Positions 1-64,000 of a stretch of DNA of 64,000 nucleotides are shown piece by piece. This stretch comes from a virus, in IMG/VR virus record IMGVR_UViG_3300020472_000018, positions 1 to 64,000 of that record; one strand, given 5' to 3'. The notes beneath the pieces were generated by a model. It worked only from the letters and a program-made list of their open reading frames with translations, was not told the DNA's origin and did no database searches. The position numbers and the translations under genes are program-made. Each line of letters opens with the position of its first letter. Position 1 is the first letter of the stretch.

Positions 1-420
1 CCTGAGTTTGAGGATGAGGAAGCAATCGATCCATTCGATTTCTGGCAAGGTGCTAACTTCAAGTTGAAGGCAAAGAACGTTGCTGGTTATCGTAACTATG
101 ACTCTTCTGAGTTCGCTGCCACTAGTGCTTTACTAGATGATGACGATGCGATGGAAGGAGTCTGGAAAAAGGAATTCTCTTTAGCAGAATTAGTTGCTGC
201 CGATCAGTTCAAGTCTTATGATGAACTGAAGACCCGTCTTGGTTATGTACTTGGTAATAAGCAAGTTCGTCAAGATGCTGAAACTGTAGAGCAAGAGGTT
301 GAAGATGTTCAAGCATCTGCTCCTGTTGTTGAGACAGTGGAATCAGTATCCAGATCTTCTGCTACAGAAGATGAAGATGATGACGCATTATCATATTTCG
401 CCAAATTAGCTGAAAGTTAA
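1..420 (+). CDS. 32: gp32 single-stranded DNA-binding protein (C-terminal part)
   Basis: Open from the first base of the window (frame 1), so the N-terminus and most of the OB-fold lie upstream. The visible 139 residues include an aromatic segment (FDFWQGANFKLKAK) and end in a strongly acidic tail (EDEDDDALSYFAKLAES). T4-type gp32 coats single-stranded DNA during replication, recombination and repair, and its acidic tail recruits partner replication proteins. The tail and the segment match the cyanophage gp32 pattern from memory of the family. It is followed by a short overlapping ORF and a rho-independent terminator. An internal ATG at 64 exists but is not the true start. Confidence 0.8.
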   Translation, partial: PEFEDEEAIDPFDFWQGANFKLKAKNVAGYRNYDSSEFAATSALLDDDDAMEGVWKKEFSLAELVAADQFKSYDELKTRLGYVLGNKQVRQDAETVEQEVEDVQASAPVVETVESVSRSSATEDEDDDALSYFAKLAES

Positions 421-551
421 TGAAAATCAAGCCTCTTAGACATTGTCGATTGTCCCAAATGAAGTTCTTCTACTGGGACCCCAAAGACGATCCAAGAGAG
501 CCTGAATATTGGAAAGACTCACCTTCGGGTGGGTCTTTTTTATGTGATTAA
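420..551 (+). CDS. small ORF coupled to gp32 (43 residues), doubtful
   Basis: The last A of the gp32 stop codon begins an ATG (TAATG), so translation could be coupled. The product would be 43 residues, starting MKIKPLRHCRLSQMKFF, with a charged middle (WDPKDDPREPEYW). Its last 12 codons run through the terminator hairpin, which argues that the ORF may be fortuitous or that the stop lies beyond transcript release. No recognised family. It would overlap the 3' end of gp53 on the other strand. Confidence 0.3.
   Translation: MKIKPLRHCRLSQMKFFYWDPKDDPREPEYWKDSPSGGSFLCD
516..541 (+). terminator. rho-independent terminator after gp32
   Basis: An 8-bp stem (GACTCACC / GGTGGGTC, one G-T pair) closes a TTCG tetraloop and is followed by six T residues. 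It lies where the rightward gp32 transcript meets the leftward gp53 gene, whose stop codon is at 540-542, so it separates convergent transcripts. Confidence 0.85.
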
Positions 552-1259
552 ATCTGTATTTTCTGTAGTAATTAATCTATTAGTTACGTATTGACTATTT
601 CTATCATATCTCATTATTCTATCATGTTCAGTTAAAAACATCTGTAAGAATTGTTTTTTCAATGGTCTTATCTCTCTTTTCTTTTCGTTTTTGAGTGTTT
701 CATATTCAAAATTAGATACTCCTACAATAGGTGCAATTTTTTCACCAGTATATGTAAATTTACTCTCACCTGCAGATGATGGATTGCTACCATTCCATTT
801 ATTACCAGAACCTCCAATTCTTACAGCAGGTCCATCAATTGTAAACGATGAATCTACTATATTACCTGCAGGTAGAATTAATCTATCATTTTCATCTTTT
901 ACTTCTAAAGTTTCATAATGATGAATAGAATTCATCTCTGTGAGACCATATTTATTTTCAGTATATTCATATAAATCTTTATTTGATAATGGCCATTCAT
1001 CCCTAAGATTGACTATACCGCAAGAAATAATAATTACATAATCTAATTCTGGATCTCCGTATATGTCTTCAGCAACCATATCAGGTCTAGCACCATCAGC
1101 AACAATAAATTTATTAAAAATAGTTGCTGCATTAGTTACATCATCTAATAGTTTGTTCTTTCGGAAAAGATTTTTAACTATAATAAAATCTTTTGATGAA
1201 TTTTTATCTGGTAAGAATGATTGATATCTTACATTAGGTAATTTTCGTATATATGCCAT
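540..1259 (-). CDS. 53: gp53 baseplate wedge subunit
   Basis: 239 residues, beginning MAYIRKLPNVRYQSF. The N-terminal half (YIRKLPNVRYQ, FRKNKLLDDV, DIYGDPELDYVII, then NLRDEWPLS) is the recognisable gp53 pattern. In T4, gp53 (196 residues) joins wedges around the hub when the baseplate closes. The C-terminal part from about residue 110 carries a Gly/Asn/Ser-rich stretch and a basic end. It is the last gene of a four-gene leftward operon and starts at the base where the gp48 ORF stops. A late promoter upstream of gp48 probably drives both. Confidence 0.8.
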   Translation of the reverse strand: MAYIRKLPNVRYQSFLPDKNSSKDFIIVKNLFRKNKLLDDVTNAATIFNKFIVADGARPDMVAEDIYGDPELDYVIIISCGIVNLRDEWPLSNKDLYEYTENKYGLTEMNSIHHYETLEVKDENDRLILPAGNIVDSSFTIDGPAVRIGGSGNKWNGSNPSSAGESKFTYTGEKIAPIVGVSNFEYETLKNEKKREIRPLKKQFLQMFLTEHDRIMRYDRNSQYVTNRLITTENTDLIT

Positions 1260-2482
1260 TAGAATCCAACTCCTTTTACGTCTTCGGTATAATCTTCAAA
1301 GTAAACTGGATTGGTTTCTTTAAATATCATATTAACTTTCATATGAACAGGAGTTGAATCACCATATGATGCATATACTCCTCCTGCTGAGTAATTTACA
1401 CTAAGTGAAGTTAATGCACACGGTTTGAATGAATTTAAAAATGGATGATCTTCACCTGCACTTAGATATCTTAATAAGAATAAATCTGGGGAATTTATGA
1501 ATAGTCCTTCACTTCCAGTTTTTGTTACTTCATCTCCAGCTCTGGGTGACATATGCTGTTTTAATTTTCTTATTATTTTTAGTGCTCTATCAGCTTCATC
1601 TTTACTTCTTGGTGTAAAAGTAAAGTCAAAAGCAAATTCTCTTAATTTAGATCCATTAAATAATAGTTCTTTATTTGCATTAAGAACCTTTCCAGATGCT
1701 CTTGACATAAACTGGTTAGTTGTTGTATTTCCACCAAATACGTTAACAGCCATCCCACCTACAGCAGCTCTTATTGCACTTGCAATATCCTGCATTCCTT
1801 CCACTCCTGAACCTTCTTCTCCAATGTCCATCTTACCAGCTTGAAGAGTATTGATAACTGCTTGAATTTCTTCAGGAGCATTACCACCAGCAGCCATATT
1901 AAAAGCAGTCATTTGGAACATATTCAGAGAATTTTCACCCCAATCAACTGATTTATTATCACCGATTTGTTTTGGAATTGGTAGTTCTACATAAAATTGA
2001 GTATCTGTATTATATGTGTCTCCATTATATCCAGATTGATGTTGGTTATATCTTCTATCAGCTCCCTCTGCATATGCATTAAAATTCTCTTGATGAAACA
2101 CCGAACCAGTTGGTTTAGATCTTTTACCATTATAAACCTGTGTTCCAGCTTTAATAGTATCTCCTGCTTTAAAGAATCCACCACCAAATTTTGGAACCTC
2201 TTGACCTTCACCTAATGTAAGATCTTCATTATTACTAACTAGGTCTCCATATGCTCTAGAAACTATAGGACCGTTTTTCGTGGGTGGTTTATATTTAACG
2301 CATCTTATAAGTAAACTATCTTCCTTTCCACTTCTTTTTAATGGATATTGTAAATGTTCTTTAGATTTTCCCGTTGTAGTCAGCAGTTTCCCTACTTCTA
2401 TTCCAGTTTCATCTTTTTTCGCCCCTTCTTGGGTAGTTTGTGTATCAGATCCTGAATTGTTTTCTACTACTGCTTCTGTCAT
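1259..2482 (-). CDS. 48: gp48 baseplate tail-tube cap protein
   Basis: 407 residues, compared with 364 in T4. The N-terminal 40 residues are polar and low-complexity. The C-terminal half (about 255-400) looks like a tail-tube-type beta-barrel: LNANKELLFNGSKLREFAFD, then FTPRSKDEADRALKIIRKLK and a final strand near MKVNMIFKETNPVYFED. In T4, gp48 caps the baseplate hub and nucleates tube polymerisation with gp54. Neighbours are gp53 downstream and an unknown gene upstream. A perfect TATAAATA late-promoter core lies 27 bases before the start codon. The family call rests on position and on the tube-fold segment. Confidence 0.7.
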   Translation of the reverse strand: MTEAVVENNSGSDTQTTQEGAKKDETGIEVGKLLTTTGKSKEHLQYPLKRSGKEDSLLIRCVKYKPPTKNGPIVSRAYGDLVSNNEDLTLGEGQEVPKFGGGFFKAGDTIKAGTQVYNGKRSKPTGSVFHQENFNAYAEGADRRYNQHQSGYNGDTYNTDTQFYVELPIPKQIGDNKSVDWGENSLNMFQMTAFNMAAGGNAPEEIQAVINTLQAGKMDIGEEGSGVEGMQDIASAIRAAVGGMAVNVFGGNTTTNQFMSRASGKVLNANKELLFNGSKLREFAFDFTFTPRSKDEADRALKIIRKLKQHMSPRAGDEVTKTGSEGLFINSPDLFLLRYLSAGEDHPFLNSFKPCALTSLSVNYSAGGVYASYGDSTPVHMKVNMIFKETNPVYFEDYTEDVKGVGF

Positions 2483-2504
2483 TATCGACCTTATTTTGTT
2501 ATTA

Positions 2505-2852
2505 TCAGCTATTTATACGGAATCTCGCAAAAGGTATCCCATCAAGATCATTTAACTCTTCATTACTAATTTCATACAACCCACCAGATACTTCACCCCA
2601 AGTATATTGTCGATGTTCGTTCCAATGAAAATTGATACCACGAAATCCCCATTCATACAAGTTTGTTACACCAACTAGGGGATTCTGATCATACCTTATA
2701 TTAGGTGTTTTTGGATTATATACAAAGACATAGAATTTTCCTATTGTTGGCATTTTACTACCTTCCTGTAATGCATCAAGAATTTCCATCATTAAATCAT
2801 CAGGATCTTCTGTCCCAATTAAATTATAACGAATGTCTTTAATTCTATTCAT
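2505..2852 (-). CDS. conserved virion-cluster protein of unknown function
   Basis: 115 residues, no firm family. The centre is rich in aromatic residues: IGKFYVFVYNPKTPN followed by YDQNPLVGVTNLYEWGFRG and NFHWNEHRQY. The N-terminus is helical and acidic. The pattern looks like a compact structural or assembly protein rather than an enzyme. It sits between the head-completion gene gp4 (1-base overlap) and gp48 in the leftward baseplate operon, so a role in tail or baseplate assembly is a guess from context only. Confidence 0.6.
   Translation of the reverse strand: MNRIKDIRYNLIGTEDPDDLMMEILDALQEGSKMPTIGKFYVFVYNPKTPNIRYDQNPLVGVTNLYEWGFRGINFHWNEHRQYTWGEVSGGLYEISNEELNDLDGIPFARFRINS
2510..2517 (-). 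promoter_or_regulatory. late promoter core TATAAATA for gp48-gp53
   Basis: Read on the minus strand this is an exact match to the T4 late promoter consensus. It lies 27 bases upstream of the gp48 ATG and inside the 3' end of the upstream gene, as is common in compact T4-like late operons. Confidence 0.65.
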
Positions 2853-3286
2853 TATACTCCAAGTTCTTTTTCTGTAATTACTTTGAACTCCAATTGTCTA
2901 TCAGCACACCATTCTCTTGCTTCTTTCCATTTTGTTTGGTTTGTAGCATATGTATATGCTTCTTTTATATAACCCTTTGTTTGACGTTTTGGTTTTTTAG
3001 GTGGACTACATTGTTTTAATGGTTTCACTTCAATAACATATTTTTTTATTCTACCATCAGTTTCCTTTACCTTCATATAGAAATCTGGAAAGTATCTATG
3101 AGAGCGATGATCAACTGGAGATATGTAAGGTATTGCTATTTCTTCACTATTCCATTCTAATACGTTGGCATTAGAATCACAGTAAACCATGAATTTTCTT
3201 TCCCATAATGATCGAAATACTATGTTAGTAGGATCACCTTTATATTTGTGAGGAAATTTTGGATAATATTTTCCTTTATAAGCCAT
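2852..3286 (-). CDS. 4: gp4 head completion protein (TnsA-like nuclease fold)
   Basis: 144 residues, close to T4 gp4 (also called gp50/65, 150 residues). The start MAYKGKYYPKFPHKYKGDPT and FRSLWERKFMVYCD are typical. The middle has a PD-(D/E)xK-like arrangement (RYFPDFYMKV, then YVIEVKPLKQ): D after the P, and E-x-K on the next strand. Gp4 acts late in head maturation, allowing tails to join filled heads. It is the first gene of the leftward operon, and a minus-strand CTAAATA late core lies 26 bases upstream. Confidence 0.8.
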   Translation of the reverse strand: MAYKGKYYPKFPHKYKGDPTNIVFRSLWERKFMVYCDSNANVLEWNSEEIAIPYISPVDHRSHRYFPDFYMKVKETDGRIKKYVIEVKPLKQCSPPKKPKRQTKGYIKEAYTYATNQTKWKEAREWCADRQLEFKVITEKELGV

Positions 3287-3293
3287 CTAAATA
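3287..3293 (+). promoter_or_regulatory. late promoter core CTAAATA (rightward)
   Basis: A CTAAATA core starting at the first base after the gp4 start codon and 27 bases before the GTG at 3321. It is one half of a mirrored promoter pair within a 34-base gap. Confidence 0.6.
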
Positions 3294-3312
3294 GAAATGA
3301 TATAATAAGAAC

Positions 3313-3319
3313 TATTTAG
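3313..3319 (-). promoter_or_regulatory. late promoter core CTAAATA (leftward)
   Basis: TATTTAG on the plus strand, that is CTAAATA on the minus strand, 26 bases upstream of the gp4 ATG. The two cores of this gap point at each other with 19 bases between them, so the two transcripts would overlap at their 5' ends. Confidence 0.55.
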
Positions 3320-3320
3320 A

Positions 3321-4163
3321 GTGCCAGCCCCAATTCCAAAGAAAATATCTCAGATATTGCCCAAGTTTCAGAATGTTGCTCAAACTTCTCATTACTTAGT
3401 TAAGTTTGGTTTACCTTCTAAAGGTGGTTTAAGAAGTCATCTTCAAGATAAGGGAGTGGATGTTAGATTTTCTGGTGAGGATATAGGTTTACTTTGCAGT
3501 TCCGCAGTTTTACCTGGATCATCTATGGCTACTGTTGCTGTAACTGGTGAGTATCAGGGATTAGTTGAAATAATACCCCATACTAGAAATTTTACAAGAA
3601 TTAAGTTAGAATTTTATGTTGATAATAGATATAAATCATTGAAATTTCTAGAGCATTGGATGGAATATATTACTGGTGGTTCTAGTGCAGGGACATTAGA
3701 TGATGGTTATCATTTTAAACTTCATTATCCAGAGGAATATAGATCAGAATCAACCAAAATTATTAAATTTGAAAAGAATTATAGACAATTCTTAGAGTAT
3801 AATTTTAGAGGATTATATCCTATAAATTTAAGTTCAACAAAAGTTTCTTATAAGAATTCTGATGTATTAAAAGCAACTTGTGAATTTGCTTATGAAAGAT
3901 ATATTTGTGGTGAAGCAACTTCTGCCTCAGAATCTGCAGGTACTGATCAAAATAATTCACTTAGTAGATTTGGGATGAAGGCAGGTGATGTAACTGTTAT
4001 TAATAATGAAGTTACTAAAGAGTTAGAGGCTACTATTGTAACTGGAAAGAGTGGTTGGAATCCTACAGGTGATAATGATGGTGATGGTATTTTAAATAAT
4101 CAAGATACCTTTGACCCATCTTTAGACGGTTTAAGACCTGGTGATAGGAGACCAGGTACTTAA
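3321..4163 (+). CDS. tube-fold baseplate protein, gp54-like tail tube initiator (tentative)
   Basis: 280 residues with a GTG start 27 bases after a late promoter core. Residues 20-140 resemble tail-tube-type proteins: HYLVKFGLPSKGG near the start, CSSAVLPGSS, then RIKLEFYVDNRYKSLKFLEH. T4 gp54 has a similar order (VKMPE..., then a strand and helix before a W-V/M motif). The C-terminal 30 residues carry an acidic DNDGDGILNNQDTFDPSLDG stretch like a thrombospondin type 3 calcium loop. Tube initiation on the gp48 cap is inferred from fold and position; another tube-like baseplate protein is possible. Confidence 0.5.
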   Translation: MPAPIPKKISQILPKFQNVAQTSHYLVKFGLPSKGGLRSHLQDKGVDVRFSGEDIGLLCSSAVLPGSSMATVAVTGEYQGLVEIIPHTRNFTRIKLEFYVDNRYKSLKFLEHWMEYITGGSSAGTLDDGYHFKLHYPEEYRSESTKIIKFEKNYRQFLEYNFRGLYPINLSSTKVSYKNSDVLKATCEFAYERYICGEATSASESAGTDQNNSLSRFGMKAGDVTVINNEVTKELEATIVTGKSGWNPTGDNDGDGILNNQDTFDPSLDGLRPGDRRPGT

Positions 4164-4208
4164 AAAAACCTCCTATATACTCTACGAATAATAATATTAT
4201 AATTTATT

Positions 4209-4925
4209 ATGCCTTTACCAAAGATTACTGCTCCTAGCTATGAGTTGGTTATACCTTCTTCCAAAAAGAAGATTAAATTTAGACCATTTTTAGTTAAAGA
4301 GGAAAAGATCCTTATTTTGGCTATGGAAAGTCAAGATAGTAAACAGATTGCTAATGCTATAAAGGATGTTCTTACTTCTTGTATTTCAACAAGAGGTGTT
4401 AAAGTTGAAAAACTATCAACATTTGATATTGAATATCTATTTTTAAATATTCGTGGTAAGTCTGTTGGAGAACAAATTGAAGTTACTGTTACTTGTTCTG
4501 ATGATGGAAAAACACAAGTTCCAACAGTTATTAATTTAGATGAAATTCAAGTTCAATTTAGTGATGATCATTCTAGAGATATTAAATTAGATGATGATTA
4601 TACATTAAGGATGAGATATCCATCAATGGATGAATTTATTAAAACTAATTTTAATGTTGGTGATATTAGTGTTGATGATACTTTTAAATTAATTGCATCT
4701 TGTATAGAACAAGTTTATTCTGAAGAAGAATCTTGGGCAGGATCTGATTGTACAAAGAAAGAACTAACTGAATTTGTAGAGCAATTAAATTCAAAGCAAT
4801 TCAAAGAAGTTGAAAAATTCTTTGAAACAATGCCTAAACTTTCTCATAAAGTTAAAGTAACAAATCCAAATACAAAAGTTGAAAATGAACTTGTTTTAGA
4901 GGGGCTGCAGAGTTTTTTCGGGTAA
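4209..4925 (+). CDS. 26: gp26 baseplate hub / tail assembly protein
   Basis: 238 residues, similar to T4 gp26 (208). It starts MPLPKITAPSYELVIPSSKK and continues FRPFLVKEEKILILAME, the hallmark N-terminus of the T4 gp26 family, with a conserved IRGKSVGE in the middle. Gp26 acts in hub assembly. The last codons contain T TTT TTC, a canonical -1 slippery heptamer, and a -1 shift there reads without interruption into the next gene. This resembles the G/GT tail-chaperone arrangement found just before tape-measure genes. Confidence 0.8.
   Translation: MPLPKITAPSYELVIPSSKKKIKFRPFLVKEEKILILAMESQDSKQIANAIKDVLTSCISTRGVKVEKLSTFDIEYLFLNIRGKSVGEQIEVTVTCSDDGKTQVPTVINLDEIQVQFSDDHSRDIKLDDDYTLRMRYPSMDEFIKTNFNVGDISVDDTFKLIASCIEQVYSEEESWAGSDCTKKELTEFVEQLNSKQFKEVEKFFETMPKLSHKVKVTNPNTKVENELVLEGLQSFFG
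4913..4919 (+). promoter_or_regulatory. probable -1 programmed ribosomal frameshift site
   Basis: The heptamer T TTT TTC is in the correct phase of the gp26 frame (X XXY YYZ), two codons before its stop. After a -1 slip the ribosome reads CGG GTA AGT ATG and continues through the 57-residue gp51-like ORF. This is what the sequence shows; actual frameshifting is inferred from analogous tail-chaperone genes. Confidence 0.55.
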
Positions 4926-4927
4926 GT

Positions 4928-5100
4928 ATGTCGCATGAAGATCTTGCGTCATACTATCAAGTTAATTTTGCTTTAATGCAACACCATAAATATTCATTAA
5001 CAGAGCTAGAAAATATGATACCTTGGGAAAGAGAAATTTATCTCGCTCTTTTACAGCAATACATTGAAGATGAAAATTTAAAGGCACAACAAAATGGCTG
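4928..5100 (+). CDS. 51: gp51-like baseplate hub assembly protein (small)
   Basis: 57 residues: MSHEDLASYYQVNFALMQHH, then YSLTELENMIPWEREIYLAL and an acidic helix. The Y-x-x-N-F-A-L-x-x-H-H-K and IPWERE-I-Y patterns match the short gp51-type hub assembly protein of T4-like phages and the C-terminal part of frameshifted tail chaperones. It may be made alone from its ATG and also as a gp26 fusion through the slippery site just upstream. It ends overlapping the start of the tape-measure-like gene, which fits a chaperone that loads the tape measure. Confidence 0.7.
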
Positions 5101-6590
5101 AAATTAGATCACCATTAGGACAAATACGTGGAACACTTCGTAAAGTTTCTAATAGTGTCTTTCGTCCTCCTACACAGCAAGGTTCAAAAGAAGATTCTGT
5201 AGCAAGTAATTTAATTGCTAGAAATTCATCTTTATTGGGTGGTATTCAAAAACAAATTAATACATTAAATCAGCAGCAATCAGTAATAAACAAATCTTTA
5301 AGTATAATAAGTAAAAATTTAGTAACAGGATCAAAATTAGAAAAACAAAGACAACAAGCACAGAAAGCAAGAGAAGCTAAATTAGCAGCACAAGGATTAA
5401 GATCAGAAAAAGAAGCACAAATTGAAGGACCTCTTCAGAAAGCTCTTATGGCTCCAGTTAGAGCAGTGCAAGTTAGAACTATGAGTATTTTCACCAAACT
5501 AACTAGATTTTTAATGATATTAGCTGGTGGATGGTTATCTAATAAAATTCTTGATCTTTTTGAAGCAAATATTACAGGTAGTGTTGAAAGAATACAAGAA
5601 ATAAAGAAAAATCTTTTATCTGGATTTATGAAAGCTGGATTGGCTTTATTGCTCTTTAATCCATTTCTTGGGAAGTTAGTTTTAGGTGCAACGGCACTTG
5701 GAGTTGTTATTGATAACATAGCTAGTGGTGGTATTTTAGCAAAACCATTTAATTTTATAATGGAATGGTTGAAGGATGTAACAGATTGGTTTTCTAAAGA
5801 AGTAGATGCTGGTAACATAGAATTCAATCCTAAAAATTGGTGGTTTTTTGGAAATAATGATCAGAAAGAAAATACGAATGTGAATAAGGAGGAGGAGAAT
5901 AATAATGAAAATCCTGCAGAGAATTGGAAAGTTTTTCTAGATCCTGCTAATAAAGATGAATCAACAAATCAAAAAAATGAAATTGATACATCTAATAAGG
6001 ATAATCAATCTGGTGCTATAGAATCTAATAATAGTATTGATCTTGAAGCATTACGTTTGAAAAGAGAAAGGGGAGAGGAATTAACACAGGAAGAAAAAGA
6101 TGCATTAATAGAAGCAGAAGGTGGAAAGGATAATATTAGTCCTGCAATGATGAGTGAGATAACCGATAAGGATTTGTTGGCTGAGATAGAAGGTAAGAAA
6201 CCCTTCAGAACTGATTTTGGTCCTGGTAAATCTGGATCAGAGGAATATGCTGCAGCATTAACAGAGTATAACGAAACATACGGTCAAAGGATTAAAGATT
6301 TAAAAGCTAAGATTAATGGGAATAAAATTGATGACAATAAATTAATTAATAATAATAAAACGAATATCAAAGAAAGGACAACTAATTTAACTTCTCTTCT
6401 TGCTTCTTTATCTGATGCTACACCAACTATAGTTCCATTCCCTACAGATACTCAAGCTGCAGAATCTGGTGCAAGTGGAACTGTTTCAGTGCCTGGAGGT
6501 ACTGGTGGATCTGTCCCCGTTATAAAATCTTTTAATAAGGATAATAGTTATGTTTATCTTGCTTATAAGCATTATCAGGTAGCACCTTAA
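5094..6590 (+). CDS. tape-measure-like tail protein, first of a pair
   Basis: 498 residues. Residues 1-110 are Gln/Lys/Ala-rich and probably coiled coil (NTLNQQQSVINKSLS, KQRQQAQKAREAKLAAQ). Two hydrophobic stretches follow at about 130-150 (TRFLMILAGGWLSNKI) and 175-210. The rest is a long polar, Asn/Glu/Lys-rich tail. This layout, and the location right after a G/GT-like chaperone pair, fits a tail tape measure or hub lumen protein (role of T4 gp29). The hydrophobic segment plus GWL/GWI motif is shared with the next gene, so the two look like paralogous halves of one function. Function is inferred. Confidence 0.55.
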   Translation: MAEIRSPLGQIRGTLRKVSNSVFRPPTQQGSKEDSVASNLIARNSSLLGGIQKQINTLNQQQSVINKSLSIISKNLVTGSKLEKQRQQAQKAREAKLAAQGLRSEKEAQIEGPLQKALMAPVRAVQVRTMSIFTKLTRFLMILAGGWLSNKILDLFEANITGSVERIQEIKKNLLSGFMKAGLALLLFNPFLGKLVLGATALGVVIDNIASGGILAKPFNFIMEWLKDVTDWFSKEVDAGNIEFNPKNWWFFGNNDQKENTNVNKEEENNNENPAENWKVFLDPANKDESTNQKNEIDTSNKDNQSGAIESNNSIDLEALRLKRERGEELTQEEKDALIEAEGGKDNISPAMMSEITDKDLLAEIEGKKPFRTDFGPGKSGSEEYAAALTEYNETYGQRIKDLKAKINGNKIDDNKLINNNKTNIKERTTNLTSLLASLSDATPTIVPFPTDTQAAESGASGTVSVPGGTGGSVPVIKSFNKDNSYVYLAYKHYQVAP

Positions 6591-6594
6591 TATT

Positions 6595-8256
6595 ATGGAT
6601 ACTAAAGGTTTAATTTCATCTTCTAAAAGTCTTACTAATATTGGTAAGTCTCTAGGATCTTTTACAACAAGTCTTAATAGTGCTGCTAATGCCACTGGAG
6701 CAATTGCAAAAACAATTAATGAAGATAATAAGTTAAAAGGTAAATCAATATCAGATGATGCTACATTTTTTGCAAAAAGAAGAACTGCATTTCTTAGAAA
6801 AAGGAAAGAAGAACAAATAGAAGCTACTGGAGCTAAAGGAGCAGCTAAAGCTTCAAAGGGTATTTTAAAAAATCCAGTAAGAGGATTTTTAGGTAGAATA
6901 TTAGATTTCTTTGCTATAACTTTAATTGGTTGGATAACTTTTAAATTACCTGCAATTTTGAAGCGTTTTGAAGGTTTAATAAAAGTTATTGGCAAATTGG
7001 TTGGAATTTTTAATGGTTTTATCGATACACTTTCTAGTAATCTTATTGAGTTTAATCAACAAGCAGACTCAGTAAATGAATCTATATCACAACCAGATTC
7101 TGATAAATTTAAAAGTGATATAAGTCAACAATCAGATAAAACTGATACTTCATTTTATAAAATGAAGAAAGATTTGTCTGATACTATGAAGGTATATGCA
7201 GATCCTAAAACTTATAAATTAAAACCACCATCTGCTGATGGTCCTCCAGGTCCTACAGGTGATGGTCCTCCAGGTCCTACAGGTGATGGTCCTCCAGGTC
7301 CTCCAGGTCCAAATGGTGGAGATGGTCCTCCAGGTCCTCCAGGTTCTTCAGATAACAGTTGGGAATCCAATCCTAATGATTGGGATTTCTCGTGGATGAA
7401 TCCTTTTAAAAAGGATGAAAGTAATGTGGAGGAAAATAATAATGAAGATAAAACTGGTGATTTATTCGATGAAACAATTGCAAATGATAAAAAACAACCT
7501 TTAATTAAAAGGTTTGAGGCTGGTTATACTCCTAAGAAAGAGATAGAAAAAGATGGAAAACTGATAATAAATCCTGAGTATGTTGAATATCAAGAATGGT
7601 TGAATAAAAGTGGATTTGAACTGAAAGCTGATGGTGGTCGCCTTGATGCTAAAACATTAAGTCTTGTAGGAGAGGAAGGACCAGAATTATTCATTTCTGA
7701 TAAACCAGGAACAATTGTACCAAATAAAGTAACTGTTGATTTTATAGATAGAATTATTGCAAATAAAAATAATGCATCAGTTGTTGATCAGAAAAGAGCA
7801 GCAAGAAGATTATATGAAAAACTTGTTGAACAGCATATTGAAAAATATGGTATTATAAGAATTGATGAGGATGAAAAATATAAAGCACAAACAATAGGTA
7901 GATTAAAAGAAGCACTTGGACAAATAGAAGTAGAGGCAGATAAAATTACTCCAGAATCTATTTCTGCTCAATCCAATAACAAATTAATAACTGAGATAAC
8001 TCCTGATAAGATAAGTTCTGAAATTAATATTCCTGAATTAAATATATCCCAATTTGAACTTCCTAAAATAAATATTCCTAATCTTAAAAAAGAAAGAAAA
8101 GGACCAGTTGTTATGCTTCCACCTATGATTTCACCAAATCGACCAACTCCACCGTCTCCACCTATGCAAAATTCAAAAGGATCTACTCCTTCTACTGGTT
8201 CTAGTGTAAATACAATGTATACACATTTAACAACCTTAGTAACAGCATATACGTAA
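6595..8256 (+). CDS. tape-measure-like tail protein with collagen insert, second of a pair
   Basis: 553 residues starting 4 bases after the preceding gene. The N-terminal 100 residues are helical and basic; a hydrophobic region follows at 100-145 (LDFFAITLIGWITFKL). At about 215-252 there is a collagen-like Gly-X-Y stretch. Near residue 350 the sequence DGGRLDAKTLSLVGEEGPEL, then a Pro-Gly-Thr-Ile-Val-Pro turn, is the motif seen near the end of many phage tape measure proteins. C-terminal 100 residues are Ile/Pro-rich. I read it as a tape-measure component. A collagen segment inside such a protein is unusual. Confidence 0.55.
   Translation: MDTKGLISSSKSLTNIGKSLGSFTTSLNSAANATGAIAKTINEDNKLKGKSISDDATFFAKRRTAFLRKRKEEQIEATGAKGAAKASKGILKNPVRGFLGRILDFFAITLIGWITFKLPAILKRFEGLIKVIGKLVGIFNGFIDTLSSNLIEFNQQADSVNESISQPDSDKFKSDISQQSDKTDTSFYKMKKDLSDTMKVYADPKTYKLKPPSADGPPGPTGDGPPGPTGDGPPGPPGPNGGDGPPGPPGSSDNSWESNPNDWDFSWMNPFKKDESNVEENNNEDKTGDLFDETIANDKKQPLIKRFEAGYTPKKEIEKDGKLIINPEYVEYQEWLNKSGFELKADGGRLDAKTLSLVGEEGPELFISDKPGTIVPNKVTVDFIDRIIANKNNASVVDQKRAARRLYEKLVEQHIEKYGIIRIDEDEKYKAQTIGRLKEALGQIEVEADKITPESISAQSNNKLITEITPDKISSEINIPELNISQFELPKINIPNLKKERKGPVVMLPPMISPNRPTPPSPPMQNSKGSTPSTGSSVNTMYTHLTTLVTAYT
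7237..7347 (+). repeat. collagen-like Gly-X-Y tract in tape-measure-like gene
   Basis: Tandem GGTCCTCCAGGTCCTACAGGTGA-type units encode about twelve Gly-X-Y triplets rich in GPP, GPT and DGP. The DNA units are close to those in the fibre genes at 17-29 kb, so the tract could have come by recombination with them. Confidence 0.8.
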
Positions 8257-9551
8257 TGGCAGCATTAGATTCCTCAATTTATGAAGAGATTATAATAACA
8301 TCAGCAGATGGATCAAAGGATGTTGATGTTTCTTCTGGTGCAGTAATGATTGGTTATTATGAAGATATATTCTCACCAACAGTTACTGCTAAGTTACAGA
8401 TTGTTAATGATGGTGGTACTGTAGAAGGAGAGGATGGATCTTTACAGTCAATATATAACGGACTTCCATTAAGAGGTGGTGAAAAAGTTAGTATAAAAAT
8501 AAAAGGAAATTCTGAAACTAATCCAGGGTTAGATTTTACAGAAGAAAAACAATTTTTCGTTTCTAGTATTTCAAATGTAATTATTAAGAGGAAAACTGAA
8601 ACATTTACTTTAAATTTAGTCTCACCTACAGCAATAACAAATGAAACTTCTAGAGTTGGTAAAAAATATCCAACATCACTAACGATTTCAGAATCTGTGA
8701 AAACTATAGTTAAAGAAAATTTAGGGGTTGAGGGTGATATTGATGTTGATAATACGCAAAATGTATATGGTTTTATTGGAAATATGAGAAAACCATTTAC
8801 TATTTTAACATGGTTAGCATCAAAATCTGTACCAGAATTACCAGATGAAGGATCGAAGAAACCAACAAATGCTACTGCAGGATATGTATTTTATGAAACT
8901 AAATCTGGATTTCATTTTAGATCTATTGATAATTTAATAGAGTCTGCACCATATGGAATTGCATATAATTATAGTGAGATTATTGATAAACAAGCAGATA
9001 ATGATCATAAGATATTAAGATACCATACTTCTTTAAATGAAGATGTTTTGGGTAAACTTCAGAGAGGTGCTTACTGTAGTTACAGAACTTTCTTTAATCC
9101 TTTAACTTTTGAATATACTGATCCATCTAAGGGAAAATTTAAATTAGAGGATTATAAAGGAAAAGCAAAATCAATGGGTAAAGAAGTTACTTTACCAGGA
9201 GAACTTGGAAATTCTGCAAGTAGACAAATAACAGCTATTTTGGATGTTGGTACTATGGAGCAGGGTGTATCTAAACAAGAAAATGCAGATCCCTTTCTTA
9301 TTCAATCTCAAACAATGATGAGATATAATTCTATATTCTCTCAGAAATTGAGTATGACTATTCCATCAAACACTAATTTGGAAGCTGGAAATCTTATAGA
9401 ATGTAAATTTCCTAAAAGTGCTGCTAAAGATGAAATTGATTTGGAGCAAAGTGGTCTATATATGATTAAAGAATTATGTCATTATTTTGATCCAACTGCA
9501 TCATATACATCGTTAACCTTAATAAGAGACACATTCGGAACTAAAGAATAA
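8256..9551 (+). CDS. 27: gp27 baseplate hub subunit
   Basis: 431 residues (T4 gp27: 391). It begins MAALDSSIYEEIIITSADG, then GYYEDIFSPTVTAKLQIVN and GLPLRGGEKVSIKIKG, followed by LVSPTAITNETSRVGKKY, a pattern typical of gp27 and of the related gpD/VgrG hub ring domains. Gp27 trimers form the cylindrical hub that holds the gp5 spike. The order gp27 then gp5, with a one-base overlap on both sides, supports the call. Residues 150-330 contain the second, VgrG-like barrel region. Confidence 0.75.
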   Translation: MAALDSSIYEEIIITSADGSKDVDVSSGAVMIGYYEDIFSPTVTAKLQIVNDGGTVEGEDGSLQSIYNGLPLRGGEKVSIKIKGNSETNPGLDFTEEKQFFVSSISNVIIKRKTETFTLNLVSPTAITNETSRVGKKYPTSLTISESVKTIVKENLGVEGDIDVDNTQNVYGFIGNMRKPFTILTWLASKSVPELPDEGSKKPTNATAGYVFYETKSGFHFRSIDNLIESAPYGIAYNYSEIIDKQADNDHKILRYHTSLNEDVLGKLQRGAYCSYRTFFNPLTFEYTDPSKGKFKLEDYKGKAKSMGKEVTLPGELGNSASRQITAILDVGTMEQGVSKQENADPFLIQSQTMMRYNSIFSQKLSMTIPSNTNLEAGNLIECKFPKSAAKDEIDLEQSGLYMIKELCHYFDPTASYTSLTLIRDTFGTKE

Positions 9552-11797
9552 TGATAGAAGAATCAATACTAAAAAGTAATTTTGTTGGAAGAGATGGTTT
9601 CCGATGGTGGATTGGTCAAGTTGCACCAGAAGAAGCTCAAGGTAGTCAGATAAATCAGATTAAAGATGATAAGGAAGATCAATCTGATCCTTGGGGCAAT
9701 AGAATTAAAGTTCGTATTATGGGTTATCATTCTCAAGATCCAGAGATATTGCCTGATAAAGATTTGCCTTGGGCACAAATTTTATTACCATCAACTGCTG
9801 GTTCTGGTGGAGCAGGTATTTTTAGATCAACCAGATTAACACCAGGTGATAGTGTATTTGGATTTTTTCTTGATGGTGATGACGCACAATTACCTGTAAT
9901 ATTAGGAATTTTTGGTAGACCTTCAACAAGTGAACCACTTGGTCCTTATTCAAAACCATTTAAACCATATACTGGATTTACTTCAAAAAATCAACCAAGT
10001 AAATATTTTTTAAATACAGAAGTTGGATCACAAGAAGGTGCTAGATCTACTTCTTTACCATTGGATCTAACTAAAGAATTAGTTGATAAAGTAAACACAG
10101 CTAAACTTAGTTCTTTAGTTGATAAACTTGGTGCAGAATTAGGTGAAATTAAGTTTAATCAGGAAAAGATAATTAGTTCTTTTGATGCTTTAGGTAGCAT
10201 AATTGATACACCTACTGTATCTGATGGAATTTCTGCTATGGAACTTGCTTCCAGAGAAATTAAGACTGAAATGACAAATATGTCTAAGGATTTAAAGGTA
10301 CTAACTGAGAAAATGGATACTGAGACTATTAAATCTCAGTTTGCAGATGTTCTTGGTGGTATTAATACTGAAGCATTTAAATTAAAAACAAAGGAAATAC
10401 AGGGATTTGTAAAAAGTCAAATTGAAGAGAGAAAACTTAATGCAAAGAAGCATATTGAATTATTGGGTGGTGGAATAGCAAAAGATATGATGGGTAAGTT
10501 GCAAGGTGAACTTGCCGAAAAAGCGAACGGTGGATTAAAGAAAACCTATGATGGAGTTTTTGCTGCAGTTTTTGCTGCAACTAAAAAAAGATCAATAGCT
10601 AAAAAGGCAGGTATAGCAGCACAAGCAGCATTTATTAATCCTCTTAAAGATTTTGGTAAGAATGTTCCTTGTCTTTTACAAAATGTTTTAGGTGGACTTG
10701 GGGATGCTATTGGGGGAATAATAGATCAGTTAGTAAATAATGTTACGAATTTTGTGTCTTGTATTATAGATCAAGCAATTGGTGGAATATTGAATCAGAT
10801 AATTGGAGGTCTTACAAAAGGAATTGCACCTTTCATAGGAGGTTTATCCAAAATTTTAGGTGGATTTAGTCCTGGTGATTTCCTTAGAGGTAAAGCTGCT
10901 AATTTAATGTCAATCGCAAGTATGTTTAAATGTAAGCCAGAGACAAAGTTAGGTGCTGAACAAGTTCAACAAAAATTACTTGGAGTTGGACCAATGCAAC
11001 ATCTTGATTCTTTGGTTGATGATATTTTATCTGTTGCTAATACTGCAGATTCTCTAACAGAGGGATTAGTTGGTGCTGTTCAAGGAATATCTGGACTTGG
11101 TGGTGGATTGGGTGTATTTGATTTTATGAATCCAAGTGTATCTGTTCCTGGATTTAAGAGTCCACTTGGTGAGTGTTATAGTGGACCACCTTTAAAATGT
11201 GCTGGAGTAAAACTCAATATTTTTGGTGGTGGAGGATTTGGTGCAAAAGCAGGAGCAATCTTTGGTGATAAAATAGGTACAGGTGTTGAAGCAGTTGGTA
11301 GTCTTATTGGTATAGATTTGACTAGTGGTGGTTCTGGGTATAATGCTGCACCATTTATTGAAATAGTTGATACCTGTAAGCAAGGATATGGTGCAACTGC
11401 TAGAGCAGTAGTTGATTTTGATCCAGATTCACCTACTTATCAGCAAGTTGTTGATGTTATTATTATTACACCTGGTGAAAATTATCCAATTAAAGATGAT
11501 GCAGAACCTGTTGTAGTTGATCATGTAACAATTGTTAATCCTGGAGAGGATTATGATAAAGATGATAAGGTTACTGATAATGCTGGTAATGAATATGAAA
11601 TTATTGTTGATAATTTTGGTAGAATTATTAGGGTAACTCCACCTAATTCTGCAATGGTTAGTGCACCAGAAATAACTGAGTTCCCAGAACTTATAGTTGA
11701 ATCTAAAACTGGATTTGGTGCAATATTAAGAGCACAGTTGAAACCAAGACCTCCTTATCAGGGTGAAGTCAAGCAAGTTATTGACTGTATTAGTTGA
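9551..11797 (+). CDS. 5: gp5 baseplate hub / central spike base, without a lysozyme domain
   Basis: 748 residues. Residues 12-130 form the gp5 OB-fold: FRWWIGQVAPEE, GNRIKVRIMGYHSQD, LPWAQILLPSTAG, then GDSVFGFFLDGDD and PVILGIFG. From about 180 to 330 the protein is helical and charged; 370-510 is a Gly/Ile/Leu-rich stretch (GGLGDAIGGIIDQLV); the end contains two Gly-x-Gly-Tyr/Asp beta repeats (SGGSGYNAAP, NPGEDYDKDDK). I see no T4-lysozyme-type Glu-Asp-Thr catalytic region and no long VxGxxxxx needle. Cyanophage gp5 proteins commonly lack the lysozyme. It forms the hub top with gp27. Confidence 0.7.
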   Translation: MIEESILKSNFVGRDGFRWWIGQVAPEEAQGSQINQIKDDKEDQSDPWGNRIKVRIMGYHSQDPEILPDKDLPWAQILLPSTAGSGGAGIFRSTRLTPGDSVFGFFLDGDDAQLPVILGIFGRPSTSEPLGPYSKPFKPYTGFTSKNQPSKYFLNTEVGSQEGARSTSLPLDLTKELVDKVNTAKLSSLVDKLGAELGEIKFNQEKIISSFDALGSIIDTPTVSDGISAMELASREIKTEMTNMSKDLKVLTEKMDTETIKSQFADVLGGINTEAFKLKTKEIQGFVKSQIEERKLNAKKHIELLGGGIAKDMMGKLQGELAEKANGGLKKTYDGVFAAVFAATKKRSIAKKAGIAAQAAFINPLKDFGKNVPCLLQNVLGGLGDAIGGIIDQLVNNVTNFVSCIIDQAIGGILNQIIGGLTKGIAPFIGGLSKILGGFSPGDFLRGKAANLMSIASMFKCKPETKLGAEQVQQKLLGVGPMQHLDSLVDDILSVANTADSLTEGLVGAVQGISGLGGGLGVFDFMNPSVSVPGFKSPLGECYSGPPLKCAGVKLNIFGGGGFGAKAGAIFGDKIGTGVEAVGSLIGIDLTSGGSGYNAAPFIEIVDTCKQGYGATARAVVDFDPDSPTYQQVVDVIIITPGENYPIKDDAEPVVVDHVTIVNPGEDYDKDDKVTDNAGNEYEIIVDNFGRIIRVTPPNSAMVSAPEITEFPELIVESKTGFGAILRAQLKPRPPYQGEVKQVIDCIS

Positions 11798-11798
11798 A

Positions 11799-11805
11799 AT
11801 AAATA
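11799..11805 (+). promoter_or_regulatory. late promoter core ATAAATA
   Basis: AATAAATA lies directly after the gp5 stop codon and 20 bases before the next ATG. It matches the T4 late core at seven positions. Confidence 0.5.
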
Positions 11806-11825
11806 AAAGGGTAAAGTATTAGAAT

Positions 11826-12353
11826 ATGTCAAAACAACCAAGTTGGCAAAAAAGACAAGTAGATTCTTTTGGAAAATTTAGAATCGAATATGGAAATCCT
11901 TCAAGTAACTTGGGTGGACCTAGTGTCTTTAGCCTTGTTGGAGAGGGAGAAGGTGGAAATGGTAAGTTGGGATTATTAGAGAATGGTAATTTTGATATTA
12001 TGGTTGATCAAACTGTAAGAATCACTGGTGCTGCTAATAATCAAAGACCTGATGGTGGATCTGGAGTTGAAATTGTTTCTAAGGAAGGTGGAATTGATAT
12101 TAATTGCCAGAAAGGAACTCTTAAAATAAATGCAGAGAATATAGAAATTACTTCTGCTTCTAATATAACATTTAAAGCTTTAGGGCAAATTAAACTTGAT
12201 GCAGATCATGTTCATTTTGTGGTTAGGGATTTAGATATAGATCCAGGTCAAAAATTTCAAGGAAATTATAAAAAAGGTGATATTGTTGTTAGGGAAGCTG
12301 GTTATTTGTTTAAAGCATATACTGGAACCGAAGTAGGAGAGTGGGGAACTTAG
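11826..12353 (+). CDS. spike/needle-like beta-structure protein
   Basis: 175 residues. Residues 80-135 show alternating short strands with Ile/Val every second position: GIDINCQKGTLKINAENIEI, ITSASNITFKALGQIKLDAD, the pattern of a gp5C- or gpV-type triple-stranded beta-helix needle. The N-terminus (QKRQVDSFGKFRIEYGNPSS) and a C-terminal aromatic region (YLFKAYTGTEVGEWGT) flank it. Because gp5 next door lacks a needle, I infer that this separate gene supplies the membrane-piercing spike. It ends one base before the next gene. Confidence 0.5.
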   Translation: MSKQPSWQKRQVDSFGKFRIEYGNPSSNLGGPSVFSLVGEGEGGNGKLGLLENGNFDIMVDQTVRITGAANNQRPDGGSGVEIVSKEGGIDINCQKGTLKINAENIEITSASNITFKALGQIKLDADHVHFVVRDLDIDPGQKFQGNYKKGDIVVREAGYLFKAYTGTEVGEWGT

Positions 12354-15300
12354 ATGACACAGGACACCAATTTTACAGGAATAAATGAAGGTGGGAATCA
12401 TCAGGTAAGTAATGTTGCCGAATTTTATAATGACGTTCATGTTTATGGAAAATTATATGCTGATTTAGTTGGTGGATTATCTGGTGATGGTGATACATTA
12501 ATAGTAACTAATTTAGAAGTTACTAAAAATGCTTTTTTTGGTGGTGATGTAACCATAGAAGGTCTTCTTGATACAGATTATCTTACAGTTTATCAAAGGT
12601 TAGATGTTGGTGCTGGTGGAACAGTTTTTACTGCTATTTCTACAACTAACGGTAGAGATGGATATGGACAAACTGGAGGTCGGGTTGGTATAGGTAGTAC
12701 CCAACCAGATGCTTTGTTCCAAGTGGGTGCAGGTGATACTTCTTTTGTTGTTACTGATTGGGGTAATGTTGGAGTGGGAACTACCATTCCTGGTGGAAAA
12801 TTCCAGGTTGGATTGGAATGTTTAACAGTTACTACTGATCCTTGTAGTGTTGGTATTGCAACTACACAACCACAGGATAAATTCCAAGTTAGTAGTGGAA
12901 CACAAGGTGCTGTTATAAGTGATGCTGGACAAGTTGGTGTAAGAACCTCTATGTTCGAGGGGACAGAAGTCTTTAAAGTAAATTCAACAGATAATTCGTT
13001 TGTTATTACTGATACAGGTAATGTTGGTATAGGAAGTTTAGATCCTACTGCTATTCCTGGTTATGATGCAGCTACAGAAGGTATAATAAAATTAAATGTA
13101 GAAGGAACAGTTAAGATTGATAGAAATCTAATTGATTCTGCTGATTCTCCAGGTGCAAATGGATATTATTTGGCAAGAGATGGGAATGGTATAAGATGGC
13201 AACAAGCATCTCCCGTTTCTTTGGATGGAATGTATGTTCAGGATGAAGGTGCTAATTTACCTACAAATGGAACTGCACAGTTATTCCAGTATTTAAATTT
13301 TGTAGAAATAGAGAGTCAAGGTCTTGGAGTAGATACATTACTTCCAATACCAGATCCAGTAAACCCAACTGCAGTTGCAAAGATTCAAACACAGGCTTTA
13401 TGGGGTCATACTAATTCTACCAATACTTCTCCAATCTATAGGATGACTAAGGTTGGTATTCTTAATAATAATCCTCAAGTAGAATTAGATGTAAGTGGAG
13501 AACTTCATGTTACTCAGGCAGTTGATTTTGATGATACCTTAAATGTTGATGGTGATGTTACTCTTAATGCTAAAGTAGATGTAGATGGATTAGCAACATT
13601 TAATGATACTACTGATGCAAGTAGTACTACAAGTGCATCTGTTCAATTAGATGGTGGACTTGGTGTTCAGAAGAAAGTATATATTGGTGGATCAACAAGG
13701 ATTCAGGATACTACTGATTCTTCATCATGTAATACTGGTGCTTTAGTTGTATCTGGTGGTGTTGGCATAGGTAAAAATCTTCATGTTTGTGGTGAAGCTG
13801 ATTTTGATAAGAGTGTTGTAATAGATGATACAACACAATCTGTAAACTGTACTACTGGTGCTTTAATAGTTAAGGGTGGTGTTGGTATTTCTAAGAATTT
13901 GAATGTTTGTGGTGATGCGGATATTTACAGTACAACACAGTCAACAGATAAGAATAGTGGTGCATTAGTTGTTGAAGGTGGTGTAGGAATTGAGAAGAAT
14001 TTAAATGTAGGTCAGAATACAAAACTTACTGGAACATTAGAATTAGAAAATCAAATAATTGATAAGTTTGATAGTAATGGTGTTGGTATATGTAAAACTG
14101 ATTATAGGTTATCTACTTTTAGTACTGGTGTTGGTGTTGGGGTATCTTGGAGACCTTCTGGAGTTCAAACTAAGAGAACTATTTGGGTTACAAAGAATGG
14201 ATGTGATAGTAATAGTGGATTATTAGAAGGTGATGCAAAAGCAACAATTGCTTCTGCAGCAGCAGTAGCACAGATGGGTGATACTATTAAAGTTCGTTCT
14301 GGTGTTTATTTTGAAGATAATCCAATTGGATTAAATTATGATGTTGCCATTTCTGGTGAGGATTTAAGATTAGTTACTGTTGTTCCAAATAATACTGATA
14401 AAGATATATTCCATGTTAGAAATGGATGTTTAGTAGAAAATATGAGTTTTAAAGGATCTGATGGTGTGTTGACAACTCATCATGGTTTGGCAGCAGTAGC
14501 ATTCCCACCAACAGATAATGCTAAAAAGGCAATTAATGGTTTTATTCAATTAGGTCCATCCAATGAAGGACCTAGTGGTAGATATAAGAGTCCATATGTT
14601 AGAAACTGTACTAACTTTATGACTGGTAGTATTGGTATGAAGATTGATGGTGATCATGTTAATGCTGCATATACTGGAACTAATAACTTAGGTCAGGATA
14701 TTAAGAGTATGGTTTGTGATTCCTTTACTCAATATAATGAAGCAGGTATTGGTGTTTCAATTACTAATAAAGGATATGCTCAGTTAGTTTCTATCTTTAC
14801 TATTGGATGTGAGAAAGCAATTTATGCTGATAGTGGTGGACAATGTGATTTGACAAACTCTAACTCATCTTTTGGTACTTATGGATTAGTTTCTGATGGT
14901 ACGAGTGGTGTAGAATTTGATGGAACTTTAAGTACCAAGATGGAAGCGGAAGCTGATAAGATAGTTGTTACCAACTGCCAAGATCAAAGTAATAATAATA
15001 GGACTCCTTTTGATGGGCAGGGTGCATACTTCCATTTAGATATGAATGATTATCCAGATACCATTTCAACTGCATCAATAACTTCACCAATGCAGATTAT
15101 TAGATCTATTAATGTTGTTAATGGTGGTAATCCTGGTGATTATGCTGCATCTGCACCACCTCTTATTACTGCTACTCTTCCAGATGGTCCAGAATCAATT
15201 ATTGCAGAATTTTCTCCCAATGTAAGTGCTGCTGGAACAATTACATCTGTGGATGTTATTTCTAGTGGTAGAAATTTCTTACCCACACAAAGTATTGTTA

Positions 15301-15746
15301 TAAGTATATCTGGGTCTGGTGCTGCACAATTAACTGCAGATATGGACCCCATTTTATATACTGTTGATGAAGCAACAGAAGTTACTTCTAGTGGTGGAAC
15401 AACAGTAACCTTTAATGAATTTATTCCTTATGAAATAAAATCTACTGCAAAGGTTGAATTTGTAAGATTAAGTAGGATTATAACCAGTTCACATTCATTT
15501 GAATATGTGGGTGCTGGTGTAGACCTAAATACAGCTAACCCATTCCAAGCTGGAAAACCAGTGCCAGAAAATGAAGTTATTGCCATTAATGGTGGTCAAG
15601 TTCCTTTCACAAGTACGGATCAAAAAGGTAACTTTAGAATTGGTGATGGTTTGACTATTGATCAGACAACGTCTACAATACGTGGTAGAGATTTCAATAG
15701 AGCAATACAAGCACAATTAACACCACTGATATTAGCACTTAGATAA
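12354..15746 (+). CDS. large fibre/baseplate protein with tandem modules and beta-helix
   Basis: 1130 residues. About 85-260: repeated G-x-G-[ST]-x-x-P motifs (VGIGSTQPDALFQVG, VGVGTTIPGGKFQVG) typical of phage fibres. About 415-570: tandem modules of about 50 residues containing GALVVSGGVGIGKNLHVCG and close variants. About 605-900: a pectin-lyase-like beta-helix beginning VTKNGCDSNSG. About 1045-1130: a terminal module (HSFEYVGAGVDL, KGNFRIGDGLTID) shared with the protein at 31157-36844. It is a virion adhesion or baseplate protein, possibly filling the T4 gp10/gp11/gp12 region. The exact T4 equivalent cannot be told. Confidence 0.6.
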   Translation: MTQDTNFTGINEGGNHQVSNVAEFYNDVHVYGKLYADLVGGLSGDGDTLIVTNLEVTKNAFFGGDVTIEGLLDTDYLTVYQRLDVGAGGTVFTAISTTNGRDGYGQTGGRVGIGSTQPDALFQVGAGDTSFVVTDWGNVGVGTTIPGGKFQVGLECLTVTTDPCSVGIATTQPQDKFQVSSGTQGAVISDAGQVGVRTSMFEGTEVFKVNSTDNSFVITDTGNVGIGSLDPTAIPGYDAATEGIIKLNVEGTVKIDRNLIDSADSPGANGYYLARDGNGIRWQQASPVSLDGMYVQDEGANLPTNGTAQLFQYLNFVEIESQGLGVDTLLPIPDPVNPTAVAKIQTQALWGHTNSTNTSPIYRMTKVGILNNNPQVELDVSGELHVTQAVDFDDTLNVDGDVTLNAKVDVDGLATFNDTTDASSTTSASVQLDGGLGVQKKVYIGGSTRIQDTTDSSSCNTGALVVSGGVGIGKNLHVCGEADFDKSVVIDDTTQSVNCTTGALIVKGGVGISKNLNVCGDADIYSTTQSTDKNSGALVVEGGVGIEKNLNVGQNTKLTGTLELENQIIDKFDSNGVGICKTDYRLSTFSTGVGVGVSWRPSGVQTKRTIWVTKNGCDSNSGLLEGDAKATIASAAAVAQMGDTIKVRSGVYFEDNPIGLNYDVAISGEDLRLVTVVPNNTDKDIFHVRNGCLVENMSFKGSDGVLTTHHGLAAVAFPPTDNAKKAINGFIQLGPSNEGPSGRYKSPYVRNCTNFMTGSIGMKIDGDHVNAAYTGTNNLGQDIKSMVCDSFTQYNEAGIGVSITNKGYAQLVSIFTIGCEKAIYADSGGQCDLTNSNSSFGTYGLVSDGTSGVEFDGTLSTKMEAEADKIVVTNCQDQSNNNRTPFDGQGAYFHLDMNDYPDTISTASITSPMQIIRSINVVNGGNPGDYAASAPPLITATLPDGPESIIAEFSPNVSAAGTITSVDVISSGRNFLPTQSIVISISGSGAAQLTADMDPILYTVDEATEVTSSGGTTVTFNEFIPYEIKSTAKVEFVRLSRIITSSHSFEYVGAGVDLNTANPFQAGKPVPENEVIAINGGQVPFTSTDQKGNFRIGDGLTIDQTTSTIRGRDFNRAIQAQLTPLILALR

Positions 15747-15747
15747 T

Positions 15748-16740
15748 ATGGCAATTGCACCAGTAAATAAGTTTATTAATATTGCTGTTCCTGTTGCACC
15801 AGGAGTACAGAAACTTTATGAGGTTCCTACAGGAACTTCTGCATTATTGTTATATGCACAAGTATCTAATGTTGCTGTTGGAACAACTTATCCTACAACT
15901 ACATTTTGGCAGAGAAGAACGCAGAGAAGTACTGGTAGTACAAGAGATGTAAGAGTAATAAAATCAGCAGAAATACCACCACAGGATGCATTAATAATGG
16001 TGGATGGTAGAATTGTATTAGAAAAAACTCCTTTAGTAGTTGATAGTTTATTCATTAGAGGAACACAACAAGGAGTTGGTATTATTACTGATGTTCAATA
16101 TGATGAACCATCAGGAATTGCTACAGTTCATACTGAGATAAAGCATGGATTTAGTGCTGGTGATCAGATTAGTATGGGTGGTATGTATTTCACTTGTGCT
16201 TCTTATTCTGGTATAACAACTAATATTTTTCCAGATCCTCAGAGATCTTATACTATTGATCAGATTCAAGGTAATGTAGGAACATCAAAAACATTTTCAA
16301 TTGATATTGGTGGTGCTGGTGGAAATGCTCATACCTATAATTCAGCAATACATAGATTTGTTAGAGCAGCTACTGAATGTGTAGAAGTTGTTTCCAGTTC
16401 AAACTATACTGCTGGTGATAAATTTAATGTAAGTAATGCAAGTTATGAAGGATCTACTGGAGAATTAGTTTTAACTTTAGGTGCAAATAATCTTCAAGCA
16501 AATGATACAATAAAAATTGCAGATAATTCTTTAGTATTTACTTGCACTATGGATAATAATTATAGTGAACATTCTTATCCAAGATCAACAGATCCAGCAT
16601 TTAATACTCCATTAACACTTGCTATTGCTATTGCAAATGAATCAATTAGGGTTCAAGTTGGTAAGTCAAGTGCTGGTGGATTTGTTGCTCCATTAGAAAT
16701 GGAGTTAATCGCAAGTATTCTAGAGAATAGTAATGTCTAA
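15748..16740 (+). CDS. virion structural protein, fibre/baseplate region
   Basis: 330 residues. The N-terminal 100 residues look like a beta-sandwich ([38 protein letters not shown]) similar in style to T4-like fibre docking domains. The middle contains [20 protein letters not shown] and [13 protein letters not shown], a motif of virion fibre proteins, and the end SVQVGKSS-type strands. No catalytic motif is seen. It starts two bases after the preceding gene and overlaps the next by 8 bases, so it belongs to the same late operon. Confidence 0.6.
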
Positions 16741-18550
16741 GCGATATTTGAGTGGTCGGGTTAAGAGAACCCCACAAGACCAATTAAAAGATGATAGGTA
16801 TAAGTATCTCGGATTAGAACAGGCAGAACCTAATCTTGCAGATCCTGGTACAACACCACCAGTTCCTTCTGGACAGCAATATCAGTTAGTTGCTATTCCT
16901 GCGTTTCCAGGTAAAAGATATTGGGTTCCTGTTGGTGGTGGATTAATTCCAGGTGCTATTAGTGTATATGATGAAGGTATTCTTGTTAGTGCTGCAAGTA
17001 GTATTACCCAACTTAATTTTGTTGGAGCAGCAGTAACTGCTGCAGCAGATCCTCAACATCCTTCAGGGCATCCAGGTATTGCTGCAACTGTAACTGTTAT
17101 ACCTGTTACTATTGGTTCTGATCCTCCAGTTAATCCAAATCATGGAGAGTTATGGTGGGAAGATGATATAGGTGATTTATGTATTTGGTATGATGATGGT
17201 GATAGTAGTCAGTGGGTTACTGTAGTTGCTAGTGGAAATGGAGGAGGTCCTACAGGTCCTGCAGGTCCTCCAGGTGGTCCAGGTGCTCCAGGTGGTGGCG
17301 GTCCTGCTGGTCCTCCAGGTCCTCCAGGTTCAGATGGTCCAGTAGGACCAGGTGGAACAGGACCTACTGGTCCTCCAGGTCCTCCAGGATCAAGTGGTCC
17401 TACAGGTCCAGCAGGTGGTCCTCCAGGTCCCGTAGGTCCTCCAGGTCCAACAGGTACTCCAGGATCTGATGGTGCTGATGGCGATACTGGTCCTCCAGGT
17501 CCTGCTGGTCCTCCAGGTCCCGATGGTCCTACAGGTGGATCAGGTCCTACAGGTGGTCCAGGTCCTACAGGTCCTCCAGGTCCAGATGGTCCTACTGGTC
17601 CTGCTGGTGGTCCTCCAGGTCCCGATGGTCCTCCAGGTCCTCCAGGAACAACAGGTGGATCAGGTCCTCCAGGTCCAGATGGTCCCGCAGGTCCTCCAGG
17701 TCCAGCAGGTGGTCCTCCAGGTCCTGATGGTCCAGATGGTCCCGCAGGTCCTCCAGGTCCCGATGGTCCTCCAGGTCCAGGTGGTCCTCCAGGTGCAGGT
17801 GGTGGTTCTGGTATTCCAACTGGTGCAATTTTAATATGGTCTGGTGCTGCAAATGCTATTCCTTCTGGATGGGTATTATGTGATGGAAATAATAGTACTC
17901 CAAATTTAACAAATAGATTTGTTGTTGGTTCTGGTGCTAGTTACTCAGTTAATGATACTGGTGGTAGTGCTAATTCAGTAGTTGTATCACATAACCACGG
18001 TGCTAATGTTAATATTAGTGGTGGAGGTGCTCATACACACTCATTCTCAGATTCCTTTACTGCATCTGGATCTCACTCTCATAGTTTTTCAGATTCTTTC
18101 TCTGCATCTGGATCTCACTCTCATACTTTCTCTGGATCTAATTCACACAGCCACGGTTTAAATTTAAGCGATTCTGCTCACCAACATACTACTGCAATAC
18201 CTTCTGGATCTCAGGGTATTGATACTGATAGTCATGGTCATGATATGAGCATTTATTCAGGTGCTACCAATTCTTCATCTTGGGGTGCAACTGCTAATGT
18301 TAGTGGTACTGTTTCATCATCCTCAATTTCTGTTTCTGGAAATACAAGTAGTCAAAGTGTAAGTATTTCTGGATCTGTTTCTGGAAATACAAGTAATGAA
18401 AGTGTAAGTATTTCTGGATCTGTTTCTGGAACTACTGGTTCTGGTGGTAGTGGTGTAAGTGGATCAGCAACAATTGATTCTGAAGGTGTTACAGGAACGA
18501 ATAAGAATCTTCCTCCATATTATGCACTATGTTACATCATGAAAACTTAA
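16733..18550 (+). CDS. collagen-like short-tail-fibre protein with tail-collar tip
   Basis: 605 residues. Residues 1-130: unique N-terminus, basic at the start ([20 protein letters not shown]). About 136-162: WW module ([23 protein letters not shown]). About 170-360: collagen-like Gly-X-Y repeats. About 363-400: phage tail collar domain ([38 protein letters not shown]), the tip domain of T4 gp12-type fibres. After that come repeated H-S-H motifs ([16 protein letters not shown]), which in T4 gp12 and gp37 bind metal ions, and a Ser/Gly repeat. The final [10 protein letters not shown] is typical for tail-collar fibres. I infer host adhesion. Confidence 0.75.
17242..17813 (+). repeat. long collagen-like Gly-X-Y tract
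   Basis: About 190 residues of Gly-X-Y, mainly [12 protein letters not shown] and GGP, coded by near-identical GGTCCTCCAGGT units with GGT as the main glycine codon. There are interruptions (GGGG, GGP) every 15-20 triplets. The periodic DNA creates long false ORFs in other frames. Confidence 0.9.
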
Positions 18551-18551
18551 A

Positions 18552-18558
18552 ATAAATA
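18552..18558 (+). promoter_or_regulatory. late promoter core ATAAATA
   Basis: AATAAATAAA two bases after the stop of the preceding fibre gene and 20 bases before the ATG at 18579, with GAGG acting as a ribosome-binding site. Confidence 0.5.
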
Positions 18559-18578
18559 AAGAGGTATATTAATATTTA

Positions 18579-20204
18579 ATGTCAGGACATACTCCCAGAA
18601 TTGATTTTCCAGCTAATCCCAATGTAGGAGAAGATTACTCCTATAATAACTCCATTTGGAGATGGGATGGATATGTGTGGAGAAGAATTCCTGATCCTGG
18701 TGCTCCAGGTCCAACAGGTCCTGCAGGTCCTCCTGGTTTTACTGGTCCCACAGGTCCCACAGGTCCCGATGGTCCTGTAGGACCTCCTGGTCCTGCTGGT
18801 GGTCCTCCAGGTCCTCCAGGTAATGATGGAACTCCTGGTCCTCCAGGTGGAGATGGTCCTCCAGGTATTGGTGGTCCTACTGGTCCTCCAGGTAATGATG
18901 GTCCTCCAGGTCCTCCAGGTCCTAATGGTGTTGGAACTCCTGGTCCTCCAGGTAATGATGGTCCCACAGGTCCTACTGGTCCCACAGGTCCTACTGGTCC
19001 TCCTGGTCAAAATCAAGGTCCAGCAGTTACTGAAGTATTTGTAAAACAATATAAGCAAGATGGCGTAGAACGAAGTTGTGAAAGTCCTGTTTTTGTCACT
19101 GGTGGTGATACAATTGGGATTGGATCGACAAGTAATGCTTACGGAAATAGATTTGCTCAAAATGATGATCCAACAACGGCTCCTGGTGGTAGTTGGAATG
19201 TTTGTGATGGAGATTTATGGTATGATTTAGATTCTGGTGCTGGTGGTGGTCCTGGTCCTGCTGGTCCTCCTGGACCTCCTGGTCCTCCTGGTGGTGGACC
19301 TCCTGGACCTCCTGGTCCTCCAGGAAATGATGGTGGTGTTGGTGGAGATGGTCCTCCTGGACCTCCTGGTCCTCCTGGATCTGGTGGATCAGGTGGTGCT
19401 AATGTAACCACTGATGATAATCCACCTAGTAATCCTACTGATGGAGATCTTTGGTGGGATTCGGCTAATGGTCGATTAAATGTATATTATGATGATGTTG
19501 ATAGTTCACAATGGGTTAGTGCTAGTGCTGCAGGAGTTGGACCTGATGGTCCTGCTGGTCCTCCAGGTAATGCTGGTCCCCCAGGTCCTCCAGGATCTGG
19601 TGGTGCAACTGATAAAATAGAAGAAGGTAATACTTCTGTTGAAACTATTGATACTGGTACTAACGGTAAGATTATTTTTGAAACAGAAGGAAGTGATAGG
19701 TGGGAAATTAGTAGTGCTGGTCATCTTCTTCCAGTAGATCATGAAGATTATGATATAGGATCAGCATCTAGAAAGGTAAGACATTTATTCTTATCTGATA
19801 ACAGTATAAAATTTGTTAAGAGTGATAATACAGTTAATTCATTAGGCATATACACAGGCACTGATGCATTAACTTGGACTGGATCATACGGTGCTATGAG
19901 ACTAGGTGGACATATTATCCCTACATCAAATGCAGTATATGATCTAGGTAATGCAGAATATAAGATTAGACATTTATTCTTATCAGATAATAGTTTAAAA
20001 TTCGTAGGTGCTGATGATGTAGTACGTGCGGTTGGTATTACCAATGGCAATTTAACCTATATGGGTAATCAATTATTAACAGTTTCTCTTGATAGTCCTC
20101 AAGCTGGACATATTTTAGAGTATAATGGTACAGTATGGGCGAATAAGGTTAATAGTGGTTCTGCAACATCTCCATTTGAAAGTAATTGGCATATGCCACT
20201 CTAA
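18579..20204 (+). CDS. collagen-like fibre protein with docking and WW modules
   Basis: 541 residues. Residues 9-38 form the docking module found in six genes here ([20 protein letters not shown], then WDGYVWRRI). Collagen-like tracts at about 41-143, 218-272 and 320-342 alternate with a WW module at 285-312 ([18 protein letters not shown]). Near the end are two copies of a 60-residue repeat ([19 protein letters not shown] and [19 protein letters not shown]). It ends FESNWHMPL, matching the ends of two other genes in the array. It has its own late promoter. Inferred to be an adhesion fibre. Confidence 0.7.
18697..19009 (+). repeat. collagen-like tract in fibre gene
   Basis: About 100 residues of Gly-X-Y ([20 protein letters not shown] style) with both GGTCCTCCTGGT and GGTCCTCCAGGT codings. 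Two shorter tracts in the same gene lie at about 19229-19395 and 19539-19603. Confidence 0.85.
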
Positions 20205-20207
20205 ATA
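20201..20207 (+). promoter_or_regulatory. late promoter CTAAATA of cassette A (contains upstream stop codon)
   Basis: The TAA stop of the preceding fibre gene lies inside CTAAATA. The following leader (TAAACAGGAATTT...) recurs at 21094 and 24679, each time before a 130-residue paralogue. Confidence 0.65.
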
Positions 20208-20228
20208 GTAAACAGGAATTTAAAGATT

Positions 20229-20627
20229 ATGGCAGCAACAATCTATAACGGAGTAATGCAGGGTACGGGAGCAGATCATACACAAACTCTCTATACTAAC
20301 AATACAGGTGGAAATGTTAGATTAATATTTAATTACTTTCAAACTGGTGCAGCAAGTCCTGGAATTTTTCGTATCTATATTGGAACAACAAGTGCTCCTA
20401 CCCATCCTAGTGGTGGTGATCTTGATACAATGGAGCTTAATCCACCTAGTAATACTATATACGGAAAAAATATGATCAATAATCCTATAAATGAAGCAGG
20501 TAATGCTTGGCCTACTGAATTAATGTTAGCTAATAATAATTCCATTTGGGTAAGAATGCCTACACAGATTCATAATTATAATACGGCAATAATTTATAAT
20601 TTTACGGTAGTACCAGAGACTAACTGA
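20229..20627 (+). CDS. 130-residue beta protein of fibre cassette, copy A
   Basis: 132 residues: MAATIYNGVMQGTGADHTQT, then LYTNNTGGNVRLIFNYF and a C-terminal strand IYNFTVVPETN. Two other genes (21122 and 24708) share the start MAA-x-x-x-x-G, the TGGNVR-x-x-x-NY core and the end. It is Asn/Thr/Gly-rich, with predicted beta strands, no signal peptide and no catalytic motif. It is always directly before a docking-module fibre gene (here overlapping by TGATG) and after its own late promoter, so a fibre-associated cap, adaptor or assembly helper is likely. That role is inferred. Confidence 0.65.
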   Translation: MAATIYNGVMQGTGADHTQTLYTNNTGGNVRLIFNYFQTGAASPGIFRIYIGTTSAPTHPSGGDLDTMELNPPSNTIYGKNMINNPINEAGNAWPTELMLANNNSIWVRMPTQIHNYNTAIIYNFTVVPETN

Positions 20628-21097
20628 TGGCAGTAAATTTTCCAAATAGTCCTTCAACTAACGACACCCACACCGAGAATAGTTTAACTTGGAAGTGGGA
20701 TGGGACTACCTGGATTATTCAATCTGTTGCACCTCCTGGTCCTGCTGGTCCTCCAGGTCCTCCTGGTAACGATGGTAATGATGGTAATGATGGTACTCCA
20801 GGATCTGATGGTAACGATGGTACTCCAGGTGGTGCAGGACCTCCTGGTCCTCCTGGTTCTCCAGGACCTCCTGGATCTGGGGGTGGTGCTAGTGTAACTA
20901 CTGATGATACTCCTCCAACTTCACCTAATGATGGTGATCTTTGGTGGGATTCTGAAGAAGGAGTTTTAAATGTGTATTATGAGGATGCTAATAGTTCTCA
21001 ATGGGTTAATGCTTCTGGTAGGGGTAATATAGATCTATCATCTATTAAATCTCCAAATCTTTTATTCCAAAGTCAGAATTGGAATATACCTTTCTAA
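20627..21097 (+). CDS. short collagen-like fibre protein
   Basis: 156 residues. Residues 3-34: docking module ([28 protein letters not shown]). Residues 37-86: collagen-like tract ([19 protein letters not shown] style). Residues 100-127: WW module ([20 protein letters not shown]). It ends [12 protein letters not shown], related to the ends of the genes at 18579 and 23918. It has no tip domain of its own, so it is a minimal docking-collagen-WW unit. Starts within the stop of the preceding gene, so translation is probably coupled. Confidence 0.7.
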
Positions 21098-21100
21098 ATA
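21094..21100 (+). promoter_or_regulatory. late promoter CTAAATA of cassette B (contains upstream stop codon)
   Basis: Same arrangement as at 20201: stop codon TAA inside the core, followed by TTAAACAGGGATTATAAAATT before an ATGGCAGCAACA start. Confidence 0.65.
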
Positions 21101-21121
21101 TTAAACAGGGATTATAAAATT

Positions 21122-21508
21122 ATGGCAGCAACAGTACATAACGGATCTATAACACCAGGTAGCACTTATACTTATGTTAATAATACTAATAAAAATGTAA
21201 GGATTGTTATTAATTATCTGTGGTTTGGACAATCTGGTAGTAATCCTTGGCTGTATATTGGAACGGGACAAGGTCAAAATGGTGATGCTACAACAATAGC
21301 TATTGAATTACTTGCTGGACAGGCATATGGAAAACAACTTGGTTTTATTAGAGGTGATGATCATACAGCAATTCAAGCACAAGGTCCACAAGGTTTTCAT
21401 TGTCCTCTAGAGTTTTTTCTAGCTGAAGGAATGCATTTTATTATAGAGATATTAGGTAATCATAATAAAAATACAATGTTTAATTTTGTAGCAATAACTG
21501 AAGATTAA
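21122..21508 (+). CDS. 130-residue beta protein of fibre cassette, copy B
   Basis: 128 residues, paralogue of the genes at 20229 and 24708: MAATVHNGSITPGSTYTYVN, then NTNKNVRIVINYLWFG and AYGKQLGFIRGDD, ending MFNFVAITED. The GK-x-x-G segment in the middle is also found in copies A and C. It lies two bases before a docking-module gene. No enzyme motif. The role is unknown; the fixed pairing with docking-module fibres suggests a fibre subunit or assembly helper. Confidence 0.65.
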   Translation: MAATVHNGSITPGSTYTYVNNTNKNVRIVINYLWFGQSGSNPWLYIGTGQGQNGDATTIAIELLAGQAYGKQLGFIRGDDHTAIQAQGPQGFHCPLEFFLAEGMHFIIEILGNHNKNTMFNFVAITED

Positions 21509-21510
21509 TA

Positions 21511-22455
21511 ATGGCAATAGATTTTCCTGCGAGTCCTAGTACCAATGATACCCATACTCATAATGGGTTGACTTGGACTTTTGATGGGACAACGTGGAAA
21601 ATAAACACAACAGTTCAGAGTGGTTCAACTACATTTACAGGTTTAACAGATACACCTTCAAGTTATACTAGTCACGGTAGTAAATTTGTTAAGGTTAATA
21701 GTGCTACTAATGCATTAGAATTTGATTCTGCTGGTGGTGGAGTAACAGATGGTGATAAAGGAGATATTACAGTATCAAACTCTGGTGCAACTTGGAATAT
21801 TGATGCTAGTACTATTGGTACTACTGAATTATCTGCAACAGGAACAAAAGATGCTACAACATATTTGAGAGGAGATAATACTTGGCAAACTATAAGTAGT
21901 GGTGCTAGTGTAACTACATCTGATACACCACCTTCTAGTCCTAGTGATGGTGATCTTTGGTGGGATTCACAAAATGGTAGATTACTTGTATATTATGAGG
22001 ACGCTAATAGTTCTCAGTGGGTTGATGCTTCAGGTAGAGGTGTAAATAATTCTGTTTCACAGGAGACTGGAACATTCAGTTTAACATTAAGTCCTAATTG
22101 TCAAAATGCTGCAGTTAGTACTGGTAATTATGTAAAGACTGGTAATATGGTTACTGTTGATTTTAATGTATATCATAATGGTGGAACTGCTGGAGATACC
22201 AATTTACGATGGGGTGGACAGAATCAATATTTTACAATAAATGATACTTCATTACGTCCTGTGGCTACAGCAGGACTTTTCTACAATAGAAGATATTTTG
22301 ATTGCCCACCTGGCAATGTTACTGGTACATTAGGGGTGTGGGTAGGTACTTGTGGTGTTACTCCTACTGGTGAAATATATACTTCTAGTTCAATGGCAGC
22401 AGGACCAGGACAATATGGAATATATTATTTTAGTGGTAGTTGGAGGGTAGCATAA
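21511..22455 (+). CDS. docking-module fibre protein without collagen
   Basis: 314 residues. Residues 3-34: docking module ([28 protein letters not shown]). About 42-75: TFTGLTDTPSSYTSHGSK, a segment also present in the gene at 25111. About 148-176: WW module (GDLWWDSQNGRLLVYYEDAN). The C-terminal 125 residues form a unique beta-rich tip (GTFSLTLSPNCQNAAVSTGN to YYFSGSWRVA). Unlike its neighbours it has no Gly-X-Y tract, which shows that collagen is an optional module in this array. The tip is probably receptor-facing (inference). Confidence 0.65.
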   Translation: MAIDFPASPSTNDTHTHNGLTWTFDGTTWKINTTVQSGSTTFTGLTDTPSSYTSHGSKFVKVNSATNALEFDSAGGGVTDGDKGDITVSNSGATWNIDASTIGTTELSATGTKDATTYLRGDNTWQTISSGASVTTSDTPPSSPSDGDLWWDSQNGRLLVYYEDANSSQWVDASGRGVNNSVSQETGTFSLTLSPNCQNAAVSTGNYVKTGNMVTVDFNVYHNGGTAGDTNLRWGGQNQYFTINDTSLRPVATAGLFYNRRYFDCPPGNVTGTLGVWVGTCGVTPTGEIYTSSSMAAGPGQYGIYYFSGSWRVA

Positions 22456-23918
22456 TGGCAATAGATTTTCCTACAAGTCCTAGTCTTAATGCCACTCATA
22501 GTCATAATGGTTTAATTTGGAAGTGGGATGGTACATCTTGGATTTTACAAACAACTATACAATCTGGTGTAACTCAAATACCACCTATGGTTAATGTTGC
22601 AGACTATGGAGCACTTCCAAGTGCTAGTGGTGCAGCAAATAGAACTGGTATTGAAAATGCTATTAACTCATTAGCATCTACGGGAGGAATGGTTTATATT
22701 CCTACAGGAACTTATGATATAACAGGTACTATATTATTAGATAGTGGAACTTTGGGTGATGGTGGTGGTATAAGTATTATTGGTGCAACTGAGAATTATA
22801 GAATTAGTGCTGCTGATGCTGAAGGCACTTTGCTAAGATCTACTGATGCTGGTAGTGATATAATCAAAGTAAATAACGTAAGAAATGTAACTTTTGCCAA
22901 CTTAGCATTTGATCATAAAGACGGCACACCTAGAAATGGTGGAAATGCTATTCATTGTTATTCTAATGTAAATACTCAACAAATTAGAATGGATAGGATT
23001 TATATCCGAAATCAATTTGGTGGTATTAAAATGGATGGACATTCCATTTCAACATTCAGAGATATAGAGATTAGAGATATTGTAAATGAAGGTGGTTCTT
23101 TTGGAATGTTATTCAGTGCTTCTGCTGGTGGATCGGAAAGAGTTGATCAGATAAGATGTGAGAATGTTTTAATTGATGGTGTGATTAGTGGAAGTCCACA
23201 TCCAACTGCAAATGGATTATGGGTTAAGGATTTTGTAAATTCAATATGGTTCCTTAATTGTGTATCTAATCGTTGTAATAAAGGATTATTAATGGATGCA
23301 ACTGTTCCTAGTGGAGATACAGGTAATCCTGGTTCATTCTTTAGAATAAATGATTGTGATTTTGATACTAATAATTCATATGGTATTGAGATTGCTGGTG
23401 GTAGTTTTATATGGATTAATAACCCATATATAAGTAGTAATCTTATTAATGGTTTGAGAACTAGTTCGACTTTTAGTGGTGTTTTAAGATTGAATGCTGC
23501 AGATTGTAGAGGTAATGGTCAGCACGGAATTTATATTCGCTCTGATCAACATAAAAAAATTCATATAAGAGACTCTCAGTGTTCTTATAATTCTGCATCT
23601 AATACCAATGCTTATGATGGACTTCATATATACGATGATGGTGCTGCATCTGTAAATCAATCTGATATAATGATTGATGGTGGACAGTATGGTGGAGATA
23701 TGATGGGAGGCATTAATGATGGTGGTGGTGGTCCTGGAACAACACAGAGGTATGGAATTAATTTTACTGCTAATATTAAATACAAAAGAATCATTATTAA
23801 TAATGTAGATTGTTCTGCAAATTTAACAGGATCACATAGATTTACAGTTGGTAATGGAACTGATAATATGATTCATAATGTTATTCCATTCCACGGATCA
23901 CACTCAGGTGCTCATTAA
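22455..23918 (+). CDS. docking-module tailspike with pectate-lyase-like beta-helix
   Basis: 487 residues from the ATG at 22455; an in-frame TTG at 22440 is less likely because the docking module starts at this ATG ([20 protein letters not shown]). Residues 50-110 match the Pectate_lyase_3 start: [20 protein letters not shown], then [20 protein letters not shown] right-handed beta-helix continues to about 450 (repeated N/D-x-G turns, [16 protein letters not shown]). Such proteins are often tailspikes binding or cleaving polysaccharides. No catalytic residues can be assigned. Starts on the last base of the preceding ORF. Confidence 0.75.
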
Positions 23919-24682
23919 TGGCTGTTAAACTCAGAAAAGATGGCAGTTGGGTAACTATAGTAGGTAATGGACCTCCAGGTCCTGCAGGACCTCCAGGTCC
24001 TGATGGTCCCGATGGTCCTGCAGGTCCTCCAGGAAATGATGGTGCTGATGGTACTCCTGGTCCCGCAGGTCCTCCTGGTCCTATAGGTCCTCCTGGTCCT
24101 CCAGGTCAAGATGGTAATGATGGTGGTACAGGTCCATCAGGACCTCCAGGTCCAACAGGTCCCGATGGTCCAGTAGGTCCTACTGGTCCTTCAGGTGGTC
24201 CTCCAGGTCCCGATGGTCCTCCAGGTCCTCCAGGAAATGATGGTGCTGATGGTCCTGGTGGTCCGCCAGGTCCTCCTGGTCCTGCTGGTGGTCCTCCAGG
24301 TCCCGCAGGTACTCCAGGTCCTGCTGGTCCTCCAGGTGTTGCTGGATTAACTATTGCAGAAATTCCACCAACTACTCCTACTCCATCTCATGGTGATATG
24401 TGGTGGGAAAGTGATACAGGACATCTATATGTTTATTATGATGATGGTGATAGTAGTCAATGGGTAGCAACATCTCAAGGTCCTGCTGGATCTCCAGGTG
24501 CTCCTGGTGGTCCTCCAGGTCCTGATGGTCCCGCAGGTCCTCCAGGTCCCGATGGTCCTCCAGGTCCTGGTGGTGGTGGACCTCCAGGTCCTCCAGGTTC
24601 TCCAGGTCCTCCAGGTTCATCTGGTACTGCTGGAACATATCCATTTGAGACTGGTAATTGGCTTCTTGGAATAGGTCACTAA
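23918..24682 (+). CDS. collagen-like fibre protein with WW module
   Basis: 254 residues. A short unique N-terminus ([20 protein letters not shown]) replaces the docking module. Collagen-like tract at about 17-142, WW module at 157-185 ([20 protein letters not shown]), second tract at 188-238, and the end [13 protein letters not shown], similar to the ends at 20204 and 21097. More than half of the protein is Gly-X-Y. It starts on the last base of the tailspike stop codon. Likely a shaft component of the adhesion apparatus. Confidence 0.7.
23967..24342 (+). repeat. collagen-like tract in fibre gene
   Basis: About 125 residues of Gly-X-Y with many GPP, GPD and GPA triplets plus NDGAD interruptions. 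A second tract in the same gene lies at about 24478-24630. Confidence 0.85.
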
Positions 24683-24685
24683 ATA
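24679..24685 (+). promoter_or_regulatory. late promoter CTAAATA of cassette C (contains upstream stop codon)
   Basis: Third copy of the leader: TAA stop within CTAAATA, then TTAAACAGGAGATTTAAACATT before the ATG at 24708. CAGGAG provides a good Shine-Dalgarno sequence. Confidence 0.65.
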
Positions 24686-24707
24686 TTAAACAGGAGATTT
24701 AAACATT

Positions 24708-25109
24708 ATGGCAGCTGAAGTATTTACAGGACAATTAGCAGCAAATAATACGTTTACCTATACTAATAGTACAGGTGGTAATGTTCGTGTTGTTATTAAT
24801 TACATTTACACTCAAACTAGTAGTACTCCAACTATTGAATTTGGAGATGCATCAGCAACTGGACAGAATGCATATTGGACTACTAGAACATTCTTTAACT
24901 TGACTCAAAATACAACTTTTGGAAAGTCTGTAGGTTGGTCTTCTCCTACAAAAACTACTGGTCAAGCTGCAGTATCTTCTGGTGGTAATGACACTGGTGG
25001 TCCTACTGAAGTGTATTTGAAGAATACTGAGACTTTTAAAATTACTGCAAGTTCTGGATCAAGTTATGCTTGGGGTTGTAGATATCAAATTGTAGTAATA
25101 CCAGAATAA
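24708..25109 (+). CDS. 130-residue beta protein of fibre cassette, copy C
   Basis: 133 residues, paralogue of 20229 and 21122: [20 protein letters not shown], then [38 protein letters not shown] and the end YQIVVIPE. The PTE-x-x-L pattern in the C-terminal third is shared with copy A. Its stop is one base before the ATG of a large docking-module fibre gene. It probably works with that fibre (inference from three-fold conserved pairing). Confidence 0.65.
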
Positions 25110-25110
25110 T

Positions 25111-27723
25111 ATGGCAGCATTCGATTTTCCAAATAGTCCGTCCCTTAACGATACCCATACAGAAAATGGGGTAATTTGGAAGTGGAATGGATATGCTTGG
25201 GATCGAGTTCCAAGTAGTGGTCCGCAAGGTGCTCCTGGTCCAACTGGACCAACTGGACCAAATGGTCCTTCAGGTCCATCAGGTCCTCCAGGTACTCCAG
25301 GTTCAGGTGGTGATGATGGTCCTCCAGGTCCAGATGGTCCTCCAGGTGCAGATGGTCCTCCAGGTCCTCCAGGAACTGGTGGTACTGTTGGTCCTCCAGG
25401 TCCAGATGGTCCTGCAGGTCCTCCAGGTGCTGGTGGTCCTCCAGGTCCTCCAGGTGTTGCTGGATTAGATATTGGAGTTGATCCTCCAACTGGTCCTTCT
25501 ACCCACGGAGATATGTGGTGGGAAAGTGATACTGGAGATTTACATGTTTATTATAATGATGGTAATAGTTCTCAATGGGTAGCAGTATCTCAAGGACCTG
25601 CTGGACCTGAAGGACCTCCAGGACCTCCTGGAACTGGTTCTGGTCCTCCAGGACCTCCTGGTTCTTCTACCTTTATAGGTTTAACAGATACCCCGAATAG
25701 TTTTACTGCTGATAAATGGTTAAAGGTTAATAGTGGTGGAACTGCTTTAGAATGGACTCCTGCTGGTTCTGGTACTCCTGGTCCTCCAGGTCCTCCTGGT
25801 AATGATGGTAATGATGGGCAAGATGGTAATGATGGTCCTCCAGGTCCTCCAGGATCAGGCGGTGCAACTTATGACTTTATTACAGTTGATCATGGTTCAT
25901 CTACTGGATCTGGAACTGGTAATGATGTAGTTTTACGTCATAGTGATGGTACAACACATAATGATGTAAGACTTGTTGCTGGAAGTAATGTAACTTTCCA
26001 ACATAGCTCAGCTAATAATTTCTTTACTATATCATCATCAGGTAGTGGTTCTACTACTTTAGATAAGATAATAGAGGGTGATACAAAAGCAGAAGTAGTT
26101 GATAGTGGTACAGATGGATATTTTACTGTTGAAACAAACGGTACAGAAAGAATACGTATAACTGATGGTGAATTAAGACTTAAGAGAACTGATACTACTT
26201 TAGAGGGTGGGCAAATATGCTTTGATAATATTGATGGTGATCGAGCATATGCAATTGATGCTTATGGAAATAATGCTGCTAATACTATCCTTAGAATTAT
26301 TGATGAACAAACAATAACTGGAGGTGTAGGTACTCAAAGGTTTGCTATTGATAGAGGTGGTGCTCTTGGGTTAGGTAATGTAGGAGCTGAAGATTGGGGA
26401 TCTTCAGGTGATGTATTAACAAGTCAAGGTGCTAATGCATTACCTATATGGGGTCCTGCTGGTTCTGGTAGTCCTGGTCCTCCTGGACCTCCAGGTTCTG
26501 GTAGTGCTGCTGGAAATAATACTGAATTCCAATATAATAACAATGGATCATTTGCTGGTAATGAGCTTTTATTAGCAACCAATGACACATCATTTACTGG
26601 TAGTGGTGCAAGTATAACTCTTAATGGAGCTACACGTTGGGGTTTTGGTAATATTACTTGGGAACCTGATGTTGGTTGTTTAGCTCTCACGAGAGATTCA
26701 TTCTTAATTTTTGGATCACCTGATAATGCTGTTTATCAGATGAAAGCTAGCATAGGTTGGGCTAGCTCTGTTAATAGATGGATTATGAATAATCCCACTG
26801 ATGGAATGCCTTGGCATTTTGAAACCAGAGGTGAGATGGTATTCAAAAAGCAGAATAGTCCTGAAACTATTCATATGACTATTGATCCTACTAGTGGTGT
26901 TAGTATTAAGAATCAGTTAGATTTAGCAACTGCTACTATTCTTGATAAGGATGGACAAGCAGGAAGTAGTGGTCAAGTATTAAGTTCAACTGGAACTGGA
27001 CTTGATTGGGTTAGTGTTTCTAGTGGATCTCCTGGACCTCCTGGACCTCCTGGACCTCCAGGTGATGATGGTGAAAATGGTACTCCAGGTATTCCAGGAC
27101 CTCCTGGGGAATCAACGACTACTGATCAAGGATTTAATATGGTACAATGGACTAGTACTACTAATGCAACTTATGTGTACTATACTCCTGATACAACTAA
27201 GTATAATAGGTGGGTTGTAATTGTCACTGGCGGTGGCGGTGGCGGTGGGGGAGGTTCTGCTGCTAACGCTGGAGGTGGTGGCGGTGGTGCTGGTACTGGA
27301 ATAAGAGAATTTACCAAAGCAGAAATGGATGATAATAGCTATTACAGTGGACAATGTCGTATTTTTGTAGGACAACCTGGATCTGGTGGAACAGGTGGTG
27401 GTAATGGTGGTAATGGAAATTATTCTGAATTTGTAGTACCTACTGGAACTGCAACCTTTGGTCATAGTGGTTATGGTGGTGCTGGTGGTAACAGTGGAGC
27501 CATAGCTGCTGGTGGTAATGGTAGGTTTGGTGTTGGTGATATTGAATGTGGTGGTGATGAAGGTCATCCTGGAGATAATGGAATCACAGGACATGGCGGT
27601 GGTACTTTCTGGGGTGGTGCAGCCTATGACTCAGCTGGTAGAGGTGGTAGAGGTGGTCAAACTGGTAGTAATAATGGTGGTGACGGTGGTCACGGACAAA
27701 TAGTTCTGTTGGAGTTTGCTTAA
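25111..27723 (+). CDS. large collagen-like fibre with polyglycine-rich tip
   Basis: 870 residues. Residues 3-33: docking module ([29 protein letters not shown]). Collagen-like tracts near 37-117, 159-185, 220-250, 449-466 and 638-668; WW module at 131-158 ([20 protein letters not shown]); [12 protein letters not shown] segment at 187. Between 255 and 635 are fibre-type strands. From about 706 to 870 the protein is glycine-rich ([28 protein letters not shown]), recalling the glycine-rich adhesin tips of T-even gp38 (known family feature). I infer that this end contacts the host. Confidence 0.7.
25219..25459 (+). repeat. collagen-like tract in fibre gene
   Basis: About 80 residues of Gly-X-Y ([19 protein letters not shown] style, then [16 protein letters not shown]). 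Shorter tracts in the same gene lie near 25586-25665, 25769-25860, 26455-26505 and 27022-27113. Confidence 0.85.
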
Positions 27724-27729
27724 TCAATT

Positions 27730-28272
27730 ATGTCTTCTTTTAGTAGTAAATCTTTAGTTGAAATATTGGCACTTACTCGGTCTCAAGTCATAGCATCTAA
27801 AAATACTGATTTTAGTTCTTTTAGAACTGGTATTGGAACTGATAGATTAGATTTTGCTGTAGTTAAAGATGGAACTAATATAGTGAATCACATTTATGTT
27901 GGATATGCAGATACTTCTAAAAATCCAACTAATTCGGAAATAGGATTTGCTGGACATTATACTGTTGGTATTGGTAGTACATATAGAGGAACTTTTAATG
28001 ATATAGATAATCAATGCCTTGTAAGACTTGGTTGGAAATATACTCAATCATCTGGATTTTATGATGCTCATGATTATACAGAAGAATGGACTGCAGGTTT
28101 AAGGCAAACTAGAGATAAATTTTTACTTGAATCTGATTGGTCTCAAGGTGCTGATTCTCCATTAAGTTCTAGTAAAAAAACTGAGTGGGCTACATATAGG
28201 CAAGCATTAAGAGATTTACCTGCAAATACTTCAGATCTTGCAAATCCACCTTGGCCAACAAAACCATCATAG
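27730..28272 (+). CDS. fibre protein with tail-assembly-chaperone-like C-terminus
   Basis: 180 residues. Residues 1-125 are beta-rich and unrecognised (SSFRTGIGTDRLDFAVVKDG, EIGFAGHYTVGIGSTYRG). Residues 126-180 match the phage tail assembly chaperone C-terminal pattern: RDKFLLESDWSQGADSPLSS, then KKTEWATYRQALRDLPAN and WPTKPS at the end. The same module ends the protein at 29767. Such domains help fibres fold or join. It lies between two collagen-like fibre genes, so a chaperone for them is plausible (inference). Confidence 0.6.
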   Translation: MSSFSSKSLVEILALTRSQVIASKNTDFSSFRTGIGTDRLDFAVVKDGTNIVNHIYVGYADTSKNPTNSEIGFAGHYTVGIGSTYRGTFNDIDNQCLVRLGWKYTQSSGFYDAHDYTEEWTAGLRQTRDKFLLESDWSQGADSPLSSSKKTEWATYRQALRDLPANTSDLANPPWPTKPS

Positions 28273-28281
28273 AGTAAGAAT

Positions 28282-29430
28282 ATGGCAGCGTTTGATTTTC
28301 CAAATAGTCCTAGTACAAATGATACCCATACAGAAAATGGTGTTACTTGGAAGTGGGATGGATATGCTTGGAAAAGAGTTGAATCAGTAGGACCTTCAGG
28401 ACCTCCTGGACCTCCAGGTAATGATTCAACAGTTCCAGGTCCTCCTGGTTCAACAGGTCCCACAGGTCCTACAGGTCCCACAGGTTCAACTGGTAATACT
28501 GGAACTCCAGGATCTGATGGTAATGATGGTACTCCAGGTTCTGATGGTTCTGATGGTAATGATGGTCCTCCAGGTCCAGATGGTCCTGCAGGTCCTCCAG
28601 GTTCTGGTGGTTCTGCAGGTCCTCCAGGTCCAGATGGTCCCGATGGTCCAACAGGATCTCCAGGTGCTGATTCGACTGTTCCTGGTCCGACTGGTCCTCC
28701 TGGTTCAACAGGTGGTGATGGTCCTCCAGGTCCCGATGGTCCTCCAGGTCCCGATGGTCCTCCTGGTTCAACAGGTCCAACAGGTCCTGATGGTCCAACT
28801 GGTCCAACTGGTAGTGCAGCTAATCCATCTGTTCCTTCAGGAGCTGTTATGTTGTTTTATAGTTCATCTGCTCCTACTGGATGGACAAAACAAACATCAC
28901 ATAACAATAAAGCACTCAGAGTTGTGAGTGGTTCTGGTGGTGGTTCTGGTGGTAGTAATGCATTTACCAGTAATTTTGCTAGTAGATCTTTAAGTACTAG
29001 TGGATCTGGAAGTATTAGTGGATCTACAAGTAGTGATAATTCTGGATCTGTAAGTATTAGTGGTAATTGTGGTGGATCACAGATAGTGTATGTTACTACC
29101 ACTCAAAATTGGTTATCGATAGATCAGATGCCATCTCACCAACATCAATTCCCTAGTAAAGTTGGAACTTCTGGTGGCAACTATGGTTTTCTAGATACTT
29201 TAAATGCTGGTTCTTCAGGAACTCCTAGTGTTAATGCTACTGGTGGCAGTAACTACCACACACATGCTGTAATAATGTATACTATAAGTGGTTCTAACTT
29301 CACTTTTAGTGGATCTGGTTCTCCTAGTGATCACAATCATACTGTCAGTGGATCTGCAAGTGTTAGTAGTTCAGGTTCTTTGGACTTGGCAGTTCAGTAT
29401 GTTGATGTTATAATATGTACAAAGAACTAA
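28282..29430 (+). CDS. collagen-like fibre protein with collar-type tip
   Basis: 382 residues. Residues 3-33: docking module ([29 protein letters not shown]). Residues 37-178: collagen-like tract. Residues 185-215: tail-collar-like start (PSGAVMLFYSSSAPTGWTKQ). The remaining part is Ser/Gly-rich with HxH and DHNH motifs (SIDQMPSHQHQFP, NYHTHAVIM, SDHNHTVSG) and ends QYVDVIICTKN, like short tail fibres. The histidines may coordinate metal in a trimer, as in T4 gp12 (inference). No WW module here. Confidence 0.75.
   Translation: MAAFDFPNSPSTNDTHTENGVTWKWDGYAWKRVESVGPSGPPGPPGNDSTVPGPPGSTGPTGPTGPTGSTGNTGTPGSDGNDGTPGSDGSDGNDGPPGPDGPAGPPGSGGSAGPPGPDGPDGPTGSPGADSTVPGPTGPPGSTGGDGPPGPDGPPGPDGPPGSTGPTGPDGPTGPTGSAANPSVPSGAVMLFYSSSAPTGWTKQTSHNNKALRVVSGSGGGSGGSNAFTSNFASRSLSTSGSGSISGSTSSDNSGSVSISGNCGGSQIVYVTTTQNWLSIDQMPSHQHQFPSKVGTSGGNYGFLDTLNAGSSGTPSVNATGGSNYHTHAVIMYTISGSNFTFSGSGSPSDHNHTVSGSASVSSSGSLDLAVQYVDVIICTKN
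28390..28815 (+). repeat. collagen-like tract in fibre gene
   Basis: About 140 residues of Gly-X-Y with many Thr and Asp in X/Y ([37 protein letters not shown]) and two DSTVPG interruptions. Confidence 0.85.
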
Positions 29431-29434
29431 TATA

Positions 29435-29770
29435 ATGAAGATTGAAGCAGGTAAATTCTGCCCTTTAATTGGTAAGGATTGTATACAATTACAATGTTCT
29501 TGGTTTACTCAGGTTCGTGGAATCAATCCTAATACTGGAGAAGAAATTGATGATTGGGGTTGTGCAGTTACTTGGTTGCCAACTTTAATGATTGAAAATT
29601 CACAGCAACAAAGAGCAACTGGTGCTGCTATTGAATCTTTTAGAAATGAAACTGTGAAATCAACTATGAAAGCACAAGAAATATATCAAAGAGAATTAGA
29701 ATTAAAAGCTCAAGAAAGATTAATGAAATCTAGACAGACAATACATAACGTAACGGACATAGAAGAATGA
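29435..29770 (+). CDS. conserved Cys-containing phage protein of unknown function
   Basis: 111 residues. The N-terminal half has four cysteines (CPLIGKDCIQLQCSWFTQ, then DDWGCAVTWLP) that could bind a metal or iron-sulphur cluster. The C-terminal half is a charged, probably coiled helix (ENSQQQRATGAAIESFRNE). I recognise the pattern as a conserved protein of marine phages but know of no function. It overlaps the next gene by 4 bases (ATGA) and follows a fibre gene by 4 bases. Confidence 0.65.
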   Translation: MKIEAGKFCPLIGKDCIQLQCSWFTQVRGINPNTGEEIDDWGCAVTWLPTLMIENSQQQRATGAAIESFRNETVKSTMKAQEIYQRELELKAQERLMKSRQTIHNVTDIEE

Positions 29771-30276
29771 AATTAACAGTTGTTCCACCAGATAAAACCA
29801 TAGTTATTGACAATGTTTCAGTACATCCTTGTACTCATGTCGATCTTTCTTGGATTCCATCAGATGTTCATGGAATGTGTTTTGATACTACTACAGGAAA
29901 AGGTTTTATTGAATATAATGAAGATGCTGTAGATGCAAATGGAGATAAAAAATGGGGTGAGGATATTACTGAAATTGGTATCTGGCAACAAGCAGTAACA
30001 GATCATGCGAATGAACAAACCCTTGCAACTGCTGCATATGAAGCAGCAAGAAATCATTTAACTGAGGTAAAGGATCATAGAAATTGGTTGCTTGCTGTTA
30101 GTGATTGGACTCGTTTGGATGATGTTACACTTGCAGCAGATAAAAAAACTGAGTGGCAAACATATAGACAAGCATTAAGAGATCTTCCAGCAACCATATC
30201 AGCAGATGATAATTTAACTGCTAAATTATTAGCAGATAATCACTCACATTCTGGTTGGCCGACAAAACCTTCATAA
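29767..30276 (+). CDS. tail-fibre assembly chaperone-like protein
   Basis: 169 residues. Residues 1-60 look like a small beta domain with HGMCFDTTTGKGFIEYN. Residues 80-110 are helical. Residues 111-169 contain LLAVSDWTRLDDVTLAADKK, then TEWQTYRQALRDLPA and WPTKPS, the Phage_tail_APC-type module also found at 27730. In several phages such proteins are needed to trimerise fibres and are absent from the virion. Given a dozen fibre genes upstream, a chaperone role is likely but not shown. Confidence 0.65.
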   Translation: MKLTVVPPDKTIVIDNVSVHPCTHVDLSWIPSDVHGMCFDTTTGKGFIEYNEDAVDANGDKKWGEDITEIGIWQQAVTDHANEQTLATAAYEAARNHLTEVKDHRNWLLAVSDWTRLDDVTLAADKKTEWQTYRQALRDLPATISADDNLTAKLLADNHSHSGWPTKPS

Positions 30277-30310
30277 ATGTGGTATACTATTCAAATACTG
30301 GTAAAAAATA

Positions 30311-30904
30311 ATGAATGATTTGATTCAAGCAATTAAAATTCTTAGTGTAAATGATCTTAAAAAGATTAATAAGTACATAGATACTCTTGATTTTCAAGAT
30401 AATACTGTTTTTGGTAAACCAGGTCAAAAATCAAAAACTAATACTAGTATTAGATCCAGCACAGGAACAACTTTAAAAGAAGATAATGAAATAACTGAAA
30501 TTGTTCATAATGCTATGAATAAAGGGTTGGATGAATATAAGAGAAGAGTACAAAAGGTTCATACCAATTTTAGTTATTATCCTGTTCCTGGTGGATCTGG
30601 AACTAAATCTTGGAGAGAGGGAATACAGGTATTAGATTATAAAAAAGGGCAAGAATATAAATTTCATCATGATGCTGCAACAGATCCTAGATTGAAAGAA
30701 TATCATAGAAAGATATCTATTATTTTATATCTGGAAGAAGCGACTAAAGGTGGAGGAACTTCATTTCCACATTTGGGAATAAAACCAAAACCAGGTTATG
30801 CTTTAATATTTCCATCTAATTGGTGTTATCCTCATGCAGGTGAACCAGTTTATGCTGGAAAAAAGAGAGTTGCTGTTACTTGGTATTATGTTGAAAACGC
30901 TTAA
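30311..30904 (+). CDS. 2OG-Fe(II) oxygenase, prolyl-4-hydroxylase-like
   Basis: 197 residues. The C-terminal half is a P4H-type double-stranded beta-helix: iron ligands H119-x-D121 in YKFHHDAATD, a strand KISIILYLEEAT, GGGTSFPHLGIKPKPG, distal H175 in CYPHAGEPV and a 2-oxoglutarate-binding basic residue ten positions on (KKRVAVTWYY). All key residues are present. Family members hydroxylate prolyl residues, including in collagen-like repeats. It lies about 900 bases after the last collagen-like fibre gene in the same direction, so hydroxylation of those fibres is an attractive inference; the substrate is not known. Confidence 0.8.
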   Translation: MNDLIQAIKILSVNDLKKINKYIDTLDFQDNTVFGKPGQKSKTNTSIRSSTGTTLKEDNEITEIVHNAMNKGLDEYKRRVQKVHTNFSYYPVPGGSGTKSWREGIQVLDYKKGQEYKFHHDAATDPRLKEYHRKISIILYLEEATKGGGTSFPHLGIKPKPGYALIFPSNWCYPHAGEPVYAGKKRVAVTWYYVENA

Positions 30905-30913
30905 GGAGTAATT

Positions 30914-31120
30914 ATGGAAACTGATGAATGTGTACAAGACATCATAATTGATGTATGTAAAAAAAGAATTACTTTAATTAGTAATGAAGGTGAAACTAGA
31001 ATTGTTGCTTGTGAAAGTACAGAACAATTTATGTCTGTAATGGAAGTTATAAGAGATCAAGCTGATCCTGAAATTATTACTTATGTTGATCCAGCGACTA
31101 AAGGTAATCAGGTAAGCTAA
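30914..31120 (+). CDS. small unknown protein
   Basis: 68 residues, starting METDECVQDIIIDVCKKRIT with two further strands (LISNEGETRIVACE) and an acidic helix. No recognised family. It starts 9 bases after the oxygenase with GGAG as the ribosome-binding site. Its stop codon lies within the late promoter of the following giant gene. Confidence 0.55.
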   Translation: METDECVQDIIIDVCKKRITLISNEGETRIVACESTEQFMSVMEVIRDQADPEIITYVDPATKGNQVS

Positions 31121-31123
31121 ATA
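31117..31123 (+). promoter_or_regulatory. late promoter CTAAATA (contains upstream stop codon)
   Basis: The TAA of the preceding gene is inside CTAAATA. The ATG of the 1895-codon gene follows 33 bases after the core. Confidence 0.6.
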
Positions 31124-31156
31124 GAAACATAGAAATATTTTGGCCAATATTCTCCG

Positions 31157-34100
31157 ATGCCTCTTAATAAATTAGAAAATTTTATAAAGAATAGTGAAGG
31201 ACGCATTCTTTATGTAAACCCAAATGACCTTGATGCTACTGATGGTATTGAGAATCAGGGAAATTCCCTAACAAAACCTTTCAAAACGATTCAAAGAGCA
31301 CTCATTGAATCTGCTAGATTTTCTTATCTGAAAGGTAATGATAATGATATAGTAGAGAAAACAACTATATTATTATTTCCAGGTGAGCACCTTATAGACA
31401 ATAGACCAGGATTTGGTATAAAGGATGTAAATGGAACTGCTACAGCAATTAGTCCTAGTAGTTCAGAATCTGGAGCACAGAATACTCTTACATTAACTCT
31501 TAATTCTAATTTTGATTTAACGCAAGAGAATAATATACTCTATAAGTATAATAGTACAGAAGGTGGTGTTATAGTTCCAAGAGGAACATCAATTGTTGGA
31601 CTAGATTTAAGAAAGACTAAGATAAGACCTAAGTATGTTCCAAACCCAACAGATGATAATGTAAAACCTACTGCTATTTTTAGGGTTACAGGTGCTTGTT
31701 ATTTCTGGCAATTCTCTATATTTGATGGGGATGATTCTACTTTAGTATATACAGATCCTACTAATTTCTCAACTAGCAATCAATCTAAACCAATATTCTC
31801 TCACCACAAATTAACTTGTTTTGAGTATGCTGATGGTATTAATAAGTTAGATAATTTTGGTGGATTAACTGATTTAGATGTTTACTATAGTAAATTATCT
31901 AATGCTTACAATAGAGCATCTATTAGAGATATTGATGAGAAGTTTCCAGTTGCTTCACAGGGATTTGCAAAATCAAGACCTGAGTATGAAATAGTTGGTG
32001 CTTTTTCTTCAGATCGTATTCAGATACAGAATATTATTTCTGGTGATGGTAATACTGCTGGTCAGGTAGTTACAGTAACTACTGCAGTTCCACACCAATT
32101 AAGTGGTGATACTCCAATTAAAATTGAGGGTGTAAATGAATTAGCATATAATATTTCAACTAAAGTTCAAAATGTTTTAAATGAAACTCAATTTACATAT
32201 TTACTTCCATATGTTCCACCTAACCTGAAAGCAGGTCCTTCTGGTGGATTAAGTGCTGGTAGTGCTGAAGTTAGTGTAGAAGTTGATACTGTTACTGGTG
32301 CATCACCTTATATCTTTAACTGTTCACTAAGATCAGTTCTTGGTATGTGTGGTATGAAGGCTGATGGTGCAAAAGCAACTGGATTTAGATCTATGGTTGT
32401 AGCACAGTTTACTGGTGTTTCGCTACAAAAGGATGATCGTGCGTTTGTAAAATATAATCCTAATAGTAGATCATATGATGGTATTACATATCAGAGACAA
32501 ACTGGTGAGTTATTATCATCTGAAGCATCTTCTTTAAATCAAGCAACTGTTTATCATTTAGATAAGGATGCTGTTTATAGAGATGGTTGGAAGACGGCAC
32601 ATATTACACTAGAAAATGATGCTGTATTGCAGATCGTTTCTGTGTTTGCTATTGGTTATCATATTCACTTCTTAATGAAGTCGGGTGGTGACGCATCAAT
32701 TACAAACTCTAACTCTAACTTCGGTCAGTTTGCTCTTGCTGCTAGTGGATTTAAGAAAGAATCATTTGCAAAGGATAATAAAGGTTATATTACATCTATT
32801 ATTACACCAAAAGCAGTTGTTAGTCCAGAATCTGTAATTGATTTAACTCAACTTGATACTTCTGTAAACCAAGATTATAAAGCTGCTGATAGTTCACCTT
32901 GGACTGATAGTAAGTCTAAACTATTCATGTTGGGGCAAACTAATGGAAATCTTAAACCAACTGATATTGCACAAGGATTTAGAATAGGTGCGAGATTTAA
33001 TGAAAAGATTTATGTAGATTTAGCAAATGGTACTAAAACTGAAGCTACCATTTCTATGTCTAAGAAGACGGGTACTACCACAGTTAATGGTGTAGAGTAT
33101 GATATAACTGCAACAGTAGATATTACTTCTGAAAAGTCATATGAGGGTGTTCATAATGATACCACTCAAGGAAGTGCATCTTTAGTTCATAAATTAACAT
33201 TATCACAACCAAATGGTAATCCACATGATTTAAACAATGGTGAGTCTATAAGGATTATTGCTGAAAGTGGTGATCTTCCAGAAGGAATAGATCCTCATAG
33301 AAAGTATTATGCAATTACTTCTGAAAAGAATGGATCTAGACAGGATAGTATTCAGTTAAGTCAGTGGGAAATTCAGATTGCTTCATCTAAAACAAATGCT
33401 GAAAGGACAACTCCTGCATATATTAAATCTGTTTCAAATCCTGCTGCTGGTAAATTAAAAGTTATTAGTAGAGTTTCTGATAAGAAACCAGGTGAATTAG
33501 GACATCCAATGCAATTTGATGGTGTAAAACAAAATTGGTTTACACACGTTAGTGTTAATAATAATACTATATGGGATAATTTTGCAGATTTAGATGCTAA
33601 TGATGAGGATATTCCATACATTTTAAGGAGAACTGATGATAGGAGTTTAGATGATAAACTCTATAAGATCAGATATGTCATTCCAAAGGAATTAGAAAAT
33701 GCTAGAAACCCTAATGATAGTTTTGTAATTCAAGATTCTAGTTCTACTAATGTAAGATTTGATGCTGACTTTACTAGGACTTCAATTGGATCAACTGATT
33801 ATGATTATCATAGGAATTTAAGATTCGTTTCTCATCTTGATTATAATAGTACCACTAAGATTGTTACTATTAGATCTGATAAATCTCATAATTTAAATGC
33901 AGGTGAGCAAATTATTCTTAAGAACATAACTGATACCATTAATACAAATGGTGCAGCAGATAAGGGATATAATGGAACATTCCTTGTTAATAGTATTATT
34001 AATGATAAAACATTTACTTATAAAACAACTGATGTTTTAGGTAATGTTCGTAATGTAGGAACTTATAATAATGATACTAATATTAGGAATACTGGATTAC

Positions 34101-36844
34101 CTAGATTTGAAAGAAATGATAACAAAGAGAATCTATTTGTTTATAGAACAGAAACAATTCTACCATATGTTGAAGGATCACAAGATGGTGTTTTCCACTT
34201 GTATGTTCTGAATAGTAATAATGCTATAGAAGAAGAATTTACAACTGCAAAATACAATCAGAATGTTGTTAACCTTTATCCTCAATTAGATCGAGATAAT
34301 GTAAATGACAATCCAGAGGAAGCAACTAGTTATGCTAAGAGAAATCCAATTGGTGATGTAGTTACTAATGATCTTAAAAAGAGTATTACTAGAGAAACAA
34401 CTAATAAGTTATTGAATACCTTTGGAATTTCAAATACTATTAGTGATGTATCTGATAATACTACAACTGCTGTTCTAACATTTACAAAAGAACATGATTT
34501 AAATGGTTTAAAATATGGTGGAACTTTACAAGGTGGATCTGGACATACTGATGGTACATATTATAATGTAAAATTATTTGATGATGCATCTGCACCATCT
34601 TCTGCTGTTTGGAAAGGTGCTACTGCTAAAGTTGTTGTTAGTGGTGGATCAGTTACTGAATATGATATAACAGAATCGGGATCTGGATATAAGAGTTCAC
34701 TATCTCCATTATATTTTGATTCATCACTTACAGATCAAGGTGGTATTGGTGGTGCTCCCCAATCAAACATTGCTATTGCTGATGTAAACATTAGTTTAGC
34801 AACTAATAGTTATGTTCAGGTAACTGGTATTAGTACAGGAACTGATAATTATTTCAGAATTAATGATGTTACTGATATTAATAAGATTAATATTAATAAA
34901 ACTGCAAGTGAGGTTATTCTTGAAGGGCAGAGTGTTGTTAGTTTAGGTGAGGTAATTGAAATAACTGGAACTCCTACTCATGTAGGATCTACAAAAGTTA
35001 CTACATTTAGTACTACAAAGGCACATGGATTATCTGAAGGAAATGCTATTAGAATTTTAAATGCTTCTGATTCTAATCTTGGAGACTTTATTGTAGAATC
35101 TGTTATTGATGTAGATACATTTACCGCAGTTACTAGTACTATAGGAATAACATCTCCAAAATATATTCTTAAGCATGGATTATCTGCTAATAATTCACAA
35201 TCTGGAAAGGATGGAGAGAGATTAGGAACAAGAGGATTATCATTCTTTGATAATGAATCTTTAATCTTAAATCAATCAATTACTACTCAAGATGAATTTA
35301 AGGTTACTTTATCCGATGGAACTACAACTGCTGCATCTATTCAAGCAAGATTCCCATTAGGATCATTTATTCAAATTGATAGTGAGATAATGAGAATTAT
35401 CGATGAAACTATCGGTAATCAAACTACAATTAAGGTTATTCGTGGTGCATTAGGTACTATTGTTGATAATCACGTTATTAATTCTCAGATTAAGAAGATT
35501 AAACCACTTCCTGTTGAATTAAGAAGACCTTCTATACTTCGTGCATCTGGTCATACCTTTGAATATCTTGGTTATGGTCCAGGTAACTACTCAACTGGTT
35601 TACCTCAAGTTCAACTTAAGACTCTAACTGAAAGAGAAGAATTCTTATCACAATCACAAGAAATGTCTTGTGGTACTGTTGTTTACACAGGTATGAATGA
35701 TAAGGGTGATTTCTATATTGGAAACACTAAGATTTCATCTGACTCTGGTGAGCAGATAACATTTGATATTCCAGTTCCAACTGTAACAGGTGAAGATCCA
35801 AGTACACTTAGTGTTGTATTTGATGAAGTAATCATTAAAGATAGACTACTTGTTGAAGGTGGTGCATCTAAACAAATACTATCTCAGTTTAATGGTCCAG
35901 TTACATTCAATGGAAATGTAAGATTCAATAAGGATCTTAGAATTACTAAGAAATTAATTGTTGATGGTGAAAGTAGATTTACTAATGGAACAGAAGCTAC
36001 ATCTGCATGTGGTGGAGTACCATCTGGTGGTGTAATTATTGAAGGTGGTATTTCTATAGGTAATAAGTTATCTACCTCACAAAGAGCAATAAGTGTTCTT
36101 GAGGGTAATGTTAGTTTATGTAATACTACTGACAGTACAAGTGTTGATTCAGGATCTTTCATTACAGATGGTGGAGCTGGATTTGCTAAAAATGTACATA
36201 TTGGTGGTATTCTAGATGTTAGTGCTAATATTAATGCTGATGGTGGTTTACATTTACCCGATAATGATGTTTTAACTGCTGGTGCAACTGCTTCCAATTC
36301 TCACTTTGCTATCTGGCACAATGTTAGTGGTTCAGGTACTCGTACCAATATTATCAGAGATAATACTGCTGCAAACATATACATTCAGAGTGATGCTAAT
36401 GTTGAGATAACCAACAAAAATAATACTGAGCAAGGTTTAATTTATACTGCTGGAGCAGGTATTCAATTACGACATCAAGGTCAACTAAGACTTGAAACTA
36501 ATTCTAGTGGAATTAAAGTACATGATGATATAGAAGCTATAGGTGATATTACTGCATTCTTAGCTTCTGATAGAAGATTAAAGGATAATATAACACCTAT
36601 TCCTAATGCTCTTAAAAAGGTTCTTTCAATTAGTGGTAATACATTTGATTGGAATGAAGCATCTAAGAATGAAGGTAAAGGAGATACTGGTGTAATTGCT
36701 CAAGAGATTGAAGCATTAGATTTACCTGGTGTAACTACTATTAGAGATGATGGTACACACGCTGTTGCTTATGAAAAACTTGTTCCTCTCCTAATAGAAG
36801 CAATTAAGGAATTGAATTCTAAAGTTGATGCTTTTCATTCATAA
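31157..36844 (+). CDS. giant fibre/baseplate protein (VrlC/gp10-like) with S74 auto-chaperone
   Basis: 1895 residues. The start (NFIKNSEGRILYVNPNDLDA, then KPFKTIQRALIESARF) and MCGMKADGAKATGFRSM near 400 are typical of the giant cyanophage structural proteins annotated VrlC- or gp10-like. Near 1460-1550 it shares the HTFEYLGYGPG and KGDFYIGN module with 12354. The last 92 residues form a Peptidase_S74 intramolecular chaperone: S1804 and K1809 in SDRRLKDNI, then DTGVIAQEIEALDLP and VAYEKLVPLLIEAIKEL. In this family the domain trimerises the fibre and is cut off at the Ser. It has its own late promoter. Confidence 0.75.
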   Translation: MPLNKLENFIKNSEGRILYVNPNDLDATDGIENQGNSLTKPFKTIQRALIESARFSYLKGNDNDIVEKTTILLFPGEHLIDNRPGFGIKDVNGTATAISPSSSESGAQNTLTLTLNSNFDLTQENNILYKYNSTEGGVIVPRGTSIVGLDLRKTKIRPKYVPNPTDDNVKPTAIFRVTGACYFWQFSIFDGDDSTLVYTDPTNFSTSNQSKPIFSHHKLTCFEYADGINKLDNFGGLTDLDVYYSKLSNAYNRASIRDIDEKFPVASQGFAKSRPEYEIVGAFSSDRIQIQNIISGDGNTAGQVVTVTTAVPHQLSGDTPIKIEGVNELAYNISTKVQNVLNETQFTYLLPYVPPNLKAGPSGGLSAGSAEVSVEVDTVTGASPYIFNCSLRSVLGMCGMKADGAKATGFRSMVVAQFTGVSLQKDDRAFVKYNPNSRSYDGITYQRQTGELLSSEASSLNQATVYHLDKDAVYRDGWKTAHITLENDAVLQIVSVFAIGYHIHFLMKSGGDASITNSNSNFGQFALAASGFKKESFAKDNKGYITSIITPKAVVSPESVIDLTQLDTSVNQDYKAADSSPWTDSKSKLFMLGQTNGNLKPTDIAQGFRIGARFNEKIYVDLANGTKTEATISMSKKTGTTTVNGVEYDITATVDITSEKSYEGVHNDTTQGSASLVHKLTLSQPNGNPHDLNNGESIRIIAESGDLPEGIDPHRKYYAITSEKNGSRQDSIQLSQWEIQIASSKTNAERTTPAYIKSVSNPAAGKLKVISRVSDKKPGELGHPMQFDGVKQNWFTHVSVNNNTIWDNFADLDANDEDIPYILRRTDDRSLDDKLYKIRYVIPKELENARNPNDSFVIQDSSSTNVRFDADFTRTSIGSTDYDYHRNLRFVSHLDYNSTTKIVTIRSDKSHNLNAGEQIILKNITDTINTNGAADKGYNGTFLVNSIINDKTFTYKTTDVLGNVRNVGTYNNDTNIRNTGLPRFERNDNKENLFVYRTETILPYVEGSQDGVFHLYVLNSNNAIEEEFTTAKYNQNVVNLYPQLDRDNVNDNPEEATSYAKRNPIGDVVTNDLKKSITRETTNKLLNTFGISNTISDVSDNTTTAVLTFTKEHDLNGLKYGGTLQGGSGHTDGTYYNVKLFDDASAPSSAVWKGATAKVVVSGGSVTEYDITESGSGYKSSLSPLYFDSSLTDQGGIGGAPQSNIAIADVNISLATNSYVQVTGISTGTDNYFRINDVTDINKININKTASEVILEGQSVVSLGEVIEITGTPTHVGSTKVTTFSTTKAHGLSEGNAIRILNASDSNLGDFIVESVIDVDTFTAVTSTIGITSPKYILKHGLSANNSQSGKDGERLGTRGLSFFDNESLILNQSITTQDEFKVTLSDGTTTAASIQARFPLGSFIQIDSEIMRIIDETIGNQTTIKVIRGALGTIVDNHVINSQIKKIKPLPVELRRPSILRASGHTFEYLGYGPGNYSTGLPQVQLKTLTEREEFLSQSQEMSCGTVVYTGMNDKGDFYIGNTKISSDSGEQITFDIPVPTVTGEDPSTLSVVFDEVIIKDRLLVEGGASKQILSQFNGPVTFNGNVRFNKDLRITKKLIVDGESRFTNGTEATSACGGVPSGGVIIEGGISIGNKLSTSQRAISVLEGNVSLCNTTDSTSVDSGSFITDGGAGFAKNVHIGGILDVSANINADGGLHLPDNDVLTAGATASNSHFAIWHNVSGSGTRTNIIRDNTAANIYIQSDANVEITNKNNTEQGLIYTAGAGIQLRHQGQLRLETNSSGIKVHDDIEAIGDITAFLASDRRLKDNITPIPNALKKVLSISGNTFDWNEASKNEGKGDTGVIAQEIEALDLPGVTTIRDDGTHAVAYEKLVPLLIEAIKELNSKVDAFHS

Positions 36845-36850
36845 TAAATA
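36844..36850 (+). promoter_or_regulatory. late promoter core ATAAATA
   Basis: Overlaps the last base of the giant gene's stop codon. The next ATG follows 20 bases after the core, after an A-rich leader. Confidence 0.5.
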
Positions 36851-36870
36851 ACTAAAAAATTAGTATATAA

Positions 36871-38901
36871 ATGGCTAATATCAAGAAGGCATTCAATTTC
36901 AGAAATGGTGTCCAGGTTGATGATGACAATCTGATCGTAAATGCAAATGGCTTGGTTGGAGTGGGAACTACCGTTCCGACTGAGGCTTTGGATGTCCGAG
37001 GTAAAGTCAAAGTAATTCAAGATCCAAATGTTGTTGGATCTGGTTTGATAAACGCTACATCTGGTATAATTACATCTCTTACTGTAACAGATACTTTAAT
37101 TGTAAATTCAAGTAATATAAGTTCTGGACAAGTTGGTGAAGGTGTTGCTGTAGGATCTCCTGCTGGAATTGTAACTGCTACTTCTTCTGGTATTGTTACT
37201 TATTATGGAGATGGTTCTAGTTTAGATGGTTTACCAACATCTCAATGGGATAATGTTGATGTTGGGTTAGGATATACAAGCATATATGCGAGGGGTAACG
37301 TAGGTGTGGGGACTGTAGATCCTCGATTTACCCTCCAAGTTGGTGGAAATAATGGTTTAACTCTTGTTGATGGTGTAGGAATTAATTCTACAGGTGGTAT
37401 ATTAGCAACTGGTGTTGTTACTGCTACTACTTTCAAAGGAAATGTTAGTGGAGATATATCTAGTGGTTTATCTACTATTACTCAACTAGAAAATACAAAT
37501 ACGAATACTGTAGGTGTTGTAACTGCTGGATCTGGATTTGTTGGTGATTTAACAGGTAATGTTACTTCTGGTAATAGTGCTCTTGGTATTGCAACTGCAT
37601 CTAGCCTTGATGTTAGTGGTAGTGTAACTGGTATTGCATTTACTGGTCCTTTATCTGGTAATGTTACTGGTAATGTTACTGGAGATCTTACAGGTGATGT
37701 TACTAGTGGTTTATCATCTATTACTAGAATAGAAACTACTTATATTAATTCTTCAACAACAACTGGTGTTGTTACAACAGGAAGAGTTATTGCTACAAGT
37801 GCTAACTTAGGAATTTCAACTGCTTCTACTTTTAATGTATCTGGTAAGTTGGGTGTAGGTATTAATGCACCTGAACATAATGTAGAAGTTTATAGTGCAG
37901 GTATATCTTCTGTAACTGTTATTGGACAAAGAAATTCAGTATTATCTCTCTGCCAAAGAATTCCACCTACTACTGGTGTAGGTGATAGTATGGGTGGTAT
38001 TAGATTTGGTAATGAAGCTAAATCTTTTGATATATTTAATGGTGATACTGGTAATATTAATCAGTATTTGCATCTAGGTGCTTTTGTTGGTGTTAATACT
38101 GGAAATTATAACTGGTATCATAGATCAACTACCAACTTGATGACTCTTACTTATGATGGTAAATTAGGTATAGGTAAGTCTCAACCAGATTCAAAACTGG
38201 ACGTAGTTGGTGTATCATCCTTTACAGGAAATGTTTCTGTAATTGGAGATTTAGAGGTTACTGGTGCTTTTACTGGAACTGCTTCTATTCCTGATATTAT
38301 AAATGGATCTAATATTAATTCAATATCTGGTATTTCAACATTTAATAAGTTAAATGTTGCAGGTAGTGTTGGTTTATCTACTTTAGCAATAGGTGTTGCT
38401 ATTGAAGATACTAAAGCAAATATTGATGCAAGAGGAAGTACTGCATTAATTAGTAGAGTTGCTATTGGAGCTTCAATAGAAAATATTGGTGATAGTAATG
38501 TATTGGTAGGTGGTCCTGCAAACTTTGCTTCTGGTATAGGTATTAACACATCTCTTACTGGAATAACATCTATACGTGTTGCTGATACTCCGATTGATAT
38601 TGGAGCATCAAATATTACTCTTGATCGTTCAAACCTTATCTTAGAGAATACTTCTGGAATTGTAGTAAAAGGTGAAGGTAATGTTGGTTCTGGTGTAGCA
38701 CAACCTAGAGCAGCAGTTGACTTTGGTGATGCTGGAAATATTTTAGGTAGGTATGTAATTTTACCAAGAGTAACTACTACTGAGAGGGGTAATCTTACCA
38801 ATATAACTAGTACTGGAGTTGAAGCTGGAGCATTGATTTTCAATACTTCAACTAATAAGTTCCAAGGTTATACTGGAAGTACTTGGGTTGATCTACACTA
38901 A
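36871..38901 (+). CDS. long tail fibre protein
   Basis: 676 residues, starting MANIKKAFNFRNGVQVDDDN. It is made of fibre motifs G-[VI]-G-x-x-x-P-x-x-x-L-x-V (VGVGTTVPTEALDVRG, GIGKSQPDSKLDVVG) alternating with strands such as GNVTGNVTGDLTGDVTSGLS. The C-terminal 70 residues (LPRVTTTERGNL, FNTSTNKFQGYTGSTWVDL) are a common trimeric fibre end. It is a structural fibre, probably a shaft or hinge part; the T4 equivalent (gp34-gp37) cannot be assigned. Confidence 0.7.
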   Translation: MANIKKAFNFRNGVQVDDDNLIVNANGLVGVGTTVPTEALDVRGKVKVIQDPNVVGSGLINATSGIITSLTVTDTLIVNSSNISSGQVGEGVAVGSPAGIVTATSSGIVTYYGDGSSLDGLPTSQWDNVDVGLGYTSIYARGNVGVGTVDPRFTLQVGGNNGLTLVDGVGINSTGGILATGVVTATTFKGNVSGDISSGLSTITQLENTNTNTVGVVTAGSGFVGDLTGNVTSGNSALGIATASSLDVSGSVTGIAFTGPLSGNVTGNVTGDLTGDVTSGLSSITRIETTYINSSTTTGVVTTGRVIATSANLGISTASTFNVSGKLGVGINAPEHNVEVYSAGISSVTVIGQRNSVLSLCQRIPPTTGVGDSMGGIRFGNEAKSFDIFNGDTGNINQYLHLGAFVGVNTGNYNWYHRSTTNLMTLTYDGKLGIGKSQPDSKLDVVGVSSFTGNVSVIGDLEVTGAFTGTASIPDIINGSNINSISGISTFNKLNVAGSVGLSTLAIGVAIEDTKANIDARGSTALISRVAIGASIENIGDSNVLVGGPANFASGIGINTSLTGITSIRVADTPIDIGASNITLDRSNLILENTSGIVVKGEGNVGSGVAQPRAAVDFGDAGNILGRYVILPRVTTTERGNLTNITSTGVEAGALIFNTSTNKFQGYTGSTWVDLH

Positions 38902-38913
38902 AGGGAATCATTA

Positions 38914-41900
38914 ATGGCAAGAAAGAATTATCAGGTCAAGGCTAAAGATGGTACTTGTTGGCAAAAGATACATCATTTTCTATGTTGTACAACTTATAAT
39001 GAATTAAATATTCCAGATCGTGAGTGTCTTTGTAAAGATGATGCTAAGTATGATGAAACTATTGGTACATATCAATTATCTCTTGCAGAAGCAGAAGAAT
39101 TAAGAAAACACCCAGACATTCAATATGTTGAATTAGATTCCACATTCCATGCACATGAAATGGGATCTAAAGGTGGTCATATGAATGAAGATATAGAATG
39201 GCATTCTAATAGGTTTGGTAAGAATGTAAAAAATTATAGAGATTTGCATTACGTTCCTGATACTCCACAGTTAGTTCAGAGTTCATTGATGACTATTACT
39301 GGTCAGTCGGGTCAAGGAACTACTAATTGGATTAAAGTTAAAGATGTGCATCCTAATACTGATGCACTGAATTATTGGCAGTTGGTGGGATTTCCTTTGA
39401 TATATGATTATGCTGTATATCCAAGTGCCCCTACAAATGCTAATGATCCTGATCCTTTAAGAAATTCAACTCAGACTGGAAGTAATCTTATTACCATCTC
39501 ATCTACAGGACCTTATCAACTTTTTGTAGCAGCAGATGGTGAGTATGCTTCTATAGAGTGGATTAGAGATGATGGATATAAAATTTTCCCAGATTTAACT
39601 TCTGGTCGAAGACAGTATCCTGCTAATACTATGGATCTAATACCAAACATACCTGCAGGAATGGAGAATTTTTATAGTGGTTGGAATGGTAGAACTGATG
39701 GAAAAACAGGTACAACTAAAGAAATTATAGATTCTTCTCTTTATTGGGGAATAAAATATCAAATCATTAATTTAGGTATTTTAAAAGCAGGAACCCATAC
39801 AATTACTTATCAAATAAGAAATGGTAGTCATGGTGATCCTAATAAAGAAGATTGGAATAATAACCCTGGTGGAATTGCTTGGCAGATTTATAGTATGGGT
39901 GGATACACTGCGGATTATTATACTCAGCAAGGTATTTCGGGAGATTATAAGAGTTATGTATCAGATGTAAATTATATAATTGGTACTTCAACTTGGGATT
40001 CTGCAGAATGGAATAGAACTGGTTATCAATTATTGAGATGTCAAGAAAGTTCGACTACTAATCCTTGGGCAAGTAGTACTCGTACAGTTAAAAATCAAGA
40101 TATTCAATATACAAATGATGGTTTAGATGTTGATGTAGTAGTAACAGATAATGGACATTGGTTTGCACATCCAGAATTTTGTACTGGTGAGAATGATCCA
40201 CCAAACTATATTTCAGGTAATGTATTAAATCGTTCAGGTAAATGTGGTGTCTTGGATATGATTTTAGACGCACCATATTATCTTGATCCTGAATGGTTTG
40301 ATTCAGATCCTTCTAATAGATTAACTACTCGTTGGGATGGTACAAGAGTTCCTGTAGAAAGTGTGGCAAGAGCTTGGTGGTATAGTGCATCACTTAGATC
40401 ACGGATATCAACAGGACAATCATACGATTTTCCTGATTTTGGTGGTTTTGCTATCTCTGCTACTTATACTAGAGCATATTGTAATGGTACTAAAACAAAT
40501 GTTCCATCAATTTTTTCTCGTGGTGATCATGGAACTCCTTGTGCTTCCCAAGCTTATGGTAAGAATTATGGGTGGGCTTTTAATGCTAATAAGTGGTCTA
40601 TTACTTTGTGGGCCGTAACTAGTACAGTTACTTATAGAGTAACTCAAATATTTCATAAGCATAAACCAAATAATCCTAAGTTTAATACAAAAAATCCAAC
40701 AATTTCATCTAATAGTTGGGGGAAAACGAGTAGAAATCTTTTGGATAATGATGATGTCTATACTTATGAATATAGGGGAACTGCGTATGGTCAAACTGAT
40801 CAGAATATAAAGGATGGGGTTTCTATACCTGGTGGAGTTTCTAAGATTCTAGATATCCCACACTTTATAAAGCAAGGTGGTGGACGTGAAAGTATATCTT
40901 ATCTAAACACTTTTACTCCAACCCCAGATCAAACCTTTATTAAACTTCCTTACTCTAGAGGACAGTCTTTGGAAGCAGGAGAGGAGAATGCTTTAAAAGC
41001 TGCTATTACTGAGGGAGTTATCTTTTCTTTTTCTTCTGGTAATCAGGCATTTTATCTTACACAAGAAGGTGATGTGGATCATAATAATAAAGTGATTAAA
41101 GAAAATGGGACAGAATGGTACATTCATAGAGCTCCTTATCCAATGGGAGTAAAGGATGATTCTGGTTATGATTTATTTTCTATTGGTGCTATTGATAATG
41201 AATTAAAAAGTAGATGGTCATTAACATCTGACACGATTTTTAAGGATAAAGGAACTGGTACAACAAGTAAATATCAAAACGATAATATTGAGACTTTAGC
41301 TAGAGGCAGTGCTGGAAAAAAAGTTCTTAGTGCTGCTGGAAATAATGATTTAAAATTTGCAGAATGTGGGATGGCTAATATTGAATCGATGGTGGACAGT
41401 GAGGATTATAGTAATAGAGGAAATCATATAGATTTTTATGCTCCTGCTGATGGTACACTAGCTGCAGATATTGCAATTAATTATGCTACTGATACACAAA
41501 ACCCCTCTACTGGAGGTGATGGACCACACCGTATGGAGATAGTTAGAGGTGAAATAGTCACAGGCAATAATCGTTTTTGTGACACTCAATTTAGTGGAAC
41601 TTCCTCTGCTTGTCCTGTAACTGTTGGATTACTGGCTTGTGCTATGCAGCAGAATAGAGGTTGGTCTTGTACTCAATTAAAAACATATTTAAAACAACAA
41701 ATTTCTCCAGAAACTAGTAGTACTTTTTATCTAGGATATGAACCTGGATCAAATCCAGACTCTTTGAAATGGGCAGCTGATTTTACTACAAATGAAACTG
41801 ATGTTAGAATAATTAGAGAGATTTCTGGTTCAAAAACAACACCTAATCCAGTTTATGAAGCAACTAGTGGATTAGCTCCATCTAGACCAAATTTAAATGA

Positions 41901-44900
41901 AAGGTTTAGTGTTACTTCTGGTTCTGCTAAAGTTAAGATTATTGGAATTAGAGAATTTACAGGTTCTGACGCTGGAAATCCTGTTGAATTAAGAATTGGT
42001 AATGGGTATTATTTGATGCAAATTACAACAGATACAGCATATTCGTATGGTAGTTTTGCTAATACAACAATAGCAGGTTATAAATTTAAAATTAAAGAAG
42101 GTAGTAATGATCAAGTTATTCAAGTAAGCGATAATAATGGATCATCTTGGACTGCTCTTGAAATAAGTACTGTAAATGGTAATTTTGTAATCGGATCTCA
42201 AGGTGAAGTATATTACTACTTAAATGTTGATGATAGTGTAGGATTACCTGAACAACCCTCTAATCCAACTTATGTTATAAATCTTTCTCCTAGTACTAGT
42301 GTTAATGAAGGTAGTACGCTTGTTACTACTATTACTACTACAGACGTTGATAGTTTTACTCCTTTATATTGGAGATTAGATGGAGCAGGAATTAATAGTT
42401 CTGATTTCTCTTCAGGATCATTAACTGGATTTGGAATTGTTAATAGTCAAGGATCATTCCAGTTTAGTCATACTCTTGCTAACGATTTAACTACCGAAGG
42501 AACACAAACTCTTAATGTAAAATTATTTACTGATAGTTCAAGGCAAATACAGGTTGCTACTACTTCTATTCAAATTATTGATACATCTATTTCTTCATCA
42601 TATGCAATATCTCCTACAAAAACTACTCCAAATGAAGGGGAAACTTTTTCATATGGTATTGGAACATCAGGTGTTGCTAATGGTACTACTTTATATTGGG
42701 AAATAACTGGAAGTGTTATGTCCTCTACCGATTTTACTCCTTCTTCTTTAACTGGTAGTGTAACAATTAATAATAATGGTGCTGCTGTTACTAAAACTAT
42801 TAGAGAAGATTTAGTCACAGAAGGTAATGAGAGAATAATTTTTAAAGTATATACTGATGCTGGTAGAACAAACGAGGTTGCTAGTAATAATTCTGTAGTT
42901 ATTCAAGATACATCAACAGCTCCTACTACACCTACCTATACTATTACTCCTTCAAATACTACTCTGAATGAAGGAGATACTCTTACAACAAGTGTAACAA
43001 CGCAAAATGTTTCTAATGGAACTACTCTTTATTGGTTAATAGATCAACATACTGGAGCAATAAACACATCTGATTTTTCTAACGGAATGAGTGGATCTGT
43101 ATCAATTAATAATGGTTCAGCTAGCTTTACTAACACCATTGTTGCTGATAATTTAACTGAGGGTGAAGAAAAATTTGCAATTAAATTATATACTGATTCT
43201 GGTCATACTAATAATGTAGCAAATACATCTACAATCACAATTACTGATACTTCTCAATCTAAAACTTATAGTCTTTCTGCAAGTAGTACAACTCTAAATG
43301 AAGGTTCTACTGTTACTACAACAGTAACAACTACTAATGTTTCTAATGGAACAGTTTTATATTGGGAACTATCAGGAACTGGTATAACATCTTCCGATTT
43401 CTCGTCAGGATCATTAACTGGATCTGGAACTATTAATGCACAAGGAACTTTTAATTTTAGTCATACTCTTGATAATGATGTAACACTTGAAGGAAGTGAA
43501 ACTATTGCTGTTAGATTATATACCGATTCTGGAAGAACAACTCAGGTTGGTAATACACTTAGTATTATTGTTAATGATACTTCTATACCTCAAGCAACAT
43601 ATAGTATAAGTCCTAATCCAACATCTGTAAATGAAGGTTCTTCATTCACAACAACAGTAACAACAACTAATGTATCTAATGGAACTACTTTATATTGGAG
43701 ATTAGAAGGTACTAATATTGATGGTAATGATTTTTCTACAGGAGCATTAACTGGATCTGGATCTATATCTAATAATACATTTAACTTTACTCATACTCTT
43801 GCTAGTGATGCAACAACTGAAGGAAGTGAAACCATTGCAGTTAAATTATATGTAGATTCTGCAAGAACAGTTAAGGTTGCTGAGGCTAGTGTTACTATTA
43901 ATGATACATCTCAAACTCCTTCAACACCTACTTATGTTATATCTCCATCCAAAACTTCAATAAATGAAGGAGAAACTCTTACAACTACAGTTACTACAAG
44001 TAATGTTGCTGATGGAACTACTTTATATTGGCAATTAGATCAGCATACTGGATCTGTAAGTGCTGCTGATTTTTCTTCAGGTGCTTGGAATGGTGCTGGT
44101 ACGACATCAAGTAGTCAATTTACTTTCCAACATACTGTTGCTGCTGATACAACAACAGAAGGAGAAGAAAAGTTTGCGATTGTATTAGCTACTGATGCTG
44201 GTTTTAGTAATATTGTAGCAACTTCAACAGTAATTACAATTAATGATACTTCAACTGATTCTGCTACTCCTACATATTCACTTTCTTCAAATTTAGATCC
44301 AGTTAATGAAGGACAATTCCTTTCTATTACAGTAACAACTACTAATGTTGCATCAAATACAACTTTATATTGGCAATTTAGTGGTACAAATATAACTGCA
44401 TCTGATTTTAATGAAGGAATTTTAGAAAGTAATATCGTTACTGATGCTACTGGTTCTAAGGCATTTGGTACTACTCTTAGAAATGATATTCTAACAGAAG
44501 GATCAGAAACTATGATGGTTAAGTTATTTACTGATTCTGCAAGAACAACTCAGGTTGGTAATACACTCAGTATTACTATTAATGATACATCAACATCTCA
44601 AGCACCAACCTATAGTATATCTCCAAGTGTAACTCAGTTGAATGAGGGGCAATCATTTACAACAACAGTAACAACAACTAATGTTAATGATGGAGTTACT
44701 TTATATTGGATAATAGATGAGCATACTGGAACTATAAATGCTGGTGATTTTTCTTCAGGTGCATTAAGTGGATCTGGAAATATTTCTAGTGGTGGTTTTG
44801 CTTTCTCTCATACTGTTGCGGAGGATGCTACAACAGAAGGAACAGAGAAAATTGCAATTAAATTATATACAGATTCTGGTTATACTAATAATGTAGCAAA

Positions 44901-45342
44901 TACATCAATAATTACAATATTTGATACATCAACAACTTCTAATCCAGTTTATGTTTTATCAACACCAGAATCTATTATTAGGGAAGGTGATACATTTACA
45001 ACAACAGTAACAACAACTAATGTTGTAGATTCTACTGATCTTTGGTGGAAATTAGAAGGTATTAATTCAAGTGATTTAACAACTGGATCTATTGAAGGAC
45101 AAGGTACTGTTATTTCTAATACGTTTAGTTTCTCTCATGCTCTTGCAAAAGATATGGCTGAAGAGGGTACAGAAATTATTCAGATAAAATTATTCAGTGA
45201 TTCTGCTAGAAATAATCAAGTTGGTAATACTCTTGGAGTTACTGTTAAGGATACATCTCAACCAGGATTTAATGTTGACGTAACAGCACCTAACAATAAT
45301 GAATATATATTAATAGGAAATGATACAGACGGAACTATCTAG
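38914..45342 (+). CDS. virion-associated subtilisin-like protease with Calx-beta-like repeats
   Basis: 2142 residues. About 45-85: inhibitor-I9-like propeptide (LAEAEELRKHPDIQYVELDS). About 400-930: S8 protease with the full triad: D412 (VDVVVTDNGHW), H539 (GDHGTPCASQAYG), S897 (FSGTSSACPVTVG) and probable oxyanion N710 (FSFSSGNQ). The domain has large insertions. About 1120-2115: nine repeats of about 110 residues (NEG...TTTV, GTTLYW, DFSSG, TEG-x-E). The last residues (FNVDVTAPNNNEYILIGNDT) are the start of a cupredoxin-like domain that continues in another frame in the next ORF. Roles in fibre maturation or host-surface cleavage are inferred. Confidence 0.75.
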   Translation: MARKNYQVKAKDGTCWQKIHHFLCCTTYNELNIPDRECLCKDDAKYDETIGTYQLSLAEAEELRKHPDIQYVELDSTFHAHEMGSKGGHMNEDIEWHSNRFGKNVKNYRDLHYVPDTPQLVQSSLMTITGQSGQGTTNWIKVKDVHPNTDALNYWQLVGFPLIYDYAVYPSAPTNANDPDPLRNSTQTGSNLITISSTGPYQLFVAADGEYASIEWIRDDGYKIFPDLTSGRRQYPANTMDLIPNIPAGMENFYSGWNGRTDGKTGTTKEIIDSSLYWGIKYQIINLGILKAGTHTITYQIRNGSHGDPNKEDWNNNPGGIAWQIYSMGGYTADYYTQQGISGDYKSYVSDVNYIIGTSTWDSAEWNRTGYQLLRCQESSTTNPWASSTRTVKNQDIQYTNDGLDVDVVVTDNGHWFAHPEFCTGENDPPNYISGNVLNRSGKCGVLDMILDAPYYLDPEWFDSDPSNRLTTRWDGTRVPVESVARAWWYSASLRSRISTGQSYDFPDFGGFAISATYTRAYCNGTKTNVPSIFSRGDHGTPCASQAYGKNYGWAFNANKWSITLWAVTSTVTYRVTQIFHKHKPNNPKFNTKNPTISSNSWGKTSRNLLDNDDVYTYEYRGTAYGQTDQNIKDGVSIPGGVSKILDIPHFIKQGGGRESISYLNTFTPTPDQTFIKLPYSRGQSLEAGEENALKAAITEGVIFSFSSGNQAFYLTQEGDVDHNNKVIKENGTEWYIHRAPYPMGVKDDSGYDLFSIGAIDNELKSRWSLTSDTIFKDKGTGTTSKYQNDNIETLARGSAGKKVLSAAGNNDLKFAECGMANIESMVDSEDYSNRGNHIDFYAPADGTLAADIAINYATDTQNPSTGGDGPHRMEIVRGEIVTGNNRFCDTQFSGTSSACPVTVGLLACAMQQNRGWSCTQLKTYLKQQISPETSSTFYLGYEPGSNPDSLKWAADFTTNETDVRIIREISGSKTTPNPVYEATSGLAPSRPNLNERFSVTSGSAKVKIIGIREFTGSDAGNPVELRIGNGYYLMQITTDTAYSYGSFANTTIAGYKFKIKEGSNDQVIQVSDNNGSSWTALEISTVNGNFVIGSQGEVYYYLNVDDSVGLPEQPSNPTYVINLSPSTSVNEGSTLVTTITTTDVDSFTPLYWRLDGAGINSSDFSSGSLTGFGIVNSQGSFQFSHTLANDLTTEGTQTLNVKLFTDSSRQIQVATTSIQIIDTSISSSYAISPTKTTPNEGETFSYGIGTSGVANGTTLYWEITGSVMSSTDFTPSSLTGSVTINNNGAAVTKTIREDLVTEGNERIIFKVYTDAGRTNEVASNNSVVIQDTSTAPTTPTYTITPSNTTLNEGDTLTTSVTTQNVSNGTTLYWLIDQHTGAINTSDFSNGMSGSVSINNGSASFTNTIVADNLTEGEEKFAIKLYTDSGHTNNVANTSTITITDTSQSKTYSLSASSTTLNEGSTVTTTVTTTNVSNGTVLYWELSGTGITSSDFSSGSLTGSGTINAQGTFNFSHTLDNDVTLEGSETIAVRLYTDSGRTTQVGNTLSIIVNDTSIPQATYSISPNPTSVNEGSSFTTTVTTTNVSNGTTLYWRLEGTNIDGNDFSTGALTGSGSISNNTFNFTHTLASDATTEGSETIAVKLYVDSARTVKVAEASVTINDTSQTPSTPTYVISPSKTSINEGETLTTTVTTSNVADGTTLYWQLDQHTGSVSAADFSSGAWNGAGTTSSSQFTFQHTVAADTTTEGEEKFAIVLATDAGFSNIVATSTVITINDTSTDSATPTYSLSSNLDPVNEGQFLSITVTTTNVASNTTLYWQFSGTNITASDFNEGILESNIVTDATGSKAFGTTLRNDILTEGSETMMVKLFTDSARTTQVGNTLSITINDTSTSQAPTYSISPSVTQLNEGQSFTTTVTTTNVNDGVTLYWIIDEHTGTINAGDFSSGALSGSGNISSGGFAFSHTVAEDATTEGTEKIAIKLYTDSGYTNNVANTSIITIFDTSTTSNPVYVLSTPESIIREGDTFTTTVTTTNVVDSTDLWWKLEGINSSDLTTGSIEGQGTVISNTFSFSHALAKDMAEEGTEIIQIKLFSDSARNNQVGNTLGVTVKDTSQPGFNVDVTAPNNNEYILIGNDTDGTI
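42271..45262 (+). repeat. nine tandem Calx-beta-like repeats (about 330 bp each)
   Basis: Repeat starts lie near 42271, 42600, 42937, 43264, 43597, 43930, 44270, 44608 and 44947. Each codes for Y-x-[IL]-S, x-NEG-x, TTTVTTTNV-x-GTTLYW, DFSSG, a F-x-F-x-HT strand and TEG-x-E. Copies 3, 6 and 8 have a DQHTG/DEHTG variant, suggesting duplication of a multi-repeat block. Confidence 0.85.
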
Positions 45343-45347
45343 GAATA

Positions 45348-48300
45348 ATGCCAAGTAATCCAGAAGTAAGAATTAAAGAAGGTGAGAGAATTAATTTTCA
45401 TGTAGATGCAACGGGTCATCCGTTCTACATTAAAACAACAGATACAACAGGAAGTGGAGATTTAGTTAATGGTGTAATTAATAATGGAGCAACTGATGGT
45501 ACGGTTAACTGGACACCATCACTTGGAGCTGCAGGAACTTATTATTATAAGTGTGGTAATCATGCTGCAATGGGTGGAACCATTACAGTATTAAGTGTTG
45601 CACCATTACCAGGATATAATATTGATGTAATAGCACCAAGTAATACTGGGTATAATCTTTCAGGAACAGATAGAAATGGTTCAGTAAATGGTAATGATGT
45701 AGATGTAACTATTAGGGAAGGAGATAGAGTTAATTTTTTAGTAAATGCTTCAGGGCATCCATTTTATATTAAAAGTGATCCTGTTACTGGAACTGCTAAT
45801 CAAATAGCAGGTGTTAGCGGTCAAGGATCTGAAACACAAACAGTTACTTGGATTGCTCCAGCAGGATCAACAGGAACTTATTATTATCAGTGTGGTAATC
45901 ATGCTGCAATGGGTGGAAAACTTATAGTACAATCATCAACTGGTAGTACTAATCCTGGTAATAGTAATAAAGTATCTAATGGTGGTCCTCTTACACAACA
46001 TCAGAGTGGACCATATTTTGATGTTGAGAAAGCAGGTCCTTATTTTACAGGTAGTGTTCCTATTAAATGGAGCAAGATGAGACAATATTTTAAAGAAATA
46101 TATCCTGTTAATAATGCAGTTCCTGTTTCTGCATCAGAGATGAAAAGGAATACTAATGTTGATGAATTAGATCCTATTGTTCCAAATTCTACTGAGAATG
46201 AACAGATAGCAGCTACTACTGAATTTAATTGGAAAGCATCTCAAATGAGAGGTTCAATTAAGAGATATTATGCAGATCAAAGATCTAATGCCACAGAATT
46301 GAGTATGGCTAGATTTACTGGTGGTAATGGTATTGATTGGTCAAATGGTGGAACAAGTGGAGTAGATAGTACTAATAATTCATATGGAAATATAACAAGA
46401 AATGTTCAGAAAATTACATTTCTGGATATGATAAGTGGAAGTGGTGATACTGGTAATAATGGTACAGTAGGTGGTGGGGGAGTAGGTAATGATAAAGTCC
46501 CTGCTGCTAGATTAACGCCAAGTAATCCTATACCTGCAAATAATTTTAGGATTCAAGTTGATGGTGCGATTTATGGATCTGCTGGTAGAGAAGCATTATT
46601 TAATTATGCTACTCAAACAGATAAAACTAAGAGTGATCCAGGTAAAGATGGTGGTACTGCGTTAAAGATAGTTCATACAGGAAATACTACTCAAGTATAT
46701 GTTGGTAATAATGCCAAGATTTATGGTGGTGGAGGTGGTGGAGAACAGGGTGCAATGGGATATATCCATCCTGATGGATTGGATGCGATGAAAGGTATAT
46801 GTGATAAAGAATATGCTGCTAATGCAGCTTGTGGTGCAACTCCAGGTTGTGATGGTGGAGATACTTTAATAGCACAGGCAAGTGGTGGATGTTGTAGATA
46901 TGGTCCTGATTGTATTGATAGTTGGTTTGGAACTTGGTGTACTACTGTTTGTAAGGCAAATTGGCAAACTGGAACTTGTTTAAATTCAGTTCCTTCTGAG
47001 AATCCAATCCAAGGTAAAGGTGGAATGGGCGGCTGGGGTGCTGGATATGGATATACACAATGGGTTGGTGGTGGACCTCAAAATGCAAAAGCTGGAGAAG
47101 ATGGTACTGAAGGTGGTTGTCCAACTTGTTTATCTGGTGCTGAACTTAGAGTAGATACTGGACTTTGTTCTACTGATGGTGGTAAAGGTGGAGATGGTGG
47201 TGATTATGGTCAACCAGGACAATCAACTACTGGTATAGATGGTGATGGTGGTAAAGCTGGTGCAGCTATTTGCGGATCTCCATTTGTACTTGGTGGTAAT
47301 ATTAGTAATAGTTCAATAAAAGGAAGATATGATGGACCTTGTGAAGGTGCAGGTTCACAACCAGCACCAAATCCTGATGCTCCTACAGTAACAATCGGGG
47401 CTCCTTACTATGTAAGATTTAAGGAAAATCCTGTTAGTCATTTAATGGTTAGTGGTCCAGGTACTTGCGACTTCAGGATGAAACATAGTTGGACTGATAA
47501 AGCTGATAAAGGATATGCGTTGGATAGTATGTCATTTGGTGGATTTGCTCAAACTTTTGCTGCTGGTAGAGCATACTGGGGTAGATCTTATGACAATCCA
47601 ATATCATATGCTATGGATGTTGCTTGGTCTCCGTTTATGAGAGAATATGCAGTATTCCCTGCATCTTCAAATGGAGGAACTCCAACTGATTGCTTACCAG
47701 ATCAAGCTCAAACCGCAGTTTATAGATTTAATGTTACTGGTGGTGCTAATGCTTATACATTTAAAGCACAGGCAGATAATAATGCAAAATTCTCTATAAA
47801 AGGACCTACTTTCCCTGGAGGATTTCCTTTAGGTGAAGTAGAAACATTTAGTAATCCTACTTCTGATTTTATAAGAGTACCAAACTTTACGTTGGCTGCA
47901 GGACAATATGATTTAACTGTAACAATAACAAACTCTTCCTTCCCTCCAGGACAAGAACCAGCACCAGGTGCTAATAATAATTGGTATTATAATCCAGGTG
48001 GTGTTGCTTTCTGGTTACAAGGTCCTGGTGATACTGATGAATCAGATGAACTTTCCGAAAGAGATTGGACTTGTTGTTCATTAGATTTCACTAAAATACA
48101 AGAAGATGGTGTGTTTATGAGTGATGTTATCTCTTTACCTGAAGGGGAATATCCTATTACATGGACTGGTTTAAATGCTACTAATGGCACTACTTATCCA
48201 AATCCAAATCAACTATCAAATAATACTAAAAAGATTATATTATTTGATAGTCATGGTACTGATGCTAACCAGACTTTTGAGTTATGGCATCCAACTTTAG

Positions 48301-48509
48301 ATGTACCTTATACAGCTGCTGCTATGACTTGGAATGTTAGTGGACAGGTTACTAGAATATTTGGATCATCTAATCCTAACGATCCAACATTCTCTTTACC
48401 TGCTAGTTCTTCTGGTACTACTACAATGAGTCCAGAGAGAACAACAACTTATACTGTAAATGCAACTGGTCCTGGTGGTACAAATAGTAAAAACTGTACG
48501 ATTAAGTAA
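45348..48509 (+). CDS. cupredoxin-containing fibre protein, probable continuation of preceding ORF
   Basis: 1053 residues. Two cupredoxin-like domains open it: H24, C69, H72, M75 and H137, C182, H185, M188 (GHPFYIK, then YYYKCGNHAAMGG), with amicyanin-like C-x2-H-x2-M spacing. The first lacks its N-terminal strand, which lies at the end of the previous ORF in the +1 register; the two ORFs are 5 bases apart. About 220-330: a fibre motif (VPIKWSKMRQYFKEIYP). About 460-650: Gly-rich with a Cys-rich patch (SGGCCRYGPDCIDSWFG). The end resembles an Ig-like domain. It overlaps the convergent methyltransferase gene by 8 bases. Confidence 0.65.
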   Translation: MPSNPEVRIKEGERINFHVDATGHPFYIKTTDTTGSGDLVNGVINNGATDGTVNWTPSLGAAGTYYYKCGNHAAMGGTITVLSVAPLPGYNIDVIAPSNTGYNLSGTDRNGSVNGNDVDVTIREGDRVNFLVNASGHPFYIKSDPVTGTANQIAGVSGQGSETQTVTWIAPAGSTGTYYYQCGNHAAMGGKLIVQSSTGSTNPGNSNKVSNGGPLTQHQSGPYFDVEKAGPYFTGSVPIKWSKMRQYFKEIYPVNNAVPVSASEMKRNTNVDELDPIVPNSTENEQIAATTEFNWKASQMRGSIKRYYADQRSNATELSMARFTGGNGIDWSNGGTSGVDSTNNSYGNITRNVQKITFLDMISGSGDTGNNGTVGGGGVGNDKVPAARLTPSNPIPANNFRIQVDGAIYGSAGREALFNYATQTDKTKSDPGKDGGTALKIVHTGNTTQVYVGNNAKIYGGGGGGEQGAMGYIHPDGLDAMKGICDKEYAANAACGATPGCDGGDTLIAQASGGCCRYGPDCIDSWFGTWCTTVCKANWQTGTCLNSVPSENPIQGKGGMGGWGAGYGYTQWVGGGPQNAKAGEDGTEGGCPTCLSGAELRVDTGLCSTDGGKGGDGGDYGQPGQSTTGIDGDGGKAGAAICGSPFVLGGNISNSSIKGRYDGPCEGAGSQPAPNPDAPTVTIGAPYYVRFKENPVSHLMVSGPGTCDFRMKHSWTDKADKGYALDSMSFGGFAQTFAAGRAYWGRSYDNPISYAMDVAWSPFMREYAVFPASSNGGTPTDCLPDQAQTAVYRFNVTGGANAYTFKAQADNNAKFSIKGPTFPGGFPLGEVETFSNPTSDFIRVPNFTLAAGQYDLTVTITNSSFPPGQEPAPGANNNWYYNPGGVAFWLQGPGDTDESDELSERDWTCCSLDFTKIQEDGVFMSDVISLPEGEYPITWTGLNATNGTTYPNPNQLSNNTKKIILFDSHGTDANQTFELWHPTLDVPYTAAAMTWNVSGQVTRIFGSSNPNDPTFSLPASSSGTTTMSPERTTTYTVNATGPGGTNSKNCTIK

Positions 48510-48906
48510 AGAATAATTCAACTCCAATAGGTTCACCAAAACTATAATCATATTCTAAAGCATCTGCACAAACATAATGTGGGTGATCTATTGATACGTC
48601 TAGACGTTCACATATTTCTTTATGATTATCTTCCATTAATTCTATGCAATAAAGCATATTATCTAGTACGTGATCGAGATTATGATACTTAACTAATTCA
48701 TCTCTTAACTCAACTAGAAAGTTACCAGAACCTGCAGAGTTATCTAAAAACTTTGACTTTGGGTTCTTTCTAGTTTCTAATGGTATTCTTTCTATCATTT
48801 CTCTACAGATCTCAGGAGGTGTAAAGACTTCTTGAGTTTCTGCTATTCTTTCATCAGATCTTTCTATACTAGATCCTGTTTCTTGATTGTGTTTATTCTT
48901 TGCCAT
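48502..48906 (-). CDS. N6-adenine methyltransferase, truncated (AdoMet-binding half)
   Basis: 134 residues. It opens with a polar segment then EVFTPPEICREMIERIP, the entry motif of HsdM-like adenine methyltransferases, and motif I D55-N-S-A-G-S-G-N-F63, followed by a motif II acidic residue (YCIELMEDNH) and VCADALEY (motif III). It stops before the catalytic NPPY motif, at GEPIGVELFFT, exactly where it meets the 3' end of the fibre gene. It is therefore a 3'-truncated enzyme or half of a split one; the neighbouring gene at 49486-50823 has NPPY but a poor motif I. Confidence 0.7.
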   Translation of the reverse strand: MAKNKHNQETGSSIERSDERIAETQEVFTPPEICREMIERIPLETRKNPKSKFLDNSAGSGNFLVELRDELVKYHNLDHVLDNMLYCIELMEDNHKEICERLDVSIDHPHYVCADALEYDYSFGEPIGVELFFT

Positions 48907-49499
48907 TAGTGTATGTAAGTAGAGATAATATATTTTTTAGATTTGAGGGGTGGGCATCCACGATGTATGAAATTCCATACGGCAGGAAACATAACTAGCT
49001 TTCCCACAGTTGGAGTAACTAATGTTCCATCTGCAAATTCTGTATGACCACCACCATCATTTGTTAAATCATTTAGATAGTATAGCATAGCAAACATTCT
49101 AGGATGATCTTCTTGGGTATTATCATTATGCCAATTAAAATATCCACCTGGTTCGTAACTTTTTACATTATAACCTGCATCTTCAAACTTACAACTTCCA
49201 AATGGAGTTGGTACTGGATCTAGTTGATTAAAACCTTCATAACAATGATCGAGATAGTTTTGTATATTTTCTGAAACATTTTTTGAAAGTATATTATCAA
49301 TGTCTTTCCATTCTTTAAAGGGACTAATAAAAAGATCTTCAGAATCTTTTAGAGTTTTATCAACAACTAATTGACCTCTTCTTAGTATATGACCTGCTTG
49401 TTTTCTATCATCATTTTCAAATCTATCAATAATTTCTTTACACAGATCTTCTGGTAAAGCATTATTGTTAGTATAGATGTAATCTTCAAACTTTATCAT
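48906..49499 (-). CDS. 2OG-Fe(II) oxygenase
   Basis: 197 residues with the full iron-binding set: H-x-D in GGYFNWHNDNTQ, a strand RMFAMLYYLND, GGGHTEFADGTLVTPTVGKL, distal His in FIHRGCPPL and a basic residue after it (KSKKYIISTYIH). The spacing fits the prolyl-hydroxylase-like 2OG-FeII_Oxy family. It starts inside the last codons of the upstream methyltransferase gene (14-base overlap) and ends at the start of the next, so it is co-transcribed with them. The substrate is unknown. Phage-encoded members have been proposed to act on host proteins, nucleic acids or virion proteins. Confidence 0.75.
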   Translation of the reverse strand: MIKFEDYIYTNNNALPEDLCKEIIDRFENDDRKQAGHILRRGQLVVDKTLKDSEDLFISPFKEWKDIDNILSKNVSENIQNYLDHCYEGFNQLDPVPTPFGSCKFEDAGYNVKSYEPGGYFNWHNDNTQEDHPRMFAMLYYLNDLTNDGGGHTEFADGTLVTPTVGKLVMFPAVWNFIHRGCPPLKSKKYIISTYIH

Positions 49500-50823
49500 A
49501 TGCCTCCATATATGCTTTGATTATTTTATTCTTGCCACAGTGACCTCTACCATTAGTATCTGCTTTAGCAACTTTCCGTAAAGTTGGTTCGAGATTTACC
49601 AATCTCTCTACAATCTCTGGTTTTGCTTTAATAAAATTATGTCCTTTTGCATAATGAGTAAAATCTTTAGTTAAAACTTTACCAGATGGGCCATCACCAA
49701 ATTCTCCAATAAAAACATCTGCGTCAAATCTGTCTTCATATTTTAAGAATTGGAAATCTAAATGTGTTCTATATACTGGAATTAATTTTCTATTACAATT
49801 TCTTACTTCCCACTCTTGAATACACGCATCAATTCCAGTAGGAAAACATTTAGGATCAACATCTTCACTAGATTTGCAATGTAGATCGAGATTTACCAAA
49901 TTCATATTGGAATCACCTTTAAGTGATCTTGGTAAAACTAAGAGGATCTGTCCATTTTCACCTACTTTCTCTCCTGATTTATTCAAGAAACTAACTGCTA
50001 GTTTACCACCTGTACCATAAGGAGGATTACCAATGATTGCATCAAATTTCATGTGTTTTCCTTTGAATTGATTTTGGGTGATACGAGTTATATATTCTGG
50101 ATTATCAATAAACTCATCTTTAGCAAAATATTTGTATGCTTGATCTGTAAAGAGATTGGTGAATCCCATTTTTGTTATCAAATAATTGCAAAAGTGTCCA
50201 TGAGCATCTTGTGGAATGTATATTCTAGCATCTTTTGGTAAATCTTTCAACCTTTCACATAGATCAAATATTACTTGACGATCAGGGATTCTGTGCATAT
50301 CATCTTTTCTTTTCTTTGAGTTCTTCTTAGTAACTAATGGAGAGAATCCTGTATCTTTTTGATAGGTTCTATAATAATTATCCATTCTCTTTACCAGTTC
50401 ACCAATATTATGAACTGCTTGAGACCAATTAGTCTCTAAAGGATTTACTCTTAGTTCTGGTGAACCACCAAAAGGATTTGTTTTACTCCATCCAATCTTT
50501 CTCATTTCTTCCCGAACATCATAATCACTAAGATCAGGATGTACTTCCCATTTAGCAAGTAGATTAACAGCTTCTGGACATTTGGAATAATCTCCATCAG
50601 TGAATCGAATTAAATTATTTCCTATCGTTCTTTCGGTTAAGGTTTCACCAACATACAAAGGTAAACCAAATTTAGTATAATCTGGGTCACCAAGATCATA
50701 CAATCTCACTATTGATGGAAATTGATGAACGTAAATTGTATTTGTTTTTTTGGGAACTTCTTCTTGCTCTTTAAAGAATGGATCAACCTGTTCTTGTATA
50801 GCAGCGACTAGTCCATTAGTCAT
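49486..50823 (-). CDS. N6-adenine methyltransferase-like protein with NPPY motif
   Basis: 445 residues. Catalytic motif IV NPPY at 266-269 (FDAIIGNPPYGTGGK), then GQILLVLPRSLKGDS and a C-terminal recognition-like region. The expected AdoMet-binding motif I before it is degenerate (YIPQDAHGHFCNY at about 201-215, no G-x-G). The N-terminal 130 residues (TIYVHQFPSIVRLYDLG, LPLYVGETLTERTI, DVREEMRKIGW) may be a T5orf172/GIY-YIG-like domain; I am unsure. It is the first gene of a leftward three-gene operon diverging from the promoter at 50982. Confidence 0.65.
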   Translation of the reverse strand: MTNGLVAAIQEQVDPFFKEQEEVPKKTNTIYVHQFPSIVRLYDLGDPDYTKFGLPLYVGETLTERTIGNNLIRFTDGDYSKCPEAVNLLAKWEVHPDLSDYDVREEMRKIGWSKTNPFGGSPELRVNPLETNWSQAVHNIGELVKRMDNYYRTYQKDTGFSPLVTKKNSKKRKDDMHRIPDRQVIFDLCERLKDLPKDARIYIPQDAHGHFCNYLITKMGFTNLFTDQAYKYFAKDEFIDNPEYITRITQNQFKGKHMKFDAIIGNPPYGTGGKLAVSFLNKSGEKVGENGQILLVLPRSLKGDSNMNLVNLDLHCKSSEDVDPKCFPTGIDACIQEWEVRNCNRKLIPVYRTHLDFQFLKYEDRFDADVFIGEFGDGPSGKVLTKDFTHYAKGHNFIKAKPEIVERLVNLEPTLRKVAKADTNGRGHCGKNKIIKAYMEAYDKV

Positions 50824-50873
50824 TGGATTAATTAATTATGAGACTACTATAATGGATTTGATAGGAAGTGTGA

Positions 50874-50945
50874 CCGTACCTAGTCCACTTTGTAAACTGG
50901 GTTAACATTCTGGAATTTATACATACCTTTGGTATGGTTGTACGG
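50874..50945. other. inverted-repeat element in divergent intergenic region
   Basis: In the 212-base gap between the leftward methyltransferase operon and the rightward gene at 51036, CCGTAC (50874-50879) pairs perfectly with GTACGG (50940-50945). It encloses a second perfect hairpin CATACC-TTT-GGTATG (50922-50936). This could be a structured RNA or operator. I do not recognise a known class. Confidence 0.35.
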
Positions 50946-50981
50946 GAAGCTTTATAATTCTTTAAGAACCAATGGGGGGGA

Positions 50982-51009
50982 TTGACATCCTCTTTTTTTA
51001 TGGTATAGT
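50982..51009 (+). promoter_or_regulatory. sigma70-type promoter
   Basis: TTGACA (50982-50987), 16-base spacer containing a T run, TATAGT (51004-51009). A start point near 51016 would give a leader of about 20 bases before the ATG at 51036. It is a strong match to a host early promoter and unlike the late cores of the virion genes. Confidence 0.8.
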
Positions 51010-51035
51010 AGGATTGTCGTTACATATACAAACAC

Positions 51036-51227
51036 ATGACACAACAAATGAATCCTCTCTGTGAGGCAGAGTTTATTACAGACCTATACTTACATCACGC
51101 AGTTCAAAGTGTTGATGCTAGACTTGGTGAGGGTTATGCAAAAAAGAATCCTCAATTAGTATCTACTATGGTTTCTCTTACTGCAACAGAACACCAAAAT
51201 GCTATTGATAGAAATTTGAGGGACTGA
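51036..51227 (+). CDS. small unknown protein, early
   Basis: 63 residues (MTQQMNPLCEAEFITDLYLH, then a helical charged part and TEHQNAIDRNLRD). No recognised family. It is flanked by a sigma70-type promoter and a strong terminator, so it forms its own early transcription unit, which suggests a host-directed function. No Shine-Dalgarno sequence is visible before the ATG. Confidence 0.6.
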   Translation: MTQQMNPLCEAEFITDLYLHHAVQSVDARLGEGYAKKNPQLVSTMVSLTATEHQNAIDRNLRD

Positions 51228-51242
51228 TCTCTAACTGTCACA

Positions 51243-51266
51243 AGACCCCTTCGGGGGTCTTTTTTT
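51243..51266 (+). terminator. rho-independent terminator
   Basis: A 7-bp perfect stem (AGACCCC / GGGGTCT) with a TTCG loop and a T run. It ends the unit begun by the promoter at 50982. Confidence 0.9.
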
Positions 51267-51298
51267 ATGCTATAATATATCCATATTAAAGTTTAGTG

Positions 51299-52450
51299 AT
51301 GCCATTACGTCCACACCAAATTGATGCTCTGGATGCTATGGCAAACCATTCTAAGGGGCAAATCATTGTTCCTACAGGTGGTGGTAAAACCATGTGTATG
51401 ATAGAAGATGCTAAGAAAGGGGGTACTATTGTTGTAGTTGCTCCTCGTATCTTATTGGCAGAGCAATTATCTTCTGAGTTTTTGGAACAGATTGATGATG
51501 TATCTGTGATGCACGTCCATAGTGGGGAAACATCCCACTATTCTTCAACAAATGTTTGGGATATTTATTGGTGGTATAGAAGAACAAAAGGAAATAAGAT
51601 TATATTTACTACCTATCATTCACTTGATAAGGTTAAAAGGTCTACAGTTGATGTAGATACCATTTACTTTGATGAGGCACATAACAGTGTTAATAGAAAC
51701 TTTTTCCCTGCTGTGGAACATTTTGCAACTGTGGGTGCTAACAGGTGCTATTTCTTTACTGCTACTCCTAAGCATAGTTCTGCTGTTAAGAAAGTTGGAA
51801 TGAATTATAAGGAAGTATATGGTGATGTAATTATGAATGTACCAGCACCTAAGTTGGTTAATGAAGGTTATATCCTTCCACCTAAAGTTGAGGTATATAA
51901 AACCAGATTGCTTCAAAAAGATGAGATATATGCTGAAACTGAATCAGAGAATATTCTCAGTGCTATTGATAACTTGAGTGTGGATAAGGTTCTTATATGT
52001 GCCAAATCTACTAAGCAGATTATTAGTTTAGTATCTCAAACTGATTTTTGCTATAAGTTAAAGGAGAATGGATATAATTGGATGTATATCACTGCTAAAA
52101 CAGGTGCTATAATCAATGGTAAAAAGGTGGGTAGAGAGGAGTTTTTTAATACATTGAATGGATGGGGTAGAGATGATACAAGGTTTATTGTACTCCATCA
52201 CAGCATCCTTTCAGAAGGTATTAATGTTGCAGGTCTTGAGGCAGCATTGTTTATGAGGAATATGGATTATATTAGCATCAGTCAAACGATTGGTAGAGTG
52301 ATCCGATTAGGAAAGTGTCATAAGACTCACGGAAAGGTATGTATTCCTGTGTATAATAATGTTGGGATTAGCACCGCAAGAAAGGTTGAGGCAGTAGTTG
52401 ATACTGTGTTCAATAAGGGTGAACCTGCAATTTCTGTTATTAAAAGATGA
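51299..52450 (+). CDS. superfamily 2 DNA/RNA helicase (DEAH box)
   Basis: 383 residues from the ATG at 51299 (a GTG lies one codon upstream). Motif I PTGGGKT near residue 25, motif Ia VVAPRILLAEQ, motif II DEAH (TIYFDEAHNS), motif III FTATP, motif VI QTIGRVIRLG. It starts LRPHQIDALDAM, the Q-motif-like entry of type III restriction/UvsW-like helicases. T4 UvsW is about 500 residues, so this is a shorter relative. It could act in recombination or replication restart. A TATAAT at 51271 may help start this operon; no -35 is seen. Stop overlaps the next ATG (ATGA). Confidence 0.75.
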   Translation: MPLRPHQIDALDAMANHSKGQIIVPTGGGKTMCMIEDAKKGGTIVVVAPRILLAEQLSSEFLEQIDDVSVMHVHSGETSHYSSTNVWDIYWWYRRTKGNKIIFTTYHSLDKVKRSTVDVDTIYFDEAHNSVNRNFFPAVEHFATVGANRCYFFTATPKHSSAVKKVGMNYKEVYGDVIMNVPAPKLVNEGYILPPKVEVYKTRLLQKDEIYAETESENILSAIDNLSVDKVLICAKSTKQIISLVSQTDFCYKLKENGYNWMYITAKTGAIINGKKVGREEFFNTLNGWGRDDTRFIVLHHSILSEGINVAGLEAALFMRNMDYISISQTIGRVIRLGKCHKTHGKVCIPVYNNVGISTARKVEAVVDTVFNKGEPAISVIKR

Positions 52451-52962
52451 TTGATTTCAAAACCTTTCAGTTGGATAGATTATCCAAACTTCTATATGCA
52501 ATTAGAGGTTATACTGATAACAATTTAAGATTTCCAAAAGCAGGTGAAATGGTTGAGAAAGCACTTGCTGAATATAGTAATGGTTTACTTGAAAGGGTAA
52601 ATCTACCTGGTATTGATTTACTTACTAAAGATAAAGTATCTTATGAATCAAAGGTAACACAGTTTAAGAACAAATCAGGTACAGCGATTAGAGGTTTAAT
52701 AATTAAAAATAGGAGAGCAGCAAAAGAATATGAGGATAAACTTGCTGATTACTTTATAGTTTCTGATGTAAAGAGTGGTAAGGCATGTTGCATATCCTCA
52801 GATAAATTATATAATTTTAAAGATACTGGAGCAGTATATACAGCATCAGCTGATCCTGAACCAGAAGATTTCTTTTTAATTGGTTATAATCAACTCAATG
52901 AATCAAGAGATTACTTTGAGGAATCTGAAGATTATGATCTACAATTCATTAGATCAATATGA
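52447..52962 (+). CDS. unknown protein coupled to helicase, possible nuclease
   Basis: 171 residues, translationally coupled (ATGA overlaps at both ends). N-terminal 60 residues helical; then GIDLLTKDKVSYESKVTQFK, GTAIRGLIIKNRRAAKEYED, DYFIVSDVKSGKACCISSDK. The D ... E-S-K spacing followed by a I-I-K-N strand is reminiscent of PD-(D/E)xK nucleases, but this is only a pattern impression. The C-terminus is acidic. A helicase-coupled nuclease would fit a recombination or restriction role. Confidence 0.5.
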   Translation: MIDFKTFQLDRLSKLLYAIRGYTDNNLRFPKAGEMVEKALAEYSNGLLERVNLPGIDLLTKDKVSYESKVTQFKNKSGTAIRGLIIKNRRAAKEYEDKLADYFIVSDVKSGKACCISSDKLYNFKDTGAVYTASADPEPEDFFLIGYNQLNESRDYFEESEDYDLQFIRSI

Positions 52963-53390
52963 ATAAAGTTGTATTAGTTACTGGTGGATTTGATCCATTA
53001 CATAGTGGACATATTGCTTACTTCAAGGCGGCAAAGGAATTTGGTGATACATTATGTGTTGCTGTAAATTCTGATGATTGGTTAAGAAGAAAAAAGGGAA
53101 AACCTTTTATGAATATAGATGAGAGAATGTCAGTTCTTAAAGAGTTAAAGACTCCTGATGTTGTTATTGAATTTAGAGATAAAGATGATACTGCTAATGA
53201 TGCGATTTATATGGCATTGCAGGTATATGATGAAGTGGTCTTTGCAAATGGAGGAGATCGTGGTAGAATGAATACTCCAGAATATATTAAATATAAAGAT
53301 GATCCTAGAGTTATATTTGAATTTGGTGTTGGTGGTGATAATAAGATGAATAGTAGTTCAAAACTTTTGGAGGAGTGGAATACTAAATGA
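52959..53390 (+). CDS. cytidylyltransferase-like nucleotidyltransferase
   Basis: 143 residues. VTGGFDPLHSGHIAYFKAAK carries the H-x-G-H nucleotide-binding motif of the cytidylyltransferase fold; FANGGDRGRMNTPEYIKY holds the second family region. Length and pattern fit glycerol-3-phosphate cytidylyltransferase or the C-terminal domain of HldE/RfaE (ADP-heptose synthase). It would activate a sugar- or polyol-phosphate with a nucleotide. It overlaps both neighbours by 4 bases, including a halogenase gene downstream. The substrate is unknown. Confidence 0.8.
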   Translation: MNKVVLVTGGFDPLHSGHIAYFKAAKEFGDTLCVAVNSDDWLRRKKGKPFMNIDERMSVLKELKTPDVVIEFRDKDDTANDAIYMALQVYDEVVFANGGDRGRMNTPEYIKYKDDPRVIFEFGVGGDNKMNSSSKLLEEWNTK

Positions 53391-54574
53391 AGATAGCAAT
53401 TCTTGGTGCTGGTAATGCAGGGTGTATATCTGCATTACATTTTCAACATTATGGTAGATCTCATGGAATTGAGATAGACATATATCATAGTCCTGTTGAG
53501 CATCCAATGGAAAAAGTTGGACAAGGTACAACATTAGCACCCTTATTGTATTTTGAGTCAATTCTAGGGACTAATTGGTACAATAATAATATTGGTGCAA
53601 CATTCAAAAGTGGTATATTATATGAAGGGTGGGGTAAAAAGAATGATGAGATATTTCATCCATTTACTAAAGATGCAATGTCTATGCACTATGTTCCAAG
53701 TTTATTATCTAAGGCAGTATTAGAATCAGGTGTTTTTAATGTTACTGAGAAAACTATTAATGATCCTGAAAGTGAAGTAGATGCTGATTGGATTATTGAT
53801 TGTAGGGGTAAAGATAAGAGTGGTGAAACTGAATATCTACCATTAAAGAATCCTTTAAACTCTGCACTTCTTTATAGAAAGGAAGGTAGAGATCCTGATT
53901 TACATTATACAAGAACTGTTGCTACTCCTAATGGATGGGCATTTGTTATTCCTAATCTGGATAGTGTATCCTATGGTTATTTGTATAATGATACAATAAC
54001 ATCAACACAGGTAGCAAGAGAAGATTTTTTAGAAAGATTTGATCTTCCTGAAACTGATGGTTCTAATTTAACATTTGGTAATTACATTGCAAAAGATGTT
54101 TGTGTTGGTGATAGAACTATTCTTAATGGTAATAGATGTGCATTTTTAGAACCATTAGAAGCTACATCTACTGCATTTTATCAGAAAGTATGCCAAGTTG
54201 CTTGGGATTATATTAATCAAATGGATAGTATTGATGGAAATAGTATCTATGGGCATAAACATAAACCTTTGTTACCTACAAGAGCAGATAAAGAATATAT
54301 GAATGACCATATTCATGGTGCAATGCAACAGATTGAAACATTTGTACTATGGCATTATCAGCATGGTTCTAAGTTTGATACTCCTTTCTGGGAATATGCA
54401 AAGTCTATTCCATTTACAATGGATAGATACTTTGAGAATGTATATAAGGCAGCAAAGAAATATGATTGGCATGATGGATGTTTAATTACTAATGCTGGTG
54501 AAGAGGCGAAATATTACTTTTATTCACAATGGCATCTAAATTCTTTTAAATGTTGGGTTGATGGGGTAGAATAA
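53387..54574 (+). CDS. flavin-dependent halogenase (tryptophan halogenase family)
   Basis: 395 residues. FAD-binding G-A-G-N-A-G at the N-terminus (MKIAILGAGNAGCISALHF), VGQGTTLAPLL matching the VGEGT segment, catalytic lysine K74 in GATFKSGILYEGW, and a W-x-[WF]-x-I-P motif (GWAFVIP). Family enzymes use FADH2 and chloride or bromide to halogenate aromatic substrates such as tryptophan. About 100 residues shorter than PrnA-type enzymes, so a smaller or different substrate is possible. Homologues are known in cyanophages. Overlaps the cytidylyltransferase gene by 4 bases. Confidence 0.8.
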   Translation: MKIAILGAGNAGCISALHFQHYGRSHGIEIDIYHSPVEHPMEKVGQGTTLAPLLYFESILGTNWYNNNIGATFKSGILYEGWGKKNDEIFHPFTKDAMSMHYVPSLLSKAVLESGVFNVTEKTINDPESEVDADWIIDCRGKDKSGETEYLPLKNPLNSALLYRKEGRDPDLHYTRTVATPNGWAFVIPNLDSVSYGYLYNDTITSTQVAREDFLERFDLPETDGSNLTFGNYIAKDVCVGDRTILNGNRCAFLEPLEATSTAFYQKVCQVAWDYINQMDSIDGNSIYGHKHKPLLPTRADKEYMNDHIHGAMQQIETFVLWHYQHGSKFDTPFWEYAKSIPFTMDRYFENVYKAAKKYDWHDGCLITNAGEEAKYYFYSQWHLNSFKCWVDGVE

Positions 54575-54578
54575 TATT

Positions 54579-55544
54579 ATGAGAGATACTATTTTATTTG
54601 GCGATTGTCGTGAAACTCTTAAGGAGTTTGATGAGAAGGCAAGGATGTGTGTTACATCTCCACCTTACTATGGTCTAAGAGATTATGGTGGTGAAGATTC
54701 ACAAATAGGTCTGGAGCAAACTCCAGAAGAATTTATTGATGAGCTAGTTAAAGTATTCAAGGAGGTAAAAAATGTGCTCACAGATGATGGAACTTGTTGG
54801 GTTAATCTTGGCGATAGTTACTATAATTACCGACCTGGAAGGGGACAAGGATTGGCAAAACAAACAGTCTCGCATACTAAACAAGACCTACCAGATGTGT
54901 GTCCTCGTAGAGCGAATAGAATCGGAGGACTCAAAGAAAAAGACCTCATTGGAATCCCTTGGATGTTCGCCTTCGCAATGCGAGCAGATGGATGGCATTT
55001 GAGACAGGATATTATATGGCATAAACCTAATCCAATGCCTGAGAGTGTAAAGGATAGGTGTACTAAAGCACATGAATATATCTTTTTGTTTAGTAAGAAT
55101 AAGAAGTATTTTTATGATAATGAAGCAATAAAGGAACCAGCAAAAGATTGGGGAACCAGAGATAGAAGTAAAGGTAAGTACACAAGTACAAATGAGTATG
55201 GACAAACTCCACACTCAGGATTAACTAAGAGTTATGAGAAGAAGAATAAGAGATCAGTATGGACTGTAACTAAGAAACCATACAAGGGGGCACATTTTGC
55301 TACTTATCCACCCGATCTAATTGAACCCTGTATCAAGGCAGGGAGCGAGAAAGGAGACATTGTATTAGATCCATTCATGGGATCAGGAACTACTGCTGCT
55401 GTGGCAAAATCGTTAGGTAGAGATTACATTGGATGTGAACTACACGAAGATTATGGTAACTTGATTCAGAAGAGAGTTGCAGAATATCATCCAGTTGAAG
55501 AAGTGTCACAAGAACCTAGCATAAACATATTAGATCTTGTATAA
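54579..55544 (+). CDS. site-specific DNA methyltransferase, beta class (N4-cytosine or N6-adenine)
   Basis: 321 residues. Motif IV comes first (CVTSPPYYGLRDYGGEDSQI, about 24-43), motif I last (VLDPFMGSGTTAAVAKSLG, about 264-282, then DYIGCEL), the order of beta-class enzymes. SPPY is most common in N4-cytosine methyltransferases, but N6-adenine enzymes also use it. LRQDIIWHKPNPMPESV is a family-typical segment. No cognate restriction enzyme is seen nearby, so self-protection against host restriction is likely. The DNA near 54880-55000 has more GC-rich codons than its neighbours. Confidence 0.85.
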   Translation: MRDTILFGDCRETLKEFDEKARMCVTSPPYYGLRDYGGEDSQIGLEQTPEEFIDELVKVFKEVKNVLTDDGTCWVNLGDSYYNYRPGRGQGLAKQTVSHTKQDLPDVCPRRANRIGGLKEKDLIGIPWMFAFAMRADGWHLRQDIIWHKPNPMPESVKDRCTKAHEYIFLFSKNKKYFYDNEAIKEPAKDWGTRDRSKGKYTSTNEYGQTPHSGLTKSYEKKNKRSVWTVTKKPYKGAHFATYPPDLIEPCIKAGSEKGDIVLDPFMGSGTTAAVAKSLGRDYIGCELHEDYGNLIQKRVAEYHPVEEVSQEPSINILDLV

Positions 55545-55569
55545 TTAGTACAACTAAAGGAAAACTTCT

Positions 55570-55734
55570 ATGTTTGGATTATTCAGTTCTGGCCCTCGTG
55601 TCGAAGTTAAACTCATTTTAAATGGAAGGCAATTTGTTGAAACAGTTTTTACTGATGATGTATTTCAAGCAGAGGATATTGCTATTGCAAGAAATCCTGG
55701 TGCTGAAGTTATTTTTGCTAATATAGTAATATAG
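55570..55734 (+). CDS. small unknown protein
   Basis: 54 residues starting MFGLFSSGPRVEVKLILNGR and ending PGAEVIFANIVI; beta-alpha-beta pattern with FVETVFTDDVFQAEDIAIAR. AAAGGA nine bases before the ATG is a usable ribosome-binding site. No family recognised, but similar small proteins of marine phages seem familiar. It fills the gap between the methyltransferase and pyrE. Confidence 0.6.
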   Translation: MFGLFSSGPRVEVKLILNGRQFVETVFTDDVFQAEDIAIARNPGAEVIFANIVI

Positions 55735-55738
55735 TAAA

Positions 55739-56374
55739 ATGGTATTAGAATATCTTGTAGACACTTGGGATTATAGGTCTGAGGTACTACATCTTTTAAA
55801 GGATAGATGTTATAAGAAGGGTGATTTTACTCTTTCTTCTGGTAGAAAAACTCAACACTATGTTAATTGTAAGTCGATTACTTTAAATGGTGAATCTTTA
55901 TGTAAAATATGTCCAATGATATTGGAACATATTGAATCTAATGTTAAGGCAGTAGGTGGTCTGACTTTAGGTGCTGATCCATTGGTTACTGGTGTTGCTA
56001 TGATGGGATATGCTCTAGGTAATAATAAGATTAAACTTGCATCTTTAATTGTTCGTAAACAAGCAAAGGGGTATGGAACTAATGCTTACATAGAGGGGCC
56101 AAAATTACCTGAAGGATCTGAAGTCACAGTTCTTGAGGATGTAATTACTACAGGTGGATCTTCTATTGTAGCAGTAGAAAGATTGCGTGATGCTGGTTAT
56201 GTAGTTAATCGTGTTATTTCTATTGTTGATAGGCAAGAAGATGGTGAGGCAGATGATAACATGAAAGAAGCAAATTTAGAACTTATAAGTTTGTTTACAT
56301 TACAGGATTTAATTGAAGATAAGTCTCCTGTTCGTACTTTAAAAAGTCCAAAAATGATGGTGGATTATGAGTAG
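55739..56374 (+). CDS. pyrE: orotate phosphoribosyltransferase
   Basis: 211 residues. The PRPP-binding motif VTVLEDVITTGGSS (about 129-142), the N-terminal LSSGRKTQHYVNCK and GGLTLGADPLVTGVA, and the flexible-loop sequence IVRKQAKGYGT are all present. It converts orotate and PRPP to OMP in pyrimidine synthesis. The length is normal for bacterial PyrE (about 210). This is an auxiliary metabolic gene that could boost pyrimidine supply for phage DNA. It overlaps the next gene by 8 bases. Confidence 0.85.
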   Translation: MVLEYLVDTWDYRSEVLHLLKDRCYKKGDFTLSSGRKTQHYVNCKSITLNGESLCKICPMILEHIESNVKAVGGLTLGADPLVTGVAMMGYALGNNKIKLASLIVRKQAKGYGTNAYIEGPKLPEGSEVTVLEDVITTGGSSIVAVERLRDAGYVVNRVISIVDRQEDGEADDNMKEANLELISLFTLQDLIEDKSPVRTLKSPKMMVDYE

Positions 56375-56612
56375 AAAAATACATCCTAGTGAATACTTTT
56401 CTAATGATTATTGGAAGTATAATTTAGATCCACCAGAATATAAAAGGGGAAGTAGGCACAATAAAATAGGAATGTGGATTATGTACATTTTCTATGGTAT
56501 TGTTCTTGTACAATTATTACACGCATTTACTGTAATACCATTTTTCCCTATTACCTTTTCTATACTATTAGGTTTAGGATTTATTTGCTATGTTGCTTGG
56601 AGGGCAAGTTGA
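56367..56612 (+). CDS. small membrane protein
   Basis: 81 residues. A polar N-terminus (IHPSEYFSNDYWKYNLDPPE) is followed by two hydrophobic segments at about 35-53 (MWIMYIFYGIVLVQLLHAF) and 56-77 (PFFPITFSILLGLGFICYV). It probably spans the inner membrane twice with a short periplasmic loop. No family known. It overlaps pyrE by 8 bases and the next gene by TTGA. Confidence 0.6.
   Translation: MSRKIHPSEYFSNDYWKYNLDPPEYKRGSRHNKIGMWIMYIFYGIVLVQLLHAFTVIPFFPITFSILLGLGFICYVAWRAS
56599..56604 (+). promoter_or_regulatory. strong Shine-Dalgarno GGAGGG that fixes a TTG start
   Basis: GGAGGG lies 4 bases before TTG at 56609, which itself overlaps the upstream stop as TTGA. There is no ATG near this position, so the TTG start is the best reading. 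Confidence 0.6.
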
Positions 56613-56788
56613 GATTAACTGAAGATGTAATTAACAAGATTGCAGTATTAATGCAACATACCAAAATGAATGGTGAAACCAACTGGAAAGATGGTGATGA
56701 GATTGATGTGTGTCTTGGAGGCACATTTGCTGGAGATAAGTTTATCTCTATTATAAACAGAACACGAAGTAACACAACTAAGAAATGA
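56609..56788 (+). CDS. small unknown protein with TTG start
   Basis: 59 residues from the TTG at 56609, beginning (M)RLTEDVINKIAVLMQHTK. The longer reading from 56474 is rejected because it would run through the whole membrane-protein gene in another frame. The L-R-L-T start and the acidic helix resemble the proteins at 59556 and 59848. The C-terminus (FAGDKFISIINRTRSNTTKK) is basic and overlaps the next start. Confidence 0.55.
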   Translation: MRLTEDVINKIAVLMQHTKMNGETNWKDGDEIDVCLGGTFAGDKFISIINRTRSNTTKK

Positions 56789-57351
56789 AGAAACTATTAA
56801 CAGCATTAGTAGCAGCATCAATGCTGTTACCAACTGCAACACTAGCATCTAGTATAAGACCAGGTGCTAGGGTTACACATAAGACACTACAACAAGGTGC
56901 AAAAGATCCACTATGTCTTGTTGGTCAGGAAGAAGAGAAGGAATTGTGGGAAGAATGTAAGGTTACAATAGATGAGACAGGGGTAACACATCCAATAGGT
57001 AAGGTTGCTACTGTAGTTCAATGGGAAACAGAAGAGAAACCATTTAATACAGCAGGTGCTATCATAGGTGGTGCTGCTGGTGCTGGTGTAGGTTTTGCTG
57101 CTGGACTAGGTACTTGTATGTTTCTTGGCCCATTTTGTTTGATTACCGCACCAGCAGTAATGCAGAGTGGTATGATGGTAGGTGGTGCTGCTGGCGGTAA
57201 AGGTTTAGGAAGATACTTTACTGTTGTTGGTGATGATGAACAAGGCGAAAGATTAATTCAAGAGTGGTATGAGAAGTCAGGTAAAGCAGCAGCTAAAACA
57301 TCTAAAGACCTACTCAAGGCAAGCAAACTTGCAGAAGGAGAAATTAGGTAG
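56785..57351 (+). CDS. exported protein with glycine-zipper segment
   Basis: 188 residues with a clear Sec signal peptide: K-K, a hydrophobic core (LLTALVAASMLLP) and an A-x-A-like cleavage site near residue 21 (TLAS). The mature part has four cysteines and, at about 93-140, a glycine-rich membrane-like segment (GAIIGGAAGAGVGFAAGLG, then GGAAGGKGLG) of the glycine-zipper type. It ends in a lysine-rich helix. Such proteins insert in or cross membranes. Superinfection exclusion or envelope modification is possible; no family is certain. Confidence 0.6.
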   Translation: MKKLLTALVAASMLLPTATLASSIRPGARVTHKTLQQGAKDPLCLVGQEEEKELWEECKVTIDETGVTHPIGKVATVVQWETEEKPFNTAGAIIGGAAGAGVGFAAGLGTCMFLGPFCLITAPAVMQSGMMVGGAAGGKGLGRYFTVVGDDEQGERLIQEWYEKSGKAAAKTSKDLLKASKLAEGEIR

Positions 57352-57630
57352 ATGGGTAGTAGAGTAAGTGCTGACTATCGTAAGTTTTATACTTGCCCTA
57401 ATAGAGACATTCTTGATCCTGATGGTGGACAACCTGAAGGATGGGTGAATAAGGATGGATCATGGGCAGCAATTCCTCTTATGGGAAGTAAAAAGAAGTT
57501 GGGTATTATTCACAATGGTGAGTATATGCACACTGCCAAAAACTATAATGATGCAGTAACATACATAAAGAAACAAATTTCTATTGAAAACAAACTTAAG
57601 AAGAAAGGGTCATTGGAGAAGTTTTTATGA
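57352..57630 (+). CDS. small unknown protein
   Basis: 92 residues starting MGSRVSADYRKFYTCPNRD with LDPDGGQPEGWVNKDGSWAA and a basic C-terminal helix (YIKKQISIENKLKKKGSLE). It begins directly after the stop of the exported protein and overlaps the next gene by 4 bases. No family recognised. Confidence 0.6.
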   Translation: MGSRVSADYRKFYTCPNRDILDPDGGQPEGWVNKDGSWAAIPLMGSKKKLGIIHNGEYMHTAKNYNDAVTYIKKQISIENKLKKKGSLEKFL

Positions 57631-57935
57631 GTGAGACTAAACAAGAAAAATGGGATCGTGGTAAGACTCTTATGTTGGAGTCTTTACATAAACCTGATGA
57701 TAGATTGAGAGGATGTTCTCATAATCAACAATGTTATCACGAATTAATGGAGATAAGGGATCAGGTGATTGAGATGGTTCAAGCAATGCCTAATCCTTAT
57801 ACAGAACCATTGCCATTTGGTAAGAAAAATAATCATATAGAACCAACAATTAGTACACCTAATGGTGAAATTAGTGAAACTTTAATGAGTGGAACATTGC
57901 GTGAACATTATATGTCAGATCATAGGGAGTATTAA
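57627..57935 (+). CDS. small unknown protein
   Basis: 102 residues. N-terminus helical and charged (MSETKQEKWDRGKTLMLESL), then CSHNQQCYHELMEIRDQVIE, a Pro-rich middle and an ISETLMSGTLREHY end. Coupled to the upstream gene through ATGA. No family recognised. Confidence 0.6.
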   Translation: MSETKQEKWDRGKTLMLESLHKPDDRLRGCSHNQQCYHELMEIRDQVIEMVQAMPNPYTEPLPFGKKNNHIEPTISTPNGEISETLMSGTLREHYMSDHREY

Positions 57936-57937
57936 TT

Positions 57938-58195
57938 ATGAGTAAGATTGATACACAGGGGATGAGTGGCCCTACTGATCCTAATTATAAACCAACTGGT
58001 AAAGCACAACCACATAAACCTATGATGATATATCCTCGTAGGTTACATACTCCTGAAATGGTTAGAGAGATGAAGATACTTATCAATGAAGTATTAGATG
58101 AGAGAGATGGTAAGAGAGGTAGATCATATTTTGATAGTGAGAAGTTTGCTCACCGCATTAATGAACCTGAACCACCTTATGAAAAATGGGAATGA
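57938..58195 (+). CDS. small unknown protein
   Basis: 85 residues: MSKIDTQGMSGPTDPNYKPT, a Pro/Lys-rich segment, then HTPEMVREMKILINEVLDER and a charged end. It starts two bases after the upstream stop and its stop overlaps the next ATG. No family recognised. Confidence 0.6.
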   Translation: MSKIDTQGMSGPTDPNYKPTGKAQPHKPMMIYPRRLHTPEMVREMKILINEVLDERDGKRGRSYFDSEKFAHRINEPEPPYEKWE

Positions 58196-58329
58196 TTAGA
58201 AATTGGATAAAAGAGATCATTAAAGAAGCACTTGTTGAGTGGGAGACGGAAGTTTCCTATCTTGGAAGACCAGGATATGAGTGGAACGGTGAGAACTGGG
58301 TTCCAAGAGATGAAGATGGAAAAGCATAA
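58192..58329 (+). CDS. very small unknown protein
   Basis: 45 residues: MIRNWIKEIIKEALVEWETE, then VSYLGRPGYEWNGENWVPRD. The ATG overlaps the upstream stop (ATGA). The aromatic C-terminus is compact and non-random. It overlaps the next gene by about 20 bases. No family recognised. Confidence 0.5.
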   Translation: MIRNWIKEIIKEALVEWETEVSYLGRPGYEWNGENWVPRDEDGKA

Positions 58330-58579
58330 TTATAAGAACCCTTCTAAGGCACAAGATCTTTCGCACTTAGAGGCACAAGTTACTGAGGGTAAGAAGTATT
58401 ATGATGAGCAAGGGTGGGAGATCTCTCCACCCATAAGTGATAGAGAATGTATCTACCGTTGCTTAGAGAACTGTGAGCAACTTGCTGGACTTGATAAGAA
58501 ACAAGTGCAGAGATTGATGGAAGACTTTAAGACCAAGAAAACAGAGTTTGTACGCAACGAGGAGTATCCAGCACTATGA
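58310..58579 (+). CDS. small unknown protein
   Basis: 89 residues from the ATG at 58310; a longer in-frame reading from 58232 would overlap the 45-residue gene for its whole extra length and is not favoured. An alternative ATG is at 58316. Content: KMEKHNYKNPSKAQDLSHLE, then EISPPISDRECIYRCLENCE with three cysteines and a charged C-terminus. It overlaps the next ATG by 4 bases. Confidence 0.55.
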   Translation: MKMEKHNYKNPSKAQDLSHLEAQVTEGKKYYDEQGWEISPPISDRECIYRCLENCEQLAGLDKKQVQRLMEDFKTKKTEFVRNEEYPAL

Positions 58580-58749
58580 GAACACAAAATAAAGAAAATT
58601 ATTATTATTTCTTTTGGGTTATAGCAATGGTTGCTTTTATAGCACCTCAAGTAATGACTGCTTTTGCTTATCACAGACTTGCTGAGATTCTTAGTAAACC
58701 TGTTCAAGTTGAAGTAATTAATCCTATGAAAATTAAAATGAGTTTATGA
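58576..58749 (+). CDS. small single-span membrane peptide
   Basis: 57 residues: MRTQNKENYYYFFWVIAMVA, then FIAPQVMTAFAYHRLAEIL. One hydrophobic segment at about 9-32 and a Lys/Val-rich tail (KPVQVEVINPMKIKMSL). ATGA coupling at both ends fits a true gene in this packed run. No family recognised; holin-like or membrane-regulator roles cannot be excluded. Confidence 0.55.
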   Translation: MRTQNKENYYYFFWVIAMVAFIAPQVMTAFAYHRLAEILSKPVQVEVINPMKIKMSL

Positions 58750-59009
58750 AAAACTGGTTTAACTTAAATGTAAATACACCTTGGGTAAAGGGGTATGAGG
58801 ATAAGAACTCACATCCTGTGTATAAACACGCTAATAGTCCATCAAAATGGGATATAAAATGTAGTAGATTAATTATGTCATGTTATGGAGAAGGTGCTGC
58901 AATAGATATTAGACTTATGGATACTGATAATGATCTACAGCATCAAATAAACATTACTGTTGATAAGGATGGTAAGTTACAGGCAATAGTTTCGGAGCAA
59001 ACCAAATGA
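58746..59009 (+). CDS. small unknown protein
   Basis: 87 residues: MKNWFNLNVNTPWVKGYEDK, then KHANSPSKWDIKCSRLIMSC and a beta-rich end (IDIRLMDTDNDLQHQINITV). It looks like a small all-beta protein. Coupled to the membrane peptide and to purN through ATGA overlaps. No family recognised. Confidence 0.6.
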   Translation: MKNWFNLNVNTPWVKGYEDKNSHPVYKHANSPSKWDIKCSRLIMSCYGEGAAIDIRLMDTDNDLQHQINITVDKDGKLQAIVSEQTK

Positions 59010-59530
59010 GATTAGGAATTATGTGTTCTGGCAACGGAACCAACTTCGAGAACATAATTACAAATCCTAACTGCAATAAACATGAAGTAGTATTGATGAT
59101 ACACAATACAAAGAAGTGTGGTGCTATTGCAAGAGCAGCAAAATGGGGAATACCTCACTGTAGGGTTGCTCATAAAGATGAAGATCAAATGATAAAACTT
59201 TTTGAGGCATATCGTGTAGATCTTATCATACTAGCAGGTTATATGCGAGTATTAAAGAATCCATCTGCATTTCATTGTCCTATCATTAACGTGCATCCAT
59301 CATTACTACCAAAGTATAAAGGATTACATGCTGTTGAGCAAGCAATGGAGTCAGGTGATACTATTACTGGATGTACTGTTCACTATGTGAATGAAGAGTT
59401 AGATGGTGGAGAGATTATAATGCAAGGTGAGGTTCCTATATTACTTGATGATGATGTAGATTCATTAACTAAAGCTATACAACGTAAGGAGTATGCTATA
59501 CTACCAGTAGCGATTGATTCATTAGGATAA
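59006..59530 (+). CDS. purN: phosphoribosylglycinamide formyltransferase
   Basis: 174 residues, slightly shorter than bacterial PurN (about 190-210). Nucleotide-binding SGNGTNFENII near the start; the catalytic Asn and His in INVHPSLLPKYKG and the Asp in DGGEIIMQGEVPI are present. It transfers a formyl group from 10-formyl-THF to GAR in purine synthesis. Known as an auxiliary metabolic gene in cyanophages. Its stop codon is inside an ATAAATA late-type core at 59527. Confidence 0.85.
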   Translation: MRLGIMCSGNGTNFENIITNPNCNKHEVVLMIHNTKKCGAIARAAKWGIPHCRVAHKDEDQMIKLFEAYRVDLIILAGYMRVLKNPSAFHCPIINVHPSLLPKYKGLHAVEQAMESGDTITGCTVHYVNEELDGGEIIMQGEVPILLDDDVDSLTKAIQRKEYAILPVAIDSLG

Positions 59531-59533
59531 ATA
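59527..59533 (+). promoter_or_regulatory. late promoter core ATAAATA (contains purN stop codon)
   Basis: TAA of purN lies in ATAAATA; the next ATG is 22 bases after the core. Confidence 0.45.
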
Positions 59534-59555
59534 ATTTGACCTATTAGGTTATTTT

Positions 59556-59855
59556 ATGCTATCTACGCAATACCGTTTGAGACTAGCATCTATATGTAAA
59601 GATATAGGTGCTGGAGTTGAAGTAAGTTTAGACGATATGATCTGGGCAGAAAAATTAGCAAAGGCAAATACCGCAGCAAGAGGCATGTTACAGACTGCAA
59701 GAAGAATCAGTACAGACCCTACCGATTCTTTTCTGAATAGTTTGAATTTAGGAGACCCCGATTCAAACAATCACCGTAGGGGTTTTGGAGATCCACAAGA
59801 TGTTGTGGATTGGTTTCATCAAGAAAGATCAGACGATTGGAGGCAACGTGACTAA
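59556..59855 (+). CDS. small conserved helical protein, family member 2
   Basis: 99 residues. Residues 7-50 (YRLRLASICKDIGAGVEVSL, then MIWAEKLAKANTAARGML) align with the protein at 59848 (LRLTDIICRI, IWMNKLCERN, AGAML), so the two are tandem paralogues. The C-terminal half is Asp/Arg-rich (FGDPQDVVDWFHQERSDDWR). A late-type core lies upstream. Function unknown; recognised only as a type of small protein seen in cyanophages. Confidence 0.6.
   Translation: MLSTQYRLRLASICKDIGAGVEVSLDDMIWAEKLAKANTAARGMLQTARRISTDPTDSFLNSLNLGDPDSNNHRRGFGDPQDVVDWFHQERSDDWRQRD
59839..59843 (+). promoter_or_regulatory. Shine-Dalgarno GGAGG that fixes a GTG start
   Basis: GGAGG is 4 bases before GTG at 59848 but 13 bases before the in-frame ATG at 59857, so the GTG is favoured. 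The layout mirrors that of the TTG start at 56609. Confidence 0.5.
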
Positions 59856-60051
59856 GATGGCAAGAGGAGAAAAATTGAGATTAACAGATATTATCTGTAG
59901 AATCATAACAACTGATGGAACAGTTGATCTTAATGAGAGAATATGGATGAACAAACTATGTGAGCGTAATGATGAGGCAAAGGAACTAGCAGGTGCTATG
60001 CTTTGTCCTGATTTTTATGATCCTGATGGGATAGATCCTGCCTTCTACTAG
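59848..60051 (+). CDS. small conserved helical protein, family member 3
   Basis: 67 residues from the GTG (64 from the ATG at 59857). KMARGEKLRLTDIICRIITT, then VDLNERIWMNKLCERNDEAK, AGAMLCPDF. It is a close paralogue of the upstream protein over about 40 residues and shares the LRLT start with the one at 56609. It overlaps the upstream stop. Function unknown. Confidence 0.55.
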   Translation: MTKMARGEKLRLTDIICRIITTDGTVDLNERIWMNKLCERNDEAKELAGAMLCPDFYDPDGIDPAFY

Positions 60052-60097
60052 GCATAAATTTTTGTTAAGTGTAGTTGATGATACGAACACATTTACC

Positions 60098-60104
60098 ATA
60101 AATA
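60098..60104 (+). promoter_or_regulatory. late-type promoter core ATAAATA
   Basis: CCATAAATA in the gap after 60051. A GAGGAG ribosome-binding site and an ATG at 60128 follow, opening only a 10-codon reading frame; the first convincing gene starts at 60182. Confidence 0.4.
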
Positions 60105-60181
60105 ATGATAGAATCGAGGAGAACAAGATGATTCAAACTCCTTTGTTATGGGTCTACTAATTGTTGTTTACGGAGTTTTTT

Positions 60182-60334
60182 ATGCACAACTTAATACCGC
60201 ACAATCAGTTATCGGGATCAGAAGATATAGTTGATCCGCATAGCGATTTACTAGCAGAATACTATGAGTGCTTAATTGACTGCGAAGACACTGCTTCAAG
60301 TTGTAAACGAATATGTAAGGAGGTTTTAGTTTAA
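60182..60334 (+). CDS. 50-residue twin-CX3C peptide
   Basis: 50 residues: MHNLIPHNQLSGSEDIVDPH, then SDLLAEYYECLIDCEDTASS and CKRICKEVLV. Cysteines at 30, 34, 41 and 45 form CX3C-X6-CX3C, typical of a helical hairpin held by two disulphides or binding a metal. The ORF has a good GGAG site 6 bases before the ATG. Small proteins with Y-x-E-C-x3-C patterns exist in marine picocyanobacteria, but I cannot name the family. It sits in a 400-base region that otherwise looks regulatory. Confidence 0.6.
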   Translation: MHNLIPHNQLSGSEDIVDPHSDLLAEYYECLIDCEDTASSCKRICKEVLV

Positions 60335-60418
60335 GTCAAACTGCAAACTCTATTCAAGGATAACATGTTAATTCATTCACATCCACCTTAAGTAAACCTA
60401 TTTAAATCGAATATTAAG

Positions 60419-60454
60419 AAAACCCTTGACTTATTCAGTTAGGGGTTTTATAAT
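60419..60454 (+). promoter_or_regulatory. sigma70 promoter built into a 12-bp hairpin
   Basis: TTGACT (60426-60431), 17-base spacer, TATAAT (60449-60454), 7 bases before the ATG at 60461. The -35 box lies inside a perfect 12-bp stem (60419-60430 with 60438-60449, two G-T pairs, 7-base loop). The hairpin may also terminate upstream transcripts. The leader to the ATG would be nearly absent. Confidence 0.65.
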
Positions 60455-60460
60455 GTAAAT

Positions 60461-60991
60461 ATGGAAATAGAAGTATTTGATAATTATCTACCAGATCGAG
60501 AGTATTCTATTATTCACGATTGTATGTTAGGATATAATGATGGTGGAGATATTCATCATTCCTTTACTTGGAATTTTGTAGATCATATTGCATCATCACC
60601 TTGTCCAGATAAGTATTTTCAATTTATTCATATACTTTTTATGGATCATACCATATTAAGTCCATATTTTGATATAGTAAAACCTATTATTAAAAAGGAA
60701 TCTATGGTTGCACTTAATAGAATTAAATGTAATATGATTATTGGATCTGAAGAATTAAAAATCTTTAAGAACTCTTTTCATTGTGATGTTGCACCTAAAA
60801 CTGCTGAGAAGATAACAACTGCAATATACTATGTAAATAGTAATAATGGTTTTACATTATTTGAGGATGGTACTAAGGTGGAGAGTATTGGTAATCGTTT
60901 AGTTAAATTTACTGGTTATCTAAAGCATACTGGAACAACTTGTACTGATGCAAATCGTAGAGTATTAATTAACTTTAATTATTATACATAA
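60461..60991 (+). CDS. 2OG-Fe(II) oxygenase, tandem copy 1
   Basis: 176 residues. Iron ligands: H-x-D in NSFHCDVAPK, distal His in YLKHTGTTC, and the 2OG-binding Arg in NRRVLINFNYY. The intermediate strand TAIYYVNSNNGFTLFEDGTK and the turn KVESIGNRLVKF are typical for this family in phages. Its tandem neighbour is about 40% similar by eye in the C-terminal half. The promoter is 7 bases upstream, so the ATG may be read from a near-leaderless mRNA. Substrate unknown. Confidence 0.7.
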   Translation: MEIEVFDNYLPDREYSIIHDCMLGYNDGGDIHHSFTWNFVDHIASSPCPDKYFQFIHILFMDHTILSPYFDIVKPIIKKESMVALNRIKCNMIIGSEELKIFKNSFHCDVAPKTAEKITTAIYYVNSNNGFTLFEDGTKVESIGNRLVKFTGYLKHTGTTCTDANRRVLINFNYYT

Positions 60992-61530
60992 TGTCTGATA
61001 TTAAAATATATAATGATTTTTTGAGTGATGAAGAGTATTCGCCAATATATCAATACTTTCTTGATAATGAAAGAGGATTGAATGGTGATAGTGTCCCTTG
61101 GTATTGGGTAAATGGTGTTACTACAATGGGTGATGGTAACATACAGTTTATTAGTTTAGGATATGGAAATTATCAGATAACTAATATGACTATGTTTAGT
61201 GTTTTATCACCTATTATACATAAAATTAAACCAATAGCATTACATAGAGTTAAAGCTAATTTAACTTTAAGTAAACAACTACAACCCATTGATGAGGAAA
61301 AGATTTATCATGTGGATAATGATTTTTGTATTGAGAATAAAGGTGTAATGACTACAGGCATTTATTATGTTAATACAAATGATGGTTATACATTATTTGA
61401 GGATGGTACTAAAGTTGAAAGTGTTGCTAACAGATTTGTTACTTTTCCCTGCCATATTAAACATGGCGGTATGCCGTACAATAATGATAAGTTTGGGAGA
61501 AGAATTGTAGTAAACTTTAATTGGATATAG
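60991..61530 (+). CDS. 2OG-Fe(II) oxygenase, tandem copy 2
   Basis: 179 residues, starting on the last base of copy 1. H-x-D in YHVDNDFC, distal His in HIKHGGMPY, Arg in GRRIVVNFNW. The FEDGTKVES-x-x-NRFV segment is nearly the same as in copy 1 (YTLFEDGTKVESVANRFVTF). This is a recent-looking duplication of an oxygenase gene; diverged N-termini suggest different substrates or partners. Confidence 0.7.
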   Translation: MSDIKIYNDFLSDEEYSPIYQYFLDNERGLNGDSVPWYWVNGVTTMGDGNIQFISLGYGNYQITNMTMFSVLSPIIHKIKPIALHRVKANLTLSKQLQPIDEEKIYHVDNDFCIENKGVMTTGIYYVNTNDGYTLFEDGTKVESVANRFVTFPCHIKHGGMPYNNDKFGRRIVVNFNWI

Positions 61531-61557
61531 TTGTTTTTTATGATGTTTTATAGTAAA

Positions 61558-61735
61558 ATGGAAACTAATGCGTTACTTGATATGAATAACCCTTTAAGTC
61601 CAGTTAAGATGGTAAGAGAGTCTTATTCTAGGTACTTACAAAAGAACTTTACTGAGGTTCAAGTGCAGTTTGATGAAGAAGAACCTGCATGGATACCTTA
61701 CGATACTTTATTAGCAATGATGAGGAGAGTTGAAA

Positions 61736-61746
<11 letters not shown>
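61558..61746 (+). CDS. small unknown protein
   Basis: 62 residues from the ATG at 61558: METNALLDMNNPLSPVKMVR, then YLQKNFTEVQVQFDEEEPAW and a short helix. The frame is open from a TTG at 61531 and has ATGs at 61540 and 61543, so the start is uncertain. No family recognised. It overlaps the next gene by 11 bases. Confidence 0.5.
61722..61727 (+). promoter_or_regulatory. Shine-Dalgarno GAGGAG that fixes an ATG start
   Basis: GAGGAG is 8 bases before the ATG at 61736 but only 2 before the TTG at 61730, so the ATG is favoured. Confidence 0.5.
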
Positions 61747-63613
<1,867 letters not shown>

Positions 63614-63617
<4 letters not shown>

Positions 63618-63943
63618 AAAAAATATTATTTAATATTCATGAAGCAGTTTGGTGGGTAGTTGCTGAACTTGAAGATTGGTTATATCCATATAGAGATAGG
63701 GAAGTAACTCAACCTTTATGGGCAGAGAATTATGATGCTGATGTTAATGAATTAACATACCTTAAATCACAAATGGAATCTGCTAACCAGAGAATTGAGA
63801 GATTACAGAGTGAGATGATTTATGTTACGTCTGAAATACACAGTATAAATACTGGATTAAAAGAAAATCGAAATCCAAATCAATCCAATGAAGGACAAGA
63901 AGGCAGCGAAGCTATTGTTAAAGAGAGCAAAGAAACACCCTGA
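63614..63943 (+). CDS. unknown protein with coiled coil
   Basis: 109 residues. Residues 1-28 are aromatic and amphipathic (MKKILFNIHEAVWWVVAELE, DWLYPYRD); 45-85 form a likely coiled coil (LKSQMESANQRIERLQSEM); the tail is Asn/Glu-rich. No family recognised. It overlaps the cupin gene by 4 bases and the next ORF by more than 50 bases. Confidence 0.55.
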
Positions 63944-64000
63944 ATGGTATTCTAAGAAAGAGATTAAGTATGCTAAGATGGTAAAGAAAAGAATTAAAAT
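63888..64000 (+). CDS. small basic protein, partial at right end
   Basis: 37 residues visible before the window ends: MKDKKAAKLLLKRAKKHPEW, then YSKKEIKYAKMVKKRIK. Strongly basic and helical, with a K-x-x-P-x-x-Y-[ST] turn that I recall from small cyanophage proteins of unknown function. It starts inside the low-complexity 3' end of the preceding gene in another frame. Confidence 0.55.
   Translation, partial: MKDKKAAKLLLKRAKKHPEWYSKKEIKYAKMVKKRIK

Follow-up and report, generated by a model that had tools for sequence, protein, structure and literature searches.

A subtilisin-family protease joined to a repeat stalk in the tail-fibre gene cluster of a marine cyanophage

In a P-SSM2-related virus of marine cyanobacteria, the tail-fibre region contains a gene for a large protein in which a subtilase (peptidase family S8) with a complete and invariant active site is joined to an array of nine repeats. 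The window that we analysed is a stretch of 64,000 nucleotides from an incomplete record of 75.9 kb (IMGVR_UViG_3300020472_000018), and the phage is closest to P-SSM2 (73% identity in gp5, 70% in another tail protein). We favour, with a probability of about 0.5, the reading of this protein as a tail spike or fibre carrying a working subtilisin-family protease as its head, predicted to act on host surface proteins. In such a spike, the I9-like N-terminal domain would probably aid folding of the protease and keep the head inhibited before being cleaved or displaced, the repeat stalk would act as a spacer for the head, and with the head the phage would cut picocyanobacterial surface proteins during attachment, making it a protein counterpart of the polysaccharide-degrading tail spikes. 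Proteolytic activity, propeptide release and a surface protein as substrate are what we infer from the evidence below.

The open reading frame lies on the plus strand, as do all features described here, and encodes 2142 amino acids between positions 38,914 and 45,342, exactly the position and length given in an initial annotation made from the sequence. From the N-terminus, the protein consists of an I9-like domain, a 250-residue insert, a full S8 domain and nine Ig-like repeats of about 110 residues each. Membership of family S8 is shown by the Pfam model, the catalytic triad, the oxyanion asparagine and the subtilisin fold. A Pfam scan of the full-length protein missed S8 even at E<=1; on residues 1-1112, with the repeats removed, S8 was matched at E 8.7e-11 (42.1 bits, cut-off 21.8), as it was in 31 of 36 aligned family sequences. 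Similarly, a PDB sequence search with the full protein gave no credible match, and a profile built from 16 family members matched aqualysin I (2.5e-18), the blocks around D, H, N and S being aligned in register. An AlphaFold model of residues 1-1112 (mean pLDDT 61) predicts the catalytic core well, and this core superposes on aqualysin I (4dzt) over 267 residues (VIA Z 26.0, rmsd 2.3).

Within the catalytic domain (residues 363-960; 40,000-41,793), the triad that had been claimed is found residue for residue: D412 in TDNG (codon 40,147-40,149), H539 in HGTPCAS (40,528-40,530) and S897 in SGTSSACP (41,602-41,604). The probable oxyanion asparagine is N710 in SSGN (41,041-41,043). Homologues were drawn from 40 loci on viral contigs, eight loci from phage records and three added later, and the alignment included P-SSM2, S-SCSM1, S-CREM1, S-RSM4 and S-H38. 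Among the sequences covering each residue, D (55/55), H (55/55), N (51/51) and S (50/50) are identical throughout. A non-conserved triad had been named beforehand as the finding that would speak against the protease; the triad is invariant in every covering homologue. The protein has in common with aqualysin I and proteinase K the Pfam S8 match, the triad, the oxyanion asparagine, the fold and a putative I9-like N-terminal domain; it differs from them in its large catalytic-domain insertions, its repeat stalk, its phage tail-gene setting and the lack of an apparent signal peptide (none is obvious by eye).

The N-terminal domain (residues 1-81; 38,914-39,156) is the putative propeptide or chaperone. 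Its sequence scores fall short of thresholds: Pfam I9 gives E 0.0013 and 19.8 bits, just under the cut-off of 21.2, I9 is matched at E<=0.1 in 9 of 26 family sequences, and the best PDB sequence matches are subtilisin prosegments at a non-significant E of 0.08-0.16. Below these thresholds, the matches and the model fold lend support to the I9-like assignment first made: residues 4-74 are modelled with good local confidence as strand-helix-strands-helix-strand, the order expected of a prosegment, and an I9-like N-terminus was found in all homologues examined. A disulfide between C40 of this domain and the active-site cysteines was also weighed and rejected, because C40 does not covary with C543 or C900. 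That the enzyme is active and self-activated, as had been claimed, is plausible as a prediction from sequence.

The same parts could serve another end if the protease were locked, as in PCSK9: a single self-processing event would leave the I9-like domain bound and the head would act as an adhesin. PCSK9 is among the structural matches of the model, binding modules lie around the head, the I9-like domain hardly differs between the window and L002 (the closest pair in our comparison), and invariance of the triad and oxyanion asparagine fits a single self-cleavage too. However, PCSK9 matches because it is itself a subtilase, and general proteases rank above it; we consider a locked head quite improbable.

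Two regions with no confident Pfam match flank the catalytic domain. The beta-rich insert between the I9-like and catalytic domains (residues 113-362; 39,250-39,999) is present in L002-L005 and missing from most other homologues. It has no Pfam match, and in a search of viral structures (BFVD) with the whole model it weakly resembles phage PA14-domain proteins; the S-TIM54 homologue carries an esterase-like domain where the insert lies in the window protein. On the other side, a linker (residues 961-1115; 41,794-42,258) has no confident Pfam match and is modelled with low confidence.

The stalk itself (residues 1116-2113; 42,259-45,252) was initially described as nine Calx-beta-like repeats. 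Their number is confirmed (mean pairwise identity 47%), and the likeness to Calx-beta stands as a predicted resemblance in fold: a single repeat is modelled at pLDDT 93, and its top Foldseek match is the Calx-beta domain of NCX1. The repeats are not assigned to Calx-beta proper, the Pfam score (22.2 bits) being under the cut-off of 27. Moreover, complement/TEP MG domains tie with Calx CBD1 (Z 10.2 for CBD1, 11.1 for TEP1 and 10.4 for C3), and a PDB sequence search with the repeat profile gave no credible match. The repeats would share with the Calx-beta domains of NCX1 (CBD1) and Drosophila Calx an Ig-like beta-sandwich as well as EG and D..EG.E motifs, and we refer to them as Ig-like repeats of predicted Calx-beta-like fold. 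In the C-terminal parts of the homologues L004, L005 and L035, Pfam assigned no domain.

The family is one of marine phages. A search of phage records with the P-SSM2 protein returned 47 records, all from cyanophages or uncultured marine viruses, and in a scan of genome contigs just five loci matched, all weakly, on contigs from marine MAGs or single cells. Many of these genes already bear an S8 annotation: those of P-SSM2 and S-SSM7 are annotated T4-GC292 'contains PF00082', and records of S-SCSM2R, S-H38, S-WAM2 and S-CREM1 are labelled 'subtilisin-like serine protease' or 'peptidase S8'. An S8 peptidase, T4-GC518, is common to P-HM1 and P-HM2 (PMC3037559). The domain itself is thus not new and has been recorded before. 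The initial remark that such a protein has no standard role in T4-like phages is right for T4 itself, but S8 genes recur in the T4-like cyanophages and have been annotated there repeatedly. Searches of the open-licence literature yielded no study of the function of an S8 or subtilisin tail protease in cyanophages or in virions. The cyanophage proteins (P-SSM2, S-SSM7, S-SCSM2R, S-H38, S-WAM2 and S-CREM1) have a homologous I9-like and S8 core and a baseplate or fibre setting, and those aligned have all four catalytic residues; they are about 550-760 residues long and lack a stalk, whereas the window protein, at 2142 residues, has the extra insert and the nine repeats.

Several observations point indirectly to the virion tail as the location of the protein. 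Upstream of the protease gene lie a phrog_3269 tail protein gene (36,871-38,901), similar to a gene beside some of the homologues, and, two genes upstream, a tail-fibre gene with an S74 chaperone domain (phrog_529; 31,157-36,844), which bears out the tail-fibre setting proposed at the outset. A survey of homologue positions gave the same picture: the S8 gene of S-CREM1 and of S-H38 has a tail-pin gene on one side and baseplate-wedge genes on the other, and that of P-SSM2 and of S-RSM4 is found among or beside fibre genes. S74 is an intramolecular chaperone of trimeric tail fibres and spikes; Pfam found no S74 domain in the window protein, and two homologues (L006 and L007) combine S8 with a C-terminal S74 domain. 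Finally, the GenBank note of the S-SCSM1 homologue reads '(virion protein)'. The S-SCSM1 paper gives 45 proteins detected by mass spectrometry and names ORF213 and ORF214 among them (PMC9602691). Because ORF213 and ORF214 bear the tag, unlike the hub and head-completion genes in their neighbourhood, the tag appears to mark mass-spectrometric detection. On the evidence of its relatives, a location in the virion tail is strongly inferred. An intracellular or lysis-stage protease acting outside the virion would agree with the lack of an obvious signal peptide, but it accounts poorly for the S74 fusions, the stalk repeats, the fibre or baseplate position and the S-SCSM1 tag, and is very unlikely.

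A virion protease had also been proposed to open the envelope in place of a missing tail lysozyme. Indeed, the gp5 hub of the window phage has no Pfam lysozyme domain, and the glucosaminidase and VanY domains of two S-SCSM1 genes are missing from the corresponding genes of the window phage, the two that precede the hub, which also show no significant similarity to those S-SCSM1 proteins. However, S8 enzymes have proteins as their substrates, subtilisin-type enzymes leave peptidoglycan uncut, and Pfam found no lysozyme-type (muralytic) domain in the window protein. The P-SSM2 hub has the same length as that of the window phage and is 73% identical to it, and P-SSM2 has an S8 gene of its own, so a gp5 in which no lysozyme domain is recognised is not confined to the window phage. 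Furthermore, S8 and muralytic proteins can coexist, since S-SCSM1 carries an S8 protein together with glucosaminidase and VanY proteins. The record being incomplete as well, the lysozyme-replacement claim is unsupported and its chances are extremely small.

The tail enzymes that are known to open the way to the host are mostly polysaccharide-degrading, and the logic that we propose to be shared with polysaccharide-degrading tail spikes and S74 endosialidase-type fibres is that of a virion-borne enzyme working on the host surface. The two S74-bearing homologues have their chaperone domain in common with the endosialidase-type fibres; in contrast to capsule or O-antigen tail spikes, the window protein is a protease rather than a polysaccharide hydrolase or lyase, and is without S74. 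Little is known of phage receptors in Prochlorococcus and Synechococcus. If the protein is a tail protease, surface proteins, and not lipopolysaccharide alone, would come into view as barriers or receptors in these hosts, a possibility that is directly testable because the isolates P-SSM2, S-SSM7 and S-SCSM1 carry the family.

The C-terminal modules of the family are exchanged among relatives: Ig-like repeats in the window, LamG in S-SCSM1, Ig in S-TIM54 and a cupredoxin-like domain in L020. The next gene in the window (1053 residues; 45,348-48,509) also begins with two tandem cupredoxin-like domains (45,357-45,590 and 45,645-45,929), which have a C-x2-H-x2-M motif. In L020, L021, L023, L025, L032 and S-TIM54 the protease protein itself contains such a domain, and in many other loci a neighbouring gene encodes one, so that it is fused or adjacent to the protease in 19 of 32 non-redundant loci. 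Placements within one gene number 21, whereas 8.5 would be expected, and 21 was not reached in any of 5000 permutations. This excess over random placement suggests that the cupredoxin-like domain and the protease form a working partnership. It also makes it conceivable that the partner is a substrate, as it might be for an enzyme that cleaves itself along with fibre or baseplate proteins next to it while the tail matures, with no function at the host surface. The embedding of the gene among fibre or baseplate genes would suit such an assembly protease, but the conserved neighbour is missing from many loci, and a maturation enzyme need not persist in the virion; we judge this alternative unlikely. 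More broadly, marine cyanophages may possess a class of proteolytic tail spikes, in which virion subtilisins on exchangeable stalks and lectin- or cupredoxin-like modules cut host surface proteins and diversify their substrate loops against the host, a reading that we put forward tentatively.

The divergence between the window protein and that of L002 bears on these readings. The pN/pS ratio is 1.05 in the S8 gene, 0.50 in the preceding gene, 0.39 in the next gene and only 0.09 in the phrog_529 fibre gene. In residues 113-960, a span picked after inspection of the data in this one pair of sequences, about 100 changes are nonsynonymous and 18 are synonymous, placing nonsynonymous changes above the neutral expectation (P 0.02, 0.004 and 0.0006 at ts/tv ratios of 1, 2 and 4); the repeats show no nonsynonymous excess in the same comparison. 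V568T, T569N, S570A, T573N and Q711E are among the differences. Aligned by sequence with aqualysin, positions 568-570 and 573 fall in the subtilisin S3-S4 loop and 711 follows the oxyanion asparagine, residues that we take to shape the substrate subsites. Because these loops change while the active site is invariant, the changes would fit a diversifying substrate preference, as far as one pair and a sequence alignment of the loops can indicate. Divergence of the substrate loops and the insert between close relatives is unexpected for an enzyme with a fixed internal substrate and argues further against a role confined to tail maturation. A caveat is that pS is lower in the S8 gene (0.031) than in the phrog_529 fibre gene (0.126), a hint of recombination.

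Two cysteines lie near the active site of the protease, C543 at position +4 from the catalytic His and C900 at position +3 from the catalytic Ser, and the two positions covary across the protease family, being C/C in 37 sequences and V/S in 5.

The S8 homologue of S-TIM54 (L044 14998-21417, 2140 aa) carries an esterase-like (BD-FAE/COesterase) insertion N-terminal to its S8 domain and Ig domains C-terminal to it. Locus L012 harbours two adjoining S8 genes in tandem (7908-10232 and 10249-12612), and loci L015 and L016 each contain an additional, more divergent S8 gene. The stalk repeat also occurs outside the protease: a single copy is present in the T4-GC122 protein of P-SSM2 (L047 14812-16269), whose gene adjoins the terminase genes.

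The next gene after the protease gene in the window (45348-48509) encodes a tail-region protein with two tandem cupredoxin-like domains (aa 4-81 and 100-194; Pfam Copper-bind, 29.2 bits vs a cut-off of 21.2), in which the residues GHPF ... CGNHAAM apparently form a type-1 copper motif. Immediately past the fibre cluster and in reverse orientation to it lie methyltransferase-like and 2OG-Fe(II) oxygenase genes (48502-50823, minus strand). Further along, a tryptophan-halogenase family gene (53387-54574; Pfam E 3.8e-30) is followed by an N6/N4 DNA methylase gene (54579-55544).
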